Below are positions 1 to 64,000 of a DNA stretch of 64,000 nucleotides, piece after piece; the first letter of the stretch is position 1, and each line of letters starts with the position of its first letter. The position numbers were made by a program, and so were the translations under genes. Below the pieces are notes generated by a model that did no database searches, was not told the origin of the DNA, and was given only the letters and a program-made list of their open reading frames with translations. The stretch comes from Planctomycetota bacterium (GTDB lineage: Bacteria; Planctomycetota; Planctomycetia; Pirellulales; Pirellulaceae): contig JACNKX010000101.1 of the NCBI GenBank assembly GCA_014381825.1, positions 1 to 64,000 of the forward strand, given 5' to 3'.

Positions 1-65
1 TTGATCAGACATGACGGACCTCCCACGGACAGCGACTTCAGTTTTGCGGCATAACTTATTTAATT

Positions 66-145
66 CACCCGGTTAATTCTGGAATAAACCCATTATCACC
101 GGTTTTATTCCGGTTAGCACCGGGTTTTGCCGGTTTTATTCCGGT
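66..145. repeat. AT-rich repeat block upstream of the integrase remnant
   Basis: The 16-mer ccggttttattccggt occurs twice as an exact direct repeat (99-114 and 130-145), 31 bp apart. Each copy is itself an imperfect palindrome with ccgg near both ends. A related unit in the opposite sense, ggaataaacc, lies at 81-90. The block sits immediately upstream of a truncated integron-type integrase. In integrons the attI recombination site lies beside the 5' end of intI, so this could be a relic recombination site, but no GTTRRRY core could be assigned with confidence. Confidence 0.5.
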
Positions 146-261
146 GCCAAAGAAAAATGCTACCAGAGCGTTCTAACTACCACAATCGAGCTAACAGTTG
201 ACATATGTACACTATCAGGTATTCTCTCCCCTGAAGACTGTTTCACGAGGGAGGGCTCCCC

Positions 262-630
262 ATGAGCGTGGAGAAGTTCTGCATCTTGTTGAACGAGGCA
301 AAGCTTGGAAAGAACGACAAGGTCTGGTTTCCTCGTTGGATACGGAGATATGCAACGACCATCAAGACGCCTCGCGCGTCGCTCTCGGTTGGCGAGCGCG
401 AGGTGATCCGGTTTTTGCAGACGTTGCGCGATCACGGGACTCCGGCGTGGCAGCGATTACAAGCAGTTCGCGCGGTGCCCGTGGTATTTAGTCGAGGTGA
501 AGTTGCGATGCTGTTACCAGAGTTCGTTGCACTGAAGCGTCCGATGTTTCTTACCATCTATGGTGCCGGATCGCGATTGATGGAAGCGTGCCGCCTTCAA
601 GTAAAGGATATTGTGGATTGCTGCGATTGA
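262..630 (+). pseudogene. Truncated integron-type tyrosine recombinase (IntI-like) remnant
   Basis: The 122-residue reading frame joins two pieces of an integron integrase of the type seen in planctomycetes. Residues 1-70 resemble the extra N-terminal region of those proteins (KVWFPRWIRRYA, then TPAWQRLQAVRA). The frame then jumps to the start of the catalytic domain (VPVVFSRGEVAMLLPEF, then TIYGAGSRLMEACRLQVKDI), which keeps the first catalytic Arg in the GSR segment. The whole SAM-like core-binding region between them is missing, and so is everything after KDI, including the H-x-x-R box and the nucleophilic Tyr. It cannot be a working recombinase. A purine-rich ribosome-binding site (gagggaggg, about 247-255) still precedes the ATG. 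The family call rests on recognised motifs; the deletion is inferred from remembered family architecture. Confidence 0.7.
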
Positions 631-665
631 ACCGAGACGCCGATTGCTTGAGGTTGCCGCAGTGG

Positions 666-2111
666 TCACTGTCGATTGGTTCGCGTCTTTCTCTCTACCG
701 CGAGATCAGCAAGCCAGCGTTCACACGCTTTGGTCCATTCGGATGTTGGATAGGAGATGGGGTCGATTCCTCCGCCGCGACCGCCGGTCGCGTAGAGATG
801 ACATTCGGCTGGTACCTTCGCCTTTTGCAGCTTGAGAAAGAAGTTCAACATGCCGCGCGTGAACGGATCATCCTTGGCAGCACCTAGGAACATTGGTGGA
901 GTTGTGTTTCGCTTGAGCGTCAGAACGTTGGGATCAACATTATTCGAATTGCGAGGCTCTGTTAGGTATGCCGGGTAGGTTAATACAGCAAAGTCTGGGC
1001 GACAGCTTTGCTTGTCGATTTCATCAATCGACTCGTAAGAGTTCGTGTTGAAGTTCGTGCAGAGCATTGCGCAAAGATGGCCACCGGCCGAGAAGCCGCA
1101 CACACCGAGGTGCTGAGGGTCGAGGTCCCACTCGGCTGCATTCGCACGGACCAGCCGGATTGATCGTTGCAAATCTTGCAAAGCGTGATGGTGTTTTGGA
1201 AACTCGCCGCCGCGGCGCGGGACTCGATACTTCAGCAGAATCCCGGTAATGCCGAGGTCGTTCAACCACTCGCAAACACGCGATCCTTCGTGCTCCGCCG
1301 CCAATCCATCGTATGCGCCTCCGGGGCAAACGATCACCGCTCTGCCCGTCGCTTTATCGCTCGGTGGTCGCACAACGGTCAAAGTGGGTTTTGTTACTCG
1401 CGTAATATTCAACGCATTTCCACCACGCGACTTCGCGGTGACCGTTTCGGCCTCGGGCTCGAGCGTTTCGTCTGGCCCAACGCCGCGCGGCCACACTGAA
1501 ACAACCGGGCAATCGCGGCCCATGATCTGCGGCAAACGCTGATCGCCGAGTGTTAGACCTTCAACGAGTTTGACGTCTGGCAGCGATTTGGCTTTATAGG
1601 TCAGCGGTTTCGGTTTTGAAGTTCTCTCGACAATGCCTTGATCGCCGAGGAATCGATAGCATTCGTTCGCCCACTCACCGAATGGATACTTCTCGACCGC
1701 TCCGCCGTGACTGCCATCGGGATAGACATGGAGTTCAACGTCGACTTTTGCTTCCATCAACGCCAGACAGAACTCGACCGAACCGATCGTGAACTTATCG
1801 GGATGCGTGACGCTGATCAATGTTGGCGGTGTTGCGGTCGCCGATATTCGTTCGTAGTGCAACTTCGTATCGCGCTCGCGCGACGCGATCGGATCGGTCA
1901 AATATGCCGGATACAACAACACGGCAAAGTCCGGGCGACAGCTTGTCTCGTCAGACGCATCGACCGGTTTGTAAGATCGCTTGTGATGATTGATCGCCAA
2001 AGATGCGGCCAAGTGCCTGTCGGCCGAGAAGCCCGCGGCACCGATTTTGTCCGGAGCGATTTGCCACTCGGAAGCCCGCGTGCGAAGAATACCGACTGCT
2101 CGTTGCACGTC
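666..2111 (-). pseudogene. Tandem alpha/beta-hydrolase (esterase), part after the premature stop
   Basis: This is the downstream portion of a double-domain esterase of the acetyl-xylan esterase/BD-FAE-like type, about 480 codons after the in-frame TAA at 2114-2112. It holds the second half of domain 1 and a complete domain 2. Numbering is from the GTG at 2108. Domain 1 keeps its serine in a degraded elbow, GFSADRH (S28), and a histidine in GSHGG (H134). Domain 2 has a good oxyanion segment (VIVCPGGAYDGL), a normal elbow GFSAGGH (S340) and an acidic pair (D413-D414), but the position where the family has its catalytic His in GGHG reads GGRGG (R444). Neither domain therefore carries a clean Ser-Asp-His triad. 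The segment could be translated from the GTG but would start in mid-domain. Confidence 0.7.
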
Positions 2112-2561
2112 TTACAAGGGCTGGTGATTCATCGCGAACTCATGATGTCGCTTTGGGACTCGATACTTAAGAAGCACGACCGTGATGCCTCGTGCGTTCA
2201 TCCACTTGGCAGTCTCGATGACTGGATTGCAGGCGAGCGAACCGTAACCGCCACCGGGGCAAAGTACGATGGCTGCACCGGTGTTCTTTGCCGCGGTCGG
2301 CGACAAGATCGTCATGGAAGGGACGGCAACGTTGCGAATCAACAACAATCCTTCGCGACCACCACGCGTCGTCTCGACGGTTTCGTCGCCGAGTACTTTC
2401 GGCTCATCGGGAATTTCGCCGTCGGGCCACAACTTTACGATTGGACAGCGACGTCCGACGGCGTTCAGAAAGTGATCCTCGCCGACCGTGAGTTCTGCTG
2501 CGACGGCATTCGCTTGTACGGCGACCAAGACGCACAATGTCAGGTAACTCACTCGAGACAT
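2112..2561 (-). pseudogene. Tandem alpha/beta-hydrolase (esterase), N-terminal half ending at in-frame TAA
   Basis: This 149-codon frame starts with a signal peptide (MSRVSYLTLCVLVAVQANAVA, cut after AVAA), so the intact protein was exported. It continues with the first half of an esterase domain: RCPIVKLWPDG, an oxyanion segment VLCPGGGYGSLA, and LLKYRVPKRHHEFA. It stops at HQPL-TAA. The frame continues without a shift as DVQRAVGILR, which aligns with HHALQDLQRSIRLVR in the second domain of the same gene. The stop therefore replaces a Gln codon (CAA to TAA fits). The gene most likely became a pseudogene by one nonsense mutation, although an assembly error in a draft genome is possible. Confidence 0.75.
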
Positions 2562-2697
2562 GTCGTATCCGTGAGACTAGTTCAGACGGGATGAGAAAAT
2601 TCAGCTCGATTGTAGTTCACAACCGCTATAGACGGGCGTACGAGGAGGGATTCTATTGAGCTGGCGGCAGCTTTTGGCCGAAAAATGCAGGTAAGAC

Positions 2698-2727
2698 TTG
2701 ACCACCGCTTTGCGGGGATGATATAAG
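2698..2727 (+). promoter_or_regulatory. Candidate sigma-70 type promoter for the FHA gene
   Basis: TTGACC at 2698-2703 and TATAAG at 2722-2727 are separated by 18 bp, about 60 bp upstream of the FHA start codon. Each box matches the consensus at five of six positions. The call is by consensus only. Confidence 0.45.
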
Positions 2728-2789
2728 CGCTGTAGGAATAATGGTTTCTAAGTTCACCTCCTCTAGATTCTTCCCAGAGAGCCGGGCTG

Positions 2790-3461
2790 ATGACGATTAC
2801 GTTGCGCGTACTCGACGGTGCCGACCGTGGGCGAGTCTTTGGAGACGTTTCCCCTCCTGTGACCGTAGGACGCGAAGAAGGGAACTCGATCCAGTTGAAT
2901 GACGAGCGGGTCAGCCGCTTTCATCTCAAGATCCAGGAAGATCACGAAAAGCTCGTTCTTACCGACTTGGAAAGCACGAACGGGACGAAAGTCAACGGCG
3001 AAGATATTCAACTGCGGATCCTTCGCTTCGGGGACATGATCACGCTGGGGCGTTCCGTGCTGCTCTTCGGATCGCGAGACGAAATCGCAGGTCGCCTGGC
3101 GGATATGCGGCGCGGAAGCGCTGCGGCACGCGGAACGATCGATCCGTCGGCTCAGGGGAAGAGAAGCGGAGGCTCGTTAGATTTTGATCTGAAGTGGGAT
3201 GAAGACAACGACGACCTGCAATCGACTCTTCACTCGATGGAGCCACCGGAGTTGCCGGATCGAATGTCTCCCGGTCAGGCCGCACAAATGGCTGAGTTAA
3301 TCGAATACGTCCATATCCGCCTTCGTAATTTGATGAACTCGGTCGAGTCGGAAGGCAAGGGCGAACAAGTCAAACTCGATGTGCAGCAGTGGCAGAGTTT
3401 GCTTGACCTTCAAAGCCGCTTGGCCGAGTATCTTCGTGCTGTGAGCGGGCCACACGACTGA
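2790..3461 (+). CDS. FHA domain-containing protein
   Basis: The 223-residue protein begins with a forkhead-associated domain (about residues 4-95). This fold binds phosphothreonine peptides. The signature residues are visible: VGRE with Gly-Arg at 27-28, SRFH at 42-45 and STNGT at 62-66. The remaining 120 residues are charged and probably helical at the end (about 165-215), with a low-complexity linker between. There is no signal peptide or membrane segment, so it should be cytoplasmic. The likely role is reading Ser/Thr phosphorylation; two Ser/Thr kinases are encoded elsewhere in the window but not adjacent. The partner is unknown. Confidence 0.9.
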   Translation: MTITLRVLDGADRGRVFGDVSPPVTVGREEGNSIQLNDERVSRFHLKIQEDHEKLVLTDLESTNGTKVNGEDIQLRILRFGDMITLGRSVLLFGSRDEIAGRLADMRRGSAAARGTIDPSAQGKRSGGSLDFDLKWDEDNDDLQSTLHSMEPPELPDRMSPGQAAQMAELIEYVHIRLRNLMNSVESEGKGEQVKLDVQQWQSLLDLQSRLAEYLRAVSGPHD

Positions 3462-3554
3462 CGAATTCGTTTCGTCGTCTCCTCAAATGGCGATGGCTCT
3501 ATTCGTTGAGTCGCTGTACTTTTACGGCGACTACGATTCTTTGCTCTAACGGAA

Positions 3555-4622
3555 ATGAAAGCCATGGAAGCGACCGCACATACATTCTTGAGACAACTCT
3601 TGAGCACTCCGAGCCCGTCTGGGTATGAGGCTCCGATTCAACAGGTCGTCCGCGAGTATGTTGCTCCGTTCGCGGATACGGTGACAACCGACGTTCACGG
3701 AAACGTGATTGCTTGCAAAAATCCCAATGCCCCGATGCGATTAATGTTTGCAGGACATTGCGATCAGATCGGGCTTATCGTCACACACATTGACGATTCG
3801 GGCTTTATCTATACGCAAACGATCGGGGGGTGGGATCCCATCCAGTTGGTTGGACAACGAATGACAATCTGGGCAGAAGGTGGTCCGATTCCTGCGGTCA
3901 TTGCGCGAAAGCCGATTCATTTACTGAAAGATGAAGAGCGCAAACAGACCGTAAAGCAAGATGACCTCTGGCTGGACATTGGTGCGACCGACAAGGCGGA
4001 GGCAGCTGCTGCGATTCGCATCGGAGATCCTGTCACACTGGAGCTTGGCTATCAAGAAATGCGAAACAATCTGGCGAACTCGCCCGGAATGGATAACCGC
4101 ACCGGGCTGTGGGTCGTCATGGAGGGGCTACGACGTGCGGCATCGCAGAATCCGAACTGCGGAATCTATGCGGTTTCTACCGTGCAAGAGGAGATCGGGT
4201 TGCGAGGCGCACGGACAAGCGCGTTTGGTGTCGATCCGCAGGTCGCCATCGCTGTGGATGTAACGCACGCGACAGATTGCCCGACCATCGACAAGCGGCA
4301 ACAGGGAGACATCTCGCTTGGCAACGGGCCGGTGATCTACCGTGGTCCGAATATGAATCCACGCGTTACGAGCCGTCTGCTGGATCTGTGTACAAAGCAG
4401 GAGTTGCCATACCAACTCGCCGCGATTGGACGTGCGACTCCGAACGACACGAACACGATTCAGATCAGCCGTGGTGGCGTCGCGACCGGATTGGTGAGCA
4501 TTCCGAATCGCTACATGCATAGCGCGGTCGAGACAATTTCCTTGGACGACATTGACCAAGCAGCCGATCTACTAGCCGCATTCGCGTGCAGCCTCAGCGA
4601 TTCCGACGACTTTACGCCGTAA
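3555..4622 (+). CDS. M42 family metallopeptidase (glutamyl aminopeptidase/FrvX type)
   Basis: At 355 residues this is the usual size for M42 di-zinc aminopeptidases, which form large tetrahedral cytoplasmic particles and trim peptides. The expected ligands and catalytic residues are all present: H68 in AGHCDQIG, D180 in MDNRTG, the E212-E213 pair in QEEIG, D235 in VDVTHA and H322 in YMHSAVE. The N-terminal SPSGYE segment is also typical. The start at ATG 3555 is chosen because homology begins a few residues later; an in-frame ATG at 3564 is an alternative. The 3' end overlaps the end of a convergent small membrane-protein gene by 11 bp. Confidence 0.95.
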   Translation: MKAMEATAHTFLRQLLSTPSPSGYEAPIQQVVREYVAPFADTVTTDVHGNVIACKNPNAPMRLMFAGHCDQIGLIVTHIDDSGFIYTQTIGGWDPIQLVGQRMTIWAEGGPIPAVIARKPIHLLKDEERKQTVKQDDLWLDIGATDKAEAAAAIRIGDPVTLELGYQEMRNNLANSPGMDNRTGLWVVMEGLRRAASQNPNCGIYAVSTVQEEIGLRGARTSAFGVDPQVAIAVDVTHATDCPTIDKRQQGDISLGNGPVIYRGPNMNPRVTSRLLDLCTKQELPYQLAAIGRATPNDTNTIQISRGGVATGLVSIPNRYMHSAVETISLDDIDQAADLLAAFACSLSDSDDFTP

Positions 4623-4878
4623 TACGGATTAAGTCGACAACCAAGACGAGTGCCGAGATCGCGACTGTTCCTGTGATCGCACCGACGCAGGTCCCGATGA
4701 CGATACTTCGTTGTGTGTGGTATCGATCGAACGCCAAGCTGCCCGCCGGAATTGCGAATGCAAGTACGAGCAACAGGTGGGCAACATCTGCGCTCCAAGT
4801 GCCAGTCGTAAAAAGCGCGCACAGGACCGACACGCCCATCATTGCCAGCAGCATGGTTCGCAAGCTGAAGACTCGCAT
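4612..4878 (-). CDS. Small membrane protein, unknown function
   Basis: The 88-residue protein has three hydrophobic segments (about residues 6-25, 31-48 and 62-84) and no recognisable motif. It lies 33 bp downstream of greA on the same strand and may be co-transcribed. Its 3' end overlaps the convergent M42 gene. It is probably real because its hydrophobic pattern is regular and the strand matches greA, but I do not recognise the family. Confidence 0.6.
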   Translation of the reverse strand: MRVFSLRTMLLAMMGVSVLCALFTTGTWSADVAHLLLVLAFAIPAGSLAFDRYHTQRSIVIGTCVGAITGTVAISALVLVVDLIRITA

Positions 4879-4911
4879 AGCGGTCGTGCCTGGCGGTGAG
4901 AATGTATGTGG

Positions 4912-5388
4912 TTATTCGTAACGAATCGAAACGACTTCAAACTTGATCGTGCCTTTTGGAGCGGCGATCTCGGCCACTTCGCCCACCTTCAGGCCGAGCA
5001 GTCCTTGGCCGATGGGGCTTGTACATTTGATCTTGCCCGAGTCGTAGTCTTCATCTCCTTCACCGACTAGTGTGAAGTCCTCTTCGTCGTCAAAGTCTAA
5101 GTCCTTGACGGTAACAGTGGCACCAAACGAGATTTGACTCTTGTCGACTTTCGAGATGTCGATAATCAAAGCGCGACCGAGTTGACTTTTCTTCTCGTTA
5201 ATTCGAGCTTGCAGCATGCCTTGATTCTCGCGCTGCGCGTGGTACTCCGCATTCTCCTTGAGATCGCCCTCGGCGCGGGCCTCGGCGATCTTCTCGGTGA
5301 TCTTCGGCATCTCGACGTTTTCGAGTTCCTCGACCTCTGCCTTGATGCGGTTATACGCGTCCTGCGTCATCGGGACCCGATCGGACAT
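4912..5388 (-). CDS. greA: Transcription elongation factor GreA
   Basis: The 158-residue protein matches GreA in length and layout. GreA enters the RNA polymerase secondary channel and stimulates cleavage of backtracked transcripts. The N-terminal coiled coil carries the conserved [27 protein letters not shown] stretch (residues about 29-55), including the acidic tip that reaches the active site. The C-terminal globular domain ends with [21 protein letters not shown]. It is preceded by a strong terminator that separates it from the upstream zinc-ribbon gene, so it should have its own promoter. Confidence 0.97.
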
Positions 5389-5409
5389 GCTCTCTCTCCA
5401 ACTGGCGAC

Positions 5410-5438
5410 AAAAAACGACCTCCGACATGCGGAGGTCG
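5410..5438 (-). terminator. Rho-independent terminator of the zinc-ribbon protein gene
   Basis: Inverted repeat cgacctccg (5416-5424) and cggaggtcg (5430-5438) with a 5-nt loop, followed on the minus strand by a run of six T (5415-5410). It lies between the zinc-ribbon gene (ends 5512) and greA (starts 5388), both read leftward. Confidence 0.85.
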
Positions 5439-5511
5439 CGAATTGGTTTAATCGCCCATCATTTTGCTCGAAGATGGGCGTTATGTAAAGATTGACTCTC
5501 GGCGTGCGACG

Positions 5512-6231
5512 TCAATCACCGACTTGACGCCCTTCCTGCAGGTAGAGCAACGCCCCGCAGCTTTTGCAGAAGACGGGCTTAGTCAGATAAAGTTGGTTCA
5601 TCATGTTTGGCGTCAGCATTTGAAAGCAGCCGCCGCAAACTTCGCCATCGACTTCGGCAAGGGCTTCTTCGCCTCGTACGCGAGCGACGCGATCGTAGTC
5701 GGATTTATAGTCGGAGGGAAGATTCGCTTCAGCCTCTTTCAGTTCTCCTTGTACTCGAGCCAATTCCGACTCAAGGTTCGCTTGTTCGCCATCGATTCGA
5801 GTCTTCACTTTACTTGCCTCGGCCCTCGCGCCCGCCAAATCGGCATCCGCCTTCGTTAGCGTTTCCGCGAGCAGGTCGATCTTCTCGAGCGACTCGAATA
5901 TTTCGTCCTCCAGCACGGAGTTGGCCTGCAGGTCGGCGGCGATTTGATCCTTCAAAGTTTGAAACTCTTTGTTGCTGTTTGCGATGTTCAACTTGGCCTT
6001 CAAGTCATCGATCTTCATTTCACGCGATTTTAATTGCAATTGTTTATCGTCACTGGCGATGCGAGCCTTTTTGAGCGTTTCCTTTGCCTGTTCTGCATCC
6101 AGCTCCAATCGTCGTACTGCGCCTTCCGATGCAGCGACTTGCTTTGGTCCCCGCTCCAAGCGACCGCGTAGATCCGTCAGCTGCTTATGAATTCGATGCA
6201 GCTCGCGGAGCGCTGTGCCAGTAATATTCAT
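5512..6231 (-). CDS. Coiled-coil protein with C-terminal C4 zinc ribbon
   Basis: The 239-residue protein has a long helical hairpin-like coiled coil (about residues 5-175) and a C-terminal zinc ribbon with four cysteines at 199, 202, 222 and 225 (CGGC and CKSC). This is the layout of the zf-RING_7/CT398-like family, cytoplasmic proteins found across bacteria and proposed to bind nucleic acids or secretion components; no enzyme activity is known. The SDYDRVARVRGEEALAEV segment just before the ribbon is typical of the family. It stands between rpoD and greA and has its own terminator downstream. Confidence 0.85.
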   Translation of the reverse strand: MNITGTALRELHRIHKQLTDLRGRLERGPKQVAASEGAVRRLELDAEQAKETLKKARIASDDKQLQLKSREMKIDDLKAKLNIANSNKEFQTLKDQIAADLQANSVLEDEIFESLEKIDLLAETLTKADADLAGARAEASKVKTRIDGEQANLESELARVQGELKEAEANLPSDYKSDYDRVARVRGEEALAEVDGEVCGGCFQMLTPNMMNQLYLTKPVFCKSCGALLYLQEGRQVGD

Positions 6232-6294
6232 CCAGTTACCTCGCTTAGTTGGTTCGTTGATATCTGCTGTCTAATGGATACGTGCAAACTGCAC

Positions 6295-6326
6295 AAAAAA
6301 ACCGCTGATCCAAAGATCAGCGGTTT
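6295..6326 (-). terminator. Rho-independent terminator of the dnaG-rpoD operon
   Basis: A 12-bp stem, aaaccgctgatc (6299-6310) with gatcagcggttt (6315-6326), and loop caaa, followed on the minus strand by a run of T (6301-6295). It lies 72 bp beyond the rpoD stop codon. Confidence 0.9.
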
Positions 6327-6397
6327 GCGTTGACTTAACTAGTGTCGCTGTAGTTCGCGAAGAGAACTCGCTACAACGGCGATTTGCTGCGGGCTCG

Positions 6398-8077
6398 TTA
6401 GCTCGCAACCGGTTCGGCCTCGACCGCACTTCCCAAGAAGCCTTCGAGTTGTTGGCTCCGTACGGGATGTTGCAGCTTGCGAAGCGCTTTGGCCTCGATC
6501 TGCCGCACGCGTTCTCGCGTGACCTTGAAGATGCGTCCCACCTCTTCCAAGGTGTACGTATAGCCATCTCCCAGTCCATACCGCAGCCGAACGATTTCTC
6601 GCTCGCGGAAAGTGAGGGTCTTAAGCAGGCCTTCAATTTTGTCCCGCAAAATGCCATTACTTGCGTTCTTGATGGGATTATCTTGTGTCGCGTCCTCAAT
6701 GAATTCGCCAAAGCTACAGTCGTCGCCTTCGCCGACCGGACGATCCAGACTAACTGGATGTCGGCCAATGTCCATCACCCTCTTTACCTCATCCAAGCTG
6801 AATCCAGCCCGAATCGCGATCTCCTCGGTGGTGGGCTCGCGTCGCATTTCCTGTTGCATCTTCTTCTGAATATTGCGCAACTTGGATAGCACGTCAATCA
6901 TGTGTACCGGAATTCGGATCGTGCGTGCCTGGTCAGCGATCGCCCTCGTAATGGCCTGACGTATCCACCAGGTCGCATATGTCGAGAACTTGAATCCGCG
7001 GCGATACTCGTATTTATCGACCGCTCGCATCAATCCGGTATTTCCCTCCTGGATCAAGTCCAGGAAGCTCAGGCCGCGGTTTCGGTACTTTTTCGCGATC
7101 GAAACGACCAATCGCAGGTTCCCGCTCGACAGCTGACGCTTCACCGCCTCGTACTCGGTGTATTGCCGGCGAACCGTAATGCAACGGCTTCTCAGACCAC
7201 GGGGACTTTCCTGGGTCATCATCATCAGATCGCGAAGCTCGCGACGAAGATTCATCCGCTCTTCGCGGAACATGGCGTCATCGCCAAGGTGTTTGAGGCG
7301 TCCTCGAATCTGTTCCATGCGGTCGGCGAAATGCTCCAATTCCTTCATCAAGGGCTGGACGCGACGCGTTCGCAAGCTGAGTTCTTCAACCAATTGCAAA
7401 CACTTCTTCCGACGACGCAGAAACGACCTTCGGATATCGCGAGCTTCTTCGGGCGTCGTCGATTTGCGAATCAACCGCGAGAAATCAAGTTTGTTCAGTT
7501 CGAGAAGACGCTCCAGCGTTTTCAGATTGTGAGGCATCCGAGCCAGAATCTGCTCCTTCGTCAACTGCTCGGTTAGCGAGACTTTGATCGTGCGGTCAAA
7601 TGGCAACTCGCCACGATAGACTTTCCCCAGCGTTTCGACCGTGCAACGCATTGCAAAGTCGCAGCTGAGCAACGTTCGCCGGAAGAGTTTGCGAGTTAGC
7701 TCGATCTTCTTAGCCAGCGAAATTTCTTCCTCGCGTGTGAGCAGCGGGATCACCGCCATCTGGCTCAAATACATTCGAATCGGATCGTCGCTGAGCTTGG
7801 GTAAATCATTCGCCGCGAGAAACTGCGGCGTGACTTCCTTCTCTTGCAACTCGACAGCCGTTGGCGATTTGCGAAGCTCAAGATCGTCGAAGCCATCGTC
7901 GGGTGCTTCTTCGACGAGCTCGATACCAAGCTCTTCGAGGGCCGTCAAAAGATTGTCAAGCTTCTCGGGGCTGACGTCTTCGTCGGGGAGATAAGCGTTG
8001 ACTTCGTCGTAGGTGAGATAGCCTTGGGCTTTGCCTTTGGCGATGAGTTCTTGATGGTCTTTGGTCTGGACTTCCAT
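6398..8077 (-). CDS. rpoD: Primary RNA polymerase sigma factor RpoD
   Basis: The 559-residue protein is a full group 1 sigma-70. Region 1.1 is present at the N-terminus (about 1-65, ending in the acidic [10 protein letters not shown]). Region 1.2 carries [10 protein letters not shown]. Region 2 has [27 protein letters not shown] and the -10 recognition helix [16 protein letters not shown]. Region 3 and the sigma 3.2 loop follow ([13 protein letters not shown]), and region 4 ends with a helix-turn-helix reading [15 protein letters not shown] sizeable charged segment lies between regions 1.2 and 2. The gene starts 56 bp after dnaG stops. It directs housekeeping transcription, including probably its own operon. 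Confidence 0.98.
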
Positions 8078-8133
8078 CTGTCATTTCCCTCCGCGCGATC
8101 CTGCGCTTCAAGGACACGACGCGACAATGGCAG

Positions 8134-9999
8134 CTACCCATCCGTGGGTGCGGGAATACCTTGCCGCTTCCGCTCTTGCTCGACGAGCTGTTGCAGTAGA
8201 TCTAGCTCCTCGTCCTCTCCGAGGTTTCGTTGTTCCAACGCCGCCTGCTTCGCACGGCCTTGGTCGGCTTCACGTCGTCCATGAAGATGATCGATCAGCC
8301 GTCTGAGTCGTGAGGCTGCGTCTTCTTGAACGTGTTTCTCTTTCTCGATTGCTTGCTCGTCCAACGAAACAAGCAAGTTCTTCAACTGAGGGTCGTCAAG
8401 CTCTGTTAGGATGCGATTGAACTCAACAGGTTCACCTCGCCCTAAAACAACTTGATACGTCTCATAAATCGTCCGAGTCGGGTCATTCAAAAGCTCACCA
8501 GGAACGATCGAAGCTAATGCCTGGTCGACCAATTCTGGATGTTGCGTCAACAGTTCTATCAGTTCAGCATCACATGGATCAAGGTCGCTGACAGACAACT
8601 GTGGTTTGGGCGCTTGCTGTGCCTTCATGCGAGCAATGGGAGTCGCTTTGCGCAACTCGCCGATTCGCGTTCGAAGCACAGTTTCGTCCATGCGAAACTC
8701 GCGTGCTAGCCTCGCGATGACCTGGCGCTCCCGCAGCAGCCGAGCCGAAGAGGTGTCGGCACTCATTCGCGGTGCTTTCGAGATGATCGCCAGTAATTGC
8801 TCGAGCGCTTGGTTCGCACGATGCGTGTCACGTAGCAGATCAACACCTCGCGTTCGCGAGTCGACCGCATGCTCGAACGCGTCCAGCGCTTGATCCAGAA
8901 GCGCCTGCATAGCGTCCGCGCCTTGATTCAACAGGAAATCGCAAGGATCGAGGCCTTGGGGCAGGCTCAGGATCCGCAGGTCGACTTCGCTAGCAACAAA
9001 TAATTCGAGAATCTCATTCGTCCGCTTCTGCCCAGCCTCGTCGCCATCCAACACGAGCGTGATCGAGTCAGCATAACGACGAAGTATGCGGATATGCCGT
9101 TCGGTGAGTGCTGTTCCGCAAACAGCAACCGCGGTCTGCAAACCGAACTGATGCGCCATGATGACGTCGGTGTAACCCTCCATCACAATGACGTTCTTCG
9201 TCTTGCGAACGGAATCTGACGCTAGGTTGAGAGCGTAAAGCTGGTCACTCTTTGAGTACAACCGCGTCTCTTGCGAGTTGACGTATTTGGCCGACGAATC
9301 AGTCGCGAACTCCGGAAGAATTCGACCACCGAATCCGATCGGTCGGTTTTGCGGATCGCGGATCGGAAAGATGACTCGACCTTTGAAGCGATCGTAGAAT
9401 CGCCCTGACTTCGCGCTCTTTCCGAGCAGCCCCGCCGCCTCAAGTACCTCAGGCGAAAACGGAGTCGACCGAGCACGATCGAGTAGCCATTGCCAACTGT
9501 CTGGCGAAAAACCAAGGTGAAAGCGATCGACGCTGTCCCGGTTCACGCTCCGATCGGCGAAGTAATTTCGAGCGATTTCTGCATCAGGCGATCGTTGTAA
9601 GCATTGGCCAAACTGCTGCTCAGCCCATTCGCATGCCGCATATAGTGTCTTCTTGTCGCCAGGACTTCCAGCTGCGGCGCGCGGCGTAGCAGCATTCGCT
9701 TGGAGAATGACGCCTGCGCGATCAGCAAGGAACTCCAAAGCTTCGCGGAAGTCGAACCCTTCTTTCCGCATCACAAAGCTGAAGATATCGCCACCTTCAT
9801 TACAGACCCAGCATTTCCAGGACTGCCGAGCAGGATTGACTTTGAGGCTTGGCTTTGCGTCGTCGTGAAAAGGGCAAAGCCCTTCGAATGCAGCCCCAGC
9901 ACGACGCAACGGCATGTAGCTACCAATCAGATCGACGATATCGACCGCTTGGCGGATTCGTTCTTTCGCGTCGTCGTTCTGTCCGAAGGACATCGTCAT
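8134..9999 (-). CDS. dnaG: DNA primase DnaG
   Basis: DnaG makes the RNA primers for DNA replication. The N-terminal zinc-binding domain has C42, H45, C63 and C66 (CPFH and CWVC). The TOPRIM core follows, with the catalytic Glu in VMEGYTDVI (E274) and DGDEAG at 318-323. The C-terminal half is the helicase-interacting region and is weakly conserved. I place the start at ATG 9999, giving 621 residues (MTMSFG; the ATG at 9993 is possible). The open frame extends to 10125, but that extension has no family similarity, and a consensus promoter whose predicted transcript starts near 10127 would leave no leader. It forms an operon with rpoD; rpsU, often the first gene of this operon elsewhere, is absent. 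Confidence 0.97.
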   Translation of the reverse strand: MTMSFGQNDDAKERIRQAVDIVDLIGSYMPLRRAGAAFEGLCPFHDDAKPSLKVNPARQSWKCWVCNEGGDIFSFVMRKEGFDFREALEFLADRAGVILQANAATPRAAAGSPGDKKTLYAACEWAEQQFGQCLQRSPDAEIARNYFADRSVNRDSVDRFHLGFSPDSWQWLLDRARSTPFSPEVLEAAGLLGKSAKSGRFYDRFKGRVIFPIRDPQNRPIGFGGRILPEFATDSSAKYVNSQETRLYSKSDQLYALNLASDSVRKTKNVIVMEGYTDVIMAHQFGLQTAVAVCGTALTERHIRILRRYADSITLVLDGDEAGQKRTNEILELFVASEVDLRILSLPQGLDPCDFLLNQGADAMQALLDQALDAFEHAVDSRTRGVDLLRDTHRANQALEQLLAIISKAPRMSADTSSARLLRERQVIARLAREFRMDETVLRTRIGELRKATPIARMKAQQAPKPQLSVSDLDPCDAELIELLTQHPELVDQALASIVPGELLNDPTRTIYETYQVVLGRGEPVEFNRILTELDDPQLKNLLVSLDEQAIEKEKHVQEDAASRLRRLIDHLHGRREADQGRAKQAALEQRNLGEDEELDLLQQLVEQERKRQGIPAPTDG

Positions 10000-10133
10000 C
10001 TTTCGTCCGCTGGACAAGTTACTTCCATGTTGGCCCCATTCACGACATCCTGATCTCAAGACGCCGATTGGAATGGCCATCTTACCACCTTTGCCGCAGC
10101 GTGGGTGGGGCGCCCTCCATAGCACGGAGCGGG

Positions 10134-10162
10134 ATTATAGTAGCATGTTTTTTTCAGGTCAA
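10134..10162 (-). promoter_or_regulatory. Consensus sigma-70 type promoter of dnaG-rpoD
   Basis: On the minus strand TTGACC (10162-10157) and a perfect TATAAT (10139-10134) are separated by exactly 17 bp. Transcription would start near 10127 and leave a leader of about 128 nt before the dnaG ATG. The rest of the divergent intergenic region (10000-10416) shows no other gene or clear element. Confidence 0.75.
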
Positions 10163-10416
10163 CATTACACTTGACACGACGCAAATCGCGACGGCCACGT
10201 GTGTTAGCGTCGATCTTGGCGGGTCGTCGATCCGTCTTGACGTGAGTTCGCTTTTGAAACTAGCCGCTTGGGCCCGCGTTCTGTCAACATCAGCTCGCCT
10301 AAAAAATAATTCCGCTTCGACGTTGTGACATGCCTGCCGGAAGCCAATAAAATGGTCCACCGGACATTAACAAATATCTTCGTATCAGGTGCGATACAGG
10401 AAAACGGAGCATCAGA

Positions 10417-11403
10417 GTGCGCAGCCAGATAATGATGGCGACGATCGTGTGGTTCCTCGCTTCAAGGCCTGGACTCTCACAGGAAAAAACTCCGCTGACC
10501 AAGCATTTCGTTGCCGGAAAAGTTCGCGTCTTTTACGCGACCGAAGGGAAGGCCGCCGTTCCTCCCGAAGATGCGAACTCCAATTCAGTGCCCGACCATG
10601 TCGAAGATGTCGCGAAGCAATTGTGGGCAGCTCATCAACTGTTCTGCACTGCGCTTGAGTTTCCCGACCCTTTTGAAAGCGAGCGGTACGCAGGCATCAC
10701 GTGCGTAGAACTTCGGATTTGGGATCGAACCGAAATCGGCGGAGGCAATGGAGTGGCCTTCGAGAGCGCCCAACGAGCCAGGACCATTCCAGAAGGTAAA
10801 CGCGATGATCGCGCACTCGTCATGTCGATTGGCAAGCACGTGGATGCAAGAAAGAACGTCACGCCAGCGCACGAGTTCTTTCATCTTATTCAGTACAGCA
10901 CGACCTACTTCAAGAATCCGTGGTATCTCGAAGGCTTGGCTCGATGGTCGGAACATGCGCTGGGCGGTGACGGAGTTGGGCAGGTGAAGTATTCGACCCG
11001 CGGTCCATGGCCGCAGAAGGCAGAGAACTTAAGTCAGTTGTTCAAGATGAGCTACGATGCCGAGCATGTCTTATGGAACTCGCTCGCGATGCGAGCCGAT
11101 CGGCGAGGCGTCATTCCAAGAGTCCAAGTTCCAGAGACGCTACGAAATCTGCGGTACTCGGACGGCACACCCGTACTCCGGGACTACAAATTGCACGGCG
11201 CACCACTAATGCGAAATGTCTTGATCGAGCTAGGCAAAGCGGACGACATTGCGTTTGGAAAGCTAGGTTACAGAGACTGGTCCGAGGACAATCAACGTGC
11301 GGCGAAGAATAGCCCTTATATCTATGAAGCGATTATGAACGCGCTTCGTCGGCAGGCACCTCCCGTCGGCCGATTCAGCGCGAGCACAAGTGAACGCGAG
11401 TGA
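10417..11403 (+). CDS. Exported gluzincin-like metallopeptidase (MXAN_6640-type)
   Basis: The 328-residue protein starts at GTG with a GGAG ribosome-binding site at 10406-10409 and has a short hydrophobic N-terminus (MRSQIMMATIVWFLASRPGLS) that fits a signal peptide. The zinc motif HEFFH lies at residues 152-156, and a likely third ligand Glu at 172 or 179 lies in WYLEGLARWSEH, the gluzincin spacing. Upstream, EDANSNSVPDHVED (51-64) is the Asn/Asp-rich calcium-loop-like segment that such putative metalloproteases share. No propeptide is obvious. Substrate unknown. The next gene begins at or just after its stop codon, so the two may be co-transcribed. Confidence 0.75.
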   Translation: MRSQIMMATIVWFLASRPGLSQEKTPLTKHFVAGKVRVFYATEGKAAVPPEDANSNSVPDHVEDVAKQLWAAHQLFCTALEFPDPFESERYAGITCVELRIWDRTEIGGGNGVAFESAQRARTIPEGKRDDRALVMSIGKHVDARKNVTPAHEFFHLIQYSTTYFKNPWYLEGLARWSEHALGGDGVGQVKYSTRGPWPQKAENLSQLFKMSYDAEHVLWNSLAMRADRRGVIPRVQVPETLRNLRYSDGTPVLRDYKLHGAPLMRNVLIELGKADDIAFGKLGYRDWSEDNQRAAKNSPYIYEAIMNALRRQAPPVGRFSASTSERE

Positions 11404-11410
11404 GCGTGCC

Positions 11411-12583
11411 ATGCTGAAGAGACACCAACCTAAGAGTTGCTGGTCATGTCGCATGACGCTCCGCATCGTTGTCCTCCACCTTTTTGCGCTGGTGTGTTTA
11501 GGCATCGTTTTTTCCCGGCAACCAGGCGGGCAAGCAACGCTCTACGCGAATGAATCAGTCGACGTCGCTGCAATCGTTGATTCCATCGGTCAGAAAGCGG
11601 TTGCGGACGAACAAGCGGTTGGGCTGAGTATCGGAGTCGCCAAAGCTGACACGGTGCTTTGTGCCAAAGGATTCGGACTTACCAGCGTCGAACTCAACGT
11701 TCCTGCTTCTGCGAAAACCGTCTATCGGATCGGATCGATTACCAAGCAATTCACCGCGGTGGCGATTCTGAGGTTGGTCGAAGACGGCACCGTTAAGCTC
11801 GATGATCCGCTGACCAAGTTCCTGCCCGATTATCCGATTCAGGGGCGCGATGTGACGATCAAGCATTTGTTGCAGCACACTTCGGGCATTCAAGACTTCA
11901 CGCGTTTGCCGCTGTATCGACAAGAGTTGCCAAATGAAGTTTCGCAGGAAGACGTACTCGCTCGATTTCAGGACCTGCCACTAGACTTCGAGCCTGGTGA
12001 GAAGCACCAATATTGCAACTCGGGCTACTATCTGCTCGGTGTTGTGATCGAGAGAGCATCCGGAAAGTCGTTTCAGAAATTCGCGGAAGAGCATCTGTTC
12101 GATGCAGCGGGACTCGAAGCCACTTATTGCGATACGCATGCTCGTGTGATACCACGTCGCGCCACTGGATACTCGCGCTGGGGAGGTGTGCTGAGGAACG
12201 CTCGCTACCTTAACCTGAAGCAAGCTGTCGGAGCCGGTAACTTGGCATCGACCGTCGGAGACCTGCTGCTTTGGCAACGGACGCTGGTCGAGCACGGCTT
12301 GCTCACGGACGAGTCAAGGCGGCTGATGACGACCAAAGGTGAGCTTGCCGACGGCAAGACCTTCGATTACGGGCTGGGCGTGTTCGTGCGGAAGTTTGGT
12401 GAACATGACGTCGTTCGACACGGAGGAGGCATTCAAGGTTTTCGCGCTGATCTCGCCTACTTCCCGAAATCAGGGTACACCATCGCCGTTCTCGCAAATT
12501 GCGACAGCGTCAACGCCTCTCGCATCTCGGGCCAGATTGCCAGACGCTTGCTCGTCGAAGCGGGTACGGATGATTCCCCGTAG
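11411..12583 (+). CDS. Serine beta-lactamase-fold hydrolase (class C/PBP-like)
   Basis: The protein belongs to the class C beta-lactamase/EstB/PBP4* superfamily (periplasmic serine hydrolases: esterases, D-peptidases, sometimes lactamases). Numbered from ATG 11411 (390 residues), the catalytic motif is S109-I-T-K112, the second motif Y201-C-N203 and the third HGG at 337-339, where true lactamases have KTG. This suits an esterase or peptidase better than a resistance enzyme. A hydrophobic segment at residues 14-34 follows a Cys/His-rich start. A GTG at 11390 would overlap the upstream gene by 14 bp; ATG 11411 leaves a 7-bp gap and is preferred without strong evidence. Confidence 0.85.
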   Translation: MLKRHQPKSCWSCRMTLRIVVLHLFALVCLGIVFSRQPGGQATLYANESVDVAAIVDSIGQKAVADEQAVGLSIGVAKADTVLCAKGFGLTSVELNVPASAKTVYRIGSITKQFTAVAILRLVEDGTVKLDDPLTKFLPDYPIQGRDVTIKHLLQHTSGIQDFTRLPLYRQELPNEVSQEDVLARFQDLPLDFEPGEKHQYCNSGYYLLGVVIERASGKSFQKFAEEHLFDAAGLEATYCDTHARVIPRRATGYSRWGGVLRNARYLNLKQAVGAGNLASTVGDLLLWQRTLVEHGLLTDESRRLMTTKGELADGKTFDYGLGVFVRKFGEHDVVRHGGGIQGFRADLAYFPKSGYTIAVLANCDSVNASRISGQIARRLLVEAGTDDSP

Positions 12584-12622
12584 GCCGCCAACAAGGAAAC
12601 ACGGTGAAACAGTTCTGGCGTC

Positions 12623-13630
12623 TTACTTTGTCAGCTGTTCCCGGATGTACTCGGTCGATCGTTTAAAGGCTTGATCTATCAGCTCTCGATCACCACCCCA
12701 CAAGCTATGGCCGCCCCCTTCGATGGTGATGAGTTCGTGCGCGACGCCATGACGTTCTAGTTCGCGCGCCATACCGGTTGATTGCTCGACCGGTACGTCA
12801 ACGTCGGCCGTTCCGTGGAGAAACAGAGTTGGCGGATAGGCCGGAGAGATGTTGCGGATCGGGCAAAAAGGCGTGAGCTTGTCACGATCGGTGTTGGGAT
12901 CTAAGCCACTAACGGCATTGATCCACTGTCCAGTCTGCTTCAGGTACAGAAAGAAAGTAGCCCGCCCGCGGCCGTTCTCTTTATTCGTACTCGTGAGAAC
13001 TTCTTTGCCGACTCCCGACCAAGCAACTTCTTTGTCGATCAGCTTTCCCTTGCGATACGCCTCGCTTGGCTTGGTTGTCCAATCTCCGTCCACATCTCCG
13101 AAGCCCCAATACGACACGATGGCCGACGGTGGCGAATTCGTCCTGATGCCGCTCATCAATGCGAGATATCCGCCGGCCGATGCTCCGGCGACGACCGTCC
13201 GCGACGAATCGGCATGAAACAATTCTGGCCCAGATTCACGAACCCACTTGAGGCCATCCTTCAAATCTTCGATGATCTCCGCCAGCTGTGCTTCAGGAGC
13301 CAGACGGTAATCAAGCGATACTAGGACAAACCTTTCTTGCTCAGCCAGCTTTAACAGTTGCTTCGGTACTCCACGATTGCCCATGATCAGTGCACCGCCG
13401 TGAAGCCAAACGATGGTCGGGCGATTGACTGTGTCCTCGTGACGATAAACGTCGGCTTGCAGCTTTACCGGATCGATCGTCTTAAACGTGTAGACTTCTT
13501 TTGAAAACGCCGACGTATTTTCTTCTGCGCGCAAATGGCCGGGCGCTAACAGGATTCCCGCGATACAGATCGCGCGTGAACACTTTGACGTTTGTTGCAG
13601 TACGTGTCTATCGATCACCACCCACCTCAC
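12623..13630 (-). CDS. Exported alpha/beta-hydrolase (HSL-type esterase)
   Basis: The 335-residue esterase has a putative signal peptide (about residues 16-35, ending HLRA) after a GTG start. The catalytic pieces are all present: oxyanion motif LHGGALIMG (76-84), nucleophile S151 in GASAGG, acid D276 or D278 in HGTADVDVP, and H308 in GGGHSLWGG. An insertion at about 185-250 probably forms the cap. The likely substrates are short-chain esters or acetylated sugars. It is convergent with the preceding beta-lactamase-fold gene (39 bp apart). Confidence 0.88.
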   Translation of the reverse strand: MRWVVIDRHVLQQTSKCSRAICIAGILLAPGHLRAEENTSAFSKEVYTFKTIDPVKLQADVYRHEDTVNRPTIVWLHGGALIMGNRGVPKQLLKLAEQERFVLVSLDYRLAPEAQLAEIIEDLKDGLKWVRESGPELFHADSSRTVVAGASAGGYLALMSGIRTNSPPSAIVSYWGFGDVDGDWTTKPSEAYRKGKLIDKEVAWSGVGKEVLTSTNKENGRGRATFFLYLKQTGQWINAVSGLDPNTDRDKLTPFCPIRNISPAYPPTLFLHGTADVDVPVEQSTGMARELERHGVAHELITIEGGGHSLWGGDRELIDQAFKRSTEYIREQLTK

Positions 13631-14036
13631 ATTTAGGAAAAGAACGCAAAGGTCGCCATCGTGGCCACAACGAACTCAAGTCCGAACTTCTCTTACCAGT
13701 GTAGCAAGTGTAAGTTGGTTGGCAGAGCATTCGCCGGAGTTAGGTGATTGTGTTAGACGCGTGTGATTGGATCGCTAACGGTGAAGGAGATGTATCCGGT
13801 TTTAGCCTCTCGTCGGAGTTAATTAAAGGAGCTTCATTGCATTGTGTGTTTTCAACGTCGGATGGCGGCGCGTACAGTCGTTCGAGTTTCGTGACGCTGT
13901 CGATCGAAATCGACCCCACAGAAGCAACTACATTTAAACGGTATAATCAGCCAGCTGTCTTTCGAACCCGCGACTTGAATGCAAACGAAACGTCATCCAA
14001 GTCGCGACCGAACATCTCCGAACGAAAAAGGCCGAC
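13631..14036. other. 406-bp intergenic region without a supported feature
   Basis: The region separates divergent genes (esterase leftward, aldolase-fold protein rightward) and should contain both promoters. I found no convincing paired -35/-10 boxes, hairpin or RNA gene. A 111-codon frame crosses it and runs into the next gene out of frame; its composition does not look like protein. Confidence 0.4.
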
Positions 14037-14933
14037 ATGCCAATTCCAGAAGTTGATCCGATCGTCACTGTTCCCATGATCACGCCATTCGATGATCGAG
14101 ACCAAGTTGATCACGCAGCAATCGCTAGAAATGTCGAACGTTGGTTGAAGACGCCGTTAAGCGGTTTCATCGTCGGCACGCAGTCGGGCGAAGAGTGGTT
14201 TCTCAGTGAGAACGAGAAGCTAGAGATCGCTCGCACCGTCAGCCAAAGCATCGACGAATGTCGCTTTTTGATTGGCGGCATCGATTGCCCATCCGTGACC
14301 GAGACGCTTCGTCGCGCGGATGCGTTTGCAGCGGTTGGTGCCGAGATGGTCCGAGTGCGACTGCCTCGAAACGAAGCGGTCGTCGAATCCTACTTTGAAC
14401 AAGTGTTGCCGCGTTGTCCGGTGCCTGTGCTCTTGATGCATCAATGCGATCCTGAGCGGTTTGGGGCGGCGGCTGATCCCGGAGCGAGCCCAGAGGTGAT
14501 TGGACGCGTTTGTCAGATGGATGGCATCTTCGGATATGTCACCGATCACGATATTCGATTCGAAGCACAAGTTCGTCATTTCGTGCCGCGCCGTTGCAGA
14601 TTTTGGATTTGTAACGGCAGCATTGTCTTGCCAGGGACACTCATCGGCTGCAATGGGACGACGACCGCATTCTCGAATGTTTGGCCGGAAGCCCTGTTGG
14701 AGGTACTGCAACTCGGAATGGCGGGACGATACGACGAGGCTCAAGAATTACAGGACAAGGTGCGAAGAATCGATGCGGTTATGCTGCCGTACCGAGCAAC
14801 CGGCATCAAAGCCGCGCTGAACTTGCTTGGCTTCGACGGGACTCACCCCCGATCACCGACACCACGGATGCCTGACGCCGAAGTTATCCGACTCGAAGCC
14901 GTGATGCGCGAGACGGGCTTGCTTGGGTCCTAA
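14037..14933 (+). CDS. DapA/N-acetylneuraminate lyase-fold protein lacking the catalytic Lys
   Basis: The 298 residues follow the dihydrodipicolinate synthase-family TIM barrel throughout (TVPMITPFDD at the N-terminus, FIVGTQSGEEWFLSENE, RADAFAAVGAEMVRV, ATGIKAALNLLG). Family members form a Schiff base between a Lys and pyruvate. Here the strand that should carry the Lys (G-x-K) reads IFGYVTDHD (residues 164-172), with Tyr-Val at the place, and the Tyr-Asn of the beta-strand-5 motif reads VLLMHQCD (131-138). Both catalytic residues are therefore replaced. The fold is certain; aldolase activity of the usual kind is doubtful. No signal peptide is seen. Confidence 0.85.
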   Translation: MPIPEVDPIVTVPMITPFDDRDQVDHAAIARNVERWLKTPLSGFIVGTQSGEEWFLSENEKLEIARTVSQSIDECRFLIGGIDCPSVTETLRRADAFAAVGAEMVRVRLPRNEAVVESYFEQVLPRCPVPVLLMHQCDPERFGAAADPGASPEVIGRVCQMDGIFGYVTDHDIRFEAQVRHFVPRRCRFWICNGSIVLPGTLIGCNGTTTAFSNVWPEALLEVLQLGMAGRYDEAQELQDKVRRIDAVMLPYRATGIKAALNLLGFDGTHPRSPTPRMPDAEVIRLEAVMRETGLLGS

Positions 14934-15225
14934 TGGCGTACCTGAAGAGATACCAATTCTCCCGATTCCGGTGAGGGAGCGTTTGAAGAGTACGACGACA
15001 TGCCTCCACGGGCAGATCACGGCGAAATCGATGAGTTGCCGAAGGAGATTGGCGCTGTGTAGTCAACTTCGCCAACCCAGCGAGACGAGGCTTGACTCCT
15101 ATTAAATCCGCCCGCCGTTTGAGTACACTATGACGTATCCCACCCGGTCGCACACTTTGGCGCTGAGCCATCCTCGCATCGACCTACAAACCCACCAAAC
15201 GCATCCCACCGCACGGAGTTGTGCC

Positions 15226-16461
15226 ATGAGACAATTCGCCATCGTTTGCTTGTTCGTTTTACTGACCCAATATGCTGGCGCTGCGGACTGGCCCCAATGG
15301 CAAGGTTTGGATCGGACCAATGTCTCGCAGGAAACCGGCTTGTTGAAAAGTTGGCCTGAAGGCGGCCCCGAGAAGGTTTGGGTCGCGCGAGATGCCGGCT
15401 TAGGCTACGCGGGGATGGCCGTCGTTGGTGATGCGATCTATACACTGGGCTCGCGTGGCGACAAGGAGTTTCTCATCGCGTTGAACGTTTCCGACGGCAG
15501 CGAGATGTGGTCGACCGCGATCGGCGAATTGCTGACAAATAATTGGGGCGATGGTCCGCGTAGTACGCCAACGGTTGTAGGCCGGATGGTTTATGCGTTG
15601 TCTGGTACGGGAACAATGGTTTGCGCTGGCGCTGACGACGGCAACATCGTATGGCAAGTCAGCGCGACCGACTTTGGCGGCAAGAAGCCGGGCTGGGGCT
15701 ACTGTGAGAGCGTCTTGGTCGACGGCGATAAAGTTGTTTGGACACCGGGAGGCAAGCAGGGCGCGGTGGTCGCGCTGGATCGCAAAACCGGTGACAAAGT
15801 TTGGCAGAGCAGCCAACTCACTGACGGCGCGCAATACGCTTCGATCACGGTTGCCGAACACGGCGGTCGACGCCAATACATTCAACTTGTTCAGAAACAG
15901 CTATTCGGCCTCGATGCCGCGTCCGGCGATCTGTTGTGGCAAAGTGATTGGGGCGGTCGAACGGCAGTTGTTCCAACGCCGATCTTCCATGACGGACAAG
16001 TTTATATCTCCAGTGGCTACGGTGCGGGCTGCAAGCTCGTGAAGCTTAGCGATTCGAACGAAGCGACTGAGGTCTATGCCAATCAGAACATGAAGAATCA
16101 CCACGGTGGTGTCTTGCGATTGGGCGATCATCTGTACGGCTACTCGGACGGTGTTGGCTGGCTGTGCCAAGATTTCGCGACGGGCGAGATGGTGTGGCGG
16201 GAGCGAAAGGCCCTTGGTAAAGGATGTCTGACTTACGCAGATGGGCGTTTGTATCTCGTAGAAGAGAGACGGGGTGATGTTGTTCTAATCGACGCGTCAT
16301 CGAAAGGCTGGAACGAGCGAGGCCGATTCTCGCTCGATCCACAAACCGAGCAGCGCAAGCCCAGCGGCAAAATCTGGACTCACCCGACGATCGCCAACGG
16401 ACGGCTGTACCTGCGGGACCAGGATGTAGTGATCAGTTACGACATTCGCGAATCGCGATAG
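15226..16461 (+). CDS. Exported PQQ-like beta-propeller repeat protein
   Basis: From ATG 15226 the protein has 411 residues and a clear signal peptide (MRQFAIVCLFVLLTQYAGA, cut before ADWPQWQG). A GGAG ribosome-binding site at 15214-15217 supports this start over an upstream in-frame ATG. The mature part begins with the DWPQWQGxxR motif common to planctomycete outer-membrane-type PQQ-propeller proteins and contains repeated blades of the form ALDxxTGxxxW (VVALDRKTGDKVWQ, FGLDAASGDLLWQ, QDFATGEMVWR). There is no dehydrogenase catalytic motif, so it is more likely a structural or scaffolding propeller than an alcohol dehydrogenase. Confidence 0.88.
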   Translation: MRQFAIVCLFVLLTQYAGAADWPQWQGLDRTNVSQETGLLKSWPEGGPEKVWVARDAGLGYAGMAVVGDAIYTLGSRGDKEFLIALNVSDGSEMWSTAIGELLTNNWGDGPRSTPTVVGRMVYALSGTGTMVCAGADDGNIVWQVSATDFGGKKPGWGYCESVLVDGDKVVWTPGGKQGAVVALDRKTGDKVWQSSQLTDGAQYASITVAEHGGRRQYIQLVQKQLFGLDAASGDLLWQSDWGGRTAVVPTPIFHDGQVYISSGYGAGCKLVKLSDSNEATEVYANQNMKNHHGGVLRLGDHLYGYSDGVGWLCQDFATGEMVWRERKALGKGCLTYADGRLYLVEERRGDVVLIDASSKGWNERGRFSLDPQTEQRKPSGKIWTHPTIANGRLYLRDQDVVISYDIRESR

Positions 16462-16510
16462 ACATCAGTTACGGCTCCCCGCTTTGATGACAATATGACG
16501 AGGCCTAATC

Positions 16511-18622
16511 ATGAGATTATTAACAACGCTTTTGGTTTCCTTTGCTCTGCATGGTCTGTTGTCGCTTGAGGCGAATGCTCAGCTACAAGCCGGCGCAGCG
16601 GTTGTTGACGCTACTCCGATTCAGTTGCCAGTTTTTGTGAATGGCGGCCTCACGAGTCGAAGCCTCGACATTGTGAAGACGAAAATCAACGTCCGCTCGA
16701 TCGTCCTTGATGATGGCGAGTCGCGCATCGGGATCGTCGTTGTCGACAGCTGTATGATGTCGCGTCCATTTCTGGATGAAGTAAAGCAACTAGCGTCACA
16801 GAGAACGGCGATACGTCCGGATCATCTGCTCATCTCCGCGACGCACACTCACAGCGCACCCGCATCGATGGGTTGCCTTGGTACGGATGCGGACGCTACT
16901 TATGTGCCCTATCTTCGCGAGAAAATCGCGGAAGCGCTGGCAGCAGCCGAGGCGAACCTCGAGCCGGCGCGAGTCGGTTGGGGCGTCGCCAACGCGGCAC
17001 CGTTCACGGCTCTTCGACGCTGGATTCGCCGTCCGGATCGAATTGCCGACGATCCATTCGGCAACCCAACGGTCCGTGCCAACATGCACGCGGGGAGGAA
17101 TTGGGACGATGTCACGGGCGAGTCAGGCCCTGAAGACCCTGATCTTTCGTTGATTTCAATCCAGGCGAAGAGCGGTCGTCCGATCGCGGTGCTGGCGAAT
17201 TTCTCGATGCACTACTTCTCGGGCGAGCGAGGATTGAGCGCCGATTACTTTGGTCTGTTTGCGGACGGTCTACGGTCGCGCATCGCGCCAGACGATACTG
17301 CTGATGCTCCCTTCGTTGGCATCATGTCACACGGATGTAGCGGCGACATCTGGCGTCGCGATTATGCGAATCCGCCCGCAGCCGGGACCGAAGAGCCGAA
17401 CATCGAAGGTTACGCCAATGGGTTGCTGGCGGTCGCGATGAAGGCCTACGAATCGATCTCGTACGACGAGAATGCCGACCTAGCGATGGCCGAGGCTAGA
17501 ATGGAACTGAAGTATCGCGTCCCCGACAAGCAGCGATTGGAGTGGGCACAGAAGATTATCGAAGGGATGGGCGATCGCCCTCCCAAATCGCAACAGGAAG
17601 TCTACGCAATCGAGCAAGTCATTCTCCACGAACGCCAATCGACCGAGATCGTCGTTCAGGCTCTTCGAATTGGAAACATCGTCATCACGACGACGCCCAA
17701 TGAAACTTACGCGCTGACAGGGCTGAAGCTGAAACTCCAGAGTCCCCTTCCCCAGACGATGGTGATTGAGTTGGCGAACGGAGGTGATGGTTATATTCCA
17801 CCACCCGAACAACATTTGCTCGGCGGCTATAACACGTGGTCCGCACGTTCCGCCGGGCTGGAAGTTCAGGCGGAACCCAAAATCGTCGCGGCAGGACTTC
17901 GACTTTTGGAAAGCGTCGCGGGCAAATCGCGACGAGCGTTTGAGCAATCGACAGGAGGCGGTGCAGCAGCAATTTTGGCCGCAAAACCCAAAGCTTACTG
18001 GCGACTCGACGAGTTCGCCGGGCCTCACGCAAGCGATCTATCGGGACACGATCACAACGCGGTCTACGAACCAGGTGTCGCATATTTTTTAGCGGGCCCA
18101 CGCACGGATCTGTTTTGCGATACGAACGAAGAAAACCGTGCGGTTCATTTTGCCGGCGGGCGGCTTCGCGCGAGAGCCGGGAAACTCGGCAATCAGTATT
18201 CGGTCTCGATGTGGTTCTGGAATGGAATGCCGACCGATGCGAGAAACGTCACCGGCTGGCTGTTTTCGCGGGGGCACGACTTCAGCGAAGGAGTCGGTGG
18301 CGAGCATGTTGGAATTGGTGGTGTCGAGAACCATCCGGGACAGCTCGTCTTTCATGATGGCGAAAAACTCTTCGCAGGCCAGGCGGTAATCGAGCGATGG
18401 ACCTGGAATCAATTGCTCTTCATTCGAGATGGCACACGAGTTCGCATCCATCTCAATGGCGCGGCAACACCCGAGATCGATATCTCCACAGGTGAACGCG
18501 GGAACGTCCCACAGCTGTTCTTCGGCGGTCACTGCTCTGGGGACGCATCTTGGGAAGGTCGTCTTGACGAGATTGCTGTGTTCGATCGTATGGTTTCTGT
18601 GGCGGAGCTATTGGCAGAGTAA
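16511..18622 (+). CDS. Neutral ceramidase-like protein with C-terminal LamG domain
   Basis: The 703-residue exported protein has a signal peptide (MRLLTTLLVSFALHGLLSLEANA). Residues about 25-470 match the neutral/alkaline non-lysosomal ceramidase fold: AGAAVVDATPIQLPVFVNGG, SATHTHSAPAS with the zinc-type His pair, and IMSHGCSGDI. The C-terminal part (about 490-700) is a concanavalin-like LamG domain, starting AKPKAYWRLDEFAGPHASDLSGHD and ending FFGGHCSGDASWEGRLDEIAVFDR. Bacterial relatives hydrolyse ceramides or similar amides; this subgroup in planctomycetes has no proven substrate. The LamG domain may bind a polysaccharide. It precedes a sulfatase gene on the same strand. Confidence 0.85.
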   Translation: MRLLTTLLVSFALHGLLSLEANAQLQAGAAVVDATPIQLPVFVNGGLTSRSLDIVKTKINVRSIVLDDGESRIGIVVVDSCMMSRPFLDEVKQLASQRTAIRPDHLLISATHTHSAPASMGCLGTDADATYVPYLREKIAEALAAAEANLEPARVGWGVANAAPFTALRRWIRRPDRIADDPFGNPTVRANMHAGRNWDDVTGESGPEDPDLSLISIQAKSGRPIAVLANFSMHYFSGERGLSADYFGLFADGLRSRIAPDDTADAPFVGIMSHGCSGDIWRRDYANPPAAGTEEPNIEGYANGLLAVAMKAYESISYDENADLAMAEARMELKYRVPDKQRLEWAQKIIEGMGDRPPKSQQEVYAIEQVILHERQSTEIVVQALRIGNIVITTTPNETYALTGLKLKLQSPLPQTMVIELANGGDGYIPPPEQHLLGGYNTWSARSAGLEVQAEPKIVAAGLRLLESVAGKSRRAFEQSTGGGAAAILAAKPKAYWRLDEFAGPHASDLSGHDHNAVYEPGVAYFLAGPRTDLFCDTNEENRAVHFAGGRLRARAGKLGNQYSVSMWFWNGMPTDARNVTGWLFSRGHDFSEGVGGEHVGIGGVENHPGQLVFHDGEKLFAGQAVIERWTWNQLLFIRDGTRVRIHLNGAATPEIDISTGERGNVPQLFFGGHCSGDASWEGRLDEIAVFDRMVSVAELLAE

Positions 18623-18766
18623 TCAAGACTCGAACCGGGATATCTTTCCTTTCTGCCGGATTTTGCTGCTCGCCATCTGTGGCTTGCGTTGTGACGCCGT
18701 GTGGTTACTGTAGTCAGTAATCGATCTCTCAACGATGTACACGTTCTTCATTGAGGAAATAACCGC

Positions 18767-20128
18767 ATGTTCCGCTTCGCGTTTGCTTTTTTAGTGGTTA
18801 CCACATTCACGGCGTCGGCTCGCGCGGAGCAACCAAACATCGTTTACATTCTTCTCGACGACGCGGGTTATGGCGATCTGAGTTGCTATGGCCAGAGCAA
18901 GTTCTCGACGCCAAATATCGACCGTCTCGCCAAGGAAGGCATGAGATTCACCGATCACTATTCCGGCTCGACCGTTTGTGCTCCAACACGCTGCTCGCTG
19001 ATGACAGGCTTACACACGGGGCACTGCTTCGTGCGCGGCAATCGCGAGGTGAAGCCGGAAGGTCAGTCGCCAATGCCCGCAGATATCGTCACGATCCCGC
19101 GACTACTCCATCAGGCTGGCTATACGACTGGTATGTTCGGCAAGTGGGGACTTGGAGCCCCTGGCTCGTCGTCCGATCCGGCAAAGCACTTTGATGCCTT
19201 CTTTGGATACAACTGCCAACGCCAGGCACATAATTACTACCCCGATCATCTTTGGAAGAATAATGAGCGCGTTGAATTGGACGGAAAGACATACGCCCAT
19301 GATTTAATTGTCGAGAACGCGTTGAAGTTCGTTCGGAAGAACAAGTCGGGCCCGTTCTTCTGCTACATGTCAGTGACAGTTCCTCACGCAGCCATGCAGG
19401 TGCCCGAAGAATCGATGACGAAGTTCCGTAAGAAATTTCCTCAGTTTGAAGACCAGATCGGAAAGTACGCCGGAACGGAAGTTCGCAACCCGGTCGCTGG
19501 ATTCGCTGGAATGATGACTCGCCTTGATAGACAGGTCGGCGAGTTGCTCGCGCTTCTGAGAGAACTTGACATCGACGACAATACTCTGGTGATGCTAACG
19601 TCCGACAATGGTCCACATCTGGAGGGCGGCCATCTGCCGGACTTCTTCGATTCCAACGGGCCGCTTCGCGGTTACAAACGCGATCTGTATGAAGGTGGCA
19701 TTCGTACTCCGTTGCTCGCCCGTTGGCCCAGTCGACTAAAGGCCGGTGGTACGTCCGATTTGATCTCTGCTCACTGGGATATGCTGCCGACGTTCTGCGA
19801 ATTGGCAGGAGCGAAGACACCGGAGGGGCTCGATGGGATCTCGATCGTGCCGACGCTTCTTGGGAAGGGAGACGAGCAAGCAGAACACGAGTCGCTCTAT
19901 TGGGAGTTTTCCTCGCGCGGGCGGAGCCAGGCAGCTCGACTCGGTAAATGGAAAGGCGTGCGCGTGAATCTCAAGAATAATCCCGATGCGCCGATCGAGT
20001 TGTACGATCTGTCGGTCGACCTGGCTGAAGAACGCGACATCGCATCCAAGCACCCAGAGATCGTCAGCAAACTGAAAGCAGTTATGCAGCGAGAGCACAA
20101 GGATTCCGAGGAGTTCCCTCTGTTCTGA
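18767..20128 (+). CDS. Exported sulfatase (arylsulfatase family)
   Basis: The 453-residue enzyme has a signal peptide (MFRFAFAFLVVTTFTASARA) and the sulfatase S1 signature CAPTRCSLMTG, in which C71 would be converted to formylglycine by a maturase not encoded in this window. Metal-binding acids D31-D32 (YILLDDAGYGD) and the later TSDNGPH motif are present. Planctomycetes typically carry many such enzymes for sulfated algal polysaccharides. Length is normal. The substrate cannot be read from the sequence. Confidence 0.95.
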   Translation: MFRFAFAFLVVTTFTASARAEQPNIVYILLDDAGYGDLSCYGQSKFSTPNIDRLAKEGMRFTDHYSGSTVCAPTRCSLMTGLHTGHCFVRGNREVKPEGQSPMPADIVTIPRLLHQAGYTTGMFGKWGLGAPGSSSDPAKHFDAFFGYNCQRQAHNYYPDHLWKNNERVELDGKTYAHDLIVENALKFVRKNKSGPFFCYMSVTVPHAAMQVPEESMTKFRKKFPQFEDQIGKYAGTEVRNPVAGFAGMMTRLDRQVGELLALLRELDIDDNTLVMLTSDNGPHLEGGHLPDFFDSNGPLRGYKRDLYEGGIRTPLLARWPSRLKAGGTSDLISAHWDMLPTFCELAGAKTPEGLDGISIVPTLLGKGDEQAEHESLYWEFSSRGRSQAARLGKWKGVRVNLKNNPDAPIELYDLSVDLAEERDIASKHPEIVSKLKAVMQREHKDSEEFPLF

Positions 20129-20146
20129 TGCAATCCGATCGCTTCG

Positions 20147-20857
20147 CTAAGGGCTCAGAACTCGATCGACCGCCGCCTTGAACTCAGCACCGACATTGAC
20201 TTGATAAGGTTCATCGGGGATCTCCGCCTCGTCGGCTAGTCGCTTACACTCGGCGAGCATTTGCCGCAGGTCTTCGTCCGCAACCGGATTCTTAAACTGG
20301 CGCGCGCCGTTGGAATCCTGAGTTGAAATGTAGTCTAGCGCCGTGTTGAGTGCGTCGGGATCGATCTTCTCTTCGAAGACACCTCGAGCAACTCTCTGAA
20401 GCGTCCGTTCGGCCAGATCCTTCTCTTCATCAGACAATCCTGATGGCTTGATATACGCTTCTTCAGCTGCCATCGCCATCATGAGCGTCACTAGCGGAGA
20501 CTGACTCAGTTCCTGGGCGATCTCGCTGAGCTGCTGCATCGTGATTCGACCTGCTTTGTATTCATCGACGACTCGATCGACCTGTCCCGTGACGACTTGC
20601 TTATCTTCGGCGCTGAGGTCCGACTCCTCGATGCCACTCACGATGGCGTCGCGAGCCCAATCGGGAGCCTTTTTGGCAACGAACCAGGTTCCGCCGCCAC
20701 ACGCCACAATGCAAACCAACATCAGCCCAAGACACACGAACAGGCAAGTCGCGCATCCCGATCTCTTCGGCGGGGACTGGTCGACGCCGTTGGGGAGCGC
20801 GTCGTTCACCACTTCGGCCTCTGCAACTCCATCCGGACCCTGATCGTAAATCGACAT
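20147..20857 (-). CDS. Single-pass membrane protein, unknown function
   Basis: The 236-residue protein has an acidic N-terminus, one hydrophobic segment (about residues 39-63, with several Cys and a Gly-Gly-Gly) and a long helical C-terminal domain with acid-rich repeats. No catalytic motif is recognised. The domain beyond the membrane segment would face the periplasm if the N-terminus is inside. It is convergent with the sulfatase gene (18 bp) and divergent from groEL1. Confidence 0.7.
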   Translation of the reverse strand: MSIYDQGPDGVAEAEVVNDALPNGVDQSPPKRSGCATCLFVCLGLMLVCIVACGGGTWFVAKKAPDWARDAIVSGIEESDLSAEDKQVVTGQVDRVVDEYKAGRITMQQLSEIAQELSQSPLVTLMMAMAAEEAYIKPSGLSDEEKDLAERTLQRVARGVFEEKIDPDALNTALDYISTQDSNGARQFKNPVADEDLRQMLAECKRLADEAEIPDEPYQVNVGAEFKAAVDRVLSP

Positions 20858-21098
20858 TGTGGTTACTCTCGAATGAAGGTGGCCACTGGCCCCGACTCTG
20901 GTGCCGAACCTTGGCTGTCGAAGTCTAGCACACTCCCGTCGCTCTCCCCGTGCAGCTAGACGCGGCGTCGAGCGTATAGTCCGCCCCTGTCAAAATGACA
21001 CGCTGGCTGGTGCGGTATACGTCGAGGCATCTAAAACGGCAACCTGGTGAATTCGCAAAGTGTTTCTAAGTAATCACTTATGCAATGTTATTAATGAT

Positions 21099-21114
21099 TG
21101 GCACATAGCTTGCT
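21099..21114 (+). promoter_or_regulatory. Putative sigma-54 (-24/-12) promoter of groEL1
   Basis: TGGCACATAGCTTGCT at 21099-21114 matches the sigma-54 consensus TGGCAC-N5-TTGCW at every defined position. The GG and GC dinucleotides are separated by exactly 10 bp. Transcription would start near 21125, leaving a leader of about 117 nt. No sigma-70 boxes and no CIRCE inverted repeat were seen in 20858-21241. Activation would require an enhancer-binding protein, not identified here. Confidence 0.6.
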
Positions 21115-21241
21115 CTAATGGGCCCGCCTGTATGGTGACCTGCCATATTGTTCTGCAATTGGAGTATTAGGTCGTCGCGAAGCGGATCCCGCATCCAGCT
21201 CCCGGCGATATTCAAGCAACACATAGAGGAGGAAACCTCAC

Positions 21242-22969
21242 GTGGCAAAGCAGATGGTTTTTGACGATGAGGCTAGACAACCGTTGTTGGCCGGCGTGTC
21301 GAAGCTGGCTCGAGCTGTCCGCAGCACGCTAGGCCCCCGCGGTCGTAATGCAGTTCTCGATAAAGGTTGGGGATCTCCCAAGGTCACCAAGGACGGAGTC
21401 ACTGTCGCCGAAGACATTGACCTGGACGACCCAGACGAGAATCTGGGCGCTCAATTGGTCAAAGAAGCGGCCAGCAAGACGAATGACGTCGCTGGAGACG
21501 GGACGACGACCGCAACCGTGCTGTCCGAAGCCATTTTCCGCGAAGGCTTGAAGATGATCGCTGCAGGCGGCGATCCGATGGCCTTGGCTCGTGGAATCGC
21601 CAAGGCGACTGACGCCGTAACGGTTGCGATCAATAAGCTCGCCACCCCCATCGGTGAAAAGAATAAGAAAGAAATTCAGCAGGTCTCCACGATCGCTGGC
21701 AACAACGATCCGACGATTGGAAAAGTGCTCGCCGATGCTTTCTTGAAGGTCGGCAAAGATGGTGTGATTGTCGTCGAGGAAGGTCGCGGGAGCGAAACGA
21801 CTGTTGACGTTGTCGAAGGTATGCAATTTGATCGCGGTTTCCTGTCGCCTCACTTTGTGACCAATCAAGACGAAGTCATTGTCGAGTATGACGACTGTTA
21901 CATCTTGCTGTTTGAGGAAAAGATCTCGGCCAATAAGAAGTTAATTCCGCTCTTGGAGGCGATCAGCCAAGCCAATAAGCCATTGCTGATTATCGCCGAA
22001 GATATCGAAGGAGAGGCACTCGCGACGCTCGTCGTCAACAAGATGCGAGGAATCCTCCAGGTCTGTGCGGTCAAGGCACCTGGATATGGCGATCGTCGCA
22101 AAGCGATGATGGGCGATCTCGGTGTGCTGACAACGGCAACGCCGATCTTCAAGGATCTCGGTATCGAACTGGAGAGCGTCAAGCTGACGGACCTCGGTCG
22201 AGCCAAGAAGGTCAAGATTACGTCGGAGCATACGATCATCGTCGGCGGTGCTGGCAAGAAGGCTGATATCGATGCTCGCGCGGAACAAATCCGCCGCGAG
22301 ATCGATGTTACCGATAGCGAGTACGATCGCGAGAAGCTGCAAGAGCGGCTTGCGAAACTAGCCGGTGGCGTAGCTCAGATTAACTGCGGTGCCGCGACTG
22401 AAACCGAAATGAAGGAGCGTAAGGCTCTGCTGGAAGACGCAAAGGCTGCGACCCAAGCTGCTCTCGAGTCAGGCATTGTCCCCGGTGGCGGCGTGGCATT
22501 ACTTCGTTGCGAGAAGTCGATCGGCAAGCTGAAGCTCGAAGGCGACGAAGGCCTTGGTGCTAAAATTATCCGAAATGTCCTTGATCAACCGCTTCGTGCG
22601 ATCGCCAACAACGCCGGCTTGGATGGTGCCGTCGTTGTGAATCGCGTGCGACAGCTCAAAGGCAAGAACGACGGATACGATGCAGATAAGGATTCCTACT
22701 GCGATCTCGTGGCTGCCGGTGTTGTCGATCCTGCAAAGGTCGTTACGACTGCCTTGCAGAACGCATCTAGCGTCGCTTCGCTCTTGCTCACCACCTCGTC
22801 CCTAATCACCGACATTCCAACCGAAGAAGAGGAGGGTGGCGATCACGATCACCACGATCACGGCATGGGTGGTGGCATGGATCCGATGGGTGGTATGGGT
22901 GGTATGGGAGGCATGGGTGGCGGAATGCCAGGCATGGGAGGTATGGGCGGAATGCCGGGCATGATGTAA
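21242..22969 (+). CDS. groEL: Chaperonin GroEL, paralogue 1
   Basis: The 575-residue subunit of the 60-kDa chaperonin begins at GTG with a perfect AGGAGG at 21227-21232. ATP-binding motifs ([10 protein letters not shown], residues about 87-96) and the apical and equatorial domains are complete. Unlike paralogue 2 it keeps the Gly-Met tail (four GGM-type repeats and MPGMM), and the tail is preceded by an acidic, His-rich insert (EEEGGDHDHHDHG, about 532-544). It is the first gene of groEL1-groES-groEL2 and lies behind a candidate sigma-54 promoter. Confidence 0.97.
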   Translation: MAKQMVFDDEARQPLLAGVSKLARAVRSTLGPRGRNAVLDKGWGSPKVTKDGVTVAEDIDLDDPDENLGAQLVKEAASKTNDVAGDGTTTATVLSEAIFREGLKMIAAGGDPMALARGIAKATDAVTVAINKLATPIGEKNKKEIQQVSTIAGNNDPTIGKVLADAFLKVGKDGVIVVEEGRGSETTVDVVEGMQFDRGFLSPHFVTNQDEVIVEYDDCYILLFEEKISANKKLIPLLEAISQANKPLLIIAEDIEGEALATLVVNKMRGILQVCAVKAPGYGDRRKAMMGDLGVLTTATPIFKDLGIELESVKLTDLGRAKKVKITSEHTIIVGGAGKKADIDARAEQIRREIDVTDSEYDREKLQERLAKLAGGVAQINCGAATETEMKERKALLEDAKAATQAALESGIVPGGGVALLRCEKSIGKLKLEGDEGLGAKIIRNVLDQPLRAIANNAGLDGAVVVNRVRQLKGKNDGYDADKDSYCDLVAAGVVDPAKVVTTALQNASSVASLLLTTSSLITDIPTEEEEGGDHDHHDHGMGGGMDPMGGMGGMGGMGGGMPGMGGMGGMPGMM

Positions 22970-23048
22970 GCGGAGGTCCGGCGAAACCGACGAATCGTTT
23001 GACTGACAAATTAGCAAATTAGCAATACACGTAGAAGGAATATCAGCG

Positions 23049-23348
23049 ATGGCAAAGATGAAGATTCGCCCTTTGGATGATCGAGTGGTGGTTGAGCCGG
23101 TTGAGGCGGAAGAGACAACGGCAGGCGGGATCGTGTTGCCTGACTCCGCGAAGGAGAAGCCGCAGCGTGGCAAGATTCTGGCCGTTGGCGCTGGCCGATT
23201 GCTCGACAGCGGACAGCGCGGTGAGTTGTCGGTGAGCGTTGGCGACGAAGTGATTTACGGCAAATACGGTGGAACAGATATCGAAGTCAACGGCGACGAG
23301 GTTAAGATTCTTCGCGAGAGCGACATCTTGGCCAAGGTTGTCGATTAA
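23049..23348 (+). CDS. groES: Co-chaperonin GroES
   Basis: The 99-residue cap protein of the chaperonin has the family signature [17 protein letters not shown] at the N-terminus, a mobile loop [17 protein letters not shown] (about 22-38) and the conserved [20 protein letters not shown] near the end. It starts at ATG behind agaagga and lies 79 bp after groEL1 and 82 bp before groEL2. One GroES probably serves both GroEL paralogues. Confidence 0.97.
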
Positions 23349-23430
23349 TCACGTCAAAATCTTGCGGCACGACAACTTGGTCGAGTCGCGATTGACTCTA
23401 ACGAACACTCTAATATGAGGGTCTTCCAGC

Positions 23431-25089
23431 GTGGCGAAGCAATTACTTTTTGAAGACCACGCCCGTGCAAAGATGTTGCAGGGCGTCGATAAATTGGCCA
23501 ACGCCGTGGCGGTTACGATGGGCCCAACCGGTCGTAACGTGATCATCGACAAATCGTTCGGTGGTCCAACCGTCACTAAAGACGGTGTCACTGTGGCAAA
23601 AGAGATTGATCTCGAAGATCGCTTCGAGAACATGGGATCGAAGCTTGTCGTCGAAGTGGCTCAGAAGACATCTGACCTCGCCGGTGACGGTACGACGACA
23701 GCAACGGTATTGGCTCGAGCGATCTTCAAGGAAGGTCTTCGTAACATCGTTGCCGGAAGCAACCCGACTGCGATTCGTCGCGGAATTGAAAAGGCGGTTG
23801 CCGCAGCAGAGGACAAGCTTTTCTCGATGGCGAAGCCTGTATCGGATAAGCAGCAAGTTGCTCATGTCGGCGCGATCAGCGCCAACAATGACATGGTCAT
23901 TGGCGAACTGCTGGCCGATGCACTTCATCGTGTTGGCAAGGACGGTGTGATCACGGTCGAAGAAGGCAAGACGGCTGATACGCAAGTTGAATACGTCGAC
24001 GGCATGCAGTTCGACAAAGGCTTCGTTTCGCCGTATTTCATTAATCAACCGGCGGATATGAATTGCGTGCTTGAGAGCGCGCTGATTCTGATCCATGAGA
24101 AGAAGATCAGTAACCTTCGCGATTTGGTGCCGATCCTTGAGAAAGTTGGCCAATCCGGCAAGCCGTTGTTGATTATCGCCGAAGATGTTGATGCCGAAGC
24201 GCTGACACTTCTGGTCGTCAATAAGTTGCGTGGCGTGTTGAATGTCTGCGCCGTGAAGGCTCCTGGATTTGGTGATCGTCGTAAGGCGATGCTTGGCGAT
24301 ATAGCGACGCTAACCGGCGGGATGCTGGTCAGCGAAGATCTCGGCATTCAACTCGAAAGCCTCGAACTTGGCCACCTTGGTAGCGCTAAGAAGATCACTG
24401 TCGATAAGAGCAACACGACGATCGTTGAAGGTGCGGGCGAGCGAGCGGAGATCGACAAGCGGATCACTCAGATTCGCAACCAAATCGATCAATGCGACAG
24501 CGAGTACGACAAGGAGAAGTTTCAAGAACGTCTCGCAAAGCTTTCAGGTGGCGTTGCGGTCATTTCCGTAGGTGCCGAGACAGAAGCTGACATGAAGCAA
24601 AAGAAGGCTCGTGTCGAAGATGCGTTGCATGCAACGCGAGCTGCCGTCGAAGAAGGCATTCTGCCTGGCGGTGGCGTCGCTCTTCTCCGTTGCCGAGAAG
24701 CAGTCCAGTCGGTCAAGAGTTCACCACTGAAGGACGCCAATGGAACGACAATCGTTGCCGCCGCTAAGGGCGACGAGAAGACTGGCGTTGATATCGTCCT
24801 CCGTGCCCTCGACGGTCCGTTGCGTCAGATCGCCGACAATTGTGGAATCGACGGTTCGGTAATTGTGGATGAAGTCGCGCAGAAGCCAGAGACGCAGGGC
24901 TATAACGCCAACGCTGGCGAGTATACCGATATGTATAAAGCTGGCATTATCGACCCGGTCAAGGTTGTCCGAACGGCATTGAGCAATGCGGCAAGCATCG
25001 CCGGGCTGTTGTTGACGACTGAAGCACTGGTTACGAATTTTGACAAGGACGACAAAGACAAGCAACGCATCGAAGGCAGTGTTCGCTAG
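23431..25089 (+). CDS. groEL: Chaperonin GroEL, paralogue 2 (no Gly-Met tail)
   Basis: This second 552-residue GroEL starts at GTG and has complete equatorial, intermediate and apical domains ([30 protein letters not shown]). The C-terminus ends in charged residues ([16 protein letters not shown]) instead of Gly-Met repeats. The tail lines the folding chamber, so its loss suggests a paralogue with changed substrate handling. The gene ends the groEL1-groES-groEL2 unit and is followed directly by a strong terminator. Confidence 0.97.
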
Positions 25090-25117
25090 TTGATCGACTC
25101 TTTGGATAGAAGCAATG

Positions 25118-25153
25118 GCGGGCCACTTCGCGTCTCGAGGTGGCCCGCTTTTT
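25118..25153 (+). terminator. Rho-independent terminator of the groEL/groES unit
   Basis: The stem gcgggccac (25118-25126) pairs with gtggcccgc (25140-25148), extends inward by four more pairs including one G-T wobble, and is followed by five T (25149-25153). It separates the chaperonin genes from dnaJ-grpE. Confidence 0.9.
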
Positions 25154-25230
25154 AGACTCGCCGGTTTGTTGTCCTTTGTACCGTGGGCTGTGCCCGCGCT
25201 ACTGACTGACACGTCCCTGCTCCTCCTGCC

Positions 25231-26388
25231 ATGACAGCGATGGCCGATAAACTCGACTATTACGAAGTCCTCGGCATTTCTCGCACCGCCTCGGATCGGG
25301 AGATCGCAAACGCGTATCGCAAGCTTGCGCTGAAGAACCATCCTGATGCCAATCCGGATAACGAAGAAGCAACCCTTCGATTCAAGCAAGCGGCCGAAGC
25401 CTACGAAGTTCTGAACGACGCTGAAAAACGCGCCCGCTACGATCAGTATGGCCACGCTGGAGTTGATGGCGGCGGCAGCCAGTTCCACGAAGTCGAAGAT
25501 ATCTTCGAGGCGTTCGGCGATATGTTCTCGGGTGGATTGTTCGGCGACCTGTTCGGAGGTGGCCGGCGACGAGGCGGCAGACGCCAACGTCGAGGTGCGG
25601 ATGTTCGCTCCGACGTCACGCTCGACTTGGAAGAAGCAGCTCGCGGCGTGTCGAAAACCGTCGAGTTTACTCGGAGTAAGTCATGCAAGACCTGCGACGC
25701 CAGCGGCGTAACTCCGGGATCATCGAAACAGGCGTGTAGCCGTTGCGGTGGCCGCGGACAAGTCGTTCAATCAGCTGGCATCTTACGAGTTCAAACGGCT
25801 TGCCCCGCTTGTCAGGGAGCTGGTGCGATCATCAGCGATCCATGTCGTGACTGTCGCGGCCAAGGTTACACGCCTGCAAGAGTTACACTCGACGTTGCCA
25901 TTCCCGCTGGTGTCGATGACGGGATGCGAGTTCGCATCCCCGGAGAGGGCGAACCCAGTCCTGACGGTGGCCCGGCGGGCGATTGCTACTGTTTCGTGAG
26001 CGTACGTCAGCATCGCTTGTTTGAACGCGACGGCAGCCACCTGATCTTGCGATTGCCGATGACCTACACACAAGCTGCTCTTGGAGCCACCATCGAAGTT
26101 CCGACTCTCGATGGCCCTTATGAGCTGAATATCCCCACCGGGACACAGCCAGGCGATGTTTTCCGCGTTCGCTCGCAGGGGATGCCCGATCCCCGGGGTG
26201 GGGCGCGCGGCGACCTACTAGTGCAAACCTATATTGAAATTCCTAAAAAGCTTTCCTCTGAACAGGAGGCTTTATTGCGAGATCTGGCCGAACTAGAACA
26301 CGCTAACGTAACACCGCATCGAAAGTCGTTCTTGGATACAATTCGAAATTACTTTGCGCCGGCATCTGAGAACGGGGAGGACGAGTAA
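25231..26388 (+). CDS. dnaJ: Chaperone DnaJ
   Basis: The 385-residue type I J-protein has a J domain with HPD at 37-39, a Gly-rich linker ([31 protein letters not shown]) and a zinc domain with four CxxC units (CKTC, CSRC, CPAC, CRDC), followed by two beta-sandwich substrate domains. It stimulates DnaK ATPase; dnaK itself is not in this window. The start could also be the ATG at 25240 ([10 protein letters not shown]), which agrees better with the usual J-protein N-terminus. grpE follows after 2 bp, so the two are co-transcribed. Confidence 0.97.
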
Positions 26389-26390
26389 CT

Positions 26391-26999
26391 ATGGTTGATC
26401 CTGACGCAAGAGCGAACGAAGACGAGTTGCTCGACGAGTTGGCAAGTGGTCGGGTCGAAGACGCTGATGACGAGCGGGCCGAGACCACCAGTGACGCTGA
26501 ACTTGGAGCCAACGAACAGCCCGTTACGATGGAGGCATTACAGGACCAACTCGATGAAGCGAACGATCGTGTGCTGCGTGCTCAAGCGGAATTGGAAAAT
26601 TTTCGCAAGCGAGCACGCCGCGACATGGACGAGCAACGGCACTACGCGAATCTGCCACTCGTTTCTGGTTTGTTACCTGCAATCGACAACTTAGGCCGAG
26701 CCGTCGAAGCCGCAGAGCAAAACGAGAACGCGACAGGATTGCTGGAAGGCGTTAAGATGGTTGCCGTTCAGATTCAATCTATTTTGGAACAGCATAATTG
26801 TCGGCGCGTTGCCGCGATCGGAAGTACGTTCGACCCGAACGTCCACGAAGCAATTGCCCAAGAGCCAAGTGAGGAAGTGCCAGCAGGGGATGTTACACGC
26901 GAAGTGCTCGTCGGCTACCAACTTCACGATCGTGTCATTCGTCCCGCGCAGGTTATGGTTTCGACGGGCGCTCCGCAGAAACCAGCGAACGAACAATAG
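26391..26999 (+). CDS. grpE: Nucleotide exchange factor GrpE
   Basis: The 202-residue partner of DnaK has an acidic, disordered N-terminus (1-45), a long dimerisation helix containing RAQAELENFRKRARRD (about 63-78), and a C-terminal beta-wing domain with FDPNVHEAI and GYQLHDRVIRPAQVMVS. Length and motif order are normal. It is translationally close to dnaJ and followed by fmdB. Confidence 0.97.
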   Translation: MVDPDARANEDELLDELASGRVEDADDERAETTSDAELGANEQPVTMEALQDQLDEANDRVLRAQAELENFRKRARRDMDEQRHYANLPLVSGLLPAIDNLGRAVEAAEQNENATGLLEGVKMVAVQIQSILEQHNCRRVAAIGSTFDPNVHEAIAQEPSEEVPAGDVTREVLVGYQLHDRVIRPAQVMVSTGAPQKPANEQ

Positions 27000-27025
27000 C
27001 CACGAGCCCACTAAGGGACGCAAAG

Positions 27026-27364
27026 ATGCCGACTTACGATTACGAATGCGACGCCTGTGGTCATGCGTTTGAGTTGTTTCAGACGATCAGCGCGCCCGTA
27101 AAACGCAAGTGCCCTGAGTGTAAAAAACAAAAGCTTCGTCGGTTGTTCGGCACGGGAGCTGCCGTAATGTTCAAAGGATCCGGCTTCTATACAACAGACT
27201 ATCGTAGCGATTCGTATAAGAAGGCAGCCGCAGCAGATAAGAAGTCGAGCAGCGAATCAAGTTCCAAACCAGATAGTAAGAAATCGGACTCCAGTTCGAA
27301 GTCGGATTCCGGTTCGAAGAGCGACTCGTCCAGTCCAAGTAAGACTTCCAAGCCCGACTCGTAA
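27026..27364 (+). CDS. FmdB-type zinc ribbon protein
   Basis: The 112-residue protein opens with the regulatory FmdB/CxxC_CxxC_SSSS zinc ribbon: MPTYDYECDACG, with C8, C11, C29 and C32. The Ser/Lys/Asp low-complexity tail (about 70-112) is typical of the family and probably disordered. The biological role is unclear. It starts 26 bp after grpE. Confidence 0.88.
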   Translation: MPTYDYECDACGHAFELFQTISAPVKRKCPECKKQKLRRLFGTGAAVMFKGSGFYTTDYRSDSYKKAAAADKKSSSESSSKPDSKKSDSSSKSDSGSKSDSSSPSKTSKPDS

Positions 27365-27407
27365 CGGTTTGTCCAGGTGGGCCATCTGTAGTGGGCCGCT
27401 TGAGACG

Positions 27408-27647
27408 ATGACAAGCCGTCCCACGAACGTTTCGGACGTTGACAACCATGGATGCAAAGTTGTGACTAGTCTTCGTTGCCCAACCTGTGAGAATCGCTTT
27501 GACACTGAAAAGACGACCGCGATGCCGTTTTGTAGCGAACGTTGTCGGCTGATCGATCTGGGAAAGTGGTTGAACGAAGAGCAGAGCATTCCGCACGTGC
27601 CCAGTCTCGACGAATTTGAAGAATCATCGTTGGACGAGTTGCCGTAG
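27408..27647 (+). CDS. yacG: YacG-like zinc finger protein (DNA gyrase inhibitor family)
   Basis: From ATG 27408 the protein has 79 residues. The core SLRCPTCENRF with PFCSERCRLIDLGKWL carries four cysteines at 24, 27, 42 and 46 and matches YacG, a small zinc protein that binds GyrB in Escherichia coli. The acidic C-terminal tail is usual. The open frame extends to a TTG at 27369 that adds no family sequence. It ends a dnaJ-grpE-fmdB-yacG series. Confidence 0.88.
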   Translation: MTSRPTNVSDVDNHGCKVVTSLRCPTCENRFDTEKTTAMPFCSERCRLIDLGKWLNEEQSIPHVPSLDEFEESSLDELP

Positions 27648-27669
27648 ACCAGCTCCGGAAAGGAACAGC

Positions 27670-28911
27670 ATGACGGAAGAAGTCGGAGTTGTGCGGCGAA
27701 TCGTCTGGCGAGAGGTCCTGCCGTGGTTGATCATCTTCCGCGCGTTTCGCATCTCGATCAGCTTGCCCGTCCTGACCCTTGCCACCGTCGGATGGTTGTT
27801 AACACCACTTGGTGCTCAGATAGCGTCTTCGCTCTTCTTGGGGAACGAAGAACTTTCAACGACAGAGTGGGCGATATCGCTGAACGATACCTTCGGTGGA
27901 ACTGAGTCGCTTCACGCGGTTCCGGGAGTTTCGACAGCGGCTTCGACTTCAAACCCACTCATCCACGTTTATCAACACTTCACCGATCCGTTTGTACAGC
28001 TATTTGATCGCAGTAACACGGTTCGCGAAACGGCGTATCATCTCTTCCGCGGCTTGTGGTCGATCGCCATCTGGGCATTCTTTGCTGGAGCCATCACGCG
28101 AATCGCAACGGTTCAACTCGGTCGTGAGGAACGCGTCGGTCTTCGAAACGCAGTCGGCTACGCAACTCGACAGTACGGTTGGAGTTTTGTAGCTCCGCTC
28201 TTTCCGTTGTTCGGCGTTTTTCTGGCAAGTTTGCCTCTCGTTGCGCTCGGGTTTGTTATGCGTGCCGACGTCGGCATGATCGTCGCGGGAGTACTCTGGC
28301 CGCTTGCTCTGGTTGGCGGATTGGTCTTGACGATTCTGCTGTTAGGCTTGCTTGCTGGCTGGCCGCTAATGTGGCCGACGATCAGCAGCGAAGAACATGG
28401 CGACGCGTTCGAAGCATTCAGCCGCAGCTTTTCGTACGTTTTTCAGCGACCGCTTCAATACGCATTCTACCTATTGATCGCTGGATTGATCGGTGGTCTC
28501 GGCTGGATTCTTGTTACCCAGGTGTCGGAAGCCGTCATCGAGTTAACCTACTATGCCACATCCTGGGGAGCGACAAACGATCGAGTCGAGTTGATTCCCT
28601 TTGGCTCGTACACCGGTAGCCTAGGAACGGGCGTCAATTTGATGCGGCTAGTCAATGGACTCGTCCGCATCATCGCCATGGCGTTTAACTTCAGCTTCTT
28701 TTTCTGCACACTATCGGCCATTTATCTTGTTCTCCGTCGCGATGTCGACAAGACCGACTTCGATGAAGTCTTCGTTGAAGACGACAAACAGCAATACAGC
28801 CTTCCGCCGCTTGAATCAGAGGAAGCAGGTTCGCCCAAAGTTGTCGCGACACCCGAGACTGAAAAGGACGACCACGCAGCCGCTTCCACCGACGAAGAAA
28901 CGGGCGCCTAA
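27670..28911 (+). CDS. Polytopic membrane protein, unknown function
   Basis: From ATG 27670 (AAAGGAAC ribosome-binding site at 27659) the protein has 413 residues with about six or seven membrane segments. The strongest are GWLLTPLG-type at about 30-55, SIAIWAFFAGAIT, FPLFGVFLASLPLVALGF, a long one near 210-245, YLLIAGLIGGLGWILV, and NFSFFFCTLSAIYLVLR. The C-terminal 65 residues are acidic and cytoplasmic-looking. I do not recognise the family. An upstream in-frame ATG at 27616 would overlap yacG and lacks family support. Confidence 0.75.
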   Translation: MTEEVGVVRRIVWREVLPWLIIFRAFRISISLPVLTLATVGWLLTPLGAQIASSLFLGNEELSTTEWAISLNDTFGGTESLHAVPGVSTAASTSNPLIHVYQHFTDPFVQLFDRSNTVRETAYHLFRGLWSIAIWAFFAGAITRIATVQLGREERVGLRNAVGYATRQYGWSFVAPLFPLFGVFLASLPLVALGFVMRADVGMIVAGVLWPLALVGGLVLTILLLGLLAGWPLMWPTISSEEHGDAFEAFSRSFSYVFQRPLQYAFYLLIAGLIGGLGWILVTQVSEAVIELTYYATSWGATNDRVELIPFGSYTGSLGTGVNLMRLVNGLVRIIAMAFNFSFFFCTLSAIYLVLRRDVDKTDFDEVFVEDDKQQYSLPPLESEEAGSPKVVATPETEKDDHAAASTDEETGA

Positions 28912-28924
28912 GCATCACGCGCCG

Positions 28925-29287
28925 TCATTCGGTGTCTGCTTGCGACGACATCGAATTGCGGAGTATGGCTGCGATCTGCTGGTCGAATTGCGATCGAGGT
29001 AGCACGGCGTCGCAACCAGCTTGCTCGGCAGCCGTCAACATTGCGGCGTCCACGTGTGGGCCATACGCGATAATATTCAACTCGCCGGAGAGTTCTCGAA
29101 GTCTGCGAACCGCCAACGCAATATCGAGTTGAGCGAGCCCGAGGTCAATGATGACCAACGAGGTGTCTGCCTTCCCCTGACAAGCTTGGAGCGAAGCGAC
29201 GACATCGATCGTCGCGCCAGCCTCGCGAGCAAAGCTACAGACGCGAGACGAGAAGAAGATATCCTTCGTCAAATACAAGACATGCAT
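28925..29287 (-). CDS. Receiver-like (CheY-fold) protein with degenerate active site
   Basis: From ATG 29287 the 120 residues show the alternating beta/alpha pattern of a response-regulator receiver: MHVLYLTKD, SLVIIDLG with Asp48 at the phosphorylation position, ELNIIAYG, and GCDAVLPRSQF. The N-terminal acidic pair is largely missing (TKD instead of DDE-type) and the conserved Lys-Pro is replaced by Arg-Ser (98-99), so ordinary phosphorylation is doubtful. It lies 17 bp downstream of the PII gene on the same strand, which suggests co-expression in nitrogen or energy sensing. Confidence 0.65.
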   Translation of the reverse strand: MHVLYLTKDIFFSSRVCSFAREAGATIDVVASLQACQGKADTSLVIIDLGLAQLDIALAVRRLRELSGELNIIAYGPHVDAAMLTAAEQAGCDAVLPRSQFDQQIAAILRNSMSSQADTE

Positions 29288-29304
29288 CTCGACCACCTAT
29301 TCGT

Positions 29305-29652
29305 TTAGACTGCTTCCGGGCCGGTCGTGCCGCTGCTGATGCAATAGACCTGCTCAACAGGCAGCACAAAGACCTTGCCGTCCCCGATGTTGCCCGCGGG
29401 CCCAGTACGAGCAACCGCTTCGATGGTCTCGAGCGTACGTTCGAGAAAATCGTCGTTAACGATGATCTCCAGTGTCACCTTCCGCAGTAGATTCGTCTTA
29501 TATTCGATTCCTCGATACATCGCCGTTTGGCCACGTTGCCGACCAAATCCCTGCGAGTCACAGACCGTGAGCCGCTCGACGCCGATGCGGACGAGAGCAT
29601 CTTGTAGTGGGCGTAGCTTCAGCGGCTGAATAATAGCAACGACCAGCTTCAC
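29305..29652 (-). CDS. PII family nitrogen regulatory protein
   Basis: From the GTG at 29652 the protein has 115 residues and starts VKLVVAIIQPLKL, the standard PII N-terminus. The T-loop tyrosine is at residue 51 (MYRGIEYKTNLL), the position uridylylated in GlnB and GlnK. The B-loop reads RTGPAGNIGDGKVFV (82-96). PII proteins sense ATP/ADP and 2-oxoglutarate and bind targets such as AmtB or glutamine-pathway enzymes. No amtB or glnA is adjacent. The open frame to 29721 adds only non-homologous residues. Confidence 0.92.
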   Translation of the reverse strand: MKLVVAIIQPLKLRPLQDALVRIGVERLTVCDSQGFGRQRGQTAMYRGIEYKTNLLRKVTLEIIVNDDFLERTLETIEAVARTGPAGNIGDGKVFVLPVEQVYCISSGTTGPEAV

Positions 29653-29891
29653 GCAACGAACTCCCGGTGAACGATCATGAAACTGATACGATACTTTACG
29701 AGGCGACAAGAGCAAGGGCAAAGGTCTTGTGATAGGCCAACAGGAACGGCAGTGGATCGCTCATCCGACTGGGCGAATCGCGATCGAATTGGAGGATCCG
29801 TGCGGTTCGTATTGACCCGAAAACGCGCGGAGGGATAGACTTTCAACAAGTTGGCTCTTTGAACGGAATTTTGAAATAGCGAGTCTCACGG

Positions 29892-30647
29892 ATGTCACAT
29901 ACGCTTGGCGTTGTCGAAGTTCCCACTTTCTCGTACGCGTCGATGGCCCACGCGCTGACGACCCGCAAGTTCGGCAACAAGCCGCTGTTCGAGTGGGTTG
30001 CCCGGCGTGTGACCGAAGCAATGTGTGTCGATCAAGTGCTGGTCGTTGCAGACCCATCACTGGGTGAGATCATCGCTCCGCTGTTGCCTGCGGATGTAGC
30101 TGCGTTCTTCGGGCCACAGCCGGATTCATTGGCTCGGCTCGCCGCAGCCATTCGTAATGTAGACGCATCATCGATCGTTCGTGTACGTGCCGACCGGCCG
30201 TTCGTGGATCCTTCGCTGATCGATCGACTGATTTGCGATGCGCACGCCCATCCGCAGTGTGACTTCATTGGATATATGTCACGCGACGGAAGCGAGGTTC
30301 TTCAATCGCAGCTAGGCATCTTTGCCGAATGGTGCCGGGCGGATGCGATTTTCCAGGCCGAGCGATTGGCCATCGAACCGCTCGACCGACAGCAATCGAC
30401 CCGCTATGTGTCGTTGCATCCTGAGCAGTTTCAGCTTCGTTTCCTGCCAACTCCGGCGGAAATCGACCGCGACGATATCCGACTGGCGATAGACCATGAG
30501 GAGGATTGGGAACACGCGCACGTCATCTTTGACGCGTTGGGACCAGAGCGGCTCGATTGGCGGGAAATTGCGGAGCTACTTGCGAACCAGCCGGAATTAA
30601 GACAGAAGATGGCGACGCTAAATCGAGCTTGTTCCACAGTCGACTGA
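29892..30647 (+). CDS. SpsF/NeuA-like cytidylyltransferase family protein
   Basis: The 251-residue protein resembles SpsF-type nucleotidyltransferases that act in surface glycan synthesis. The middle is conserved (LVVADPSLGEIIAPLL, then IVRVRADRPFVDPSLIDRLI, and later DDIRLAIDHEEDW). The N-terminal nucleotide-binding segment, usually RxxSxRLPGK, is degraded here to ASMAHALTTRKFGNKPLFEW (residues 16-35), which keeps only the Lys. Catalysis is therefore uncertain. No glycosyltransferase gene is adjacent. Confidence 0.65.
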   Translation: MSHTLGVVEVPTFSYASMAHALTTRKFGNKPLFEWVARRVTEAMCVDQVLVVADPSLGEIIAPLLPADVAAFFGPQPDSLARLAAAIRNVDASSIVRVRADRPFVDPSLIDRLICDAHAHPQCDFIGYMSRDGSEVLQSQLGIFAEWCRADAIFQAERLAIEPLDRQQSTRYVSLHPEQFQLRFLPTPAEIDRDDIRLAIDHEEDWEHAHVIFDALGPERLDWREIAELLANQPELRQKMATLNRACSTVD

Positions 30648-30793
30648 GAAGCGGTGAGATTGCTAGCGGTACTGCGTGCTGGAATAATCGATACAACCGC
30701 TACGCTCACTCTAAAGTTCCTCTCTTGAAATGCCGAAGTTGTTTTCGGCGGACTCGTTCTGTTCGCGCGAGACTCATTAAGAGAGGCGTATTG

Positions 30794-31093
30794 ATGCTTC
30801 GGAAGCTCTTCTGCATCGGATTGTTGACTCTGGTTTCCTCGTCGTTAGGTTGCGCTATGTGCTGCAGTCCCGATGATTGCAACTACGGGGCATATGGCGG
30901 TCGATGGCAGCGACACGATATGTCTTGCGGGCGAGTTGGATCGGCATTCGCAGAGGCTGGATACGACTCACTCGGCGAGGTCATGCAAGCAGATGCAATT
31001 GAGCCTCCACAGCCGCTTCCTGCTGATGACAACATCCGGGCGGTTGGCTACGACGAAGAACTGCCGCAACAAGTGTCTTCGTATATCGATTAG
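30794..31093 (+). CDS. Small lipoprotein, unknown function
   Basis: From ATG 30794 (gagagg at 30781-30786) the protein has 99 residues. The N-terminus MLRKLFCIGLLTLVSSSLGC is a lipoprotein signal with the lipobox SLGC, so it should be lipidated on Cys20. The mature part begins with clustered Cys (AMCCSPDDC) and has a Gly/Tyr-rich segment. No family is recognised. The longer upstream open frame has no coding character. Confidence 0.6.
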   Translation: MLRKLFCIGLLTLVSSSLGCAMCCSPDDCNYGAYGGRWQRHDMSCGRVGSAFAEAGYDSLGEVMQADAIEPPQPLPADDNIRAVGYDEELPQQVSSYID

Positions 31094-31273
31094 CTCTCAA
31101 CGGTGGCCTCCTCTCGGGGCTTACTGCTTTTTCGGTCGAAGAGCGGCAGCCTCGACGCACCGCGTCCCTCCCCAGCAGGCGTTTGCGCTATCTTTTCTTC
31201 TGCTCGTGGCTGAGTTACGGTTAGGCTTCGCATTTAGTCGCCGCTCCGTCTAGCAACCGTCGAGAAGAACATC

Positions 31274-33061
31274 ATGACCGACAGTGAACAGGGTAACGAC
31301 GCATCAAGCGTCGACGACGTCCAGCTGACCGAAACCCCACCGCGTACGATCACTGGAATTTTGGGTCGGCTTGGCCCTGGGTTGATTATCGCCGGGTCGA
31401 TCGTCGGCTCGGGCGAGCTGATCGCGACGACGGAGACAGGTGCGAAGGCCGGCTTTTGGTTGTTGTGGTTAATCTTGATCGGATGCGTAATCAAGGTCTT
31501 CGTGCAAGTGGAAATGGGTCGCTACACAATCATCAGCGGCAAGACACCACTCGATGCATTGTCGGAAGTCCCAGGACCCCACATCAAGGGCCGCGGTAAC
31601 TGGTTGATTTGGTACTGGGCACTCGTTTTCCTCGCGACGATCGGTCAGGTTGGCGGAATCGTCGGAGGTGTCGGGCAATCGCTACAAATCAGTGTTCCGC
31701 TCACCGATTCCGGTCGGCAATTCAATGCGCAACTCGATGCCGAAACGGAGTATCGCGTTGCCGTTGCGCAGCTCGGTTTGGCCGGGCGACGCGCTGATGA
31801 GGCTGGAGTAGCGATCGGCGAAGACGGGGCCAAAGTTCTTGCCGTGGTCGAGCGACTTGGACCTGAGATAATCTCGGAGCGACTTAACGCCGCAAGAGAG
31901 CAAGTCCAGAAGGCTGATGGCGGCAGCGCCACGTTGTTACAAGAAGCACTCGACATCGTTGAGTCGCGAATCGCCGAATTCGGAGACAAACCGGAGCTTG
32001 TTTTTGACATTGCCGCCGACGAGAGTAAACCGGCAGAACTACAAGCTGCGGTGAAATCTTTGGGGCGACGATCTTCGAACGACGACAAGATCTGGGCATG
32101 CTTCATCGCGCTGACGACGGCGATCGTGCTTGTCGTCGGTCGGTACGGTTTCATACAGTCCTTCTCGACCGTCATGGTTGCTTCCTTCACGTTGATCACA
32201 ATCATCAATCTGTGCATGCTTCAGAACAATGCCTACTGGATGGTGAACGCGAGCGACATTATGGATGGCATGAGCTTCCAACTGCCCCCGGCACCACCCG
32301 GGGAAACTCAACTTAGTGTCGTGGCGATCGCTCTCGCGACATTCGGAATCATCGGCGTCGGAGCAAACGAGTTGATTGCCTATCCGTACTGGTGTCTGGA
32401 GAAGGGATATGCCCGCTTCACTGGCAAACGTGATGACACGCTCGAATGGGGCGAGCGAGCACGCGGCTGGATGCGGGTGATGCGTTGGGATGCTTGGTGT
32501 TCGATGGTGGTTTACACCTTCGCCACTTTGGCGTTCTACCTTCTGGGAGCCGCGATTCTCGGTCGCATTGGTCTTCATCCGAAGGGCCCGGATATGATTC
32601 GGACGCTCGGTGTGATGTACGAGCCTGTGTTTGGATCGATCGCGCGGTGGATATTTTTGTTCGGAGCGATCGCGGTGCTGTATTCGACTTTCTTCGTCGC
32701 TACAGCAAGTCTCGCTCGCGTTGTAACCGATGCACTGCGTGTGATGGGCATCGGCCCAACAACAGAAGCCGGATACAGACGCGGTATCCAGGTTATGAGT
32801 GTCCTCTTCCCATTTATGTGCGTGGCGGCGTACTGTCTATTTAGCCAACCGGTGGTGCTGGTTTTGATCGGTGGCGTCATGCAAGGCGTGATGTTGCCGA
32901 TGCTCGCGGGTGCGGCCTTGTACTTTCGTTACAAACGTGGTGACTCGCGTCTGCTGCCTGGTTTCACATGGGATTCATTCTTGTGGCTGTCCGCCGTCGG
33001 CATGTTGATCACCGGCTTATGGACCGTGTGGGCCAAACTCAGCGCATATATCGGCCAGTAA
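31274..33061 (+). CDS. Nramp-family transporter lacking the canonical metal motifs
   Basis: The 595-residue protein has about eleven membrane segments and the overall pattern of Nramp (LeuT-fold) divalent metal transporters: LGPGLIIAGSIVG at TM1, a TM6-like GIIGVGANELIAYP, and LGAAILGRIG. Nramp proteins bind Mn or Fe through DPGN in TM1 and MPH in TM6. Here the TM1 motif reads GSGE (45-48) and the TM6 Met-Pro-His is absent. A polar insert of about 128 residues (143-270), rich in helix-forming and acidic residues, sits between two membrane segments. The substrate is therefore probably not that of a standard Nramp. Confidence 0.75.
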   Translation: MTDSEQGNDASSVDDVQLTETPPRTITGILGRLGPGLIIAGSIVGSGELIATTETGAKAGFWLLWLILIGCVIKVFVQVEMGRYTIISGKTPLDALSEVPGPHIKGRGNWLIWYWALVFLATIGQVGGIVGGVGQSLQISVPLTDSGRQFNAQLDAETEYRVAVAQLGLAGRRADEAGVAIGEDGAKVLAVVERLGPEIISERLNAAREQVQKADGGSATLLQEALDIVESRIAEFGDKPELVFDIAADESKPAELQAAVKSLGRRSSNDDKIWACFIALTTAIVLVVGRYGFIQSFSTVMVASFTLITIINLCMLQNNAYWMVNASDIMDGMSFQLPPAPPGETQLSVVAIALATFGIIGVGANELIAYPYWCLEKGYARFTGKRDDTLEWGERARGWMRVMRWDAWCSMVVYTFATLAFYLLGAAILGRIGLHPKGPDMIRTLGVMYEPVFGSIARWIFLFGAIAVLYSTFFVATASLARVVTDALRVMGIGPTTEAGYRRGIQVMSVLFPFMCVAAYCLFSQPVVLVLIGGVMQGVMLPMLAGAALYFRYKRGDSRLLPGFTWDSFLWLSAVGMLITGLWTVWAKLSAYIGQ

Positions 33062-33088
33062 GGGCCAGTCAGCTCATTAGCCGGTGTA

Positions 33089-36058
33089 CTAACGCAGATT
33101 ATCGAGGAACGCCAACAGATCCGCGACTTGCTGCGCCGTCAGGTCTTGGAGCAGCAAGTCGGGCATCATCGACTTTTGCTGCGGTGCCGCGAAATCAATT
33201 TCGTCACGCGGGACTCTAATCTCTTTCGCTTGCGCATCTTTGAGAACCATCTCCTTAGCGCTCGACGCGATCAGCAATCCGGTAACAACTTGTCCTGAAG
33301 TCGTCTCGATCAGCTGAGTAACGAACTTGGGATCGATCCTCTTCGAGGGAAACAGGAGACTCTCGAGCAGTTGCTCACGGTTATACTTCTTCCCGATTTG
33401 AGTCAGCTCAGGGCCAATTGCCTTACCTTGCTTTCCAACTTGATGGCAGTTTTTGCATTGGACTCCAGCAGTGTTTAGAAACAAGTCACTGCCTCGCCTC
33501 GTGTCACCGGAAAGATTGAGTATCTCCTCCGGATCGATGCTTGCGCCCAATCGCTTTGTTCGCTTCTCTTCGGGCAGAAAACGCTCGAATAGGTCACGAA
33601 TCTGGATGGCTTCGTGCTTTAGTGCCAACTGAATGATCTGGTCGCGATTTTCAGCTGAAATGGTCCCATCGTTGATCGCATGAACCGCCATTATTGCACC
33701 ACTGGTGCTGGTCAACAATTCGGAAGCTGCATCGCTCGCGGCCTCGGATTCTGAGAGCCAATTCAATGCCTCAAGTTGTGTGGTGCGTGTTGGCGGCGGT
33801 ACGTTGTCCGCGTCGCGCTTCAAGGATGCGATCCAGTCGTGCAGCAGTTCGACTCCCTGATCGTCAACCACCGACGAGCCGATGTAGGGCATCCGTCCAC
33901 GTCCGAGTTTTGACATCCGATAAAGCAACACGCTTCGGTACGGATCTCCCGCCCCAAGGACCTCGGCCCCATGAATCCCGAAAGTGCCCTGCGTTGGACG
34001 AGCTTTCAAAAGATTGGTTTTCTCCAATGTCAACTGATGCTGAACATCCATCGCCGCTGTTCCACCACCGCCTCGTCGATGGCAATGAGCACAGTTTATA
34101 TGCAGGTAGGCTCTGGCTCGTTCTTCAAGAGATGCCGATTCGTCCTGAGGGTTGGCCATACGAGCCGAAGAAGTCGACCCAATGTGGTCAAACACGCCGA
34201 TGTGCTGAAGCGTCGCCAATTGGTCTGCTGCAGCGTCTCCGTAACGATGCTGCCGATCGAGCTGCGATGGTACAAATCCGTAGACTGAACCGCCGCGAGT
34301 TGTATGGCACAGCAGACACTCGGTGCTGCTGGCAAAGTGCCACGTCTGCTGTCGCTTTCCTTCCCGTGCCGATGCGTCGACGATCTCAAACGTTCGATCG
34401 AAGGCTTGCTCCGTGCTTAGCTCGGCGTCGGTCTGCTCGTCGTTCCAGGCATAGGTGTAGCCCCGCCAAGTATCAACATCGTAGTGCAGGATCTGTGTTT
34501 CCAACCGACGAAGGCTGTTCGCGTTTCCTCGCTCCATCTCCAGCGAAATCGTTTTCATCAAGACGGCATCCGTGGGATAGCTCCAATTGCCCTTGATGTT
34601 TCCTACTTGCACGTTGTTTGTTTCGTGGATGCCGAGACGAGCCGTGCCAGGCAACGCGATATATCGCTCGGCCGACGCACCGTCCATCCATGGCTCGGCA
34701 TTGATACTGTACGGGATGACGCCTGCTGCAACGGCATGTTCTTTGACGGATGTGAATAGCCCTGTGTCACTGAGCTTGGTTGGGAATGATGCGTTTGCTG
34801 CCGCTGCGCCATTCTCGACAAGCCGATGAATCGTTCCGTCGTACCCGACGACGTACAGTTCGCCCGAGTTATCAACACCAAAGCAGATGATGGCCAACGG
34901 TGTGTCAACGATCTCCTCTCGCGAAACGACTTGAGTGCCATCGTGCCGCAGCGCCCACATCTTGCCAGTCACATAGTCTCCGTAGACATAGCAACCGCGC
35001 AGCTCGGACAACCGCTCGCCGCGATACACGTAACCACCTGTCACCGAGCGAGCTTCGATATGTGAATGAGCAGCGGTCGGCTCGACAATGGGCGACGGTC
35101 CGCGAGTTCGCTCGCGATGAACAGGTTGCAGTCCCTCCACGAGACTCCAGCCGTAGTTCGCGCCACGCTCGATGCGATACACCAACTCCCATAACTCCCA
35201 GCCAACATCGCCGACCCACAAATCGCCGTTCGCCGAATCGAAGCTCATCCGCCACGGATTGCGATGTCCATAGGACCAGATTTCGCCCCGGGCTCCTGGC
35301 AAATCGACGTAGGGATTGTCTGATGGAATCGAGTACATGCGATCGTCGTCCGGTCGATCCACGTCGACACGTAAAATACAAGCCAAGACATTCGACACAT
35401 CTTGTCCGGACATCATCGGATCAGGTGGAAACGCCGGTCCACCATCGCCGGTTGAAATGTAGAGGCATCCGTCGGGTCCAAACTTTAAGCAACCACCGTT
35501 ATGCCCTCCAGATCGCCAAGTCAGTACGATCTGCTCACTCGTTGGGTCAATCATCGGAGGATCGGATTTCACGACCTCGAATCGCGAGACTCTTGTTCCA
35601 TCTTCAATGTCCGCACCCGTGATGTAGCAAATGTAGCAGTATCTGTTCTCTTGAAAGTTTGGATGAAACGTCAGCCCGTACACACGATCCACTTTGGGCA
35701 ACGCCGCTTTGAGGTCGATGAACAAATCCGGTTCTGTGGAAGTACCGTCAGCGAGAAACGAATACATGTTCCCTTGAAGTTCTACAACGAAAAGGCGATC
35801 CGTCCCCGGAGCGTTTGCGAAGTCGACGGGGTCTGTAAACTGCAATTTTGAAAAGACTTGTTCGGTTCGATAGGGAGAAGGAGGGTTAGGTGAGCCTGTA
35901 ATATTCGAAGCGACCCACGGAACACGGGTCTCGATTCCGACAGTTTCATCCCCCTGAGCCTGCTTGCTAGAGAAGAAGCCAATTCCAAGTGTGCCGAAGG
36001 CCAAGGAAGTCATGAGCTTCAGGGTCTGTCGGCAAAACAGCGGTGAGCGATTATCCAT
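33089..36058 (-). CDS. PQQ-type sugar dehydrogenase fused to cytochrome c and planctomycete haem domains
   Basis: From ATG 36058 the protein has 989 residues and an N-terminal export signal. Residues about 60-420 are a glucose/sorbosone-dehydrogenase beta-propeller (GLTFHPNFQENRY, SGGHNGGCLKFGPDGCLYISTGDGG, EIWSYGHRNPWRMSFD). The next part (about 425-750) resembles SO2930-type dihaem proteins and has haem motifs CLLCH (581-585) and CAHCH (656-660). The C-terminus is the planctomycete haem-binding domain with CKNCH at 868-872 and GPELTQIGKKY. This puts an oxidase and its electron carriers in one periplasmic chain. It is convergent with the Nramp-like gene (27 bp). Confidence 0.9.
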   Translation of the reverse strand: MDNRSPLFCRQTLKLMTSLAFGTLGIGFFSSKQAQGDETVGIETRVPWVASNITGSPNPPSPYRTEQVFSKLQFTDPVDFANAPGTDRLFVVELQGNMYSFLADGTSTEPDLFIDLKAALPKVDRVYGLTFHPNFQENRYCYICYITGADIEDGTRVSRFEVVKSDPPMIDPTSEQIVLTWRSGGHNGGCLKFGPDGCLYISTGDGGPAFPPDPMMSGQDVSNVLACILRVDVDRPDDDRMYSIPSDNPYVDLPGARGEIWSYGHRNPWRMSFDSANGDLWVGDVGWELWELVYRIERGANYGWSLVEGLQPVHRERTRGPSPIVEPTAAHSHIEARSVTGGYVYRGERLSELRGCYVYGDYVTGKMWALRHDGTQVVSREEIVDTPLAIICFGVDNSGELYVVGYDGTIHRLVENGAAAANASFPTKLSDTGLFTSVKEHAVAAGVIPYSINAEPWMDGASAERYIALPGTARLGIHETNNVQVGNIKGNWSYPTDAVLMKTISLEMERGNANSLRRLETQILHYDVDTWRGYTYAWNDEQTDAELSTEQAFDRTFEIVDASAREGKRQQTWHFASSTECLLCHTTRGGSVYGFVPSQLDRQHRYGDAAADQLATLQHIGVFDHIGSTSSARMANPQDESASLEERARAYLHINCAHCHRRGGGGTAAMDVQHQLTLEKTNLLKARPTQGTFGIHGAEVLGAGDPYRSVLLYRMSKLGRGRMPYIGSSVVDDQGVELLHDWIASLKRDADNVPPPTRTTQLEALNWLSESEAASDAASELLTSTSGAIMAVHAINDGTISAENRDQIIQLALKHEAIQIRDLFERFLPEEKRTKRLGASIDPEEILNLSGDTRRGSDLFLNTAGVQCKNCHQVGKQGKAIGPELTQIGKKYNREQLLESLLFPSKRIDPKFVTQLIETTSGQVVTGLLIASSAKEMVLKDAQAKEIRVPRDEIDFAAPQQKSMMPDLLLQDLTAQQVADLLAFLDNLR

Positions 36059-36181
36059 GGTCGCTTTCAGTTGGTACGATGTGCAGCATTGCAAATTACA
36101 AGAACGTAGCCACGATTATTGGTCGCGTACTCGGACATTACAAGCGACGCGATCACAGTAGCCATCAGAAAGCACACCACC

Positions 36182-37510
36182 ATGACGCACCACGTTGATC
36201 GAAGGTCCTTCCTCGGAACGTTGCTCGCCACATCCACGGCCGCGACACTGCGCGCCGCTGAACCGAACAGCGATTCTTCAAAGTCCGAGATGCTTGCCGC
36301 CGCACGCCAGAACGACACGATTTATCGCGCACGGGAGATCGCGGCTGACATTCTCAATCCTTCTCCCAAAGAACTTGAACACGGGATGGAGTTGCACGCA
36401 AACTCACTAGTTTTCGATACGTACGGATTTGCACCTCGCGCTGCCCTAGATGGCGATGCACTTCGAGAAGCCGCCGAAGCGGGCGCGTCCCAAATGGAGC
36501 TGCAAGACTTACGCGAGTCGATGACGATGACGCGTTATGTTACGGACGCCAATGAACGAGCCGAGTTCGTGCAGGCATGGCATGCGTCGGGAGTGACGTG
36601 CATTTTCCAAAATGCGGGAGAAGAAGGCCAGGCTCCGCTAACACTTCTGAAACGGTTATCTCGCTTTACCTACGCGACCGACATGATGCGCGATTTCATG
36701 GCAAAAGCGGCGACGCCGGACGACATCGTCTCGGCCAAAGAACAGGGCAGACGTTGCTTGTACTTAACGGGAAACGGCGTCCCACTCACGCAACAATGGG
36801 TTTCGGTTGAAGACGAGTTGCGGTATCTGACTGTCTTCTTCCAACTTGGCATTCGAATGATGCATCTAACTTATCAACGACGGAATATGATCGGTGATGG
36901 ATGTGCCGAATCTTCGAACGCCGGCTTGAGTGATTTTGGTCGCACTGTCGTCGCGGCAATGAACAAAGTCGGGGTAATCGTCGACATCGCGCACTCCGGC
37001 TGGCGTACGAGCTTGGAAGCCGCGCAAGCGTCTGACCGTCCCATGGTGGCCAGCCATTCGACTTGCACCGCGCTGCACCACCATATTCGCAGTAAACCTG
37101 ATGAGGTCATCAAAGCAATCGCCAATTCAGGCGGGCTGATCGGCATTTGCTGTATCCCACGCTTCCTCGGTGGGAGTGGAGACATCGCAGCGTTGCTCGA
37201 CCACGTTGATCATGTCGTAAAAACGTTCGGCATCAACCATGTAGGTATTGGTACGGATGTGTCCTACACCTCGCGGAACTCCGCGATAGAGAACAAGAAG
37301 ATCCCACGACGCCCCAAGTCGAGACCCGACTGGCGTTCCCTCTGGCCACCCGATCCGTTCAAGGAAACTGCCGAGGGCAAACAGAGCATTGCCTGGACCA
37401 ATTGGCCCATGTTCACCGTCGGCTTGGTGCAGCGGGGTTACTCTGATGATGACATTCAAAAGATCATCGGAGGAAATATGCTTCGGGTCGCACGGGCCGC
37501 ACTGGGATAA
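36182..37510 (+). CDS. M19 (membrane dipeptidase)-like protein with Tat-type signal
   Basis: From ATG 36182 the protein has 442 residues. The N-terminus DRRSFLGTLLATSTAATLRA is a twin-arginine-like signal. The body follows peptidase family M19: GVTCIFQNAGEEG (zinc-bridging Glu at 147 or 148), VDIAHSGW (H271), VASHSTC (H292) and VGIGTDVS (D359). The first zinc pair, normally H-x-D in GHNDLP, reads LVFDTYGFAP (about 76-85), without the His. A di-zinc dipeptidase would be compromised, although other chemistry of the amidohydrolase fold is possible. It is divergent from the sugar dehydrogenase fusion. Confidence 0.8.
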   Translation: MTHHVDRRSFLGTLLATSTAATLRAAEPNSDSSKSEMLAAARQNDTIYRAREIAADILNPSPKELEHGMELHANSLVFDTYGFAPRAALDGDALREAAEAGASQMELQDLRESMTMTRYVTDANERAEFVQAWHASGVTCIFQNAGEEGQAPLTLLKRLSRFTYATDMMRDFMAKAATPDDIVSAKEQGRRCLYLTGNGVPLTQQWVSVEDELRYLTVFFQLGIRMMHLTYQRRNMIGDGCAESSNAGLSDFGRTVVAAMNKVGVIVDIAHSGWRTSLEAAQASDRPMVASHSTCTALHHHIRSKPDEVIKAIANSGGLIGICCIPRFLGGSGDIAALLDHVDHVVKTFGINHVGIGTDVSYTSRNSAIENKKIPRRPKSRPDWRSLWPPDPFKETAEGKQSIAWTNWPMFTVGLVQRGYSDDDIQKIIGGNMLRVARAALG

Positions 37511-37954
37511 CTAAGACTGGAGGTCGTTCGCTCTCCGACGAAGTGAAAGTCCGGACCGCAATGCCTCCTTATTGCTTCACTTCATCATGCTCCCACTGAA
37601 ACAGGCTGGCGGCGTTTCGTTTCCCCAGAAGAGTTCTTAAGAAGTCGATTCTCTGTAAGTCATGCGAGCTGTTATTTAGTCAAGAATTGGCGCGAAGACG
37701 AACACTCATCAGCTGAGCCAGACTGTGCCGTTCCGATGCTTCGGTCGATGTGACCGACGCAGTTTGGGAGGCTCGCGAACAGGTGCGATTCGAGGAACTA
37801 GCCAACTGAACATAAGGACCGTCAGCGTGCTTTGCAGCAGATCACAATTCAGTCCATTTTCGGCATGTCTCATGCCTCACGGGCTTCTTAAGACCATTCG
37901 TATCGTTGCCAATCGGGGACCGACCCTCGGACGCGTTCCCGTTTCTTCTCGCGA
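37511..37954. other. 444-bp intergenic region without a supported feature
   Basis: The region lies between convergent genes (M19-like and GEVED/dockerin protein). The reading frames crossing it look random in composition. I found no RNA gene and no hairpin followed by a T run that I would call a terminator. Confidence 0.4.
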
Positions 37955-40900
37955 CTATGCCAATGCTAATTCGGTGGCCAAGAGCTCCAGCGTTTCTTCG
38001 TCCACCGGCAGACTCAACCAATCCTCGTTTTCGCTCGTCTCCAACGCGACTTGCCGAGCGTCGTCTGTTTGTTCGGTCATGTCTCGAAGGGCATAAGCCG
38101 TTACATCGACCAGGCGTGATCGAAGCAACTCAGGCAGATGCGATCCGTCGCTTGAGGTTTCCGGAGAGTTTGTGGGAGCGACGGTGAAGAGTGCTGTGAT
38201 CCCGCCTTCTCCTTCTTTGCTGCCGTCACCGTTCAGGAAGTTAATGATCAGTAACGCATCTAAAGGCGAAACGGATAGATCACCACTGGTGTCGTAGTAG
38301 AACGCCGGCAGTGCGCTGAGTAATTCTGGCGTGGCTAGCGGGCGAGCCCCCATCTCGTTCAGCGTGTTGATAATCACTAGTGCGTCTACAGGGGCAGTGT
38401 GCCCATCGCGGTTTGGGTCGAGTGCGTTGAACGGATTCCGCCAAGCGATTGTATTGGCAACTTCGATTGTTGCGCCAGCTTGAGTAAGCACATGAACATA
38501 TTGACCGTCGACTAGATTCGGTGGCTGAACCGTCCAATTCCCAACGTAATCAAGCGTGTCGTCCTCGCCATGGTGTATTCGTAGCGTGGCTGCCGTCTCG
38601 GAGATACCAAGGACACTCTGGCCGGTCAGTATTAGCGAATTGGCTCCGTTGCCGAGGATGTCAATGACTTCAACGCTGTGCAGATCGAGACTGTCGATGT
38701 TCGTAAGATCAAGACCCTGGCTACCGCCGGTAAGGACTAGGGCATCGTGACCGCTACCACCATTGAAGCCGAGCTTTCCTGCGAAGATCGCGCCGAGATT
38801 CGCGATGTTGAGCGTGTCGTCACCGCTGGTACCGTGAAATCCGAGTAGGCTCGTCCCGCCGCCACCAGCACGAAGAAGTTCCATCGAAGCGGAACTGGCC
38901 ACGATATCGTCTCCGTCAATCGATACTTCGGTCGAGCCCGCTGGCGGCAGATAGAATGCGACCACAGCGGTATTCGCATCTGAGACCGTCACGAGGTAGT
39001 CTTCCACCTCGCCACCGAATACGCCGCCTGTAGGCATTGCCGGACTATTTGTCGTACCCAAACGAAAGCGGGCATAGGTCGTCCGCACCGCGTTCTGTGG
39101 AACTTCAGGAAAGGACAATTGAACCTCACCATCAGTACCGTTGGGGACCGCCGCGATTGCCATCTCCGTGTCGTTGTCAAATACACCGTCGCCGTTGTAG
39201 TCAATCCATCCTGCCAATGCCGCTTCGATTCGGCTGGCGTTGAAAACGGTTACACGAACCTCCGACGTCTGGCCAAGAGTGAGTTGCAGATCTGCAAGGT
39301 TCACTCCATCGTCATCGTCGGTGCCCGCCGCGTCTCCATTCGCCTGAAAGGTAGGTTGCCCGTCCGCCTCGGTGTCTGGTGGGCCGCTGCCCATATAGAG
39401 ATCCTGCCATACGCCATGACGAGCACCATTCTCTTCCAATAACGTGTCGTAATTCAGCGTCGATGTCCCAGGACCGAAGTCAGGGGCATCGCCGTAGTCC
39501 AGTGTTGGCGAAACGAGTATCGATGTAGGGTGGTCTTCAACTTCACCATCCGAGGCGCGGCCGAACGAATTTGCCGCCGCGCTATCGGTGCTGATTCGAA
39601 ACCTGGAAAACGTATTGCCGAAGTCGCCAGCTAATGTGGGGACAGGCGGAAAGCTGAGAGTGACTTCTTCATTCACCGTGCCAGCAGGCACCGGCACTGA
39701 AGCCCGTTCCCCTTCATTCTCAAAGTCGCCATTCTGGTTGTAGTCGATCCAGCCATAGAGTGTGGCTGGCGAATCGCTGTTGTTCGTGACGTTAACGCGG
39801 ACATTGGGAGACTGGCCTACCAGCAAAGTCTGGATATAGAAGGAATCGACGACACCGTCTTCGTCGTCGATTCCTTCATTGTCATCACCAAAAGCGATTG
39901 GATGCACTAATGCGTTAATGGGTTCGAGATCTCCCGTGAGAGCGCCCATAAACACGTTGCTGTTGGCAGGATGCGACGGACCATTATCTGCCTCAACCGT
40001 ACGGTAATTGAAGAATCCTGTCCCCGCAGATCCATCAGGAGCGTCACCGTATTCGCGCGGCTTCGCTTCGATCTCGACCGTAAAGCCTTGTACTCTCTCT
40101 GGAGGTAAGTCTGAGGGGAAGACACTGCCCGATACACCTGTCTTACTGACATGGAATCGTGACCCCGTCGTGCCAAGTGGCGCATCACTGGGGATGTTGA
40201 ATGAGAATGTCTGAGTCTCGGAAGTTTGACCAATATCTTCGTTGAACAAGATCCGTTCTCGAAAGTCCTGGAAATCTCCGTCACCATTGAAGTCAATCCA
40301 TGCGTCTAGTCTGTTCGATACGGGATCAGGGTTCTGTAACTCAATCTCAACCTCGGCCCATTGTCGGGGCACGACGTCCGTGGAGAAAGAGGCTGTAACT
40401 TCCGGGTCCAAATCGCTGCCGACACCCAGTTCTCGAATTCGCACGTTGGGCCCGAACACCTGTGCCTCCTGCCTTTCTGGCAAGACAACATTGGGATATC
40501 GATGCCCCTCAATGTCTATACCGCATGCGGTGCCAGTTGGATGCGGATGAACGCGACCACCGATGTGGGTAACGCCGTCTGCGGGAAGCACGTCACTGGA
40601 TGTAACAAAGTTCGTGAAGACGTCGGTCGGCGTATCGAATTTCCAACTCCAATAGGCACTGAGTGCATAAGTCTCGCTCGGCAACAGGACAACATTGTTG
40701 GGCGTATCTTCAAACAGCCATTGTCCCACGCCTGCGTTGCCGACGACGGTGCTATTATCTGTAACCGTTACTGACGACAAGCTCTGACTATGGTTTACCG
40801 ATCCACCATCATAGATGTCTTGAAAGAAAACGTCCTCAAGAGAGGAGCCAGCGCCCTTCGTCAAATCCACGGATGTGCTGCCTAAGTCATTGACAAACTC

Positions 40901-41482
40901 AACCATCCACGGCCCACCAGCGTTTCCTGTAACTCTGACATTGTCTGCGGAGTCGGCATTCTGGCCTACGTTTGACAAGGCGGCCAAGCTGGATTGCACC
41001 TGGGCTGACGTTGCACCGAACGGAATGGCAGAGGTCGTCGCTGTGCTAGTGCCGGGCATTTCTACCTTTATCGTAAACGATGCGGCAGCGGACGCACTAT
41101 TGCGGGTGATAAGCGTAACGTCGCTGACGCCAACGCGCCACAGACTCACTTCATGTGAACCTTCAATTAACCCACGACCGCTGTTTTCCGTCTCGTCCCA
41201 GAAACCAAGTCCATCGACAACAACCGGATGATCGACGTGAAATTCCCATCCAAGTGAAATGTCGCATCCAGACGTACGCGTTTCTCCTACTTCGGAAAAT
41301 ATCAAGGCAGGCAGTGATGCAAGCAACCTCCGAGGTTCAAGCGTTTCAACGGCCAGTCGTCGTAAACGCGTCCTGTTTCCTTTGCGGTATCGCTTGCGAT
41401 TGGAGCGGTGGAAGGATCTCACGGGATAATCTCCTGGTGTTTGACAATTGGGCTGAACATTCTGAACCCAATTCAATTCCAT
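37955..41482 (-). CDS. Large surface protein with LEPR signal, GEVED modules and dockerin
   Basis: The 1175-residue protein carries a basic N-terminus and LEPRRLLAS (about 49-57), the planctomycete surface-protein signal. Three GEVED-type modules follow at about 370-880 (each with AWIDFNGDGDF or GWIDYN-type segments; two end GEVED). A dockerin-like pair near the C-terminus (NPFNALDPNRDGHTAPVDALVIIN and YYDTSGDLSVSPLDALLIIN, about 1035-1105) has Asp-rich calcium loops. The last 40 residues are acidic and resemble the end of the neighbouring 638-codon frame. ATG 41482 overlaps the upstream stop region by 10 bp in another frame, which suggests translational coupling. Confidence 0.85.
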   Translation of the reverse strand: MELNWVQNVQPNCQTPGDYPVRSFHRSNRKRYRKGNRTRLRRLAVETLEPRRLLASLPALIFSEVGETRTSGCDISLGWEFHVDHPVVVDGLGFWDETENSGRGLIEGSHEVSLWRVGVSDVTLITRNSASAAASFTIKVEMPGTSTATTSAIPFGATSAQVQSSLAALSNVGQNADSADNVRVTGNAGGPWMVEFVNDLGSTSVDLTKGAGSSLEDVFFQDIYDGGSVNHSQSLSSVTVTDNSTVVGNAGVGQWLFEDTPNNVVLLPSETYALSAYWSWKFDTPTDVFTNFVTSSDVLPADGVTHIGGRVHPHPTGTACGIDIEGHRYPNVVLPERQEAQVFGPNVRIRELGVGSDLDPEVTASFSTDVVPRQWAEVEIELQNPDPVSNRLDAWIDFNGDGDFQDFRERILFNEDIGQTSETQTFSFNIPSDAPLGTTGSRFHVSKTGVSGSVFPSDLPPERVQGFTVEIEAKPREYGDAPDGSAGTGFFNYRTVEADNGPSHPANSNVFMGALTGDLEPINALVHPIAFGDDNEGIDDEDGVVDSFYIQTLLVGQSPNVRVNVTNNSDSPATLYGWIDYNQNGDFENEGERASVPVPAGTVNEEVTLSFPPVPTLAGDFGNTFSRFRISTDSAAANSFGRASDGEVEDHPTSILVSPTLDYGDAPDFGPGTSTLNYDTLLEENGARHGVWQDLYMGSGPPDTEADGQPTFQANGDAAGTDDDDGVNLADLQLTLGQTSEVRVTVFNASRIEAALAGWIDYNGDGVFDNDTEMAIAAVPNGTDGEVQLSFPEVPQNAVRTTYARFRLGTTNSPAMPTGGVFGGEVEDYLVTVSDANTAVVAFYLPPAGSTEVSIDGDDIVASSASMELLRAGGGGTSLLGFHGTSGDDTLNIANLGAIFAGKLGFNGGSGHDALVLTGGSQGLDLTNIDSLDLHSVEVIDILGNGANSLILTGQSVLGISETAATLRIHHGEDDTLDYVGNWTVQPPNLVDGQYVHVLTQAGATIEVANTIAWRNPFNALDPNRDGHTAPVDALVIINTLNEMGARPLATPELLSALPAFYYDTSGDLSVSPLDALLIINFLNGDGSKEGEGGITALFTVAPTNSPETSSDGSHLPELLRSRLVDVTAYALRDMTEQTDDARQVALETSENEDWLSLPVDEETLELLATELALA

Positions 41483-43389
41483 GCGTTGGTAACATCTTCA
41501 GCAAGTTCATCGAGCAAGGCATCTAGTTCGTCCGTCGAAGTCAACTCTTGAGCATGCCGCGAACGGAAAGTCTTGATCGTTGCGGCATTTTCATCCAGCC
41601 AGTCGGACGACTTCGTGTAACGAGCATCCTCAGGCTCGACGAGTCGAGTGAGCGATCGACTGGTACTAGGATTTGCTGCATTAACAAACGATGAGCTGCT
41701 GCTTGGAGTTAGCCCGTTCCCGAAAGTAGTGTCAGCTAATACCGTGTCCTTGGCATACTGCGGCAGATCTGCTAATTCGCCTTCTGATCCGAGGATCGAT
41801 GAATTGATGTGATTGATGATGATTAGCGCATCGAGCGCCGTGACGGAACCATCTCCGTTAACGTCGTAGAAGAAATCATCTGACTCAGTGCGCTCCCGAA
41901 GCTCCAGCGTGTTGCCACGGGTGTGCTGTGGAGCGTTGATTTCGTTGATGATGATCAAGGCATCGAGCGCCGTGATTGAGTTGTCACCATTCGTATCTTT
42001 GGCTTCGCTTGGATTCTGCCAAGCTGGACCAGCCACCACGGTCGTCGTTGCTTCGGCGACGGCGAGCTTGCTTTCGATGTGCCCAACGTTGTCGGTCGCA
42101 ACACTGTAGAAGGAGTATGACTTTCCGTCTTCTCCAAGAAAGGAAGCGAAAGTCTCGGGTGTTCCCGCCAGCCACAGTTCGAATGGACCATCATCTGTCG
42201 AGACGAAAATGTCATACGAACCGACGCCAGAGCCACCGGCATCGTCTTGACCGGTCCAGGTAACGCTGAAGCTGTCGCTGGAGGTCTCCGGCAAAAGATC
42301 AACGGTACTCGTCGGCGTGCCGATGTCGATTGTGTGCGTCGTTGTGGGGGTCAGAATTGGATCGTTCACGTCGAAGAAGATATTGGCTTGGTTGTTGACT
42401 TTGGCACCGGATGCAAGCGAAGCGAGAGGCATTACAGAATAACTCACGAAACCTTCACCACTGCCGGTTTCTTTGTTGTTCACAGGCAGGAAGCCTGCAA
42501 ACGGGTCGGCTGGCGGTAACCCGGTATTCGGATCGAGGGAATCGAACACCCACGTTGCGATCCCCGTAGCTAGGTCGATATCGCCGGAAACTCTGACTAG
42601 AAGTGGCGTCCCGTCCGGATTCGTTGTGCTAACGGACTTCTCGAATTCGCGAACACCTGGGGGAACCGCGATTCGCAGTGAACCAAAACCAACACTTCCA
42701 AGCTCAAGCGTCTCCCAGTCAACGTGCTCCGAAAGCTGATCGACGATACGCACTTGCTGTGCGGCCGCAGTGGCGAATTCGGGATCGTTCTCAAAGTAGA
42801 TCGTGTACGGCAAGATTTGGTCGACAACGCGGTAGTTTTCAGGTCCGCTTCCTTGCGGGCCGACCTTATCGTTGGGGTCGAACGATCCGACTACTTGGAT
42901 ATTCTTGATCAGTCTGGAGTCCACATTCGGAGGCTTCGGGACCGGCGTCGGAGTGTTGTTAGAAACGTTAACATTGCCGTTGATTCGAGTGCTGACTGTA
43001 ACGCTCGTCAGAATTGTCTTAGCAACTCCGCATCTCAACAAGCGGTTTCCGAACCCATCAGGTCCACTGAGTTTCGCGTCGTCGTTGTCGAACTCATAAC
43101 GATCGCTGATTACATATTCCACATCCGCTCGGTAAGCTGCTAGTTTCGAACCGTCGTCGGCTTCAACGAACTTGATATCAATGTTCTTCACCGTAACCTT
43201 CAGTCCTTGAGTACCGCCAAAGGTCAGCTGGAGGCGGTAAAAGTCTCGATTGGTCGCGAGGATCTGCACAACCTCGCTAAGGTCGCCGATGCCGGAACTA
43301 TGTCCGGACGAGTCGTAGAAAGATACATTCGGCAGACCCTGGATCTCGAAACCCGTGACAGACATCGCGCCGGCTAGGAGTTGACTCAC
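41473..43389 (-). CDS. Dockerin-bearing C-terminal part of the giant surface protein (after in-frame TAA)
   Basis: This 638-codon frame has no signal peptide and no LEPR motif. It lies in the same reading frame as the giant beta-helix gene upstream, separated only by TAA (43398-43396) and two sense codons before a GTG at 43389. The parts are FDPNDKVGP with PYTIYFEN (a module common in large planctomycete surface proteins), an immunoglobulin-like section near 380-460, and a dockerin-like pair (DTNGDNSITALDALIIIN and YDVNGDGSVTALDALIIIN). It is best read as the C-terminal third of one protein, lost or made separately because of the stop. It could be translated alone from the GTG but would then not be exported. 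Confidence 0.75.
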   Translation of the reverse strand: MSQLLAGAMSVTGFEIQGLPNVSFYDSSGHSSGIGDLSEVVQILATNRDFYRLQLTFGGTQGLKVTVKNIDIKFVEADDGSKLAAYRADVEYVISDRYEFDNDDAKLSGPDGFGNRLLRCGVAKTILTSVTVSTRINGNVNVSNNTPTPVPKPPNVDSRLIKNIQVVGSFDPNDKVGPQGSGPENYRVVDQILPYTIYFENDPEFATAAAQQVRIVDQLSEHVDWETLELGSVGFGSLRIAVPPGVREFEKSVSTTNPDGTPLLVRVSGDIDLATGIATWVFDSLDPNTGLPPADPFAGFLPVNNKETGSGEGFVSYSVMPLASLASGAKVNNQANIFFDVNDPILTPTTTHTIDIGTPTSTVDLLPETSSDSFSVTWTGQDDAGGSGVGSYDIFVSTDDGPFELWLAGTPETFASFLGEDGKSYSFYSVATDNVGHIESKLAVAEATTTVVAGPAWQNPSEAKDTNGDNSITALDALIIINEINAPQHTRGNTLELRERTESDDFFYDVNGDGSVTALDALIIINHINSSILGSEGELADLPQYAKDTVLADTTFGNGLTPSSSSSFVNAANPSTSRSLTRLVEPEDARYTKSSDWLDENAATIKTFRSRHAQELTSTDELDALLDELAEDVTNAWN

Positions 43390-43395
43390 GATTTC

Positions 43396-46300
43396 TTAAC
43401 GCGCCTGAAATCTCGCTGCTTTGTTGATTTCAAAGAAAGAGTCGCGATTGCCTGTGTTGCTATCGAGCACATTGCGCGCGATACGAGTTCCTGAGAAGTC
43501 TCTCCTTCCGCCAACGCCGTTCATGTAGTCCAACAGCAGTTTCGCAGGCTCCTCTCCACCTGCTATCTGGATGGCAGCAGCCCACTGACTCAGGGACTGC
43601 CTGTACTCAAGGATCTTCTCCGGTGAGCAATCCAACGTCTGGGCATTGTTGCCCTCAGCTTCGCCATGTGAACTCGAAATTACGATGGGGCTAGTCGAGT
43701 GTTCTGGTTCCGGCAGGATGGGACTCGCGTCGTAAAGTACGTCGGCGGCTGCCTGCACGAGCAGTTCTCTCACGGAGTGGACGGGCGATCCGCTTTTGGA
43801 GGCACTGTTCTGTACTGCCGTTCGTATCAACGAATCATTCAATTCGTTCCAGGAATTGCCAAGGTCTCGTCGAAGCCCAGCTACAACATCGACGCTGTCA
43901 ACACTATCTCCGTTGAAACCTAACGCAGCGACTAGCTCGTGATAGTCAACAACGGCATCGCTCGGCTCAACAATAGAGACCTCAAGATCTGCCGACGATT
44001 GCCTCGGAGGATTGATTGTCAGTCTAATCGTTTCTGCCTGGCCGGGCCGCAACGCTCCCGCCGAACCGCCAGAACTTGTGCCGATCAACATCAGCGAGTC
44101 CGCGACCATCACCGAGTCGTCCGGGCCTTGCAATTTCGTACCCAGAGAACCGTCAATGACGAAGAGCGGTGCTGAGACATCAATACTGCCAGCATTGCTG
44201 TACTGCAGAAAGACATCGAACGGGCGGCCCTGGCGAACGACCTCAGGAACCACTAGGTCAACTTCAATCAGCGAGTTTCCCCCGTTAGCTACAACAAACG
44301 AATCGATGGAACGTGTGGACTGTATTGTAGTGACGTAACTCGACTCACCTTGAGTTATGAAAGCGTTCTCCGCTTCGATTTCGTAGTCACCGACCGGTAC
44401 GTTAACGAGACTGAACTCGGCATAAACTCTATCGTTTCGAGTCTCCGTAACACTCCCCGTGGCGACGACGTTGTCGCTCGCATCAACCAGGCGGAACACG
44501 GTATCACGGCTAAATCCCGCGCCTACCACTTCCAAGGTCACCGAGCCTGCATTCCCTGCCGAAGCGGGTCGAAACTCGGAGATTCCGAACGGGGTTGTAG
44601 AAGCGCTGAGTGTCGCGTTCGCGGTTGAATCGTTCCCTAGCGAAGCTGCATAAGCGAGTACATAGAACGTCTCCTCGCCACCGTAGTGTTGTTGCATTTC
44701 GACATCGGCTCCTGGTCCTATCACGTTCGATTCGAAGTCGCTTCGTGTGGGGAGGCGGCCACGTGCGATGTAGAGTTCATTGATGCCCTGATCGTCCTCG
44801 TCGTTCAGCGAGATAAGAAGGTCGCTTCCGAGTTCATCGACCTCCGGAGTATTGAGAACGAAATAACGTGCCGTATCGCCCGGTGTGAATGCCACGTCAA
44901 TGGAACCGCCCAACTGAATCTCGGGGAGTTCGAGACGCACAAGCGTCGACGATGAGGCAACCGATGTATTGTTTCGAATATTGATTCCTTCAAACAGCGA
45001 AGCGTCGAAGTTAGTCCGAACGATGAGATAGTAAGAACCCCCTGAAACGATAGGTAGAGTGATGTCTGCGGACTTTGTATAGGCTTCGTTCGCACCTAGG
45101 GGCCCGGATTGGGAGAAGATCCCGAGCGAGACATCGTCGATTGACCACGCGGCGTCGGTTGATAGGAAGACAGAATCATTCCATACACCTCGTGCGACGT
45201 CTGAACCCAAGTTTCGGACGCGCCATTCGAGGCTTATCGATGAGCCAGTTGCCCCGAGGTCTGGGGCGGATGTATAGTCTGCTACAAGATCTACGTTCGA
45301 TGGTGCGGTTTCCGCGAACTCAAACGCACCCATGTCGGCAAAGGTGCCGTTCACCGTGGCTTGGCCCGTGTTTCCAACTCGCGGATCGTCGTAGCGTGGC
45401 GCGCCGGTGGCATCGACATCAGGTGCGGCAGTTCCATCGGCCGCATCAATCGCCGGACTTAGGTAGTCGAGCCGGTAGACGCCATTACTTGCATCAATGT
45501 ACTTCGGATCAATCGAGACATTGCCATTGCTGCCAACCGGATCAGGAAACCCGCGTGAATTGTCGCCACCAGGTGTGTAGAGGTTGGAGTAGCTGACGGT
45601 TGGGTCAGGATTGATGTCGTTGTCGATGGCAACGGCGATACTGTTGCTGATGATCGTGTTTACGACGTTCAAATCGCCACCATGCGCAAGCATACCGACG
45701 CGGTTATCATGGAAGGTGCTGTTGAGCACTTCGACATCAGCATCATTTGCCCACGAAACAACTCCTCTGTCCGCAGTTTCGATGACTGTATTGGTAACTG
45801 TGGTCAAGCCACCTTGTGTGAGCACGCCATCGAAGAATGCTTCGCTCAGGCGACTGTTCTTAACCTCAAGTGACGCAACCCCGGTGGTGCGGAGCATGCC
45901 CGACTGTTGCCAAAAACCTGTTGCACTGCCCCCGCCAAAGCTAATCTTGGTGTGGTCGAACCTTGCGGTTCCACCAGCAATGTGTACAGCAAGCCAATCA
46001 CCTGCAAAGGGCACCGCTTTATTGCCGTCGAAATTTGTATCACCTCCCACAGAATCGTCGTGAATCGACGTGATGTGGACTGGATTCGCCCTTGTTCCAT
46101 TAGATTCAAGGACTCCCCCGGATTCGACTGTCAGACTCGTCAGTTCATCGAATTTGACGACCGTTCCCGCATTGATGGTTACCGTGACGCCGCCGATGAT
46201 GGTGGCATCATCCTCCATGATGACGAGCCCGCCCCAAATGGTATCTGTGTCGATGTTGCCTGATACCCGAAAGATGTCCGCCAAAGTGAAATCTGCGAAG

Positions 46301-49300
46301 TACTGATCGCCGATTGCTTCACCACTTGTTCCATCGCGGTCTTGATCCAAAACGTTGCCACTGACATCCCGGAGTGTCGGGTTGAGTATTAATTCGTAAC
46401 GGCCTAACGCCGACTGTGTCGCGAACAAGACCTCGAGGGTCCTTGCATCTGGCCAATTCGAGTCGGCCAGCGGAATCACTTCGTCGTCTGGGCCGGTAAA
46501 GCTCGCGACCGCATCGGCAAGCACGAAGGATGCCGTGTCCATGTCTCGATCGAACTGCAACGTAATCCGATCAACCGTTCCCCCAAGGAAATTGTTCGGT
46601 GAGTGACTGACGACTTCCGGAGCAGTAATTGTCCAAGTAGCCGAGTAACGATCGTCAACAGCCTCACCACGCACTCCATCGCCGTCTTGATCTAAGGTAT
46701 CCCCGTTCGTGTTTAAAACAGCTGGCCCAAGCACTAACGAATAGTCACCTGCCTTTCCCTGCTCTGGGTACGAAATGACGACTCGGTTCGAATTGAGCCA
46801 ACGAAATCCAGTGACTGCGATTGACCCATCGGGTCCGGTAAAGCTCAGGACGTCTGTCGCGGGATCGAAGCTGGTGGTATCCATCTCCTCTCGGAAGGTG
46901 AACTCCACAGTACTGTGAGCACGCGTCACTTCACCTCGCGGCCAGTGTCGCGTTGGGCGGGGAAGACCACCGTACTCGTACGCGCCAATGTCGTAGTAAG
47001 TTGGTTCGCCGGCTCCAGTGTCGGGGACATCGGCTTTGTCGACTCGCCAGTTGAAATCGATGTCGTCCGCTGGCGCAGCTTCGCTCGTTGCTGCATCGAT
47101 TACAGGAGAATCAGGGTGGAGTTGATAGTCTTGTTTCTCGCGGTCAACGTACAACGGATCGACCGAGATGTTGCCACGCGTTCCAGTCCGGTCTTCCAGC
47201 CCGTCATAGTTCCGACTTCCTGGGTTAAAAACGTTGTTGAAGCTCGCGTCGAGAGTACCTTCGTTGGCCAGGATGATGCCGGCGGAAAAAGTGCGGCCAC
47301 CGTTATGTGTGACGAGATTATTCCGCAACGTGGCGGCTGCGCCATCGAGTCCGATACCTACAGCATTGTCCGCCACGGTGTTGTTGACCGCTAAGAACGT
47401 CGATCCGTCACTCGCGATGATCCCATGCAGCCGGTTGCTATGCATCAGCGAGTTCTCGATGGTTGCTTGCGCACGATTGACAAGCTGTACACCAAAATTG
47501 CCGGAGTCTCGAACGATCGTGTTGGCGATGTTTGCTTGGCCTCCGTTTACGTACACTTGCGTGCCAATAGCGCCAACTTGGCCACCGTAGCGAAGCTCGG
47601 CGAACTCAATCGAGTTGCCCGTACCCCTCAGTTCAATACGTCCCCAATCACCCGGGTTGCCTGTCGTCGGGGCGTTCGAGTTGTTTGCGTTTCCGCCGAT
47701 ACTGTCGTCTCGATATGACGTAATAACAATCGGCTGACCAGGAACACCGCGCGCGTTCAACTTGCCATCAAAGATCAGGTTGAAGTTCCGCCCTTTGATG
47801 ACTTGGCCAGGTCCGATGGTCAACGTCGCTCCAGCGGGGACTCGTGTTTCTCCCGCATCCAGATAGTACGTGATGCTGCCGTTGTCCCACACCGTCTCGG
47901 TGTTATCGGGTAACGAGCCCTTCGGCAGGAACAAGCCATTGATTCCGTTGCCACTCGTGGTGATTCGCTCAAGGATCGGACGCGAAGTCAAGTCCTGACG
48001 TGCTGCCCAAAAGCGATTCCCCTCGAACGTCACGTTGCTGATCGTGGGGGCACTCTGCACAATATCGAGACCTGCTTCACCTCCTAAGACGACGCTATTG
48101 CTGAGGGTTAGTTCGCTGTTGTCAACCAGAATCTGCCCCGGTCCTTCAAATCCCCCGTAACGCACCTCGACATGATCCAGTACATTCCCGACGCTCGTGC
48201 TGGTGAACTGTATGCCATGCCACCTTCTGAAACCGCCGACCGTTGGCGTTGCGCTGTTATTCGTGTTGCCTCCCGCCGTGTCGTCGAGGTCTGACGTGAA
48301 GACGACCGGTTCGTCCCCGGTTCCCAGGGCTTCCAGAGTTCCATTAACAATTAGCTCGTCGGCCGAGCGTCCTCCGTCGAACTTCACGACTTGATCCGCC
48401 ATCACCATCAGCTTCTTGCCTTCGGCCACCGTTACGTCACCGGCAACCAAGTAGGTTATGTCGCCGTCATCCCATTTGGTGTCTTCGTTAATTGTTCCGC
48501 CGTCAACAACCAGAGCATTCGTTCCATTGCCGGTAACGGTTACGGCTTGAATGTCGGGATCCGAGGTCAGATCCATGCGCGCAGCCCAAAACCTTTGATT
48601 CAGAAACGAGACGCCTCGCACGACTGGCTGAGCCTGCTGGATCTGCAGCCCGGTGATTCCATCGCGAATCACGCTGTTGGTGATCGCTAGCTCACTTTGA
48701 TCGACCAGAATCTGCGGTCCGGCGAAGCCTCCGTAGCGGACTTCTACGTGGTCCATCTGGTTGTCGATGCTGGTGCTGGTGAACTGGATGCCGTGCCAGT
48801 CACCGCTACGCCCGGTCGTCGGAGTCGTGCTGTTGTTGGTGTTCCCTCCCGTCGAGTCGTCGCGGTCGGAGGTGAAGACAATCGGTTGATTGGCTGTTCC
48901 AAGCGCCTTCAGTGTTCCGTTGACGATCAGCTCGTCCGCCGCTCCTCCGCCGTCGAACTTGATCACTTGCCCAGGCTCGATGGTTAACGTCTTGCTTTGA
49001 TCAACGGTGACATCACCGCCGATCCAATAGACAATATCTGGATCATCCCATTTGCTGTTCGAGGCAATCGTGCCGCCTTCGACAAACATGCCATTGATGC
49101 CGTTGCCGGAAATCGTCACGTCGCTGATCGCCGGGTCGGAAGGGAGATCCATCAATGCAGCCCAGTGGCGGTGGTTGATGACGGAGACTCTTTCCACAAT
49201 CGGGTTGCTTTGACGAATCAGCAAACCCGAGTCTCCATCACGAATGAGGCTGTCAGTCAGAGATAACGTGGCGTTATCGACGACGAGATGCCCTCCCACG

Positions 49301-49794
49301 CCAACGCCGCCGAACCGGAGTTCGACGTGAGCCATGTTGCCAGAACTGTCTGGTGCAAACTCGATGTTGCTCCATGCTCCGCGGAAGCCTTGTGAAGGCC
49401 CATCGCCATTAGTATCCAGGTCGTCCGCCGTACCCAATTCGCCATCAAATCCAGTGTCATCACGATCTGAAGTGAAGAGGATTCGATCCTGCTCAGTGCC
49501 AGTGGCATTCAGTGTTCCTTCCACCTGCATCTTGCGTGAGCGATTGAATTGAATCAGCGTTCCCGGTTCAATCGTCAGCGTAGATCCAGAAGGAACGCGC
49601 ACGTCGGCTGTTAAGCGGTGGACATCTTCTTTGCCCCACACGGTGCCATCGGGAACATCGCCCGCCCAGTTGACGACTGCCAACAGCATCCGCGGTTCGA
49701 GCTGCTCCAAGAAATGGATTCGTCGCTTGAGCCAATTTACCTTGGTATGTCTCTGCCTTGTTGTCCGTTTCCTTTGTCGTCTCTTGATGTACAT
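43396..49794 (-). CDS. Giant LEPR surface protein with beta-helix repeats and CARDB-like domains
   Basis: From ATG 49794 the protein has 2132 residues. A good GGAGG (minus strand, 49805-49801) supports this start over an ATG at 49914 inside the upstream gene. After a very basic N-terminus comes LEPRMLLA (32-39). The right-handed beta-helix region (about 40-1000) contains four copies of a 190-residue module (WDDxDITY, LTIEPGQVIKFDGG, VFTSDRDD, WHGIQFTSTS, HVEVRYGGF). Bacterial Ig-like modules, another beta-helix and CARDB-like domains follow. It ends FEINKAARFQAR-TAA in frame with the next coding segment. It is likely cell-envelope anchored and adhesive or structural. It lies 28 bp after the kinase stop codon. 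Confidence 0.85.
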   Translation of the reverse strand: MYIKRRQRKRTTRQRHTKVNWLKRRIHFLEQLEPRMLLAVVNWAGDVPDGTVWGKEDVHRLTADVRVPSGSTLTIEPGTLIQFNRSRKMQVEGTLNATGTEQDRILFTSDRDDTGFDGELGTADDLDTNGDGPSQGFRGAWSNIEFAPDSSGNMAHVELRFGGVGVGGHLVVDNATLSLTDSLIRDGDSGLLIRQSNPIVERVSVINHRHWAALMDLPSDPAISDVTISGNGINGMFVEGGTIASNSKWDDPDIVYWIGGDVTVDQSKTLTIEPGQVIKFDGGGAADELIVNGTLKALGTANQPIVFTSDRDDSTGGNTNNSTTPTTGRSGDWHGIQFTSTSIDNQMDHVEVRYGGFAGPQILVDQSELAITNSVIRDGITGLQIQQAQPVVRGVSFLNQRFWAARMDLTSDPDIQAVTVTGNGTNALVVDGGTINEDTKWDDGDITYLVAGDVTVAEGKKLMVMADQVVKFDGGRSADELIVNGTLEALGTGDEPVVFTSDLDDTAGGNTNNSATPTVGGFRRWHGIQFTSTSVGNVLDHVEVRYGGFEGPGQILVDNSELTLSNSVVLGGEAGLDIVQSAPTISNVTFEGNRFWAARQDLTSRPILERITTSGNGINGLFLPKGSLPDNTETVWDNGSITYYLDAGETRVPAGATLTIGPGQVIKGRNFNLIFDGKLNARGVPGQPIVITSYRDDSIGGNANNSNAPTTGNPGDWGRIELRGTGNSIEFAELRYGGQVGAIGTQVYVNGGQANIANTIVRDSGNFGVQLVNRAQATIENSLMHSNRLHGIIASDGSTFLAVNNTVADNAVGIGLDGAAATLRNNLVTHNGGRTFSAGIILANEGTLDASFNNVFNPGSRNYDGLEDRTGTRGNISVDPLYVDREKQDYQLHPDSPVIDAATSEAAPADDIDFNWRVDKADVPDTGAGEPTYYDIGAYEYGGLPRPTRHWPRGEVTRAHSTVEFTFREEMDTTSFDPATDVLSFTGPDGSIAVTGFRWLNSNRVVISYPEQGKAGDYSLVLGPAVLNTNGDTLDQDGDGVRGEAVDDRYSATWTITAPEVVSHSPNNFLGGTVDRITLQFDRDMDTASFVLADAVASFTGPDDEVIPLADSNWPDARTLEVLFATQSALGRYELILNPTLRDVSGNVLDQDRDGTSGEAIGDQYFADFTLADIFRVSGNIDTDTIWGGLVIMEDDATIIGGVTVTINAGTVVKFDELTSLTVESGGVLESNGTRANPVHITSIHDDSVGGDTNFDGNKAVPFAGDWLAVHIAGGTARFDHTKISFGGGSATGFWQQSGMLRTTGVASLEVKNSRLSEAFFDGVLTQGGLTTVTNTVIETADRGVVSWANDADVEVLNSTFHDNRVGMLAHGGDLNVVNTIISNSIAVAIDNDINPDPTVSYSNLYTPGGDNSRGFPDPVGSNGNVSIDPKYIDASNGVYRLDYLSPAIDAADGTAAPDVDATGAPRYDDPRVGNTGQATVNGTFADMGAFEFAETAPSNVDLVADYTSAPDLGATGSSISLEWRVRNLGSDVARGVWNDSVFLSTDAAWSIDDVSLGIFSQSGPLGANEAYTKSADITLPIVSGGSYYLIVRTNFDASLFEGINIRNNTSVASSSTLVRLELPEIQLGGSIDVAFTPGDTARYFVLNTPEVDELGSDLLISLNDEDDQGINELYIARGRLPTRSDFESNVIGPGADVEMQQHYGGEETFYVLAYAASLGNDSTANATLSASTTPFGISEFRPASAGNAGSVTLEVVGAGFSRDTVFRLVDASDNVVATGSVTETRNDRVYAEFSLVNVPVGDYEIEAENAFITQGESSYVTTIQSTRSIDSFVVANGGNSLIEVDLVVPEVVRQGRPFDVFLQYSNAGSIDVSAPLFVIDGSLGTKLQGPDDSVMVADSLMLIGTSSGGSAGALRPGQAETIRLTINPPRQSSADLEVSIVEPSDAVVDYHELVAALGFNGDSVDSVDVVAGLRRDLGNSWNELNDSLIRTAVQNSASKSGSPVHSVRELLVQAAADVLYDASPILPEPEHSTSPIVISSSHGEAEGNNAQTLDCSPEKILEYRQSLSQWAAAIQIAGGEEPAKLLLDYMNGVGGRRDFSGTRIARNVLDSNTGNRDSFFEINKAARFQAR
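47850..49620 (-). repeat. Tandem coding repeats (about 573-576 bp) in the giant surface gene
   Basis: Four diverged copies of a roughly 190-codon module lie head to tail. Landmarks such as the WDD-encoding ccatttggtgtc (near 48472) and ccatttgctgtt (near 49048) are about 576 bp apart. The copies share the segments VKFDGG, DELIVNGTL, FTSDRDD and HVEVRYGG. Each module is one stretch of beta-helix rungs. Confidence 0.7.
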
Positions 49795-49822
49795 CAGGGA
49801 CCTCCGGAGGGCTTTACACTCT

Positions 49823-52800
49823 CTAACTTCGGGCCGCGTGGTTTCCGTTTTCGGACGAATCGGCCACGCCCGTACCTTGGCCCTCTTCAAAGTTCCAATG
49901 CGCCACCAGGCCATGATTCAGGTCGCTGTTGGATGTTGCCGAAGCGCCCGTGGTCTCGCTTGGTGTTTGGGCTGCTTCGAACGTGCCGAAGTCGGAGATG
50001 ATGTCGCATTGGGGCAAAGCGGCTTTGAGGCGGAGAATGCCGTCGCGGGTGAGTTTCAGGCTACCCGTGAGCTCGAGCTCTTTCAAATGTTTCATCTCGG
50101 CCAGAGGTGTGAGCGCACCGTCGGTAAGATTTTGGTGTCCTTGTAGTCTTAACTCTCTCAAGTTGGAGAGCGACTTCAGATGAATCAACAGTGAGTCAGA
50201 TGAGTTAGCGGTATACCCTATGATCAAACTCGAAATGTTCGTCAGGAGTTCAACGTCCTGGGATTCAGCAAGTTTGCCATGTTTGATTTCTAATCTGTCC
50301 AGGTTCGGCAACTGTGCTAATGCCTTCGCGCTGTCATCGGTGAACATCGAGGCATCAATCTCAACGTACTCCAGGCTCGGAATTCGACTGAGGTTTTGAA
50401 AATCGGTTGGCTGAATCTGAGTTCCTTCTAAAACCAGGGATTTTAGGTTCGCAAGCCCGTTAAGGTGATCTAATCCCGCAGCTGAGATTTCGGTTTCCGA
50501 GACGCTGAGGTTTTGTAAGTTCGAAAGATGGGCCAGGTGTCGCAAACCGTCATCGGTGATCGGCGTTCCATTCAGAAAGAGCCATCGCAGGTGACTCAGG
50601 TTACGGAGATGTGCGAGTCCCGCGTCCGTAACATTAGTCTCGCTGAGTACGACCGACCCGATGAGACTCTGTTTGCCGATCCACTCGAGCGTCACATCGG
50701 TGATCGACGTGCTCCCCAGATTGAGGTCATTCAGACTGCTCAAGTTTCGGAGATGCGCGAGTCCCGCGTCTGTAACATTAGTATCATTGAGCGAGAGCCT
50801 ACCAGTGAGATTCAGTTTGCCAATGCGTTTCAGCGTCATATCGGTAAACCTCGCATTGCGAGTCAAGTCGATGGACACTATCCATCGTAGACGTTCGATT
50901 CCCGCCAGGTCATCGTCGGTGACCGACTCGCTACGTATGCTCCATAACTTATACGGTTCTGTCGGCAATTTGCTGAAGCTGTCACACGTGACACGGTGGA
51001 TTCGACCGTAGGCATCCACATATTCCAGGCCTACAATTCCCCCAAGCTTCAATACTCGCTCGGCGATCGTTCGATCCAGATCTGACTGCAGCCGAGAGTG
51101 GCTGCTGGCGGGCACTGAATCGGACGTGTCACTATCCCATTCGCGGATGCGTATGTTCCGGAAGCGGATGGTGCCGCTCCATGTCTGCAATGCGATTCGC
51201 GCTGGGCGTTTGACGTCGTGCAGGTAAGAGTGCTTGACCGGGTCCGTGCTGACGCGAGCCATCCAGTTATCACTGCCGATATCGCACACGACGACTTGCA
51301 CGTCGTTCAACCAGTGTTCGATGCGTTTTCCGCGGGACACGATCCGTGACGAATTCCACTCGCCGACGGGATAAGCTTGCAGCGACATCACAGGGTAAAG
51401 ATCCTGTAACACCCCCGAGTCGCTGCCGTTGCTCAACTGGTACTCCAACGCGGGACGCGGGACGCGTCCGCCGAACACCGTTTCGACATCTTCGCCAGCG
51501 TGATAGATCACGCCGCCATCGGTACCGTCTTGGACGAGCCATTCAAACTCCAGGTCGAACTCGCCGAACTTCCTTCGAGTCATGATGTGTTGTTTGCCAC
51601 CGGACCCAACAAGTTCTTGATCAACAATCTGCCACTCGTCCGGAATCGCCTCGTCCTCCAATCCTTGCCAAGCATCTACGGAAGTCCCGTCGAAGAGGAC
51701 TTGCCACTGTCTCGCTTCGGTATCAAGTTTGTCCGTCTTCGACTGAACGGGCGTCGCAGCTAACTGGTGTTCGTCGAACGGCGTTCCGCCTCTGGCCACC
51801 TGGACTTTGGCACCTTCCAGCAGCGTGACGCGCAGGTCCACCTGCTCGCCCTTGCCAACGGTAAACTCTTTGGTCTGAAACGTCGTGCCGCCCGCTGTGA
51901 TCTTCAGCGTATGCTCACCCGGCTCGATTTCGAACTCGCCGTGTTTGCCTTGGATGCGGTAGCGATCTTCTCCGCTGACGGCGACTTCGATCGATGGATC
52001 GGTGATCTCGATGCGAACCGTGCCATACTTGCTGGGCAGCAGCAGGATGATGGCCGCAAATAGCCCAATCATGCCCAGACTCGCCGCGACCATCATCGGC
52101 CACCGCGGCGGCTTGTTTCCTTTTGACTTAACCTGAGTACTCGGTTCTCGAAGAGGCGTGTCGGCGTGCGGCTTCGTTGGCACAGCTGCCACGGAGTCCG
52201 ACGACTTGAAGTCATTTGTCTCTGCGGAACTGCCGGTTTCCGGTGCCGCTGGTTCTGCGAGTGCGAGGTCTAATAACGCCCCTAAGTCACTCGTATTTGC
52301 GAAAAGTGTCAGAGCCTCAGCGACTTCTTGCGGTGTGGATGGACGAGTCTCTGGATCGCGGGAGATCATGCGATCAATCAGCTCGACTAGTTCGTTCGGA
52401 AGCTCCGGTCTTTTTTCGCCAATGGATGATGGAGTTTCATTTGCCAGCGCCATCATCATCTTGACTGGTGTGTCGTACTTACGCCTGGGAAATGGCGTTT
52501 CGCCGCAAAGCAGCTTGTACAGCGTTGCTCCCAACGAATAGATATCAGCACGGATATCGACCTCGTGGCTGTCGCCTCCTTGTTCGGGAGCCATGTACGC
52601 CAGCGTACCCATCATCTGTCCGGTGTTGGTCAGATCCTTCCCTTGATGCTGCTGTTCGTCTAACAGTGCCAGCCCCAAATCAAGGATCTTCACGGAAGGC
52701 TGAGCATCTCGACTAGCGAGCATCAAGTTCGATGGCTTGATGTCGCGATGAACCATGCCACACTCGTGTGCATGCTGCAGACCTACAGCCGCTTGACGGA

Positions 52801-53428
52801 CTATTTCACAGGCATCGGCGAAGCCTAACGGACCCATGCGACGAATAAGTTTCGAAAGGTCGAGGCCAGCAACATATTCCATCACGAGGTAATGTATGCC
52901 GCTCGCCTCACCGGCGTCGTGCGCGGACACGATGTTTGGATGGTGCAACGCCCCGACCGCTTCCATTTCGCGTTCAAAGCGGGCAATCGCTTTCACGTCT
53001 CGCATTCGTTCGACCGACAGCACCTTGATGGCGACGATCCGCTTCAGCTTGGTGTGCATCGCTTTGTACACCGCGCCCATACCGCCTTCGCCCAGTTTCT
53101 CCACGAATTGATAGGGCCCAATTTGTCCCAAGTCGGCCAGTGCGGGGAACGAGTCCTGGCCGGAAGCGAACGACGATTCGTGGCCGATGGCTCGAATCAG
53201 AGAGGCAGCGCGATCTAGCGCCGATTCGTATTGGTACGGGTCCTGCGGAGTGGGTCGCCGAAGTGCGGAAGCCAACGTGTCGCCCCCGTCGCCAATCGTG
53301 TCGATCATCGCGCGACACGATTCGCAGCTATTCAGATGTTCGCCAATCTGCTGCATTGGGTCTGGAGACGACTTGCCGGTGGCGAATTGAGTTAGTTCAT
53401 CGCGTGTCGGGCAGGTAACCGTTTGCAT
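49823..53428 (-). CDS. Ser/Thr kinase with ZAS-like N-terminus, DUF1080 and LRR, truncated in a LamG domain
   Basis: The 1201-residue protein begins with a zinc anti-sigma-like motif H31-x3-C35-x2-C38. The kinase domain (about 105-375) has GEGGMGAVY, K135, HRDIKPSN (227-234), DLG (250-252) in place of DFG, and APEQ. One membrane segment (about 445-465) follows. The outer part has a PEGA-like domain, a DUF1080 (3-keto-disaccharide hydrolase/concanavalin-like) domain (about 575-770) and leucine-rich repeats (about 850-1150, DTNVTDAGLAHLRNLSSL type). It ends GLVAHWNFEEGQGTGVADSS and about ten more residues, the first strand of a LamG domain, so a LamG domain was lost at the 3' end. It follows an ECF sigma gene. 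Confidence 0.9.
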   Translation of the reverse strand: MQTVTCPTRDELTQFATGKSSPDPMQQIGEHLNSCESCRAMIDTIGDGGDTLASALRRPTPQDPYQYESALDRAASLIRAIGHESSFASGQDSFPALADLGQIGPYQFVEKLGEGGMGAVYKAMHTKLKRIVAIKVLSVERMRDVKAIARFEREMEAVGALHHPNIVSAHDAGEASGIHYLVMEYVAGLDLSKLIRRMGPLGFADACEIVRQAAVGLQHAHECGMVHRDIKPSNLMLASRDAQPSVKILDLGLALLDEQQHQGKDLTNTGQMMGTLAYMAPEQGGDSHEVDIRADIYSLGATLYKLLCGETPFPRRKYDTPVKMMMALANETPSSIGEKRPELPNELVELIDRMISRDPETRPSTPQEVAEALTLFANTSDLGALLDLALAEPAAPETGSSAETNDFKSSDSVAAVPTKPHADTPLREPSTQVKSKGNKPPRWPMMVAASLGMIGLFAAIILLLPSKYGTVRIEITDPSIEVAVSGEDRYRIQGKHGEFEIEPGEHTLKITAGGTTFQTKEFTVGKGEQVDLRVTLLEGAKVQVARGGTPFDEHQLAATPVQSKTDKLDTEARQWQVLFDGTSVDAWQGLEDEAIPDEWQIVDQELVGSGGKQHIMTRRKFGEFDLEFEWLVQDGTDGGVIYHAGEDVETVFGGRVPRPALEYQLSNGSDSGVLQDLYPVMSLQAYPVGEWNSSRIVSRGKRIEHWLNDVQVVVCDIGSDNWMARVSTDPVKHSYLHDVKRPARIALQTWSGTIRFRNIRIREWDSDTSDSVPASSHSRLQSDLDRTIAERVLKLGGIVGLEYVDAYGRIHRVTCDSFSKLPTEPYKLWSIRSESVTDDDLAGIERLRWIVSIDLTRNARFTDMTLKRIGKLNLTGRLSLNDTNVTDAGLAHLRNLSSLNDLNLGSTSITDVTLEWIGKQSLIGSVVLSETNVTDAGLAHLRNLSHLRWLFLNGTPITDDGLRHLAHLSNLQNLSVSETEISAAGLDHLNGLANLKSLVLEGTQIQPTDFQNLSRIPSLEYVEIDASMFTDDSAKALAQLPNLDRLEIKHGKLAESQDVELLTNISSLIIGYTANSSDSLLIHLKSLSNLRELRLQGHQNLTDGALTPLAEMKHLKELELTGSLKLTRDGILRLKAALPQCDIISDFGTFEAAQTPSETTGASATSNSDLNHGLVAHWNFEEGQGTGVADSSENGNHAARS

Positions 53429-53649
53429 TTCACTACTTCCTTGGCCGGGATCAAATAATCCTTCGAGCTTCTATAAGGTTCAACGAAAGTACCTTACACG
53501 ACTTTTCTTGCGATTTCGGTGAATCTGCTCGACGGCGAGTTAACACACACCGTGTTAATGCTTTACGACCTCGGGGAATTCGAGTCAGGACTCTCAACGG
53601 GTGAGAAGAGTAGGCGCGAGCATCTCGCTCCAGCTAGGCCTCGGGCACC

Positions 53650-54246
53650 TCAGATCAGCCCTTCAATCTCTTCACGAAGCCGACGCAGCACGCGTGACTT
53701 GGCGGTGTAGACCGCGCCGACTTTCATTCCCAGTTCTTCAGCCACGACAGCAGGATTCTGGCCACCGATCGCAACGCGCAGGAAGGCCTGCCAAGTCCGC
53801 GTCTCAAACTCGTCTCGCACCAACTCCAGCGCCCGATGGGCTAGACCGGCTGTCAAGTCGCTGTCTGACGAATGCTCTTCGTCTGGCGGCGAATCAGGAA
53901 TACTCTGAAGCTGTTGATTGGCGTCTGTGCCACCAACCGCACTAGGCCTCGACGACAGCCATTGGAAATAGTCTCGCAACTTATTACGAGTGATGGTCCA
54001 CAGCCAGCCGCGGAAGCTGCTGCCTGGTTCTTCTCGACGGAAACTGCCGATGCCGTTCGCGACAGCCCGGAAGACCTCTTGTGATACGTCGGCAGCATCG
54101 TTGTCTTGCAAGCCTGCTTGTCGGCACCAACGATACACAATCGGACCATAGAGCTTCGTGAACCGATCCCATGCGTCGGCATCAAATTCCTTGACACGAT
54201 CCAACAATGACAGCGAAGTCGAACTAGAGCTTTGTCGAGTCGGCAT
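53650..54246 (-). CDS. ECF RNA polymerase sigma factor
   Basis: From ATG 54246 the protein has 198 residues, the normal ECF size. The sigma-2 domain (about 10-85) has WDRFTKLYGPIVYRWCRQAG, DAADVSQEVFRAV and RGWLWTITRNKLRDYFQW. The sigma-4 domain (about 130-195) ends GQNPAVVAEELGMKVGAVYTAKSRVLRRLRE. The gene lies 221 bp upstream of the Ser/Thr kinase that carries a zinc anti-sigma-like motif, the arrangement of planctomycete sigma/kinase pairs. It probably controls the kinase and surface-protein genes. The frame open to 54342 adds no homologous residues. Confidence 0.9.
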   Translation of the reverse strand: MPTRQSSSSTSLSLLDRVKEFDADAWDRFTKLYGPIVYRWCRQAGLQDNDAADVSQEVFRAVANGIGSFRREEPGSSFRGWLWTITRNKLRDYFQWLSSRPSAVGGTDANQQLQSIPDSPPDEEHSSDSDLTAGLAHRALELVRDEFETRTWQAFLRVAIGGQNPAVVAEELGMKVGAVYTAKSRVLRRLREEIEGLI

Positions 54247-54500
54247 TCCCGAAACGCCCAAACGAGGAAGTGAGAGAGTATCGAACTCGACCACTATAAC
54301 CGAAACATCTAGCGGCAGCACAGCTTGGCCGGACCCGTCCACCAGCCAACCAGCAACTGTAAATGCGGCATAAGACGTTTGTTCACTGACGTATCGACGA
54401 CCGTTCGATTTGCAGGGTCACTGTCGTCGATTCCGTAAGTCCTACAAAGGCTTGAGACGGTGAGTCCCGAATTGCCATCTCCGAAAACAAGACACCTGAA

Positions 54501-55325
54501 TCATGTAATGCATGGAAACAATCGCCGCTTCGCTGCCTCGTCTAACCCCGATGCATACTCACTGATTTCGTAAGCTTCCGCGAACTCAACTGAGCTACCG
54601 AGCTGCTCGCCAAACACCTCCACGAGTCTTGATCGGAAGCGATCTGCTACGGCTTGAGCACGCTGAGCAAACCAACTTGCCAACCACTTTCGCTTTTCAT
54701 CGTCATCGGCTGGGACTTGCTCGATCGCACCGGCGTTATAAGGCAACCACTCGTAGACTTGAGAACGGTGGCAATCGAGCATCGCAACGATTTGTTCCAC
54801 GTAATGCGTTATGTCAACGACGATGTCAGGGCAAAGCGGATTCGGTTTCGTGAACAAATCAGGCATGTAGGCGACGACCGGATCTCTGCGCAATGGCGTG
54901 GTGTTGGGCTCGACGAGCGGAACGGTCACTAAATAAGAGGCGTCTTGAACTAACTGCCCGACGGCTCGGTGATCGGGGTGGTAGTCGTTCAATCGATGTG
55001 TCAGCACCAGGTCCGGAGCGTAAGTGCGAATCTCGCGAATGACGCGATGGCGAACTTCCAACGTTGGTTGAAGGCCTCCGTCCAGATACTCCCATACTTC
55101 GTAGTCGGCTCCGATTAACTGGCCGACTGCGGCAGCCTCTTGTGCGCGAATCGCGATCAGTTCCTCGCCGCTTCGCTCGTGGTGACCTGCGCCGCCATTC
55201 GTTATCGAGATGATCTTGACGGCGTAGCCGCGTTCTCGGTACAGCGAGATCAATCCACCTGCATGAAACTCGGCGTCATCAGGGTGGGCGCCGAGGACTA
55301 ACATCCGCGGTGATTCTGTTGCCAT
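54501..55325 (-). CDS. PIG-L family deacetylase (LmbE-like)
   Basis: The 274-residue zinc enzyme has AHPDD at 13-17 and HPDH at 116-119, which supply the metal ligands and the catalytic Asp. Family members deacetylate N-acetylglucosaminyl compounds, including the BshB and MshB thiol pathways and surface-sugar precursors; which applies here is not readable. There is no signal peptide. It lies 49 bp after maf on the same strand and is likely co-transcribed. Confidence 0.9.
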   Translation of the reverse strand: MATESPRMLVLGAHPDDAEFHAGGLISLYRERGYAVKIISITNGGAGHHERSGEELIAIRAQEAAAVGQLIGADYEVWEYLDGGLQPTLEVRHRVIREIRTYAPDLVLTHRLNDYHPDHRAVGQLVQDASYLVTVPLVEPNTTPLRRDPVVAYMPDLFTKPNPLCPDIVVDITHYVEQIVAMLDCHRSQVYEWLPYNAGAIEQVPADDDEKRKWLASWFAQRAQAVADRFRSRLVEVFGEQLGSSVEFAEAYEISEYASGLDEAAKRRLFPCIT

Positions 55326-55374
55326 GAGATGTTCCCTGCGTGGTTTTGATTGTCGATTAACCCAGGCCCATCGC

Positions 55375-55950
55375 CTAGATCTCCACGAGCATTTCGGTCA
55401 GCTGTTCCATCGGCAATCCGATAACATTGGATTCGCTGCCCACGACGATCCGTAGCCAATCTGGTCCGTCTTGATATCCGAACGCACCAGCCTTACCTTC
55501 CCACGCCTCGGATTCGAGATACTGTTCCAATTCGCGGTCAGATATCTGTTCCATCTTCAACTTGGTAACATCGACCCGTTCTAACAAGCGATTCGATGGA
55601 CGCTTCCACAGGCACACTCCGCTGTACACATGATGAACTCGTCCGTTCAACAATTGAAGCATCTGACGAGCGTGGTCAGCGTCATGCGGCTTGCCGAGAA
55701 TCTGACCACTGCACTCGGCGATCGTATCGCACGCGAGTACAATGCCTTCGTCAACGCGGGATGCGACGTCAGCTGCCTTTTGTTTCGCGAGACGCGCGAC
55801 AAGTTCGTTAGGAGTCTCGCCGCTACAGATGCCACACTCGGCGTTGGGGTGCGGCGCGATGGTCTCGAATGAATAGCCGGCAGCGTGAAGCAGCTTTCGT
55901 CGCTGCGGAGACTGGCTGGCAAGGATTAAGCGGTAGGACTGGTCAGGCAT
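55375..55950 (-). CDS. maf: Maf-like nucleoside triphosphate pyrophosphatase
   Basis: From ATG 55950 the protein has 191 residues and begins MPDQSYRLILASQSPQRRKLL, the Maf phosphate-binding motif. LACDTIAE (near 78-85) gives the catalytic Asp, and GKPHDADHARQML and GAFGYQD are also typical. Maf proteins hydrolyse non-canonical or modified dNTPs and UTP, acting as house-cleaning enzymes linked to division. The upstream in-frame ATG at 55980 adds no conserved residues and reaches the border of the inverted repeat. Confidence 0.92.
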   Translation of the reverse strand: MPDQSYRLILASQSPQRRKLLHAAGYSFETIAPHPNAECGICSGETPNELVARLAKQKAADVASRVDEGIVLACDTIAECSGQILGKPHDADHARQMLQLLNGRVHHVYSGVCLWKRPSNRLLERVDVTKLKMEQISDRELEQYLESEAWEGKAGAFGYQDGPDWLRIVVGSESNVIGLPMEQLTEMLVEI

Positions 55951-55987
55951 TTTGTTGTTGCAAAGAAAATAATGTCTCAAGTTGTTC

Positions 55988-56055
55988 CTCGTTTAACGGC
56001 AAGCCGCAGGCGACTGCGAACTAACACCGTCGCCTGCGGCTTGCCGTTAAACGAG
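55988..56055. repeat. 26-bp perfect inverted repeat with 16-nt loop
   Basis: Arms at 55988-56013 and 56030-56055 are exact reverse complements over 26 bp (left arm begins ctcgtttaacggcaagcc). The 16-nt spacer is 56014-56029. Only the arms carry the GCAAGCCGCAGGCGA-type sequence, which resembles palindromic repeats I recall in Pirellulales genomes. It lies between maf (leftward) and an RluA-type gene (rightward). There is no T run, so a simple terminator role is unlikely. Confidence 0.85.
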
Positions 56056-56077
56056 TTGAATAGAGATCGGAATTAGC

Positions 56078-56758
56078 GTGAAAGTTCCAGAGCTGCAAGT
56101 TCTCTACGAGGATAACCACTTGCTCGCTGTCGCGAAGCCCCCTGGCATTGCAACGATGGGAGTTCCCGCGGGCAAGTTGAGTTTGCTCGACGTCGCCAAA
56201 CAGTACGTCAAAGACAAATATGACAAGCCGGGCAACGTGTATCTCGGAATCGTCAGCCGGTTGGACGCGCCCGTCACCGGCGTGCTGCTCATCGCACGAA
56301 CATCGAAAGCAGCCGGGAGGCTGACGGAACAGTTTCGCAATGGGACCGTCGACAAAGTCTACTGGGCAGTTGTCGAAGGAACGCCAGAAATTCCCGAAGA
56401 CACGTGCGTCGATTGGGTAAGGAAAGACGAACGTCATCGCAAGATGCATATCGCGGCGGCGTCGAATCCCCAGGCGAAGGAAGCAAGATTGAGCTACAGG
56501 GCGCTGCAGGAAGTTCCCGGCGGGACACTTCTCGAAGTTCGCCTCGAAACGGGTCGCAAGCATCAGATTCGACTGCAGCTGGCTCACCGCGAGTTGCCGA
56601 TCGTTGGCGACCGAAAATATGGGGCAACGCGTTTGTTTGACGAAGGAATCGCACTGCACTCTCGGTTCATTCGCTTTCAACATCCGGTGCTAAAAACTGA
56701 AATTGAGCTGACGGCGAAAGTACCGAATTGCTGGCGAGTCTTTGGCATTACACATTAG
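56078..56758 (+). CDS. RluA-family RNA pseudouridine synthase
   Basis: The 226-residue enzyme starts at GTG. The catalytic Asp is D63 in VSRLDAPVTG (the family HRLDxxTSG motif, with Ser-Arg for His-Arg). KPPGIAT, RKHQIRLQLAH and GDRKYGA complete the RluA pattern. No S4 domain is present. It isomerises uridine in rRNA or tRNA; the exact site cannot be read. The start lies 22 bp beyond the inverted repeat. Confidence 0.9.
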   Translation: MKVPELQVLYEDNHLLAVAKPPGIATMGVPAGKLSLLDVAKQYVKDKYDKPGNVYLGIVSRLDAPVTGVLLIARTSKAAGRLTEQFRNGTVDKVYWAVVEGTPEIPEDTCVDWVRKDERHRKMHIAAASNPQAKEARLSYRALQEVPGGTLLEVRLETGRKHQIRLQLAHRELPIVGDRKYGATRLFDEGIALHSRFIRFQHPVLKTEIELTAKVPNCWRVFGITH

Positions 56759-56918
56759 TACCGACAGGGCGAAAGCGGCTGTGGCCAAAAACGCTCGTGT
56801 TGTTCCCGCTCGAGTGCCGACAACTTGGGGACCGGGCGAGACAACGGACTGCTAGCGAGCTGCTCCGTCACTCGCCCTTCACGTCACTCATCCCTCGATC
56901 CGTCGCTACTCTACCGTC

Positions 56919-58001
56919 ATGAGCGAGTATCAAGGCTTTCCAAGGCTAGAGCGTCAGGCCGTCCGAGGGCCCTCGCGTCTTGAGCGCGCCGAGACAACGA
57001 GTGAACGCCCTTGTACGACAAGATCGATCGTTTCGACGGTAGCGACTTACCTTTGGGGCGTGCTTGTAAATCTAGTCGAAGCATCACGCCGCTGGCAACG
57101 TGACGATGCGGGCCTGCTAGCGGCTTGCGTTGCCTATTATGCAACGATTTCTTTGTTCCCTCTCTTGATGGTTCTGATTGCTGGACTCGGTATATTTCTG
57201 CGATTCACGCCCGTTGGACAAAGCGCGGAGGAGTTTGTGCTAACCGTGATCGCTCAAGAGACTACCGAGGAAGTCGCCACGCAAGTGAACGTAGCGTTTC
57301 AACAGATCGAGCAACAGGCGCTGCTCAGCGGCCCGCTCGCGATGGTCGGACTAGTCGCCGCAGCGATGGCCGTCTTTGCTCAGTTCGATAGAGCTTTCGA
57401 TAAGATTTGGAAAATCGATACGCCTGTGTTTGATGGTTATGTTTCTGCGGCTCGACGTGAGATCGCCCATCGCCTTAAGGCCTTCGTTGTGTTGTTTAGT
57501 CTCGGGTGCGTAGTCGCGTTGATCTTCTTCGCCAGTCTTGCACTCGACGCATTGATGCACTTCAGCAGCGGACACGTACATATCGCTGAGGAGTTCTGGC
57601 GGTTAGCCAAAGTCGCACTCAGCATCTGCCTAAACACCTTCGTGTTTACCGCCATCTATAAGTGTCTGTCGAAGATCCCGGTTGGGTGGATGCACGCCGC
57701 ACGAGGCGGGTTGCTGGCGGCCGCGACATGGGAACTTGGGCGTCTGTTGCTGGCGACCTACTTCACCATGGCAAACTATGGTGCGTACGGAATCGTCGGA
57801 TCGCTGTTGGCCGCCATGTTGTGGTCGTACTACGCGAGCAGCGTTCTCTTTTTAGGCGCGGAATATGTCCAGGTGATTCGAGAGCATGCCCAAAGGGAAA
57901 GAAGAGAGGCGTCGTTCCACCGCGCCGTAGCCAAGCAACGCCTGTCGCGAGAGCAACTCATTACGGCCCGTACGCGTGTCGTTGCTCGACGTGCTGCGTA
58001 A
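56919..58001 (+). CDS. YihY/BrkB family inner-membrane protein
   Basis: The 360-residue protein has about six membrane segments and the signature of the YihY/virulence-factor BrkB family: LLAACVAYYATISLFPLLMVLIAGLG near 65-90, FDRAFDKIWKI near 155-165, and AYGIVGSLLAAMLWSYYASSVLFLGAEYVQVI near the end. The family was once thought to be RNase BN by mistake; its function is still unclear. The first 40 residues and the last 35 are basic and cytoplasmic. An internal start nearer the first membrane segment is possible. Confidence 0.88.
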   Translation: MSEYQGFPRLERQAVRGPSRLERAETTSERPCTTRSIVSTVATYLWGVLVNLVEASRRWQRDDAGLLAACVAYYATISLFPLLMVLIAGLGIFLRFTPVGQSAEEFVLTVIAQETTEEVATQVNVAFQQIEQQALLSGPLAMVGLVAAAMAVFAQFDRAFDKIWKIDTPVFDGYVSAARREIAHRLKAFVVLFSLGCVVALIFFASLALDALMHFSSGHVHIAEEFWRLAKVALSICLNTFVFTAIYKCLSKIPVGWMHAARGGLLAAATWELGRLLLATYFTMANYGAYGIVGSLLAAMLWSYYASSVLFLGAEYVQVIREHAQRERREASFHRAVAKQRLSREQLITARTRVVARRAA

Positions 58002-58015
58002 GGCCTGCCAACTTG

Positions 58016-58393
58016 TTACTCAGTGGGCGAGGCGTCGGTCGACGCCTCACCACTGGTTGCTGTTTCTGCCCCCGAATTCTTGATCGTGGTCGCTTCCGCA
58101 GTCTTCTCTTCCGACGTTGTTGTCTCTTCGGTTGCTGTCTCTTCGGTTGCCGCATCCACGGCTTCCGCGACCGGTTCTTCCTCGTCGGCCGGTGGGACGA
58201 AAGCTGGCAGCCGGCGCTGGATTCGGTCTTCAACCAGTTTCATCACAACACGATCAAGCGGATCTTTCTTCTTCGTCTGGCACCGACAAACAACAACCGT
58301 TACCGTGCCCGCAGCTCGTTCCTTGTGATGACACTCGGGGCATTCCCAGACGCGCCGTAGATCATATTTCAACCGTTCGAACGGGCCCTTCAT
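58016..58393 (-). CDS. Small zinc-binding-like protein, unknown function
   Basis: The 125-residue protein has a possible zinc knuckle with C18, C21, C36 and C38 (CPECHH and CRC) in a basic N-terminal half, then a low-complexity acidic Ala/Thr/Glu tail (70-125). It looks like a planctomycete-specific family that I cannot name. It is 40 bp downstream of the NifU-like gene on the same strand and convergent with yihY. Confidence 0.6.
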   Translation of the reverse strand: MKGPFERLKYDLRRVWECPECHHKERAAGTVTVVVCRCQTKKKDPLDRVVMKLVEDRIQRRLPAFVPPADEEEPVAEAVDAATEETATEETTTSEEKTAEATTIKNSGAETATSGEASTDASPTE

Positions 58394-58433
58394 GGGGAGA
58401 TCTCGCTAATGAACTAGACGGCGGCAACGGCGA

Positions 58434-59033
58434 CTAGTGGCCTTGAGCGGCGTAGTACGGATTACGTCCCGCTGCGTGATCCGTCACGTCCATGATCGCG
58501 CCGACTTCTGGTATCGCTTGTCGAATCGCGGCTTCGACGCCGTACTTAAGCGTCACTTTCGCCTGGCCACAGCCCTGACAGCCTCCGCCCATTTGAATGA
58601 ACAGATTATTCTCACGTACATCGAGCAGATGTACTTCGCCACCGTGACTGGCGACGGATGGATTGATTTCCGATTCCAGAATCGCTTCTACTCGTGAGCG
58701 AAGTTCGTCGACAGGCGGGATGCTCTGGCGAGCTTGGTCGCTGACCGCTGGTTCGCCCGAAGCGATATGTTCCCGAATCGCTGCACCAATCTTCGGGCCG
58801 ATCACTTGCCAAGGATCATGAGCACCTTTGTTCACGGTCAGCTCGTCATGCGAGATCAAAACTGATGTCACGCCTTCGATTGCGAACAAACGACTTGCCA
58901 AGTCGGAACCCTCAGCCTTTTCTTTCTTTCCAAAGTAAAAGGACGCGTCGGGATAAACAGGGCGATCAACGGTGAAGCGACATGAATTGTCAGTGATCGG
59001 GTCCGCGGTAATGCGAATATCGTCTTGGGTCAT
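58434..59033 (-). CDS. NifU-like Fe-S cluster scaffold protein
   Basis: The 199-residue protein has an N-terminal Nfu/NifU-N-like domain (about 5-95; FAIEGVTSVLISHDELTVNKG) and a C-terminal NifU domain (about 108-180) with the cluster-binding C152-x-x-C155 in GGGCQGCG. Such proteins carry a [4Fe-4S] cluster to apo-proteins. It is cytoplasmic and the length is normal for NfuA-type proteins lacking a degenerate A-type domain. No isc or suf genes are adjacent. Confidence 0.9.
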   Translation of the reverse strand: MTQDDIRITADPITDNSCRFTVDRPVYPDASFYFGKKEKAEGSDLASRLFAIEGVTSVLISHDELTVNKGAHDPWQVIGPKIGAAIREHIASGEPAVSDQARQSIPPVDELRSRVEAILESEINPSVASHGGEVHLLDVRENNLFIQMGGGCQGCGQAKVTLKYGVEAAIRQAIPEVGAIMDVTDHAAGRNPYYAAQGH

Positions 59034-59101
59034 CGTTTTAGTCTCCTAGGGGCGTGTTTCGCCTAGTATAGCAGCAGACACGCCACTGAAGTAGGGACGG
59101 G

Positions 59102-59590
59102 TTAGCTGCTGACGTTTGGTGCGGAAGCAATCGCGAGCGGCTCGGTCAACGAATCGAGCCAAGATGCGAGGTCTGGCACGATATCTAATTCCGTAGGCAC
59201 TTGCTCTAGGATGACCAAATTATCAGCCCGTAGCACTTGTCGCGTCAGGTTCACGGTTTCTGTCGCGAGCCGCAGGAACTCCGTCGTTTGCGCCTCAGTA
59301 AACTCATTTCGGACAAGCTGTATTTCGTCTTTTGTTCGGCGACGCTCAAGTTGAACGAGGCGTCCTCGCTCTGCCTTCATAAGGCGGCCGTTCCAGAATC
59401 CCCGCCGTAATTCCCCCGCCGCGTTGAACTGAAAGACCGGATCTGCTCCAAGAAAGATGCTCGCCTCGCCGCCACGGCGAAATCCGACGACACACGGTTC
59501 CGCATGGCCCGGCAGCTGTAGTTTAATGCGACGGACCAGCGCGGTTGCTTCGCGCATCAAGTCTTCTCGATCTTGTTCGTTTCGTGCCAT
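59102..59590 (-). CDS. Conserved-looking protein of unknown function
   Basis: From ATG 59590 (AAGGAAG ribosome-binding site) the protein has 162 residues, basic in the middle (RRGFWNGRLMKAERGRLVQLERRR) and with two predicted helices near the C-terminus. No domain or catalytic motif is recognised. It is read leftward, divergent from the ferritin-like gene. Confidence 0.6.
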   Translation of the reverse strand: MARNEQDREDLMREATALVRRIKLQLPGHAEPCVVGFRRGGEASIFLGADPVFQFNAAGELRRGFWNGRLMKAERGRLVQLERRRTKDEIQLVRNEFTEAQTTEFLRLATETVNLTRQVLRADNLVILEQVPTELDIVPDLASWLDSLTEPLAIASAPNVSS

Positions 59591-59756
59591 CGCGACTTCC
59601 TTGTTGAGAATACATCTCACCACAAGTTAGGAGATTTGTTGGCGGCTGCAATGTGGGCCTTTAGCATTCGGCTTGTCGATACAATGTTCAGCCTCTACGA
59701 TCTGTAGTCGGATGCCCAACGCAAAATCAAACAACATAAACACAATGGAGTGACTA

Positions 59757-60218
59757 ATGGCCGCGACGAATGAAGAAGTCATCGAAATGCTCAAGGAAGC
59801 CTTTTCCATGGAGCTTGAGACGGTCATGAACTACTTGGCGAACAGCACGAACCTGGACGGTGTGCGAGCCGAAGAGATTAAGAAGTCTCTGGCCGCAGAT
59901 ATTACGGAAGAGCTGCTTCACGCGCAGCAACTCGGGCAACGCATCAAACAGATCGGCGGGGTCGTACCTGGTTCGGCCGAAGTCAAACTCAATATCGGTG
60001 GACAACAACAGCCGCCTGAAGACACGACCGATGTAATGGCCGTCATCGAAGCAGTGATCGAAGCCGAATCGAATGCCTGCCAGCAATACAAGAAGATCAT
60101 TCGGGCGACGGACGGCGAGGATTATGTGACGCAAGATATGTGCATTCGTTTGTTGGCTGCCGAAGAGGAACACTTGGTCCTGTTCCGCGGATTCTTGAAA
60201 GAGTATTCGAAATCGTAG
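59757..60218 (+). CDS. Ferritin-like/bacterioferritin-type protein
   Basis: The 153-residue four-helix protein has metal-binding residues spaced as in ferritin-like proteins: a Glu pair near 19-21 in SMELETVMNYL, E52-x-x-H55 in EELLHAQQLG, a Glu in the third helix (near 99-104) and the EEEH motif at 136-139. It starts at ATG with GGAG about 10 bp upstream. The likely role is storage or oxidation of iron, or another di-iron function; no partner gene is adjacent. Confidence 0.85.
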   Translation: MAATNEEVIEMLKEAFSMELETVMNYLANSTNLDGVRAEEIKKSLAADITEELLHAQQLGQRIKQIGGVVPGSAEVKLNIGGQQQPPEDTTDVMAVIEAVIEAESNACQQYKKIIRATDGEDYVTQDMCIRLLAAEEEHLVLFRGFLKEYSKS

Positions 60219-60337
60219 CCATCACTTTCCGTGCGATGAGCATGCTGTGTAGTCACCCTTTTGAGATTGTGCTAAATCCGGCGGAGCCGTTCGCATCAAC
60301 GGCCCCAAGCAATCGCTGGTCACGACCGAGTGTACGG

Positions 60338-62563
60338 CTACTTTCGAGGTGCGGGCAGTGTCGTTAGATTTTGAACCGGGGTTGAGTGTGAATTGCCGTT
60401 GGTGGGCAGGCCGCGTCTTGCCACGAGACGTGGTTCGCTCAACACGCGGATCACCACGTACCAAAGCACCAGCACGACCGCGATGACACCAACGAGCGCC
60501 CAAATGCCTTCCCGTTTGAGCTTCGATCCAAGGCTGCGGACCGGCACCAATGCTTTGCGGTAGCGTTCCTGAACCAATACGATCATCTCCTGTTTGTCAC
60601 CGGGACCGTCTGGCAATCGAACCCACTCCGTCGCTGGTATCCAATCTCCTCGAAACGCCTCACCGCCATCGGCTATTGCGACGGGATCATCGTAGCGATA
60701 GTTAGCATCGGATCGGATCCGCAACAGTTGCTCTGCTCCGACTCGAAAACGACTGGCTTCGCCGCTGCGCGTCGCGGACAATTGATCGAACAGCGGATGT
60801 TGAAGAATGACGCCGTGGTTCGGTCCTCGGCGACCATCGATCAAGACAGCAAAATGATCCGGATGATGGTTAGTCCGCAGGTAGGCGAAATCGCCTAAAT
60901 TGACCGTTAACGCAAGTACGCCAATCGCCGCTGCATCCGGATCATTGTCCGCAAAGATGGGCGTCGACACGGCGACCTTCCAGATTCCCGTTGTTGTGGA
61001 TTGGAACGCGGCTGAGAAGTGTGTATCGGTGATCGGCTTCGCATCGCGTGACTTACGATCTTGCCAATCGCTACGACTGTCGATTAAGTCGGCCGGTCCG
61101 CCATGAAAATAAGTCCGGTAGGAATAATTCCAACCGGCAGATCGATTGACGGTTGTCGGATCGTCGTAAGCACCGGCGAGCATCCTTCCCTGGTTGTCAA
61201 CGACAAACATACTGGCAAGCTTCAACTCGGACGGCTGATTCTGGAGTCGCGACAAGAACCAGTCGACTCGCTCCTGCAAATATCCGTGCAACGCAGTTCG
61301 GCGTGAATCTGTGAAGAACGTCTCGCGAAGAACTTCCACGTCTTTGGACGACATATTCGGGTGATTTAGTTGCCCGACGATGTCTGACTCACTAACAGCC
61401 ATAAACAATTTGTGCAACTTCGATTGTTCCGCCTCGTCCTGGACAACATCAAAGTAGCGACGGATCTCGCCTTCGATGGAACTCGCCGCGAACTGGGCGA
61501 CGATACTGTTCTTCTCGCGCGCGGCCAGCATCGCAATTTCTTCAGACTCGCTCACGGCGTTGTCATAGCCACGTAACCCAAACAGCGCCATAACGACGAA
61601 CAACAACAAGGGACCTACGAATCCTAAGAACAATAACGGGCGGCGAACCTTGGCAAGATCACGCGCATTCAGTGCGTCGATCACCGCTTGCACATTCGAG
61701 TAGCGACGCTCAGGAGCTGCCGCTAAACAGCGGTCAATAATCTCGAGCAGTGAACGATCGATTCCAGGAACACGTCGATGCTCCGTCGGCGCTGATGCGG
61801 TAAGAATCGCACTTTTGTATCGCGCGAGTCGCGTCTCTAAGTCGTCGGCGGCTTCGATTCCTTTTACGTGCGTTTCGCTGCGATAAGGCGGGCTGCCCGT
61901 CAACATGCAAAAGAAAATAGCGCCCAGCGCATAGACATCCCACTGAGCATCTGGCATGGCCGTCAGATCTGCCTGCTCAGGTGCCATATAGAACAACGTG
62001 CCCAGCGACGGCGACTGTTCGTGTGACAACCGCGATTGGCCGAAGTCCGCTAGTCGCGGCTTGTTGTCTTGGTCGAGCAAAATGTTCGCCGGTTTTAAGT
62101 CGCAATGCAGCACACCTTTGCCGTGCGCGTGCATCAATCCAACGGCAATCTCGGCAAAGATCTCGGCGGCCTCAGATACCGGCAGCGGGCCGTCCCGGCG
62201 AAGCAGATCCTCAAGAGAGCCGTTTTCGACGAACTCCATGATGTAATACGGCGGTTCGGCGTCCCACCCGACATCGAGCAGTTGAACCACGTAGCGATCA
62301 GCCGACAGATAGACCAACTTCTCGACCTCCCGCGAGAGAAGTGTCCAGTCGACGCCCGATCGATGAGCGAAGAATTTGATAGCAACATGTCGGCCCGTGT
62401 TCTGGTCGACGCCAACCCACACCTCCCCGTAAGCTCCACGGCCCAGCAGTCGTTGAGCATCGTACCCCGGCACGTCGACAGGCGGTCGAGTAGTCTTTAG
62501 ACTCAACTCGCGCGCTAGGCGCTCTTCGTCGCTGGATTGATGCTCAGTGCGGTCCATGGTCAT
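60338..62563 (-). CDS. Transmembrane Ser/Thr kinase with extracytoplasmic Cache domain
   Basis: The 741-residue protein has a cytoplasmic kinase domain (about 34-300) with GRGAYGEVWVG, K63, HCDLKPAN (153-160), DFG (173-175) and APEQ. The usual HRD is HCD, a non-RD kinase. Two membrane segments (about 309-330 and 687-708) flank a large outer region containing a double-Cache-like sensory domain (MFVVDNQGRMLAGAYDDP, then IGVLALTVNLGDFAYL). It should sense a small extracellular ligand and signal to the cytoplasm. It is divergent from the amidohydrolase gene. Confidence 0.9.
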   Translation of the reverse strand: MTMDRTEHQSSDEERLARELSLKTTRPPVDVPGYDAQRLLGRGAYGEVWVGVDQNTGRHVAIKFFAHRSGVDWTLLSREVEKLVYLSADRYVVQLLDVGWDAEPPYYIMEFVENGSLEDLLRRDGPLPVSEAAEIFAEIAVGLMHAHGKGVLHCDLKPANILLDQDNKPRLADFGQSRLSHEQSPSLGTLFYMAPEQADLTAMPDAQWDVYALGAIFFCMLTGSPPYRSETHVKGIEAADDLETRLARYKSAILTASAPTEHRRVPGIDRSLLEIIDRCLAAAPERRYSNVQAVIDALNARDLAKVRRPLLFLGFVGPLLLFVVMALFGLRGYDNAVSESEEIAMLAAREKNSIVAQFAASSIEGEIRRYFDVVQDEAEQSKLHKLFMAVSESDIVGQLNHPNMSSKDVEVLRETFFTDSRRTALHGYLQERVDWFLSRLQNQPSELKLASMFVVDNQGRMLAGAYDDPTTVNRSAGWNYSYRTYFHGGPADLIDSRSDWQDRKSRDAKPITDTHFSAAFQSTTTGIWKVAVSTPIFADNDPDAAAIGVLALTVNLGDFAYLRTNHHPDHFAVLIDGRRGPNHGVILQHPLFDQLSATRSGEASRFRVGAEQLLRIRSDANYRYDDPVAIADGGEAFRGDWIPATEWVRLPDGPGDKQEMIVLVQERYRKALVPVRSLGSKLKREGIWALVGVIAVVLVLWYVVIRVLSEPRLVARRGLPTNGNSHSTPVQNLTTLPAPRK

Positions 62564-62609
62564 GATCTTGTTATCGTATCACTCTTATCGATTGCTGAGG
62601 AGACTTGCG

Positions 62610-63818
62610 ATGCGCAACCATCCGTTACTAGCACTCTTACTGTTGCTTGCGACGTCGATGCAACCGGCATTTGCGCAAGACGAGAAATGGCCGGAACTAG
62701 ACGGACGAAATGGCCGGGAGCTGCTGTTGAAACATTTTCGGCCCAAGACGACGCTTAAGGTAAATCAGACCGATCTCCGGCGAGCCAAGTTTCCGGTAGT
62801 TGACCTTCATACGCACTTTCGTTATCGCTTTCGACACTCGTCCGAGCAGCTCGACGCGTTCGTCGAACTGATGGATCGAAACAACATCGCCGTTTGCGTC
62901 AGCCTGGACGGCCAACTCGGCGATGATTTCCGCGAGCACGCCGCGTATCTGTGGACGAAATACCCAAATCGTTTCATGATCTTTGCAAACATCGATTGGC
63001 GTGGTGACGGAGCGGTCGACGATCCGGCAACTTGGGCTTGCCATCGAGATGACTTCGCCGCGCGAACGGTCGAGCGACTTGCCGAGGCCAAGCAACTTGG
63101 AGCTAGTGGCCTGAAGCTGTTCAAGCAGTTTGGGCTTGGCTACAAAAATCCGGATGGCACCTTGTTAAAGGTCGATGACCGACGGTGGGATCCCATCTGG
63201 AAAGCATGTGGCGAGCTAGGGCTTCCGGTCATTATTCATACGTCTGACCCGGCGGCCTTCTTTGAAAACATTGACGAGACGAACGAGCGTTGGGAGGAGC
63301 TTCATCGACACCCCGAGTGGAGCTTCCCTACCGGAATGTTTCCGAGCCGCGAGGAGTTGCTATCCGCTCGCAACCGCGTGATCGAGCGTCATCCGGAGAC
63401 TGTGTTCATTGGGGCTCACGTGGCAAATAACCCCGAAGATCTCGCGACAGTCAGTCAGTGGTTGAACAAATACTCCAATCTCTATGTTGGTTTTGCGTCA
63501 CGAATCGGAGAGTTGGGGCGACAGCCTTACACGGCGCGGAGATTCTTTCTCGAACATGCGGATCGCATCCTCTTCACGACCGACGGGCCATGGCCAGAAA
63601 CTCGCGTTCGTCTTTACTGGCGGTTTTTGGAAACGTATGACGAGTACTTTCCCTACTCCGAAAAGGAGTTCCCTCCTCAGGGATTCTGGAACATTTATGG
63701 AATTGGCTTACCGGATAACGTCTTGCGGAAGGTCTATCACGAGAATGCGCTACGTGTCCTTCCGGGCATGAACGACAAATTCCGAGCGACCACCGCGAAA
63801 CTCAAGCCCCAACCGTAA
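62610..63818 (+). CDS. Exported amidohydrolase family protein
   Basis: From ATG 62610 (GAGGAG ribosome-binding site) the protein has 402 residues and a clear signal peptide (MRNHPLLALLLLLATSMQPA, cut after AFA). The TIM-barrel amidohydrolase residues are visible: H67-T-H69 in VVDLHTHF, GLKLFKQFG, IIHTSD, GAHVAN and the Asp of TTDGPW. It belongs to the amidohydrolase-2 group, which contains decarboxylases and lactonases acting on aromatic or sugar acids. Upstream in-frame ATGs (62547 on) overlap the divergent kinase start and lack a signal peptide. Confidence 0.9.
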   Translation: MRNHPLLALLLLLATSMQPAFAQDEKWPELDGRNGRELLLKHFRPKTTLKVNQTDLRRAKFPVVDLHTHFRYRFRHSSEQLDAFVELMDRNNIAVCVSLDGQLGDDFREHAAYLWTKYPNRFMIFANIDWRGDGAVDDPATWACHRDDFAARTVERLAEAKQLGASGLKLFKQFGLGYKNPDGTLLKVDDRRWDPIWKACGELGLPVIIHTSDPAAFFENIDETNERWEELHRHPEWSFPTGMFPSREELLSARNRVIERHPETVFIGAHVANNPEDLATVSQWLNKYSNLYVGFASRIGELGRQPYTARRFFLEHADRILFTTDGPWPETRVRLYWRFLETYDEYFPYSEKEFPPQGFWNIYGIGLPDNVLRKVYHENALRVLPGMNDKFRATTAKLKPQP

Positions 63819-64000
63819 CGCCTCAGAGCGGCTGAGCCCGAAGGCGTTCCGGTTGTATTGAATGCCGGATATTTGAGTCCTCTTCACCTCGCGCTCGGCG
63901 GTTGGTCTCGCGATTAATTGATTCGGCGATGAGTCGTCCAATTATGCTGGAACTCGTCCGGCATATCATCCGCTAACACGCGTACGCCGAGCGATATGAA
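63819..64000. other. Right-edge intergenic stretch
   Basis: No start codon with support, RNA gene or repeat was found in the last 182 bp. A weak ctcag/ctgag hairpin just after the amidohydrolase stop lacks a T run. Confidence 0.35.

Follow-up and report, generated by a model that had tools for sequence, protein, structure and literature searches.

A planctomycete ECF sigma factor and a receptor kinase with a predicted anti-sigma domain encoded directly upstream of LEPR surface protein genes

Introduction

Many ECF sigma factors and Ser/Thr kinases of planctomycetes have no known target or mechanism. The two can be encoded side by side: in the groups ECF59, ECF61, ECF62 and ECF217 an ECF gene lies next to a Ser/Thr kinase (STPK) gene, and the acidic motif of region 2.2 is largely kept. 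According to a review, such planctomycete groups are usually co-expressed with the STPK and not with an anti-sigma factor, and STPK-linked groups other than ECF43 keep the acidic motif or a sequence near it and may work differently (PMC8999054). One comparison is EcfP/PknT of Vibrio parahaemolyticus (ECF43), likewise encoded as neighbours, in which STTA replaces DAED and phosphorylation of EcfP is needed (PMC8999054). Class I zinc anti-sigma factors such as ChrR, RsiW and RslA carry an H-x3-C-x2-C motif. A further planctomycete feature is the LEPR (Planc_extracel) protein family of Studholme et al. 2004, giant repeat proteins with an LExLExRxLLA-type N-terminal motif and dockerin.

Here we describe a locus in which these elements meet, located in a 64,000-nt stretch of planctomycete DNA (the window) from a genome of 9.7 Mb in 238 contigs. 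The initial annotation knew of no described system of this composition, which does not apply to the sigma-kinase part: the ECF-kinase pair is of an already known planctomycete kind (PMC8999054). The locus differs from the STPK-linked groups as reviewed in that the kinase itself bears the anti-sigma domain, from ChrR, RsiW and RslA in that this domain is fused to a Ser/Thr kinase with a large periplasmic sensor, and from the set of Studholme et al. 2004 in that the LEPR genes lie directly behind an ECF-kinase pair. The anti-sigma domain of such kinases may already have been described in Jogler 2012, Casas-Pastor 2021 or Wiegand 2020. An anti-sigma domain inside a kinase would offer a direct and testable wiring, and linkage to LEPR genes would provide candidate targets.

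Results and Discussion

Layout of the locus

The order ECF factor, kinase, giant, continuation and GEVED/dockerin protein on the minus strand, as initially annotated, is confirmed by ORF coordinates and Pfam matches, and re-measuring the gaps gave the same values of 221 bp, 28 nt, 6 bp and a 10-bp overlap. The features are as follows:

53650..54246, minus strand: ECF sigma factor, 198 aa (TIGR02937, 61.7 bits; Pfam Sigma70_r2)
49823..53428, minus strand: transmembrane Ser/Thr kinase, 1201 aa, with anti-sigma domain, Pkinase, TM helix, DUF1080 (PF06439), LRR and a LamG-like stub
53285..53428, minus strand: predicted N-terminal anti-sigma domain of the kinase with H-x3-C-x2-C, about residues 1-48
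43396..49794, minus strand: LEPR surface giant, first part, with the motif LEQLEPRMLLA, beta-helix and CARDB, ending at an in-frame TAA
43396..43398, minus strand: in-frame TAA between the giant and its C-terminal part
41473..43389, minus strand: C-terminal part of the giant, DUF7619 and dockerin, without a signal of its own
37955..41482, minus strand: LEPR surface protein, 1175 aa, with three GEVED domains and dockerin

The neighbours on either side are ordinary: PIG-L and Maf genes precede the block in the same orientation, and downstream of it a peptidase M19 gene lies on the opposite strand. Elsewhere in the window, at 21242-25089, two Cpn60/TCP-1 family genes adjoin each other.

The LEPR motif itself was found in both the giant and the GEVED protein. 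Against the Planc_extracel profile (PF07595, cut-off 25.5 bits) the GEVED protein scored 18.6 bits in the protein scan and 24.9 bits in the genome scan, or 25.6 bits with its neighbours in frame, while the giant reached 17.3 bits. Dockerin_1 exceeded its cut-off of 22.9 bits in both surface proteins (59.9 and 29.4 bits).

The kinase and its anti-sigma domain

The kinase carries a Pkinase domain (184.7 bits in Pfam) with the catalytic motifs GEGGMG, VAIK, HRDIKPSN and DLG, followed by one TM helix at about residues 446-464. Because this helix precedes DUF1080 (PF06439, 111 bits) and the LRR found with Pfam, we place both across the membrane. Among the domains found only in the periplasmic part of such kinases, DUF1080 is the most abundant according to a survey (PMC11032199).

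The ZAS-like H-x3-C-x2-C motif noted before is indeed present in the kinase N-terminus. On the whole kinase zf-HC2 scored 14.5 bits, under its cut-off of 22.2 bits. Among the non-redundant ECF-kinase pairs in the loci that we read, 82 of 98 have H-x3-C-x2-C near the N-terminus of the kinase, and zf-HC2 matches 58 of 75 such N-termini. A profile built from these 75 sequences found ChrR in a search of PDB sequences with an E-value of 1e-8 over residues 2-97, followed by DdvA, RslA and RsiW; because the motif was the criterion by which the sequences had been picked, H31, C35 and C38 are invariant by construction, which is not the case for the other matched positions. The predicted N-terminal model (pLDDT 80) gave individually weak Foldseek E-values of 0.4 and up, with anti-sigma factors on all of ranks 1-16 in the PDB, and its best VIA-align hit was again ChrR (Z 7.6). 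Homology of the kinase N-terminus to anti-sigma domains is thus well supported by profile and fold comparison. Of the earlier proposal that the kinase acts both as anti-sigma factor and as envelope sensor, the N-terminal homology and the position of DUF1080 and LRR beyond the TM helix hold; the two roles themselves are what we infer from them.

Region 2.2 of the ECF factor reads DAAD, is invariant in eight aligned relatives and contains no Ser/Thr inside the motif. The structure predicted from the single ECF sequence was poor (pLDDT 66) and was left out of the argument. These features bear on the way in which the kinase might act. A kinase that activates the sigma factor by phosphorylation, as PknT does with EcfP, and uses the zinc domain as a mere docking site would suit an ECF factor paired with a catalytically complete STPK, but EcfP has no acidic DAED, whereas here DAAD is kept and has no Ser/Thr within it, so that the absence of the acidic motif that marks ECF43 is not seen (PMC8999054), and the N-terminus resembles a full anti-sigma domain; we regard such a mode as highly improbable.

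The last ~27 residues of the kinase, GLVAHWNFEEGQGTGVADSSENGNHA, resemble by eye the start of a LamG domain of which the remainder is missing; no profile matched this end. In the kinase of locus L248 a similar stretch is internal and continues into further sequence. As the end of the kinase looks like a LamG stub, the junction between kinase and giant may have been rearranged.

An interrupted giant surface gene

The longest ORF of the giant overlaps the end of the kinase gene, and its likely start is the ATG at 49794, with GGAGG six bases upstream and at 28 nt from the kinase. Pfam recognised five Beta_helix stretches. The first part of the giant (P0003) and the following ORF (P0004) share one reading frame, which is interrupted by a TAA and two further codons, and at seven related loci a single ORF matches both halves; in one of these seven a single alignment spans the break, where the sequence is poorly conserved. 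The contiguity of the giant and its continuation is therefore upheld, with the correction that the two are one frame split by a TAA: judged by frame and by these relatives they form one gene, whether the TAA is a real stop or an assembly artefact. With a stop in the giant and a LamG-like end cut short in the kinase, the copy in the window may be decaying or may have been rearranged recently.

Homologues of the giant elsewhere have no ECF or kinase gene nearby. This brings up the alternative that the pair regulates something else and that a deletion removed the LamG domain of the kinase and joined an unrelated giant locus to it, which would make the surface genes chance neighbours. The LamG-like stub with its 28-nt junction, the isolated giant homologues and the paralogous pairs without surface genes in the same genome all fit such a history; against it stands the recurrence of such neighbours at the same position and on the same strand in other planctomycetes (7/39 vs 3/514, see below), and we consider it rather unlikely.

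Linkage of ECF-kinase pairs to LEPR genes

The window's genome contains 15 ECF relatives; for the 14 other than the present one, the loci that we read showed no LEPR gene. A conserved five-gene cassette was rejected, as there are paralogous pairs without surface genes and giant homologues away from any ECF or kinase gene. Conservation of gene order, which had been proposed as a check, is thus absent for the exact set, but is seen for the class-level link from kinase to LEPR gene.

LEPR genes were called with a regular expression plus basic residues, on genes defined crudely as longest ORFs. With these calls, a LEPR gene on the same strand lies within 500 bp in 8 of the 81 pairs for which 1.2 kb or more of downstream sequence was available; none of the 81 has a LEPR gene on the other strand up to 8 kb away. 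When the window is left out, LEPR genes account for 7 of 39 next same-strand genes after kinases, compared with 3/514 other next-gene pairs in the same loci (p 5e-7, kinship ignored) and 14/1,327 background ORFs (p 8e-7, kinship likewise ignored). The linked cases span several genomes, two of them coming from G244; whole-genome counts of G244 and G187 were kept out of the test because both genomes were chosen after hits had been seen there. Control kinases without an ECF gene nearby gave 1/15 LEPR, too few to help. Around 142 ECF genes, LEPR genes were located in the co-directional run in 11 cases, divergently upstream in 4 and convergently in 2. In the related loci L213 and L216 the LEPR gene is convergent with the ECF gene, and a gene of 347-349 aa replaces the kinase. 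The 75% ECF match in G026:C340 is not independent of the window's genome, as 10,946 bp of this contig match C23 of that genome without a difference (loci L054/L055 and L100); with G026 a bin placed in another genus, this identity points to misbinning or a shared element.

The linkage of ECF-kinase pairs to LEPR surface genes is therefore real at the level of the class. The linked proteins mostly have different architectures (PD40 repeats; FG-GAP with Calx-beta; He_PIG; GEVED), so the linkage concerns a class of genes and not orthologues. The LEPR protein of L206 has GEVED in common with the window, and the choice-of-anchor Q domains of the window's giant recur in those of L236 and L239.

A proposed switch

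From this anatomy we consider it probable that the kinase, as combined anti-sigma factor and receptor, holds the ECF factor and frees it on a signal to transcribe the locus including the surface genes. The cytoplasmic N-terminus with its putative zinc anti-sigma domain would keep the ECF factor at the membrane, and the periplasmic DUF1080 and LRR domains would detect a signal from the envelope or surface. The kinase might then phosphorylate itself or the sigma factor, which would alter its grip, and the freed factor would transcribe its own locus. Here the locus would include two presumably secreted proteins, the stop-interrupted beta-helix giant and the GEVED protein, with dockerin near both C-termini. 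Control of the surface genes by the pair is plausible from the gene arrangement, and the class-level linkage lends it comparative support; weighing against a dedicated partnership is that about one tenth of the pairs have a LEPR neighbour, mostly of different architecture.

As such neighbourhoods far exceed chance in other planctomycetes, a widespread putative sigma/kinase switch may often control surface proteins. More broadly, and tentatively, planctomycetes could possess a large switch family whose transmembrane receptor kinases also serve as anti-sigma factors of the adjoining ECF factors, with the turning on of giant secreted surface proteins as a recurrent use.

Promoter and motif searches

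No promoter element common to the ECF and surface genes was found, which counts against the proposed switch, and scans for sigma-70 promoters and terminators gave no more hits than in shuffles. Where the ECF gene and the kinase gene are transcribed divergently, we noted between the two a strand-specific motif of ~22 bp, GATGAACGC-N-GGCGTCTGACAC, located upstream of the ECF gene (L247, L253, L271, L275, L276, L277, L285, L288, L295 and L058). In four such loci tried, the region had no Rfam match. The motif was present in 11 of 24 divergent pairs compared with 0 of 118 other ECF loci, and it is possibly a promoter, operator or leader element.
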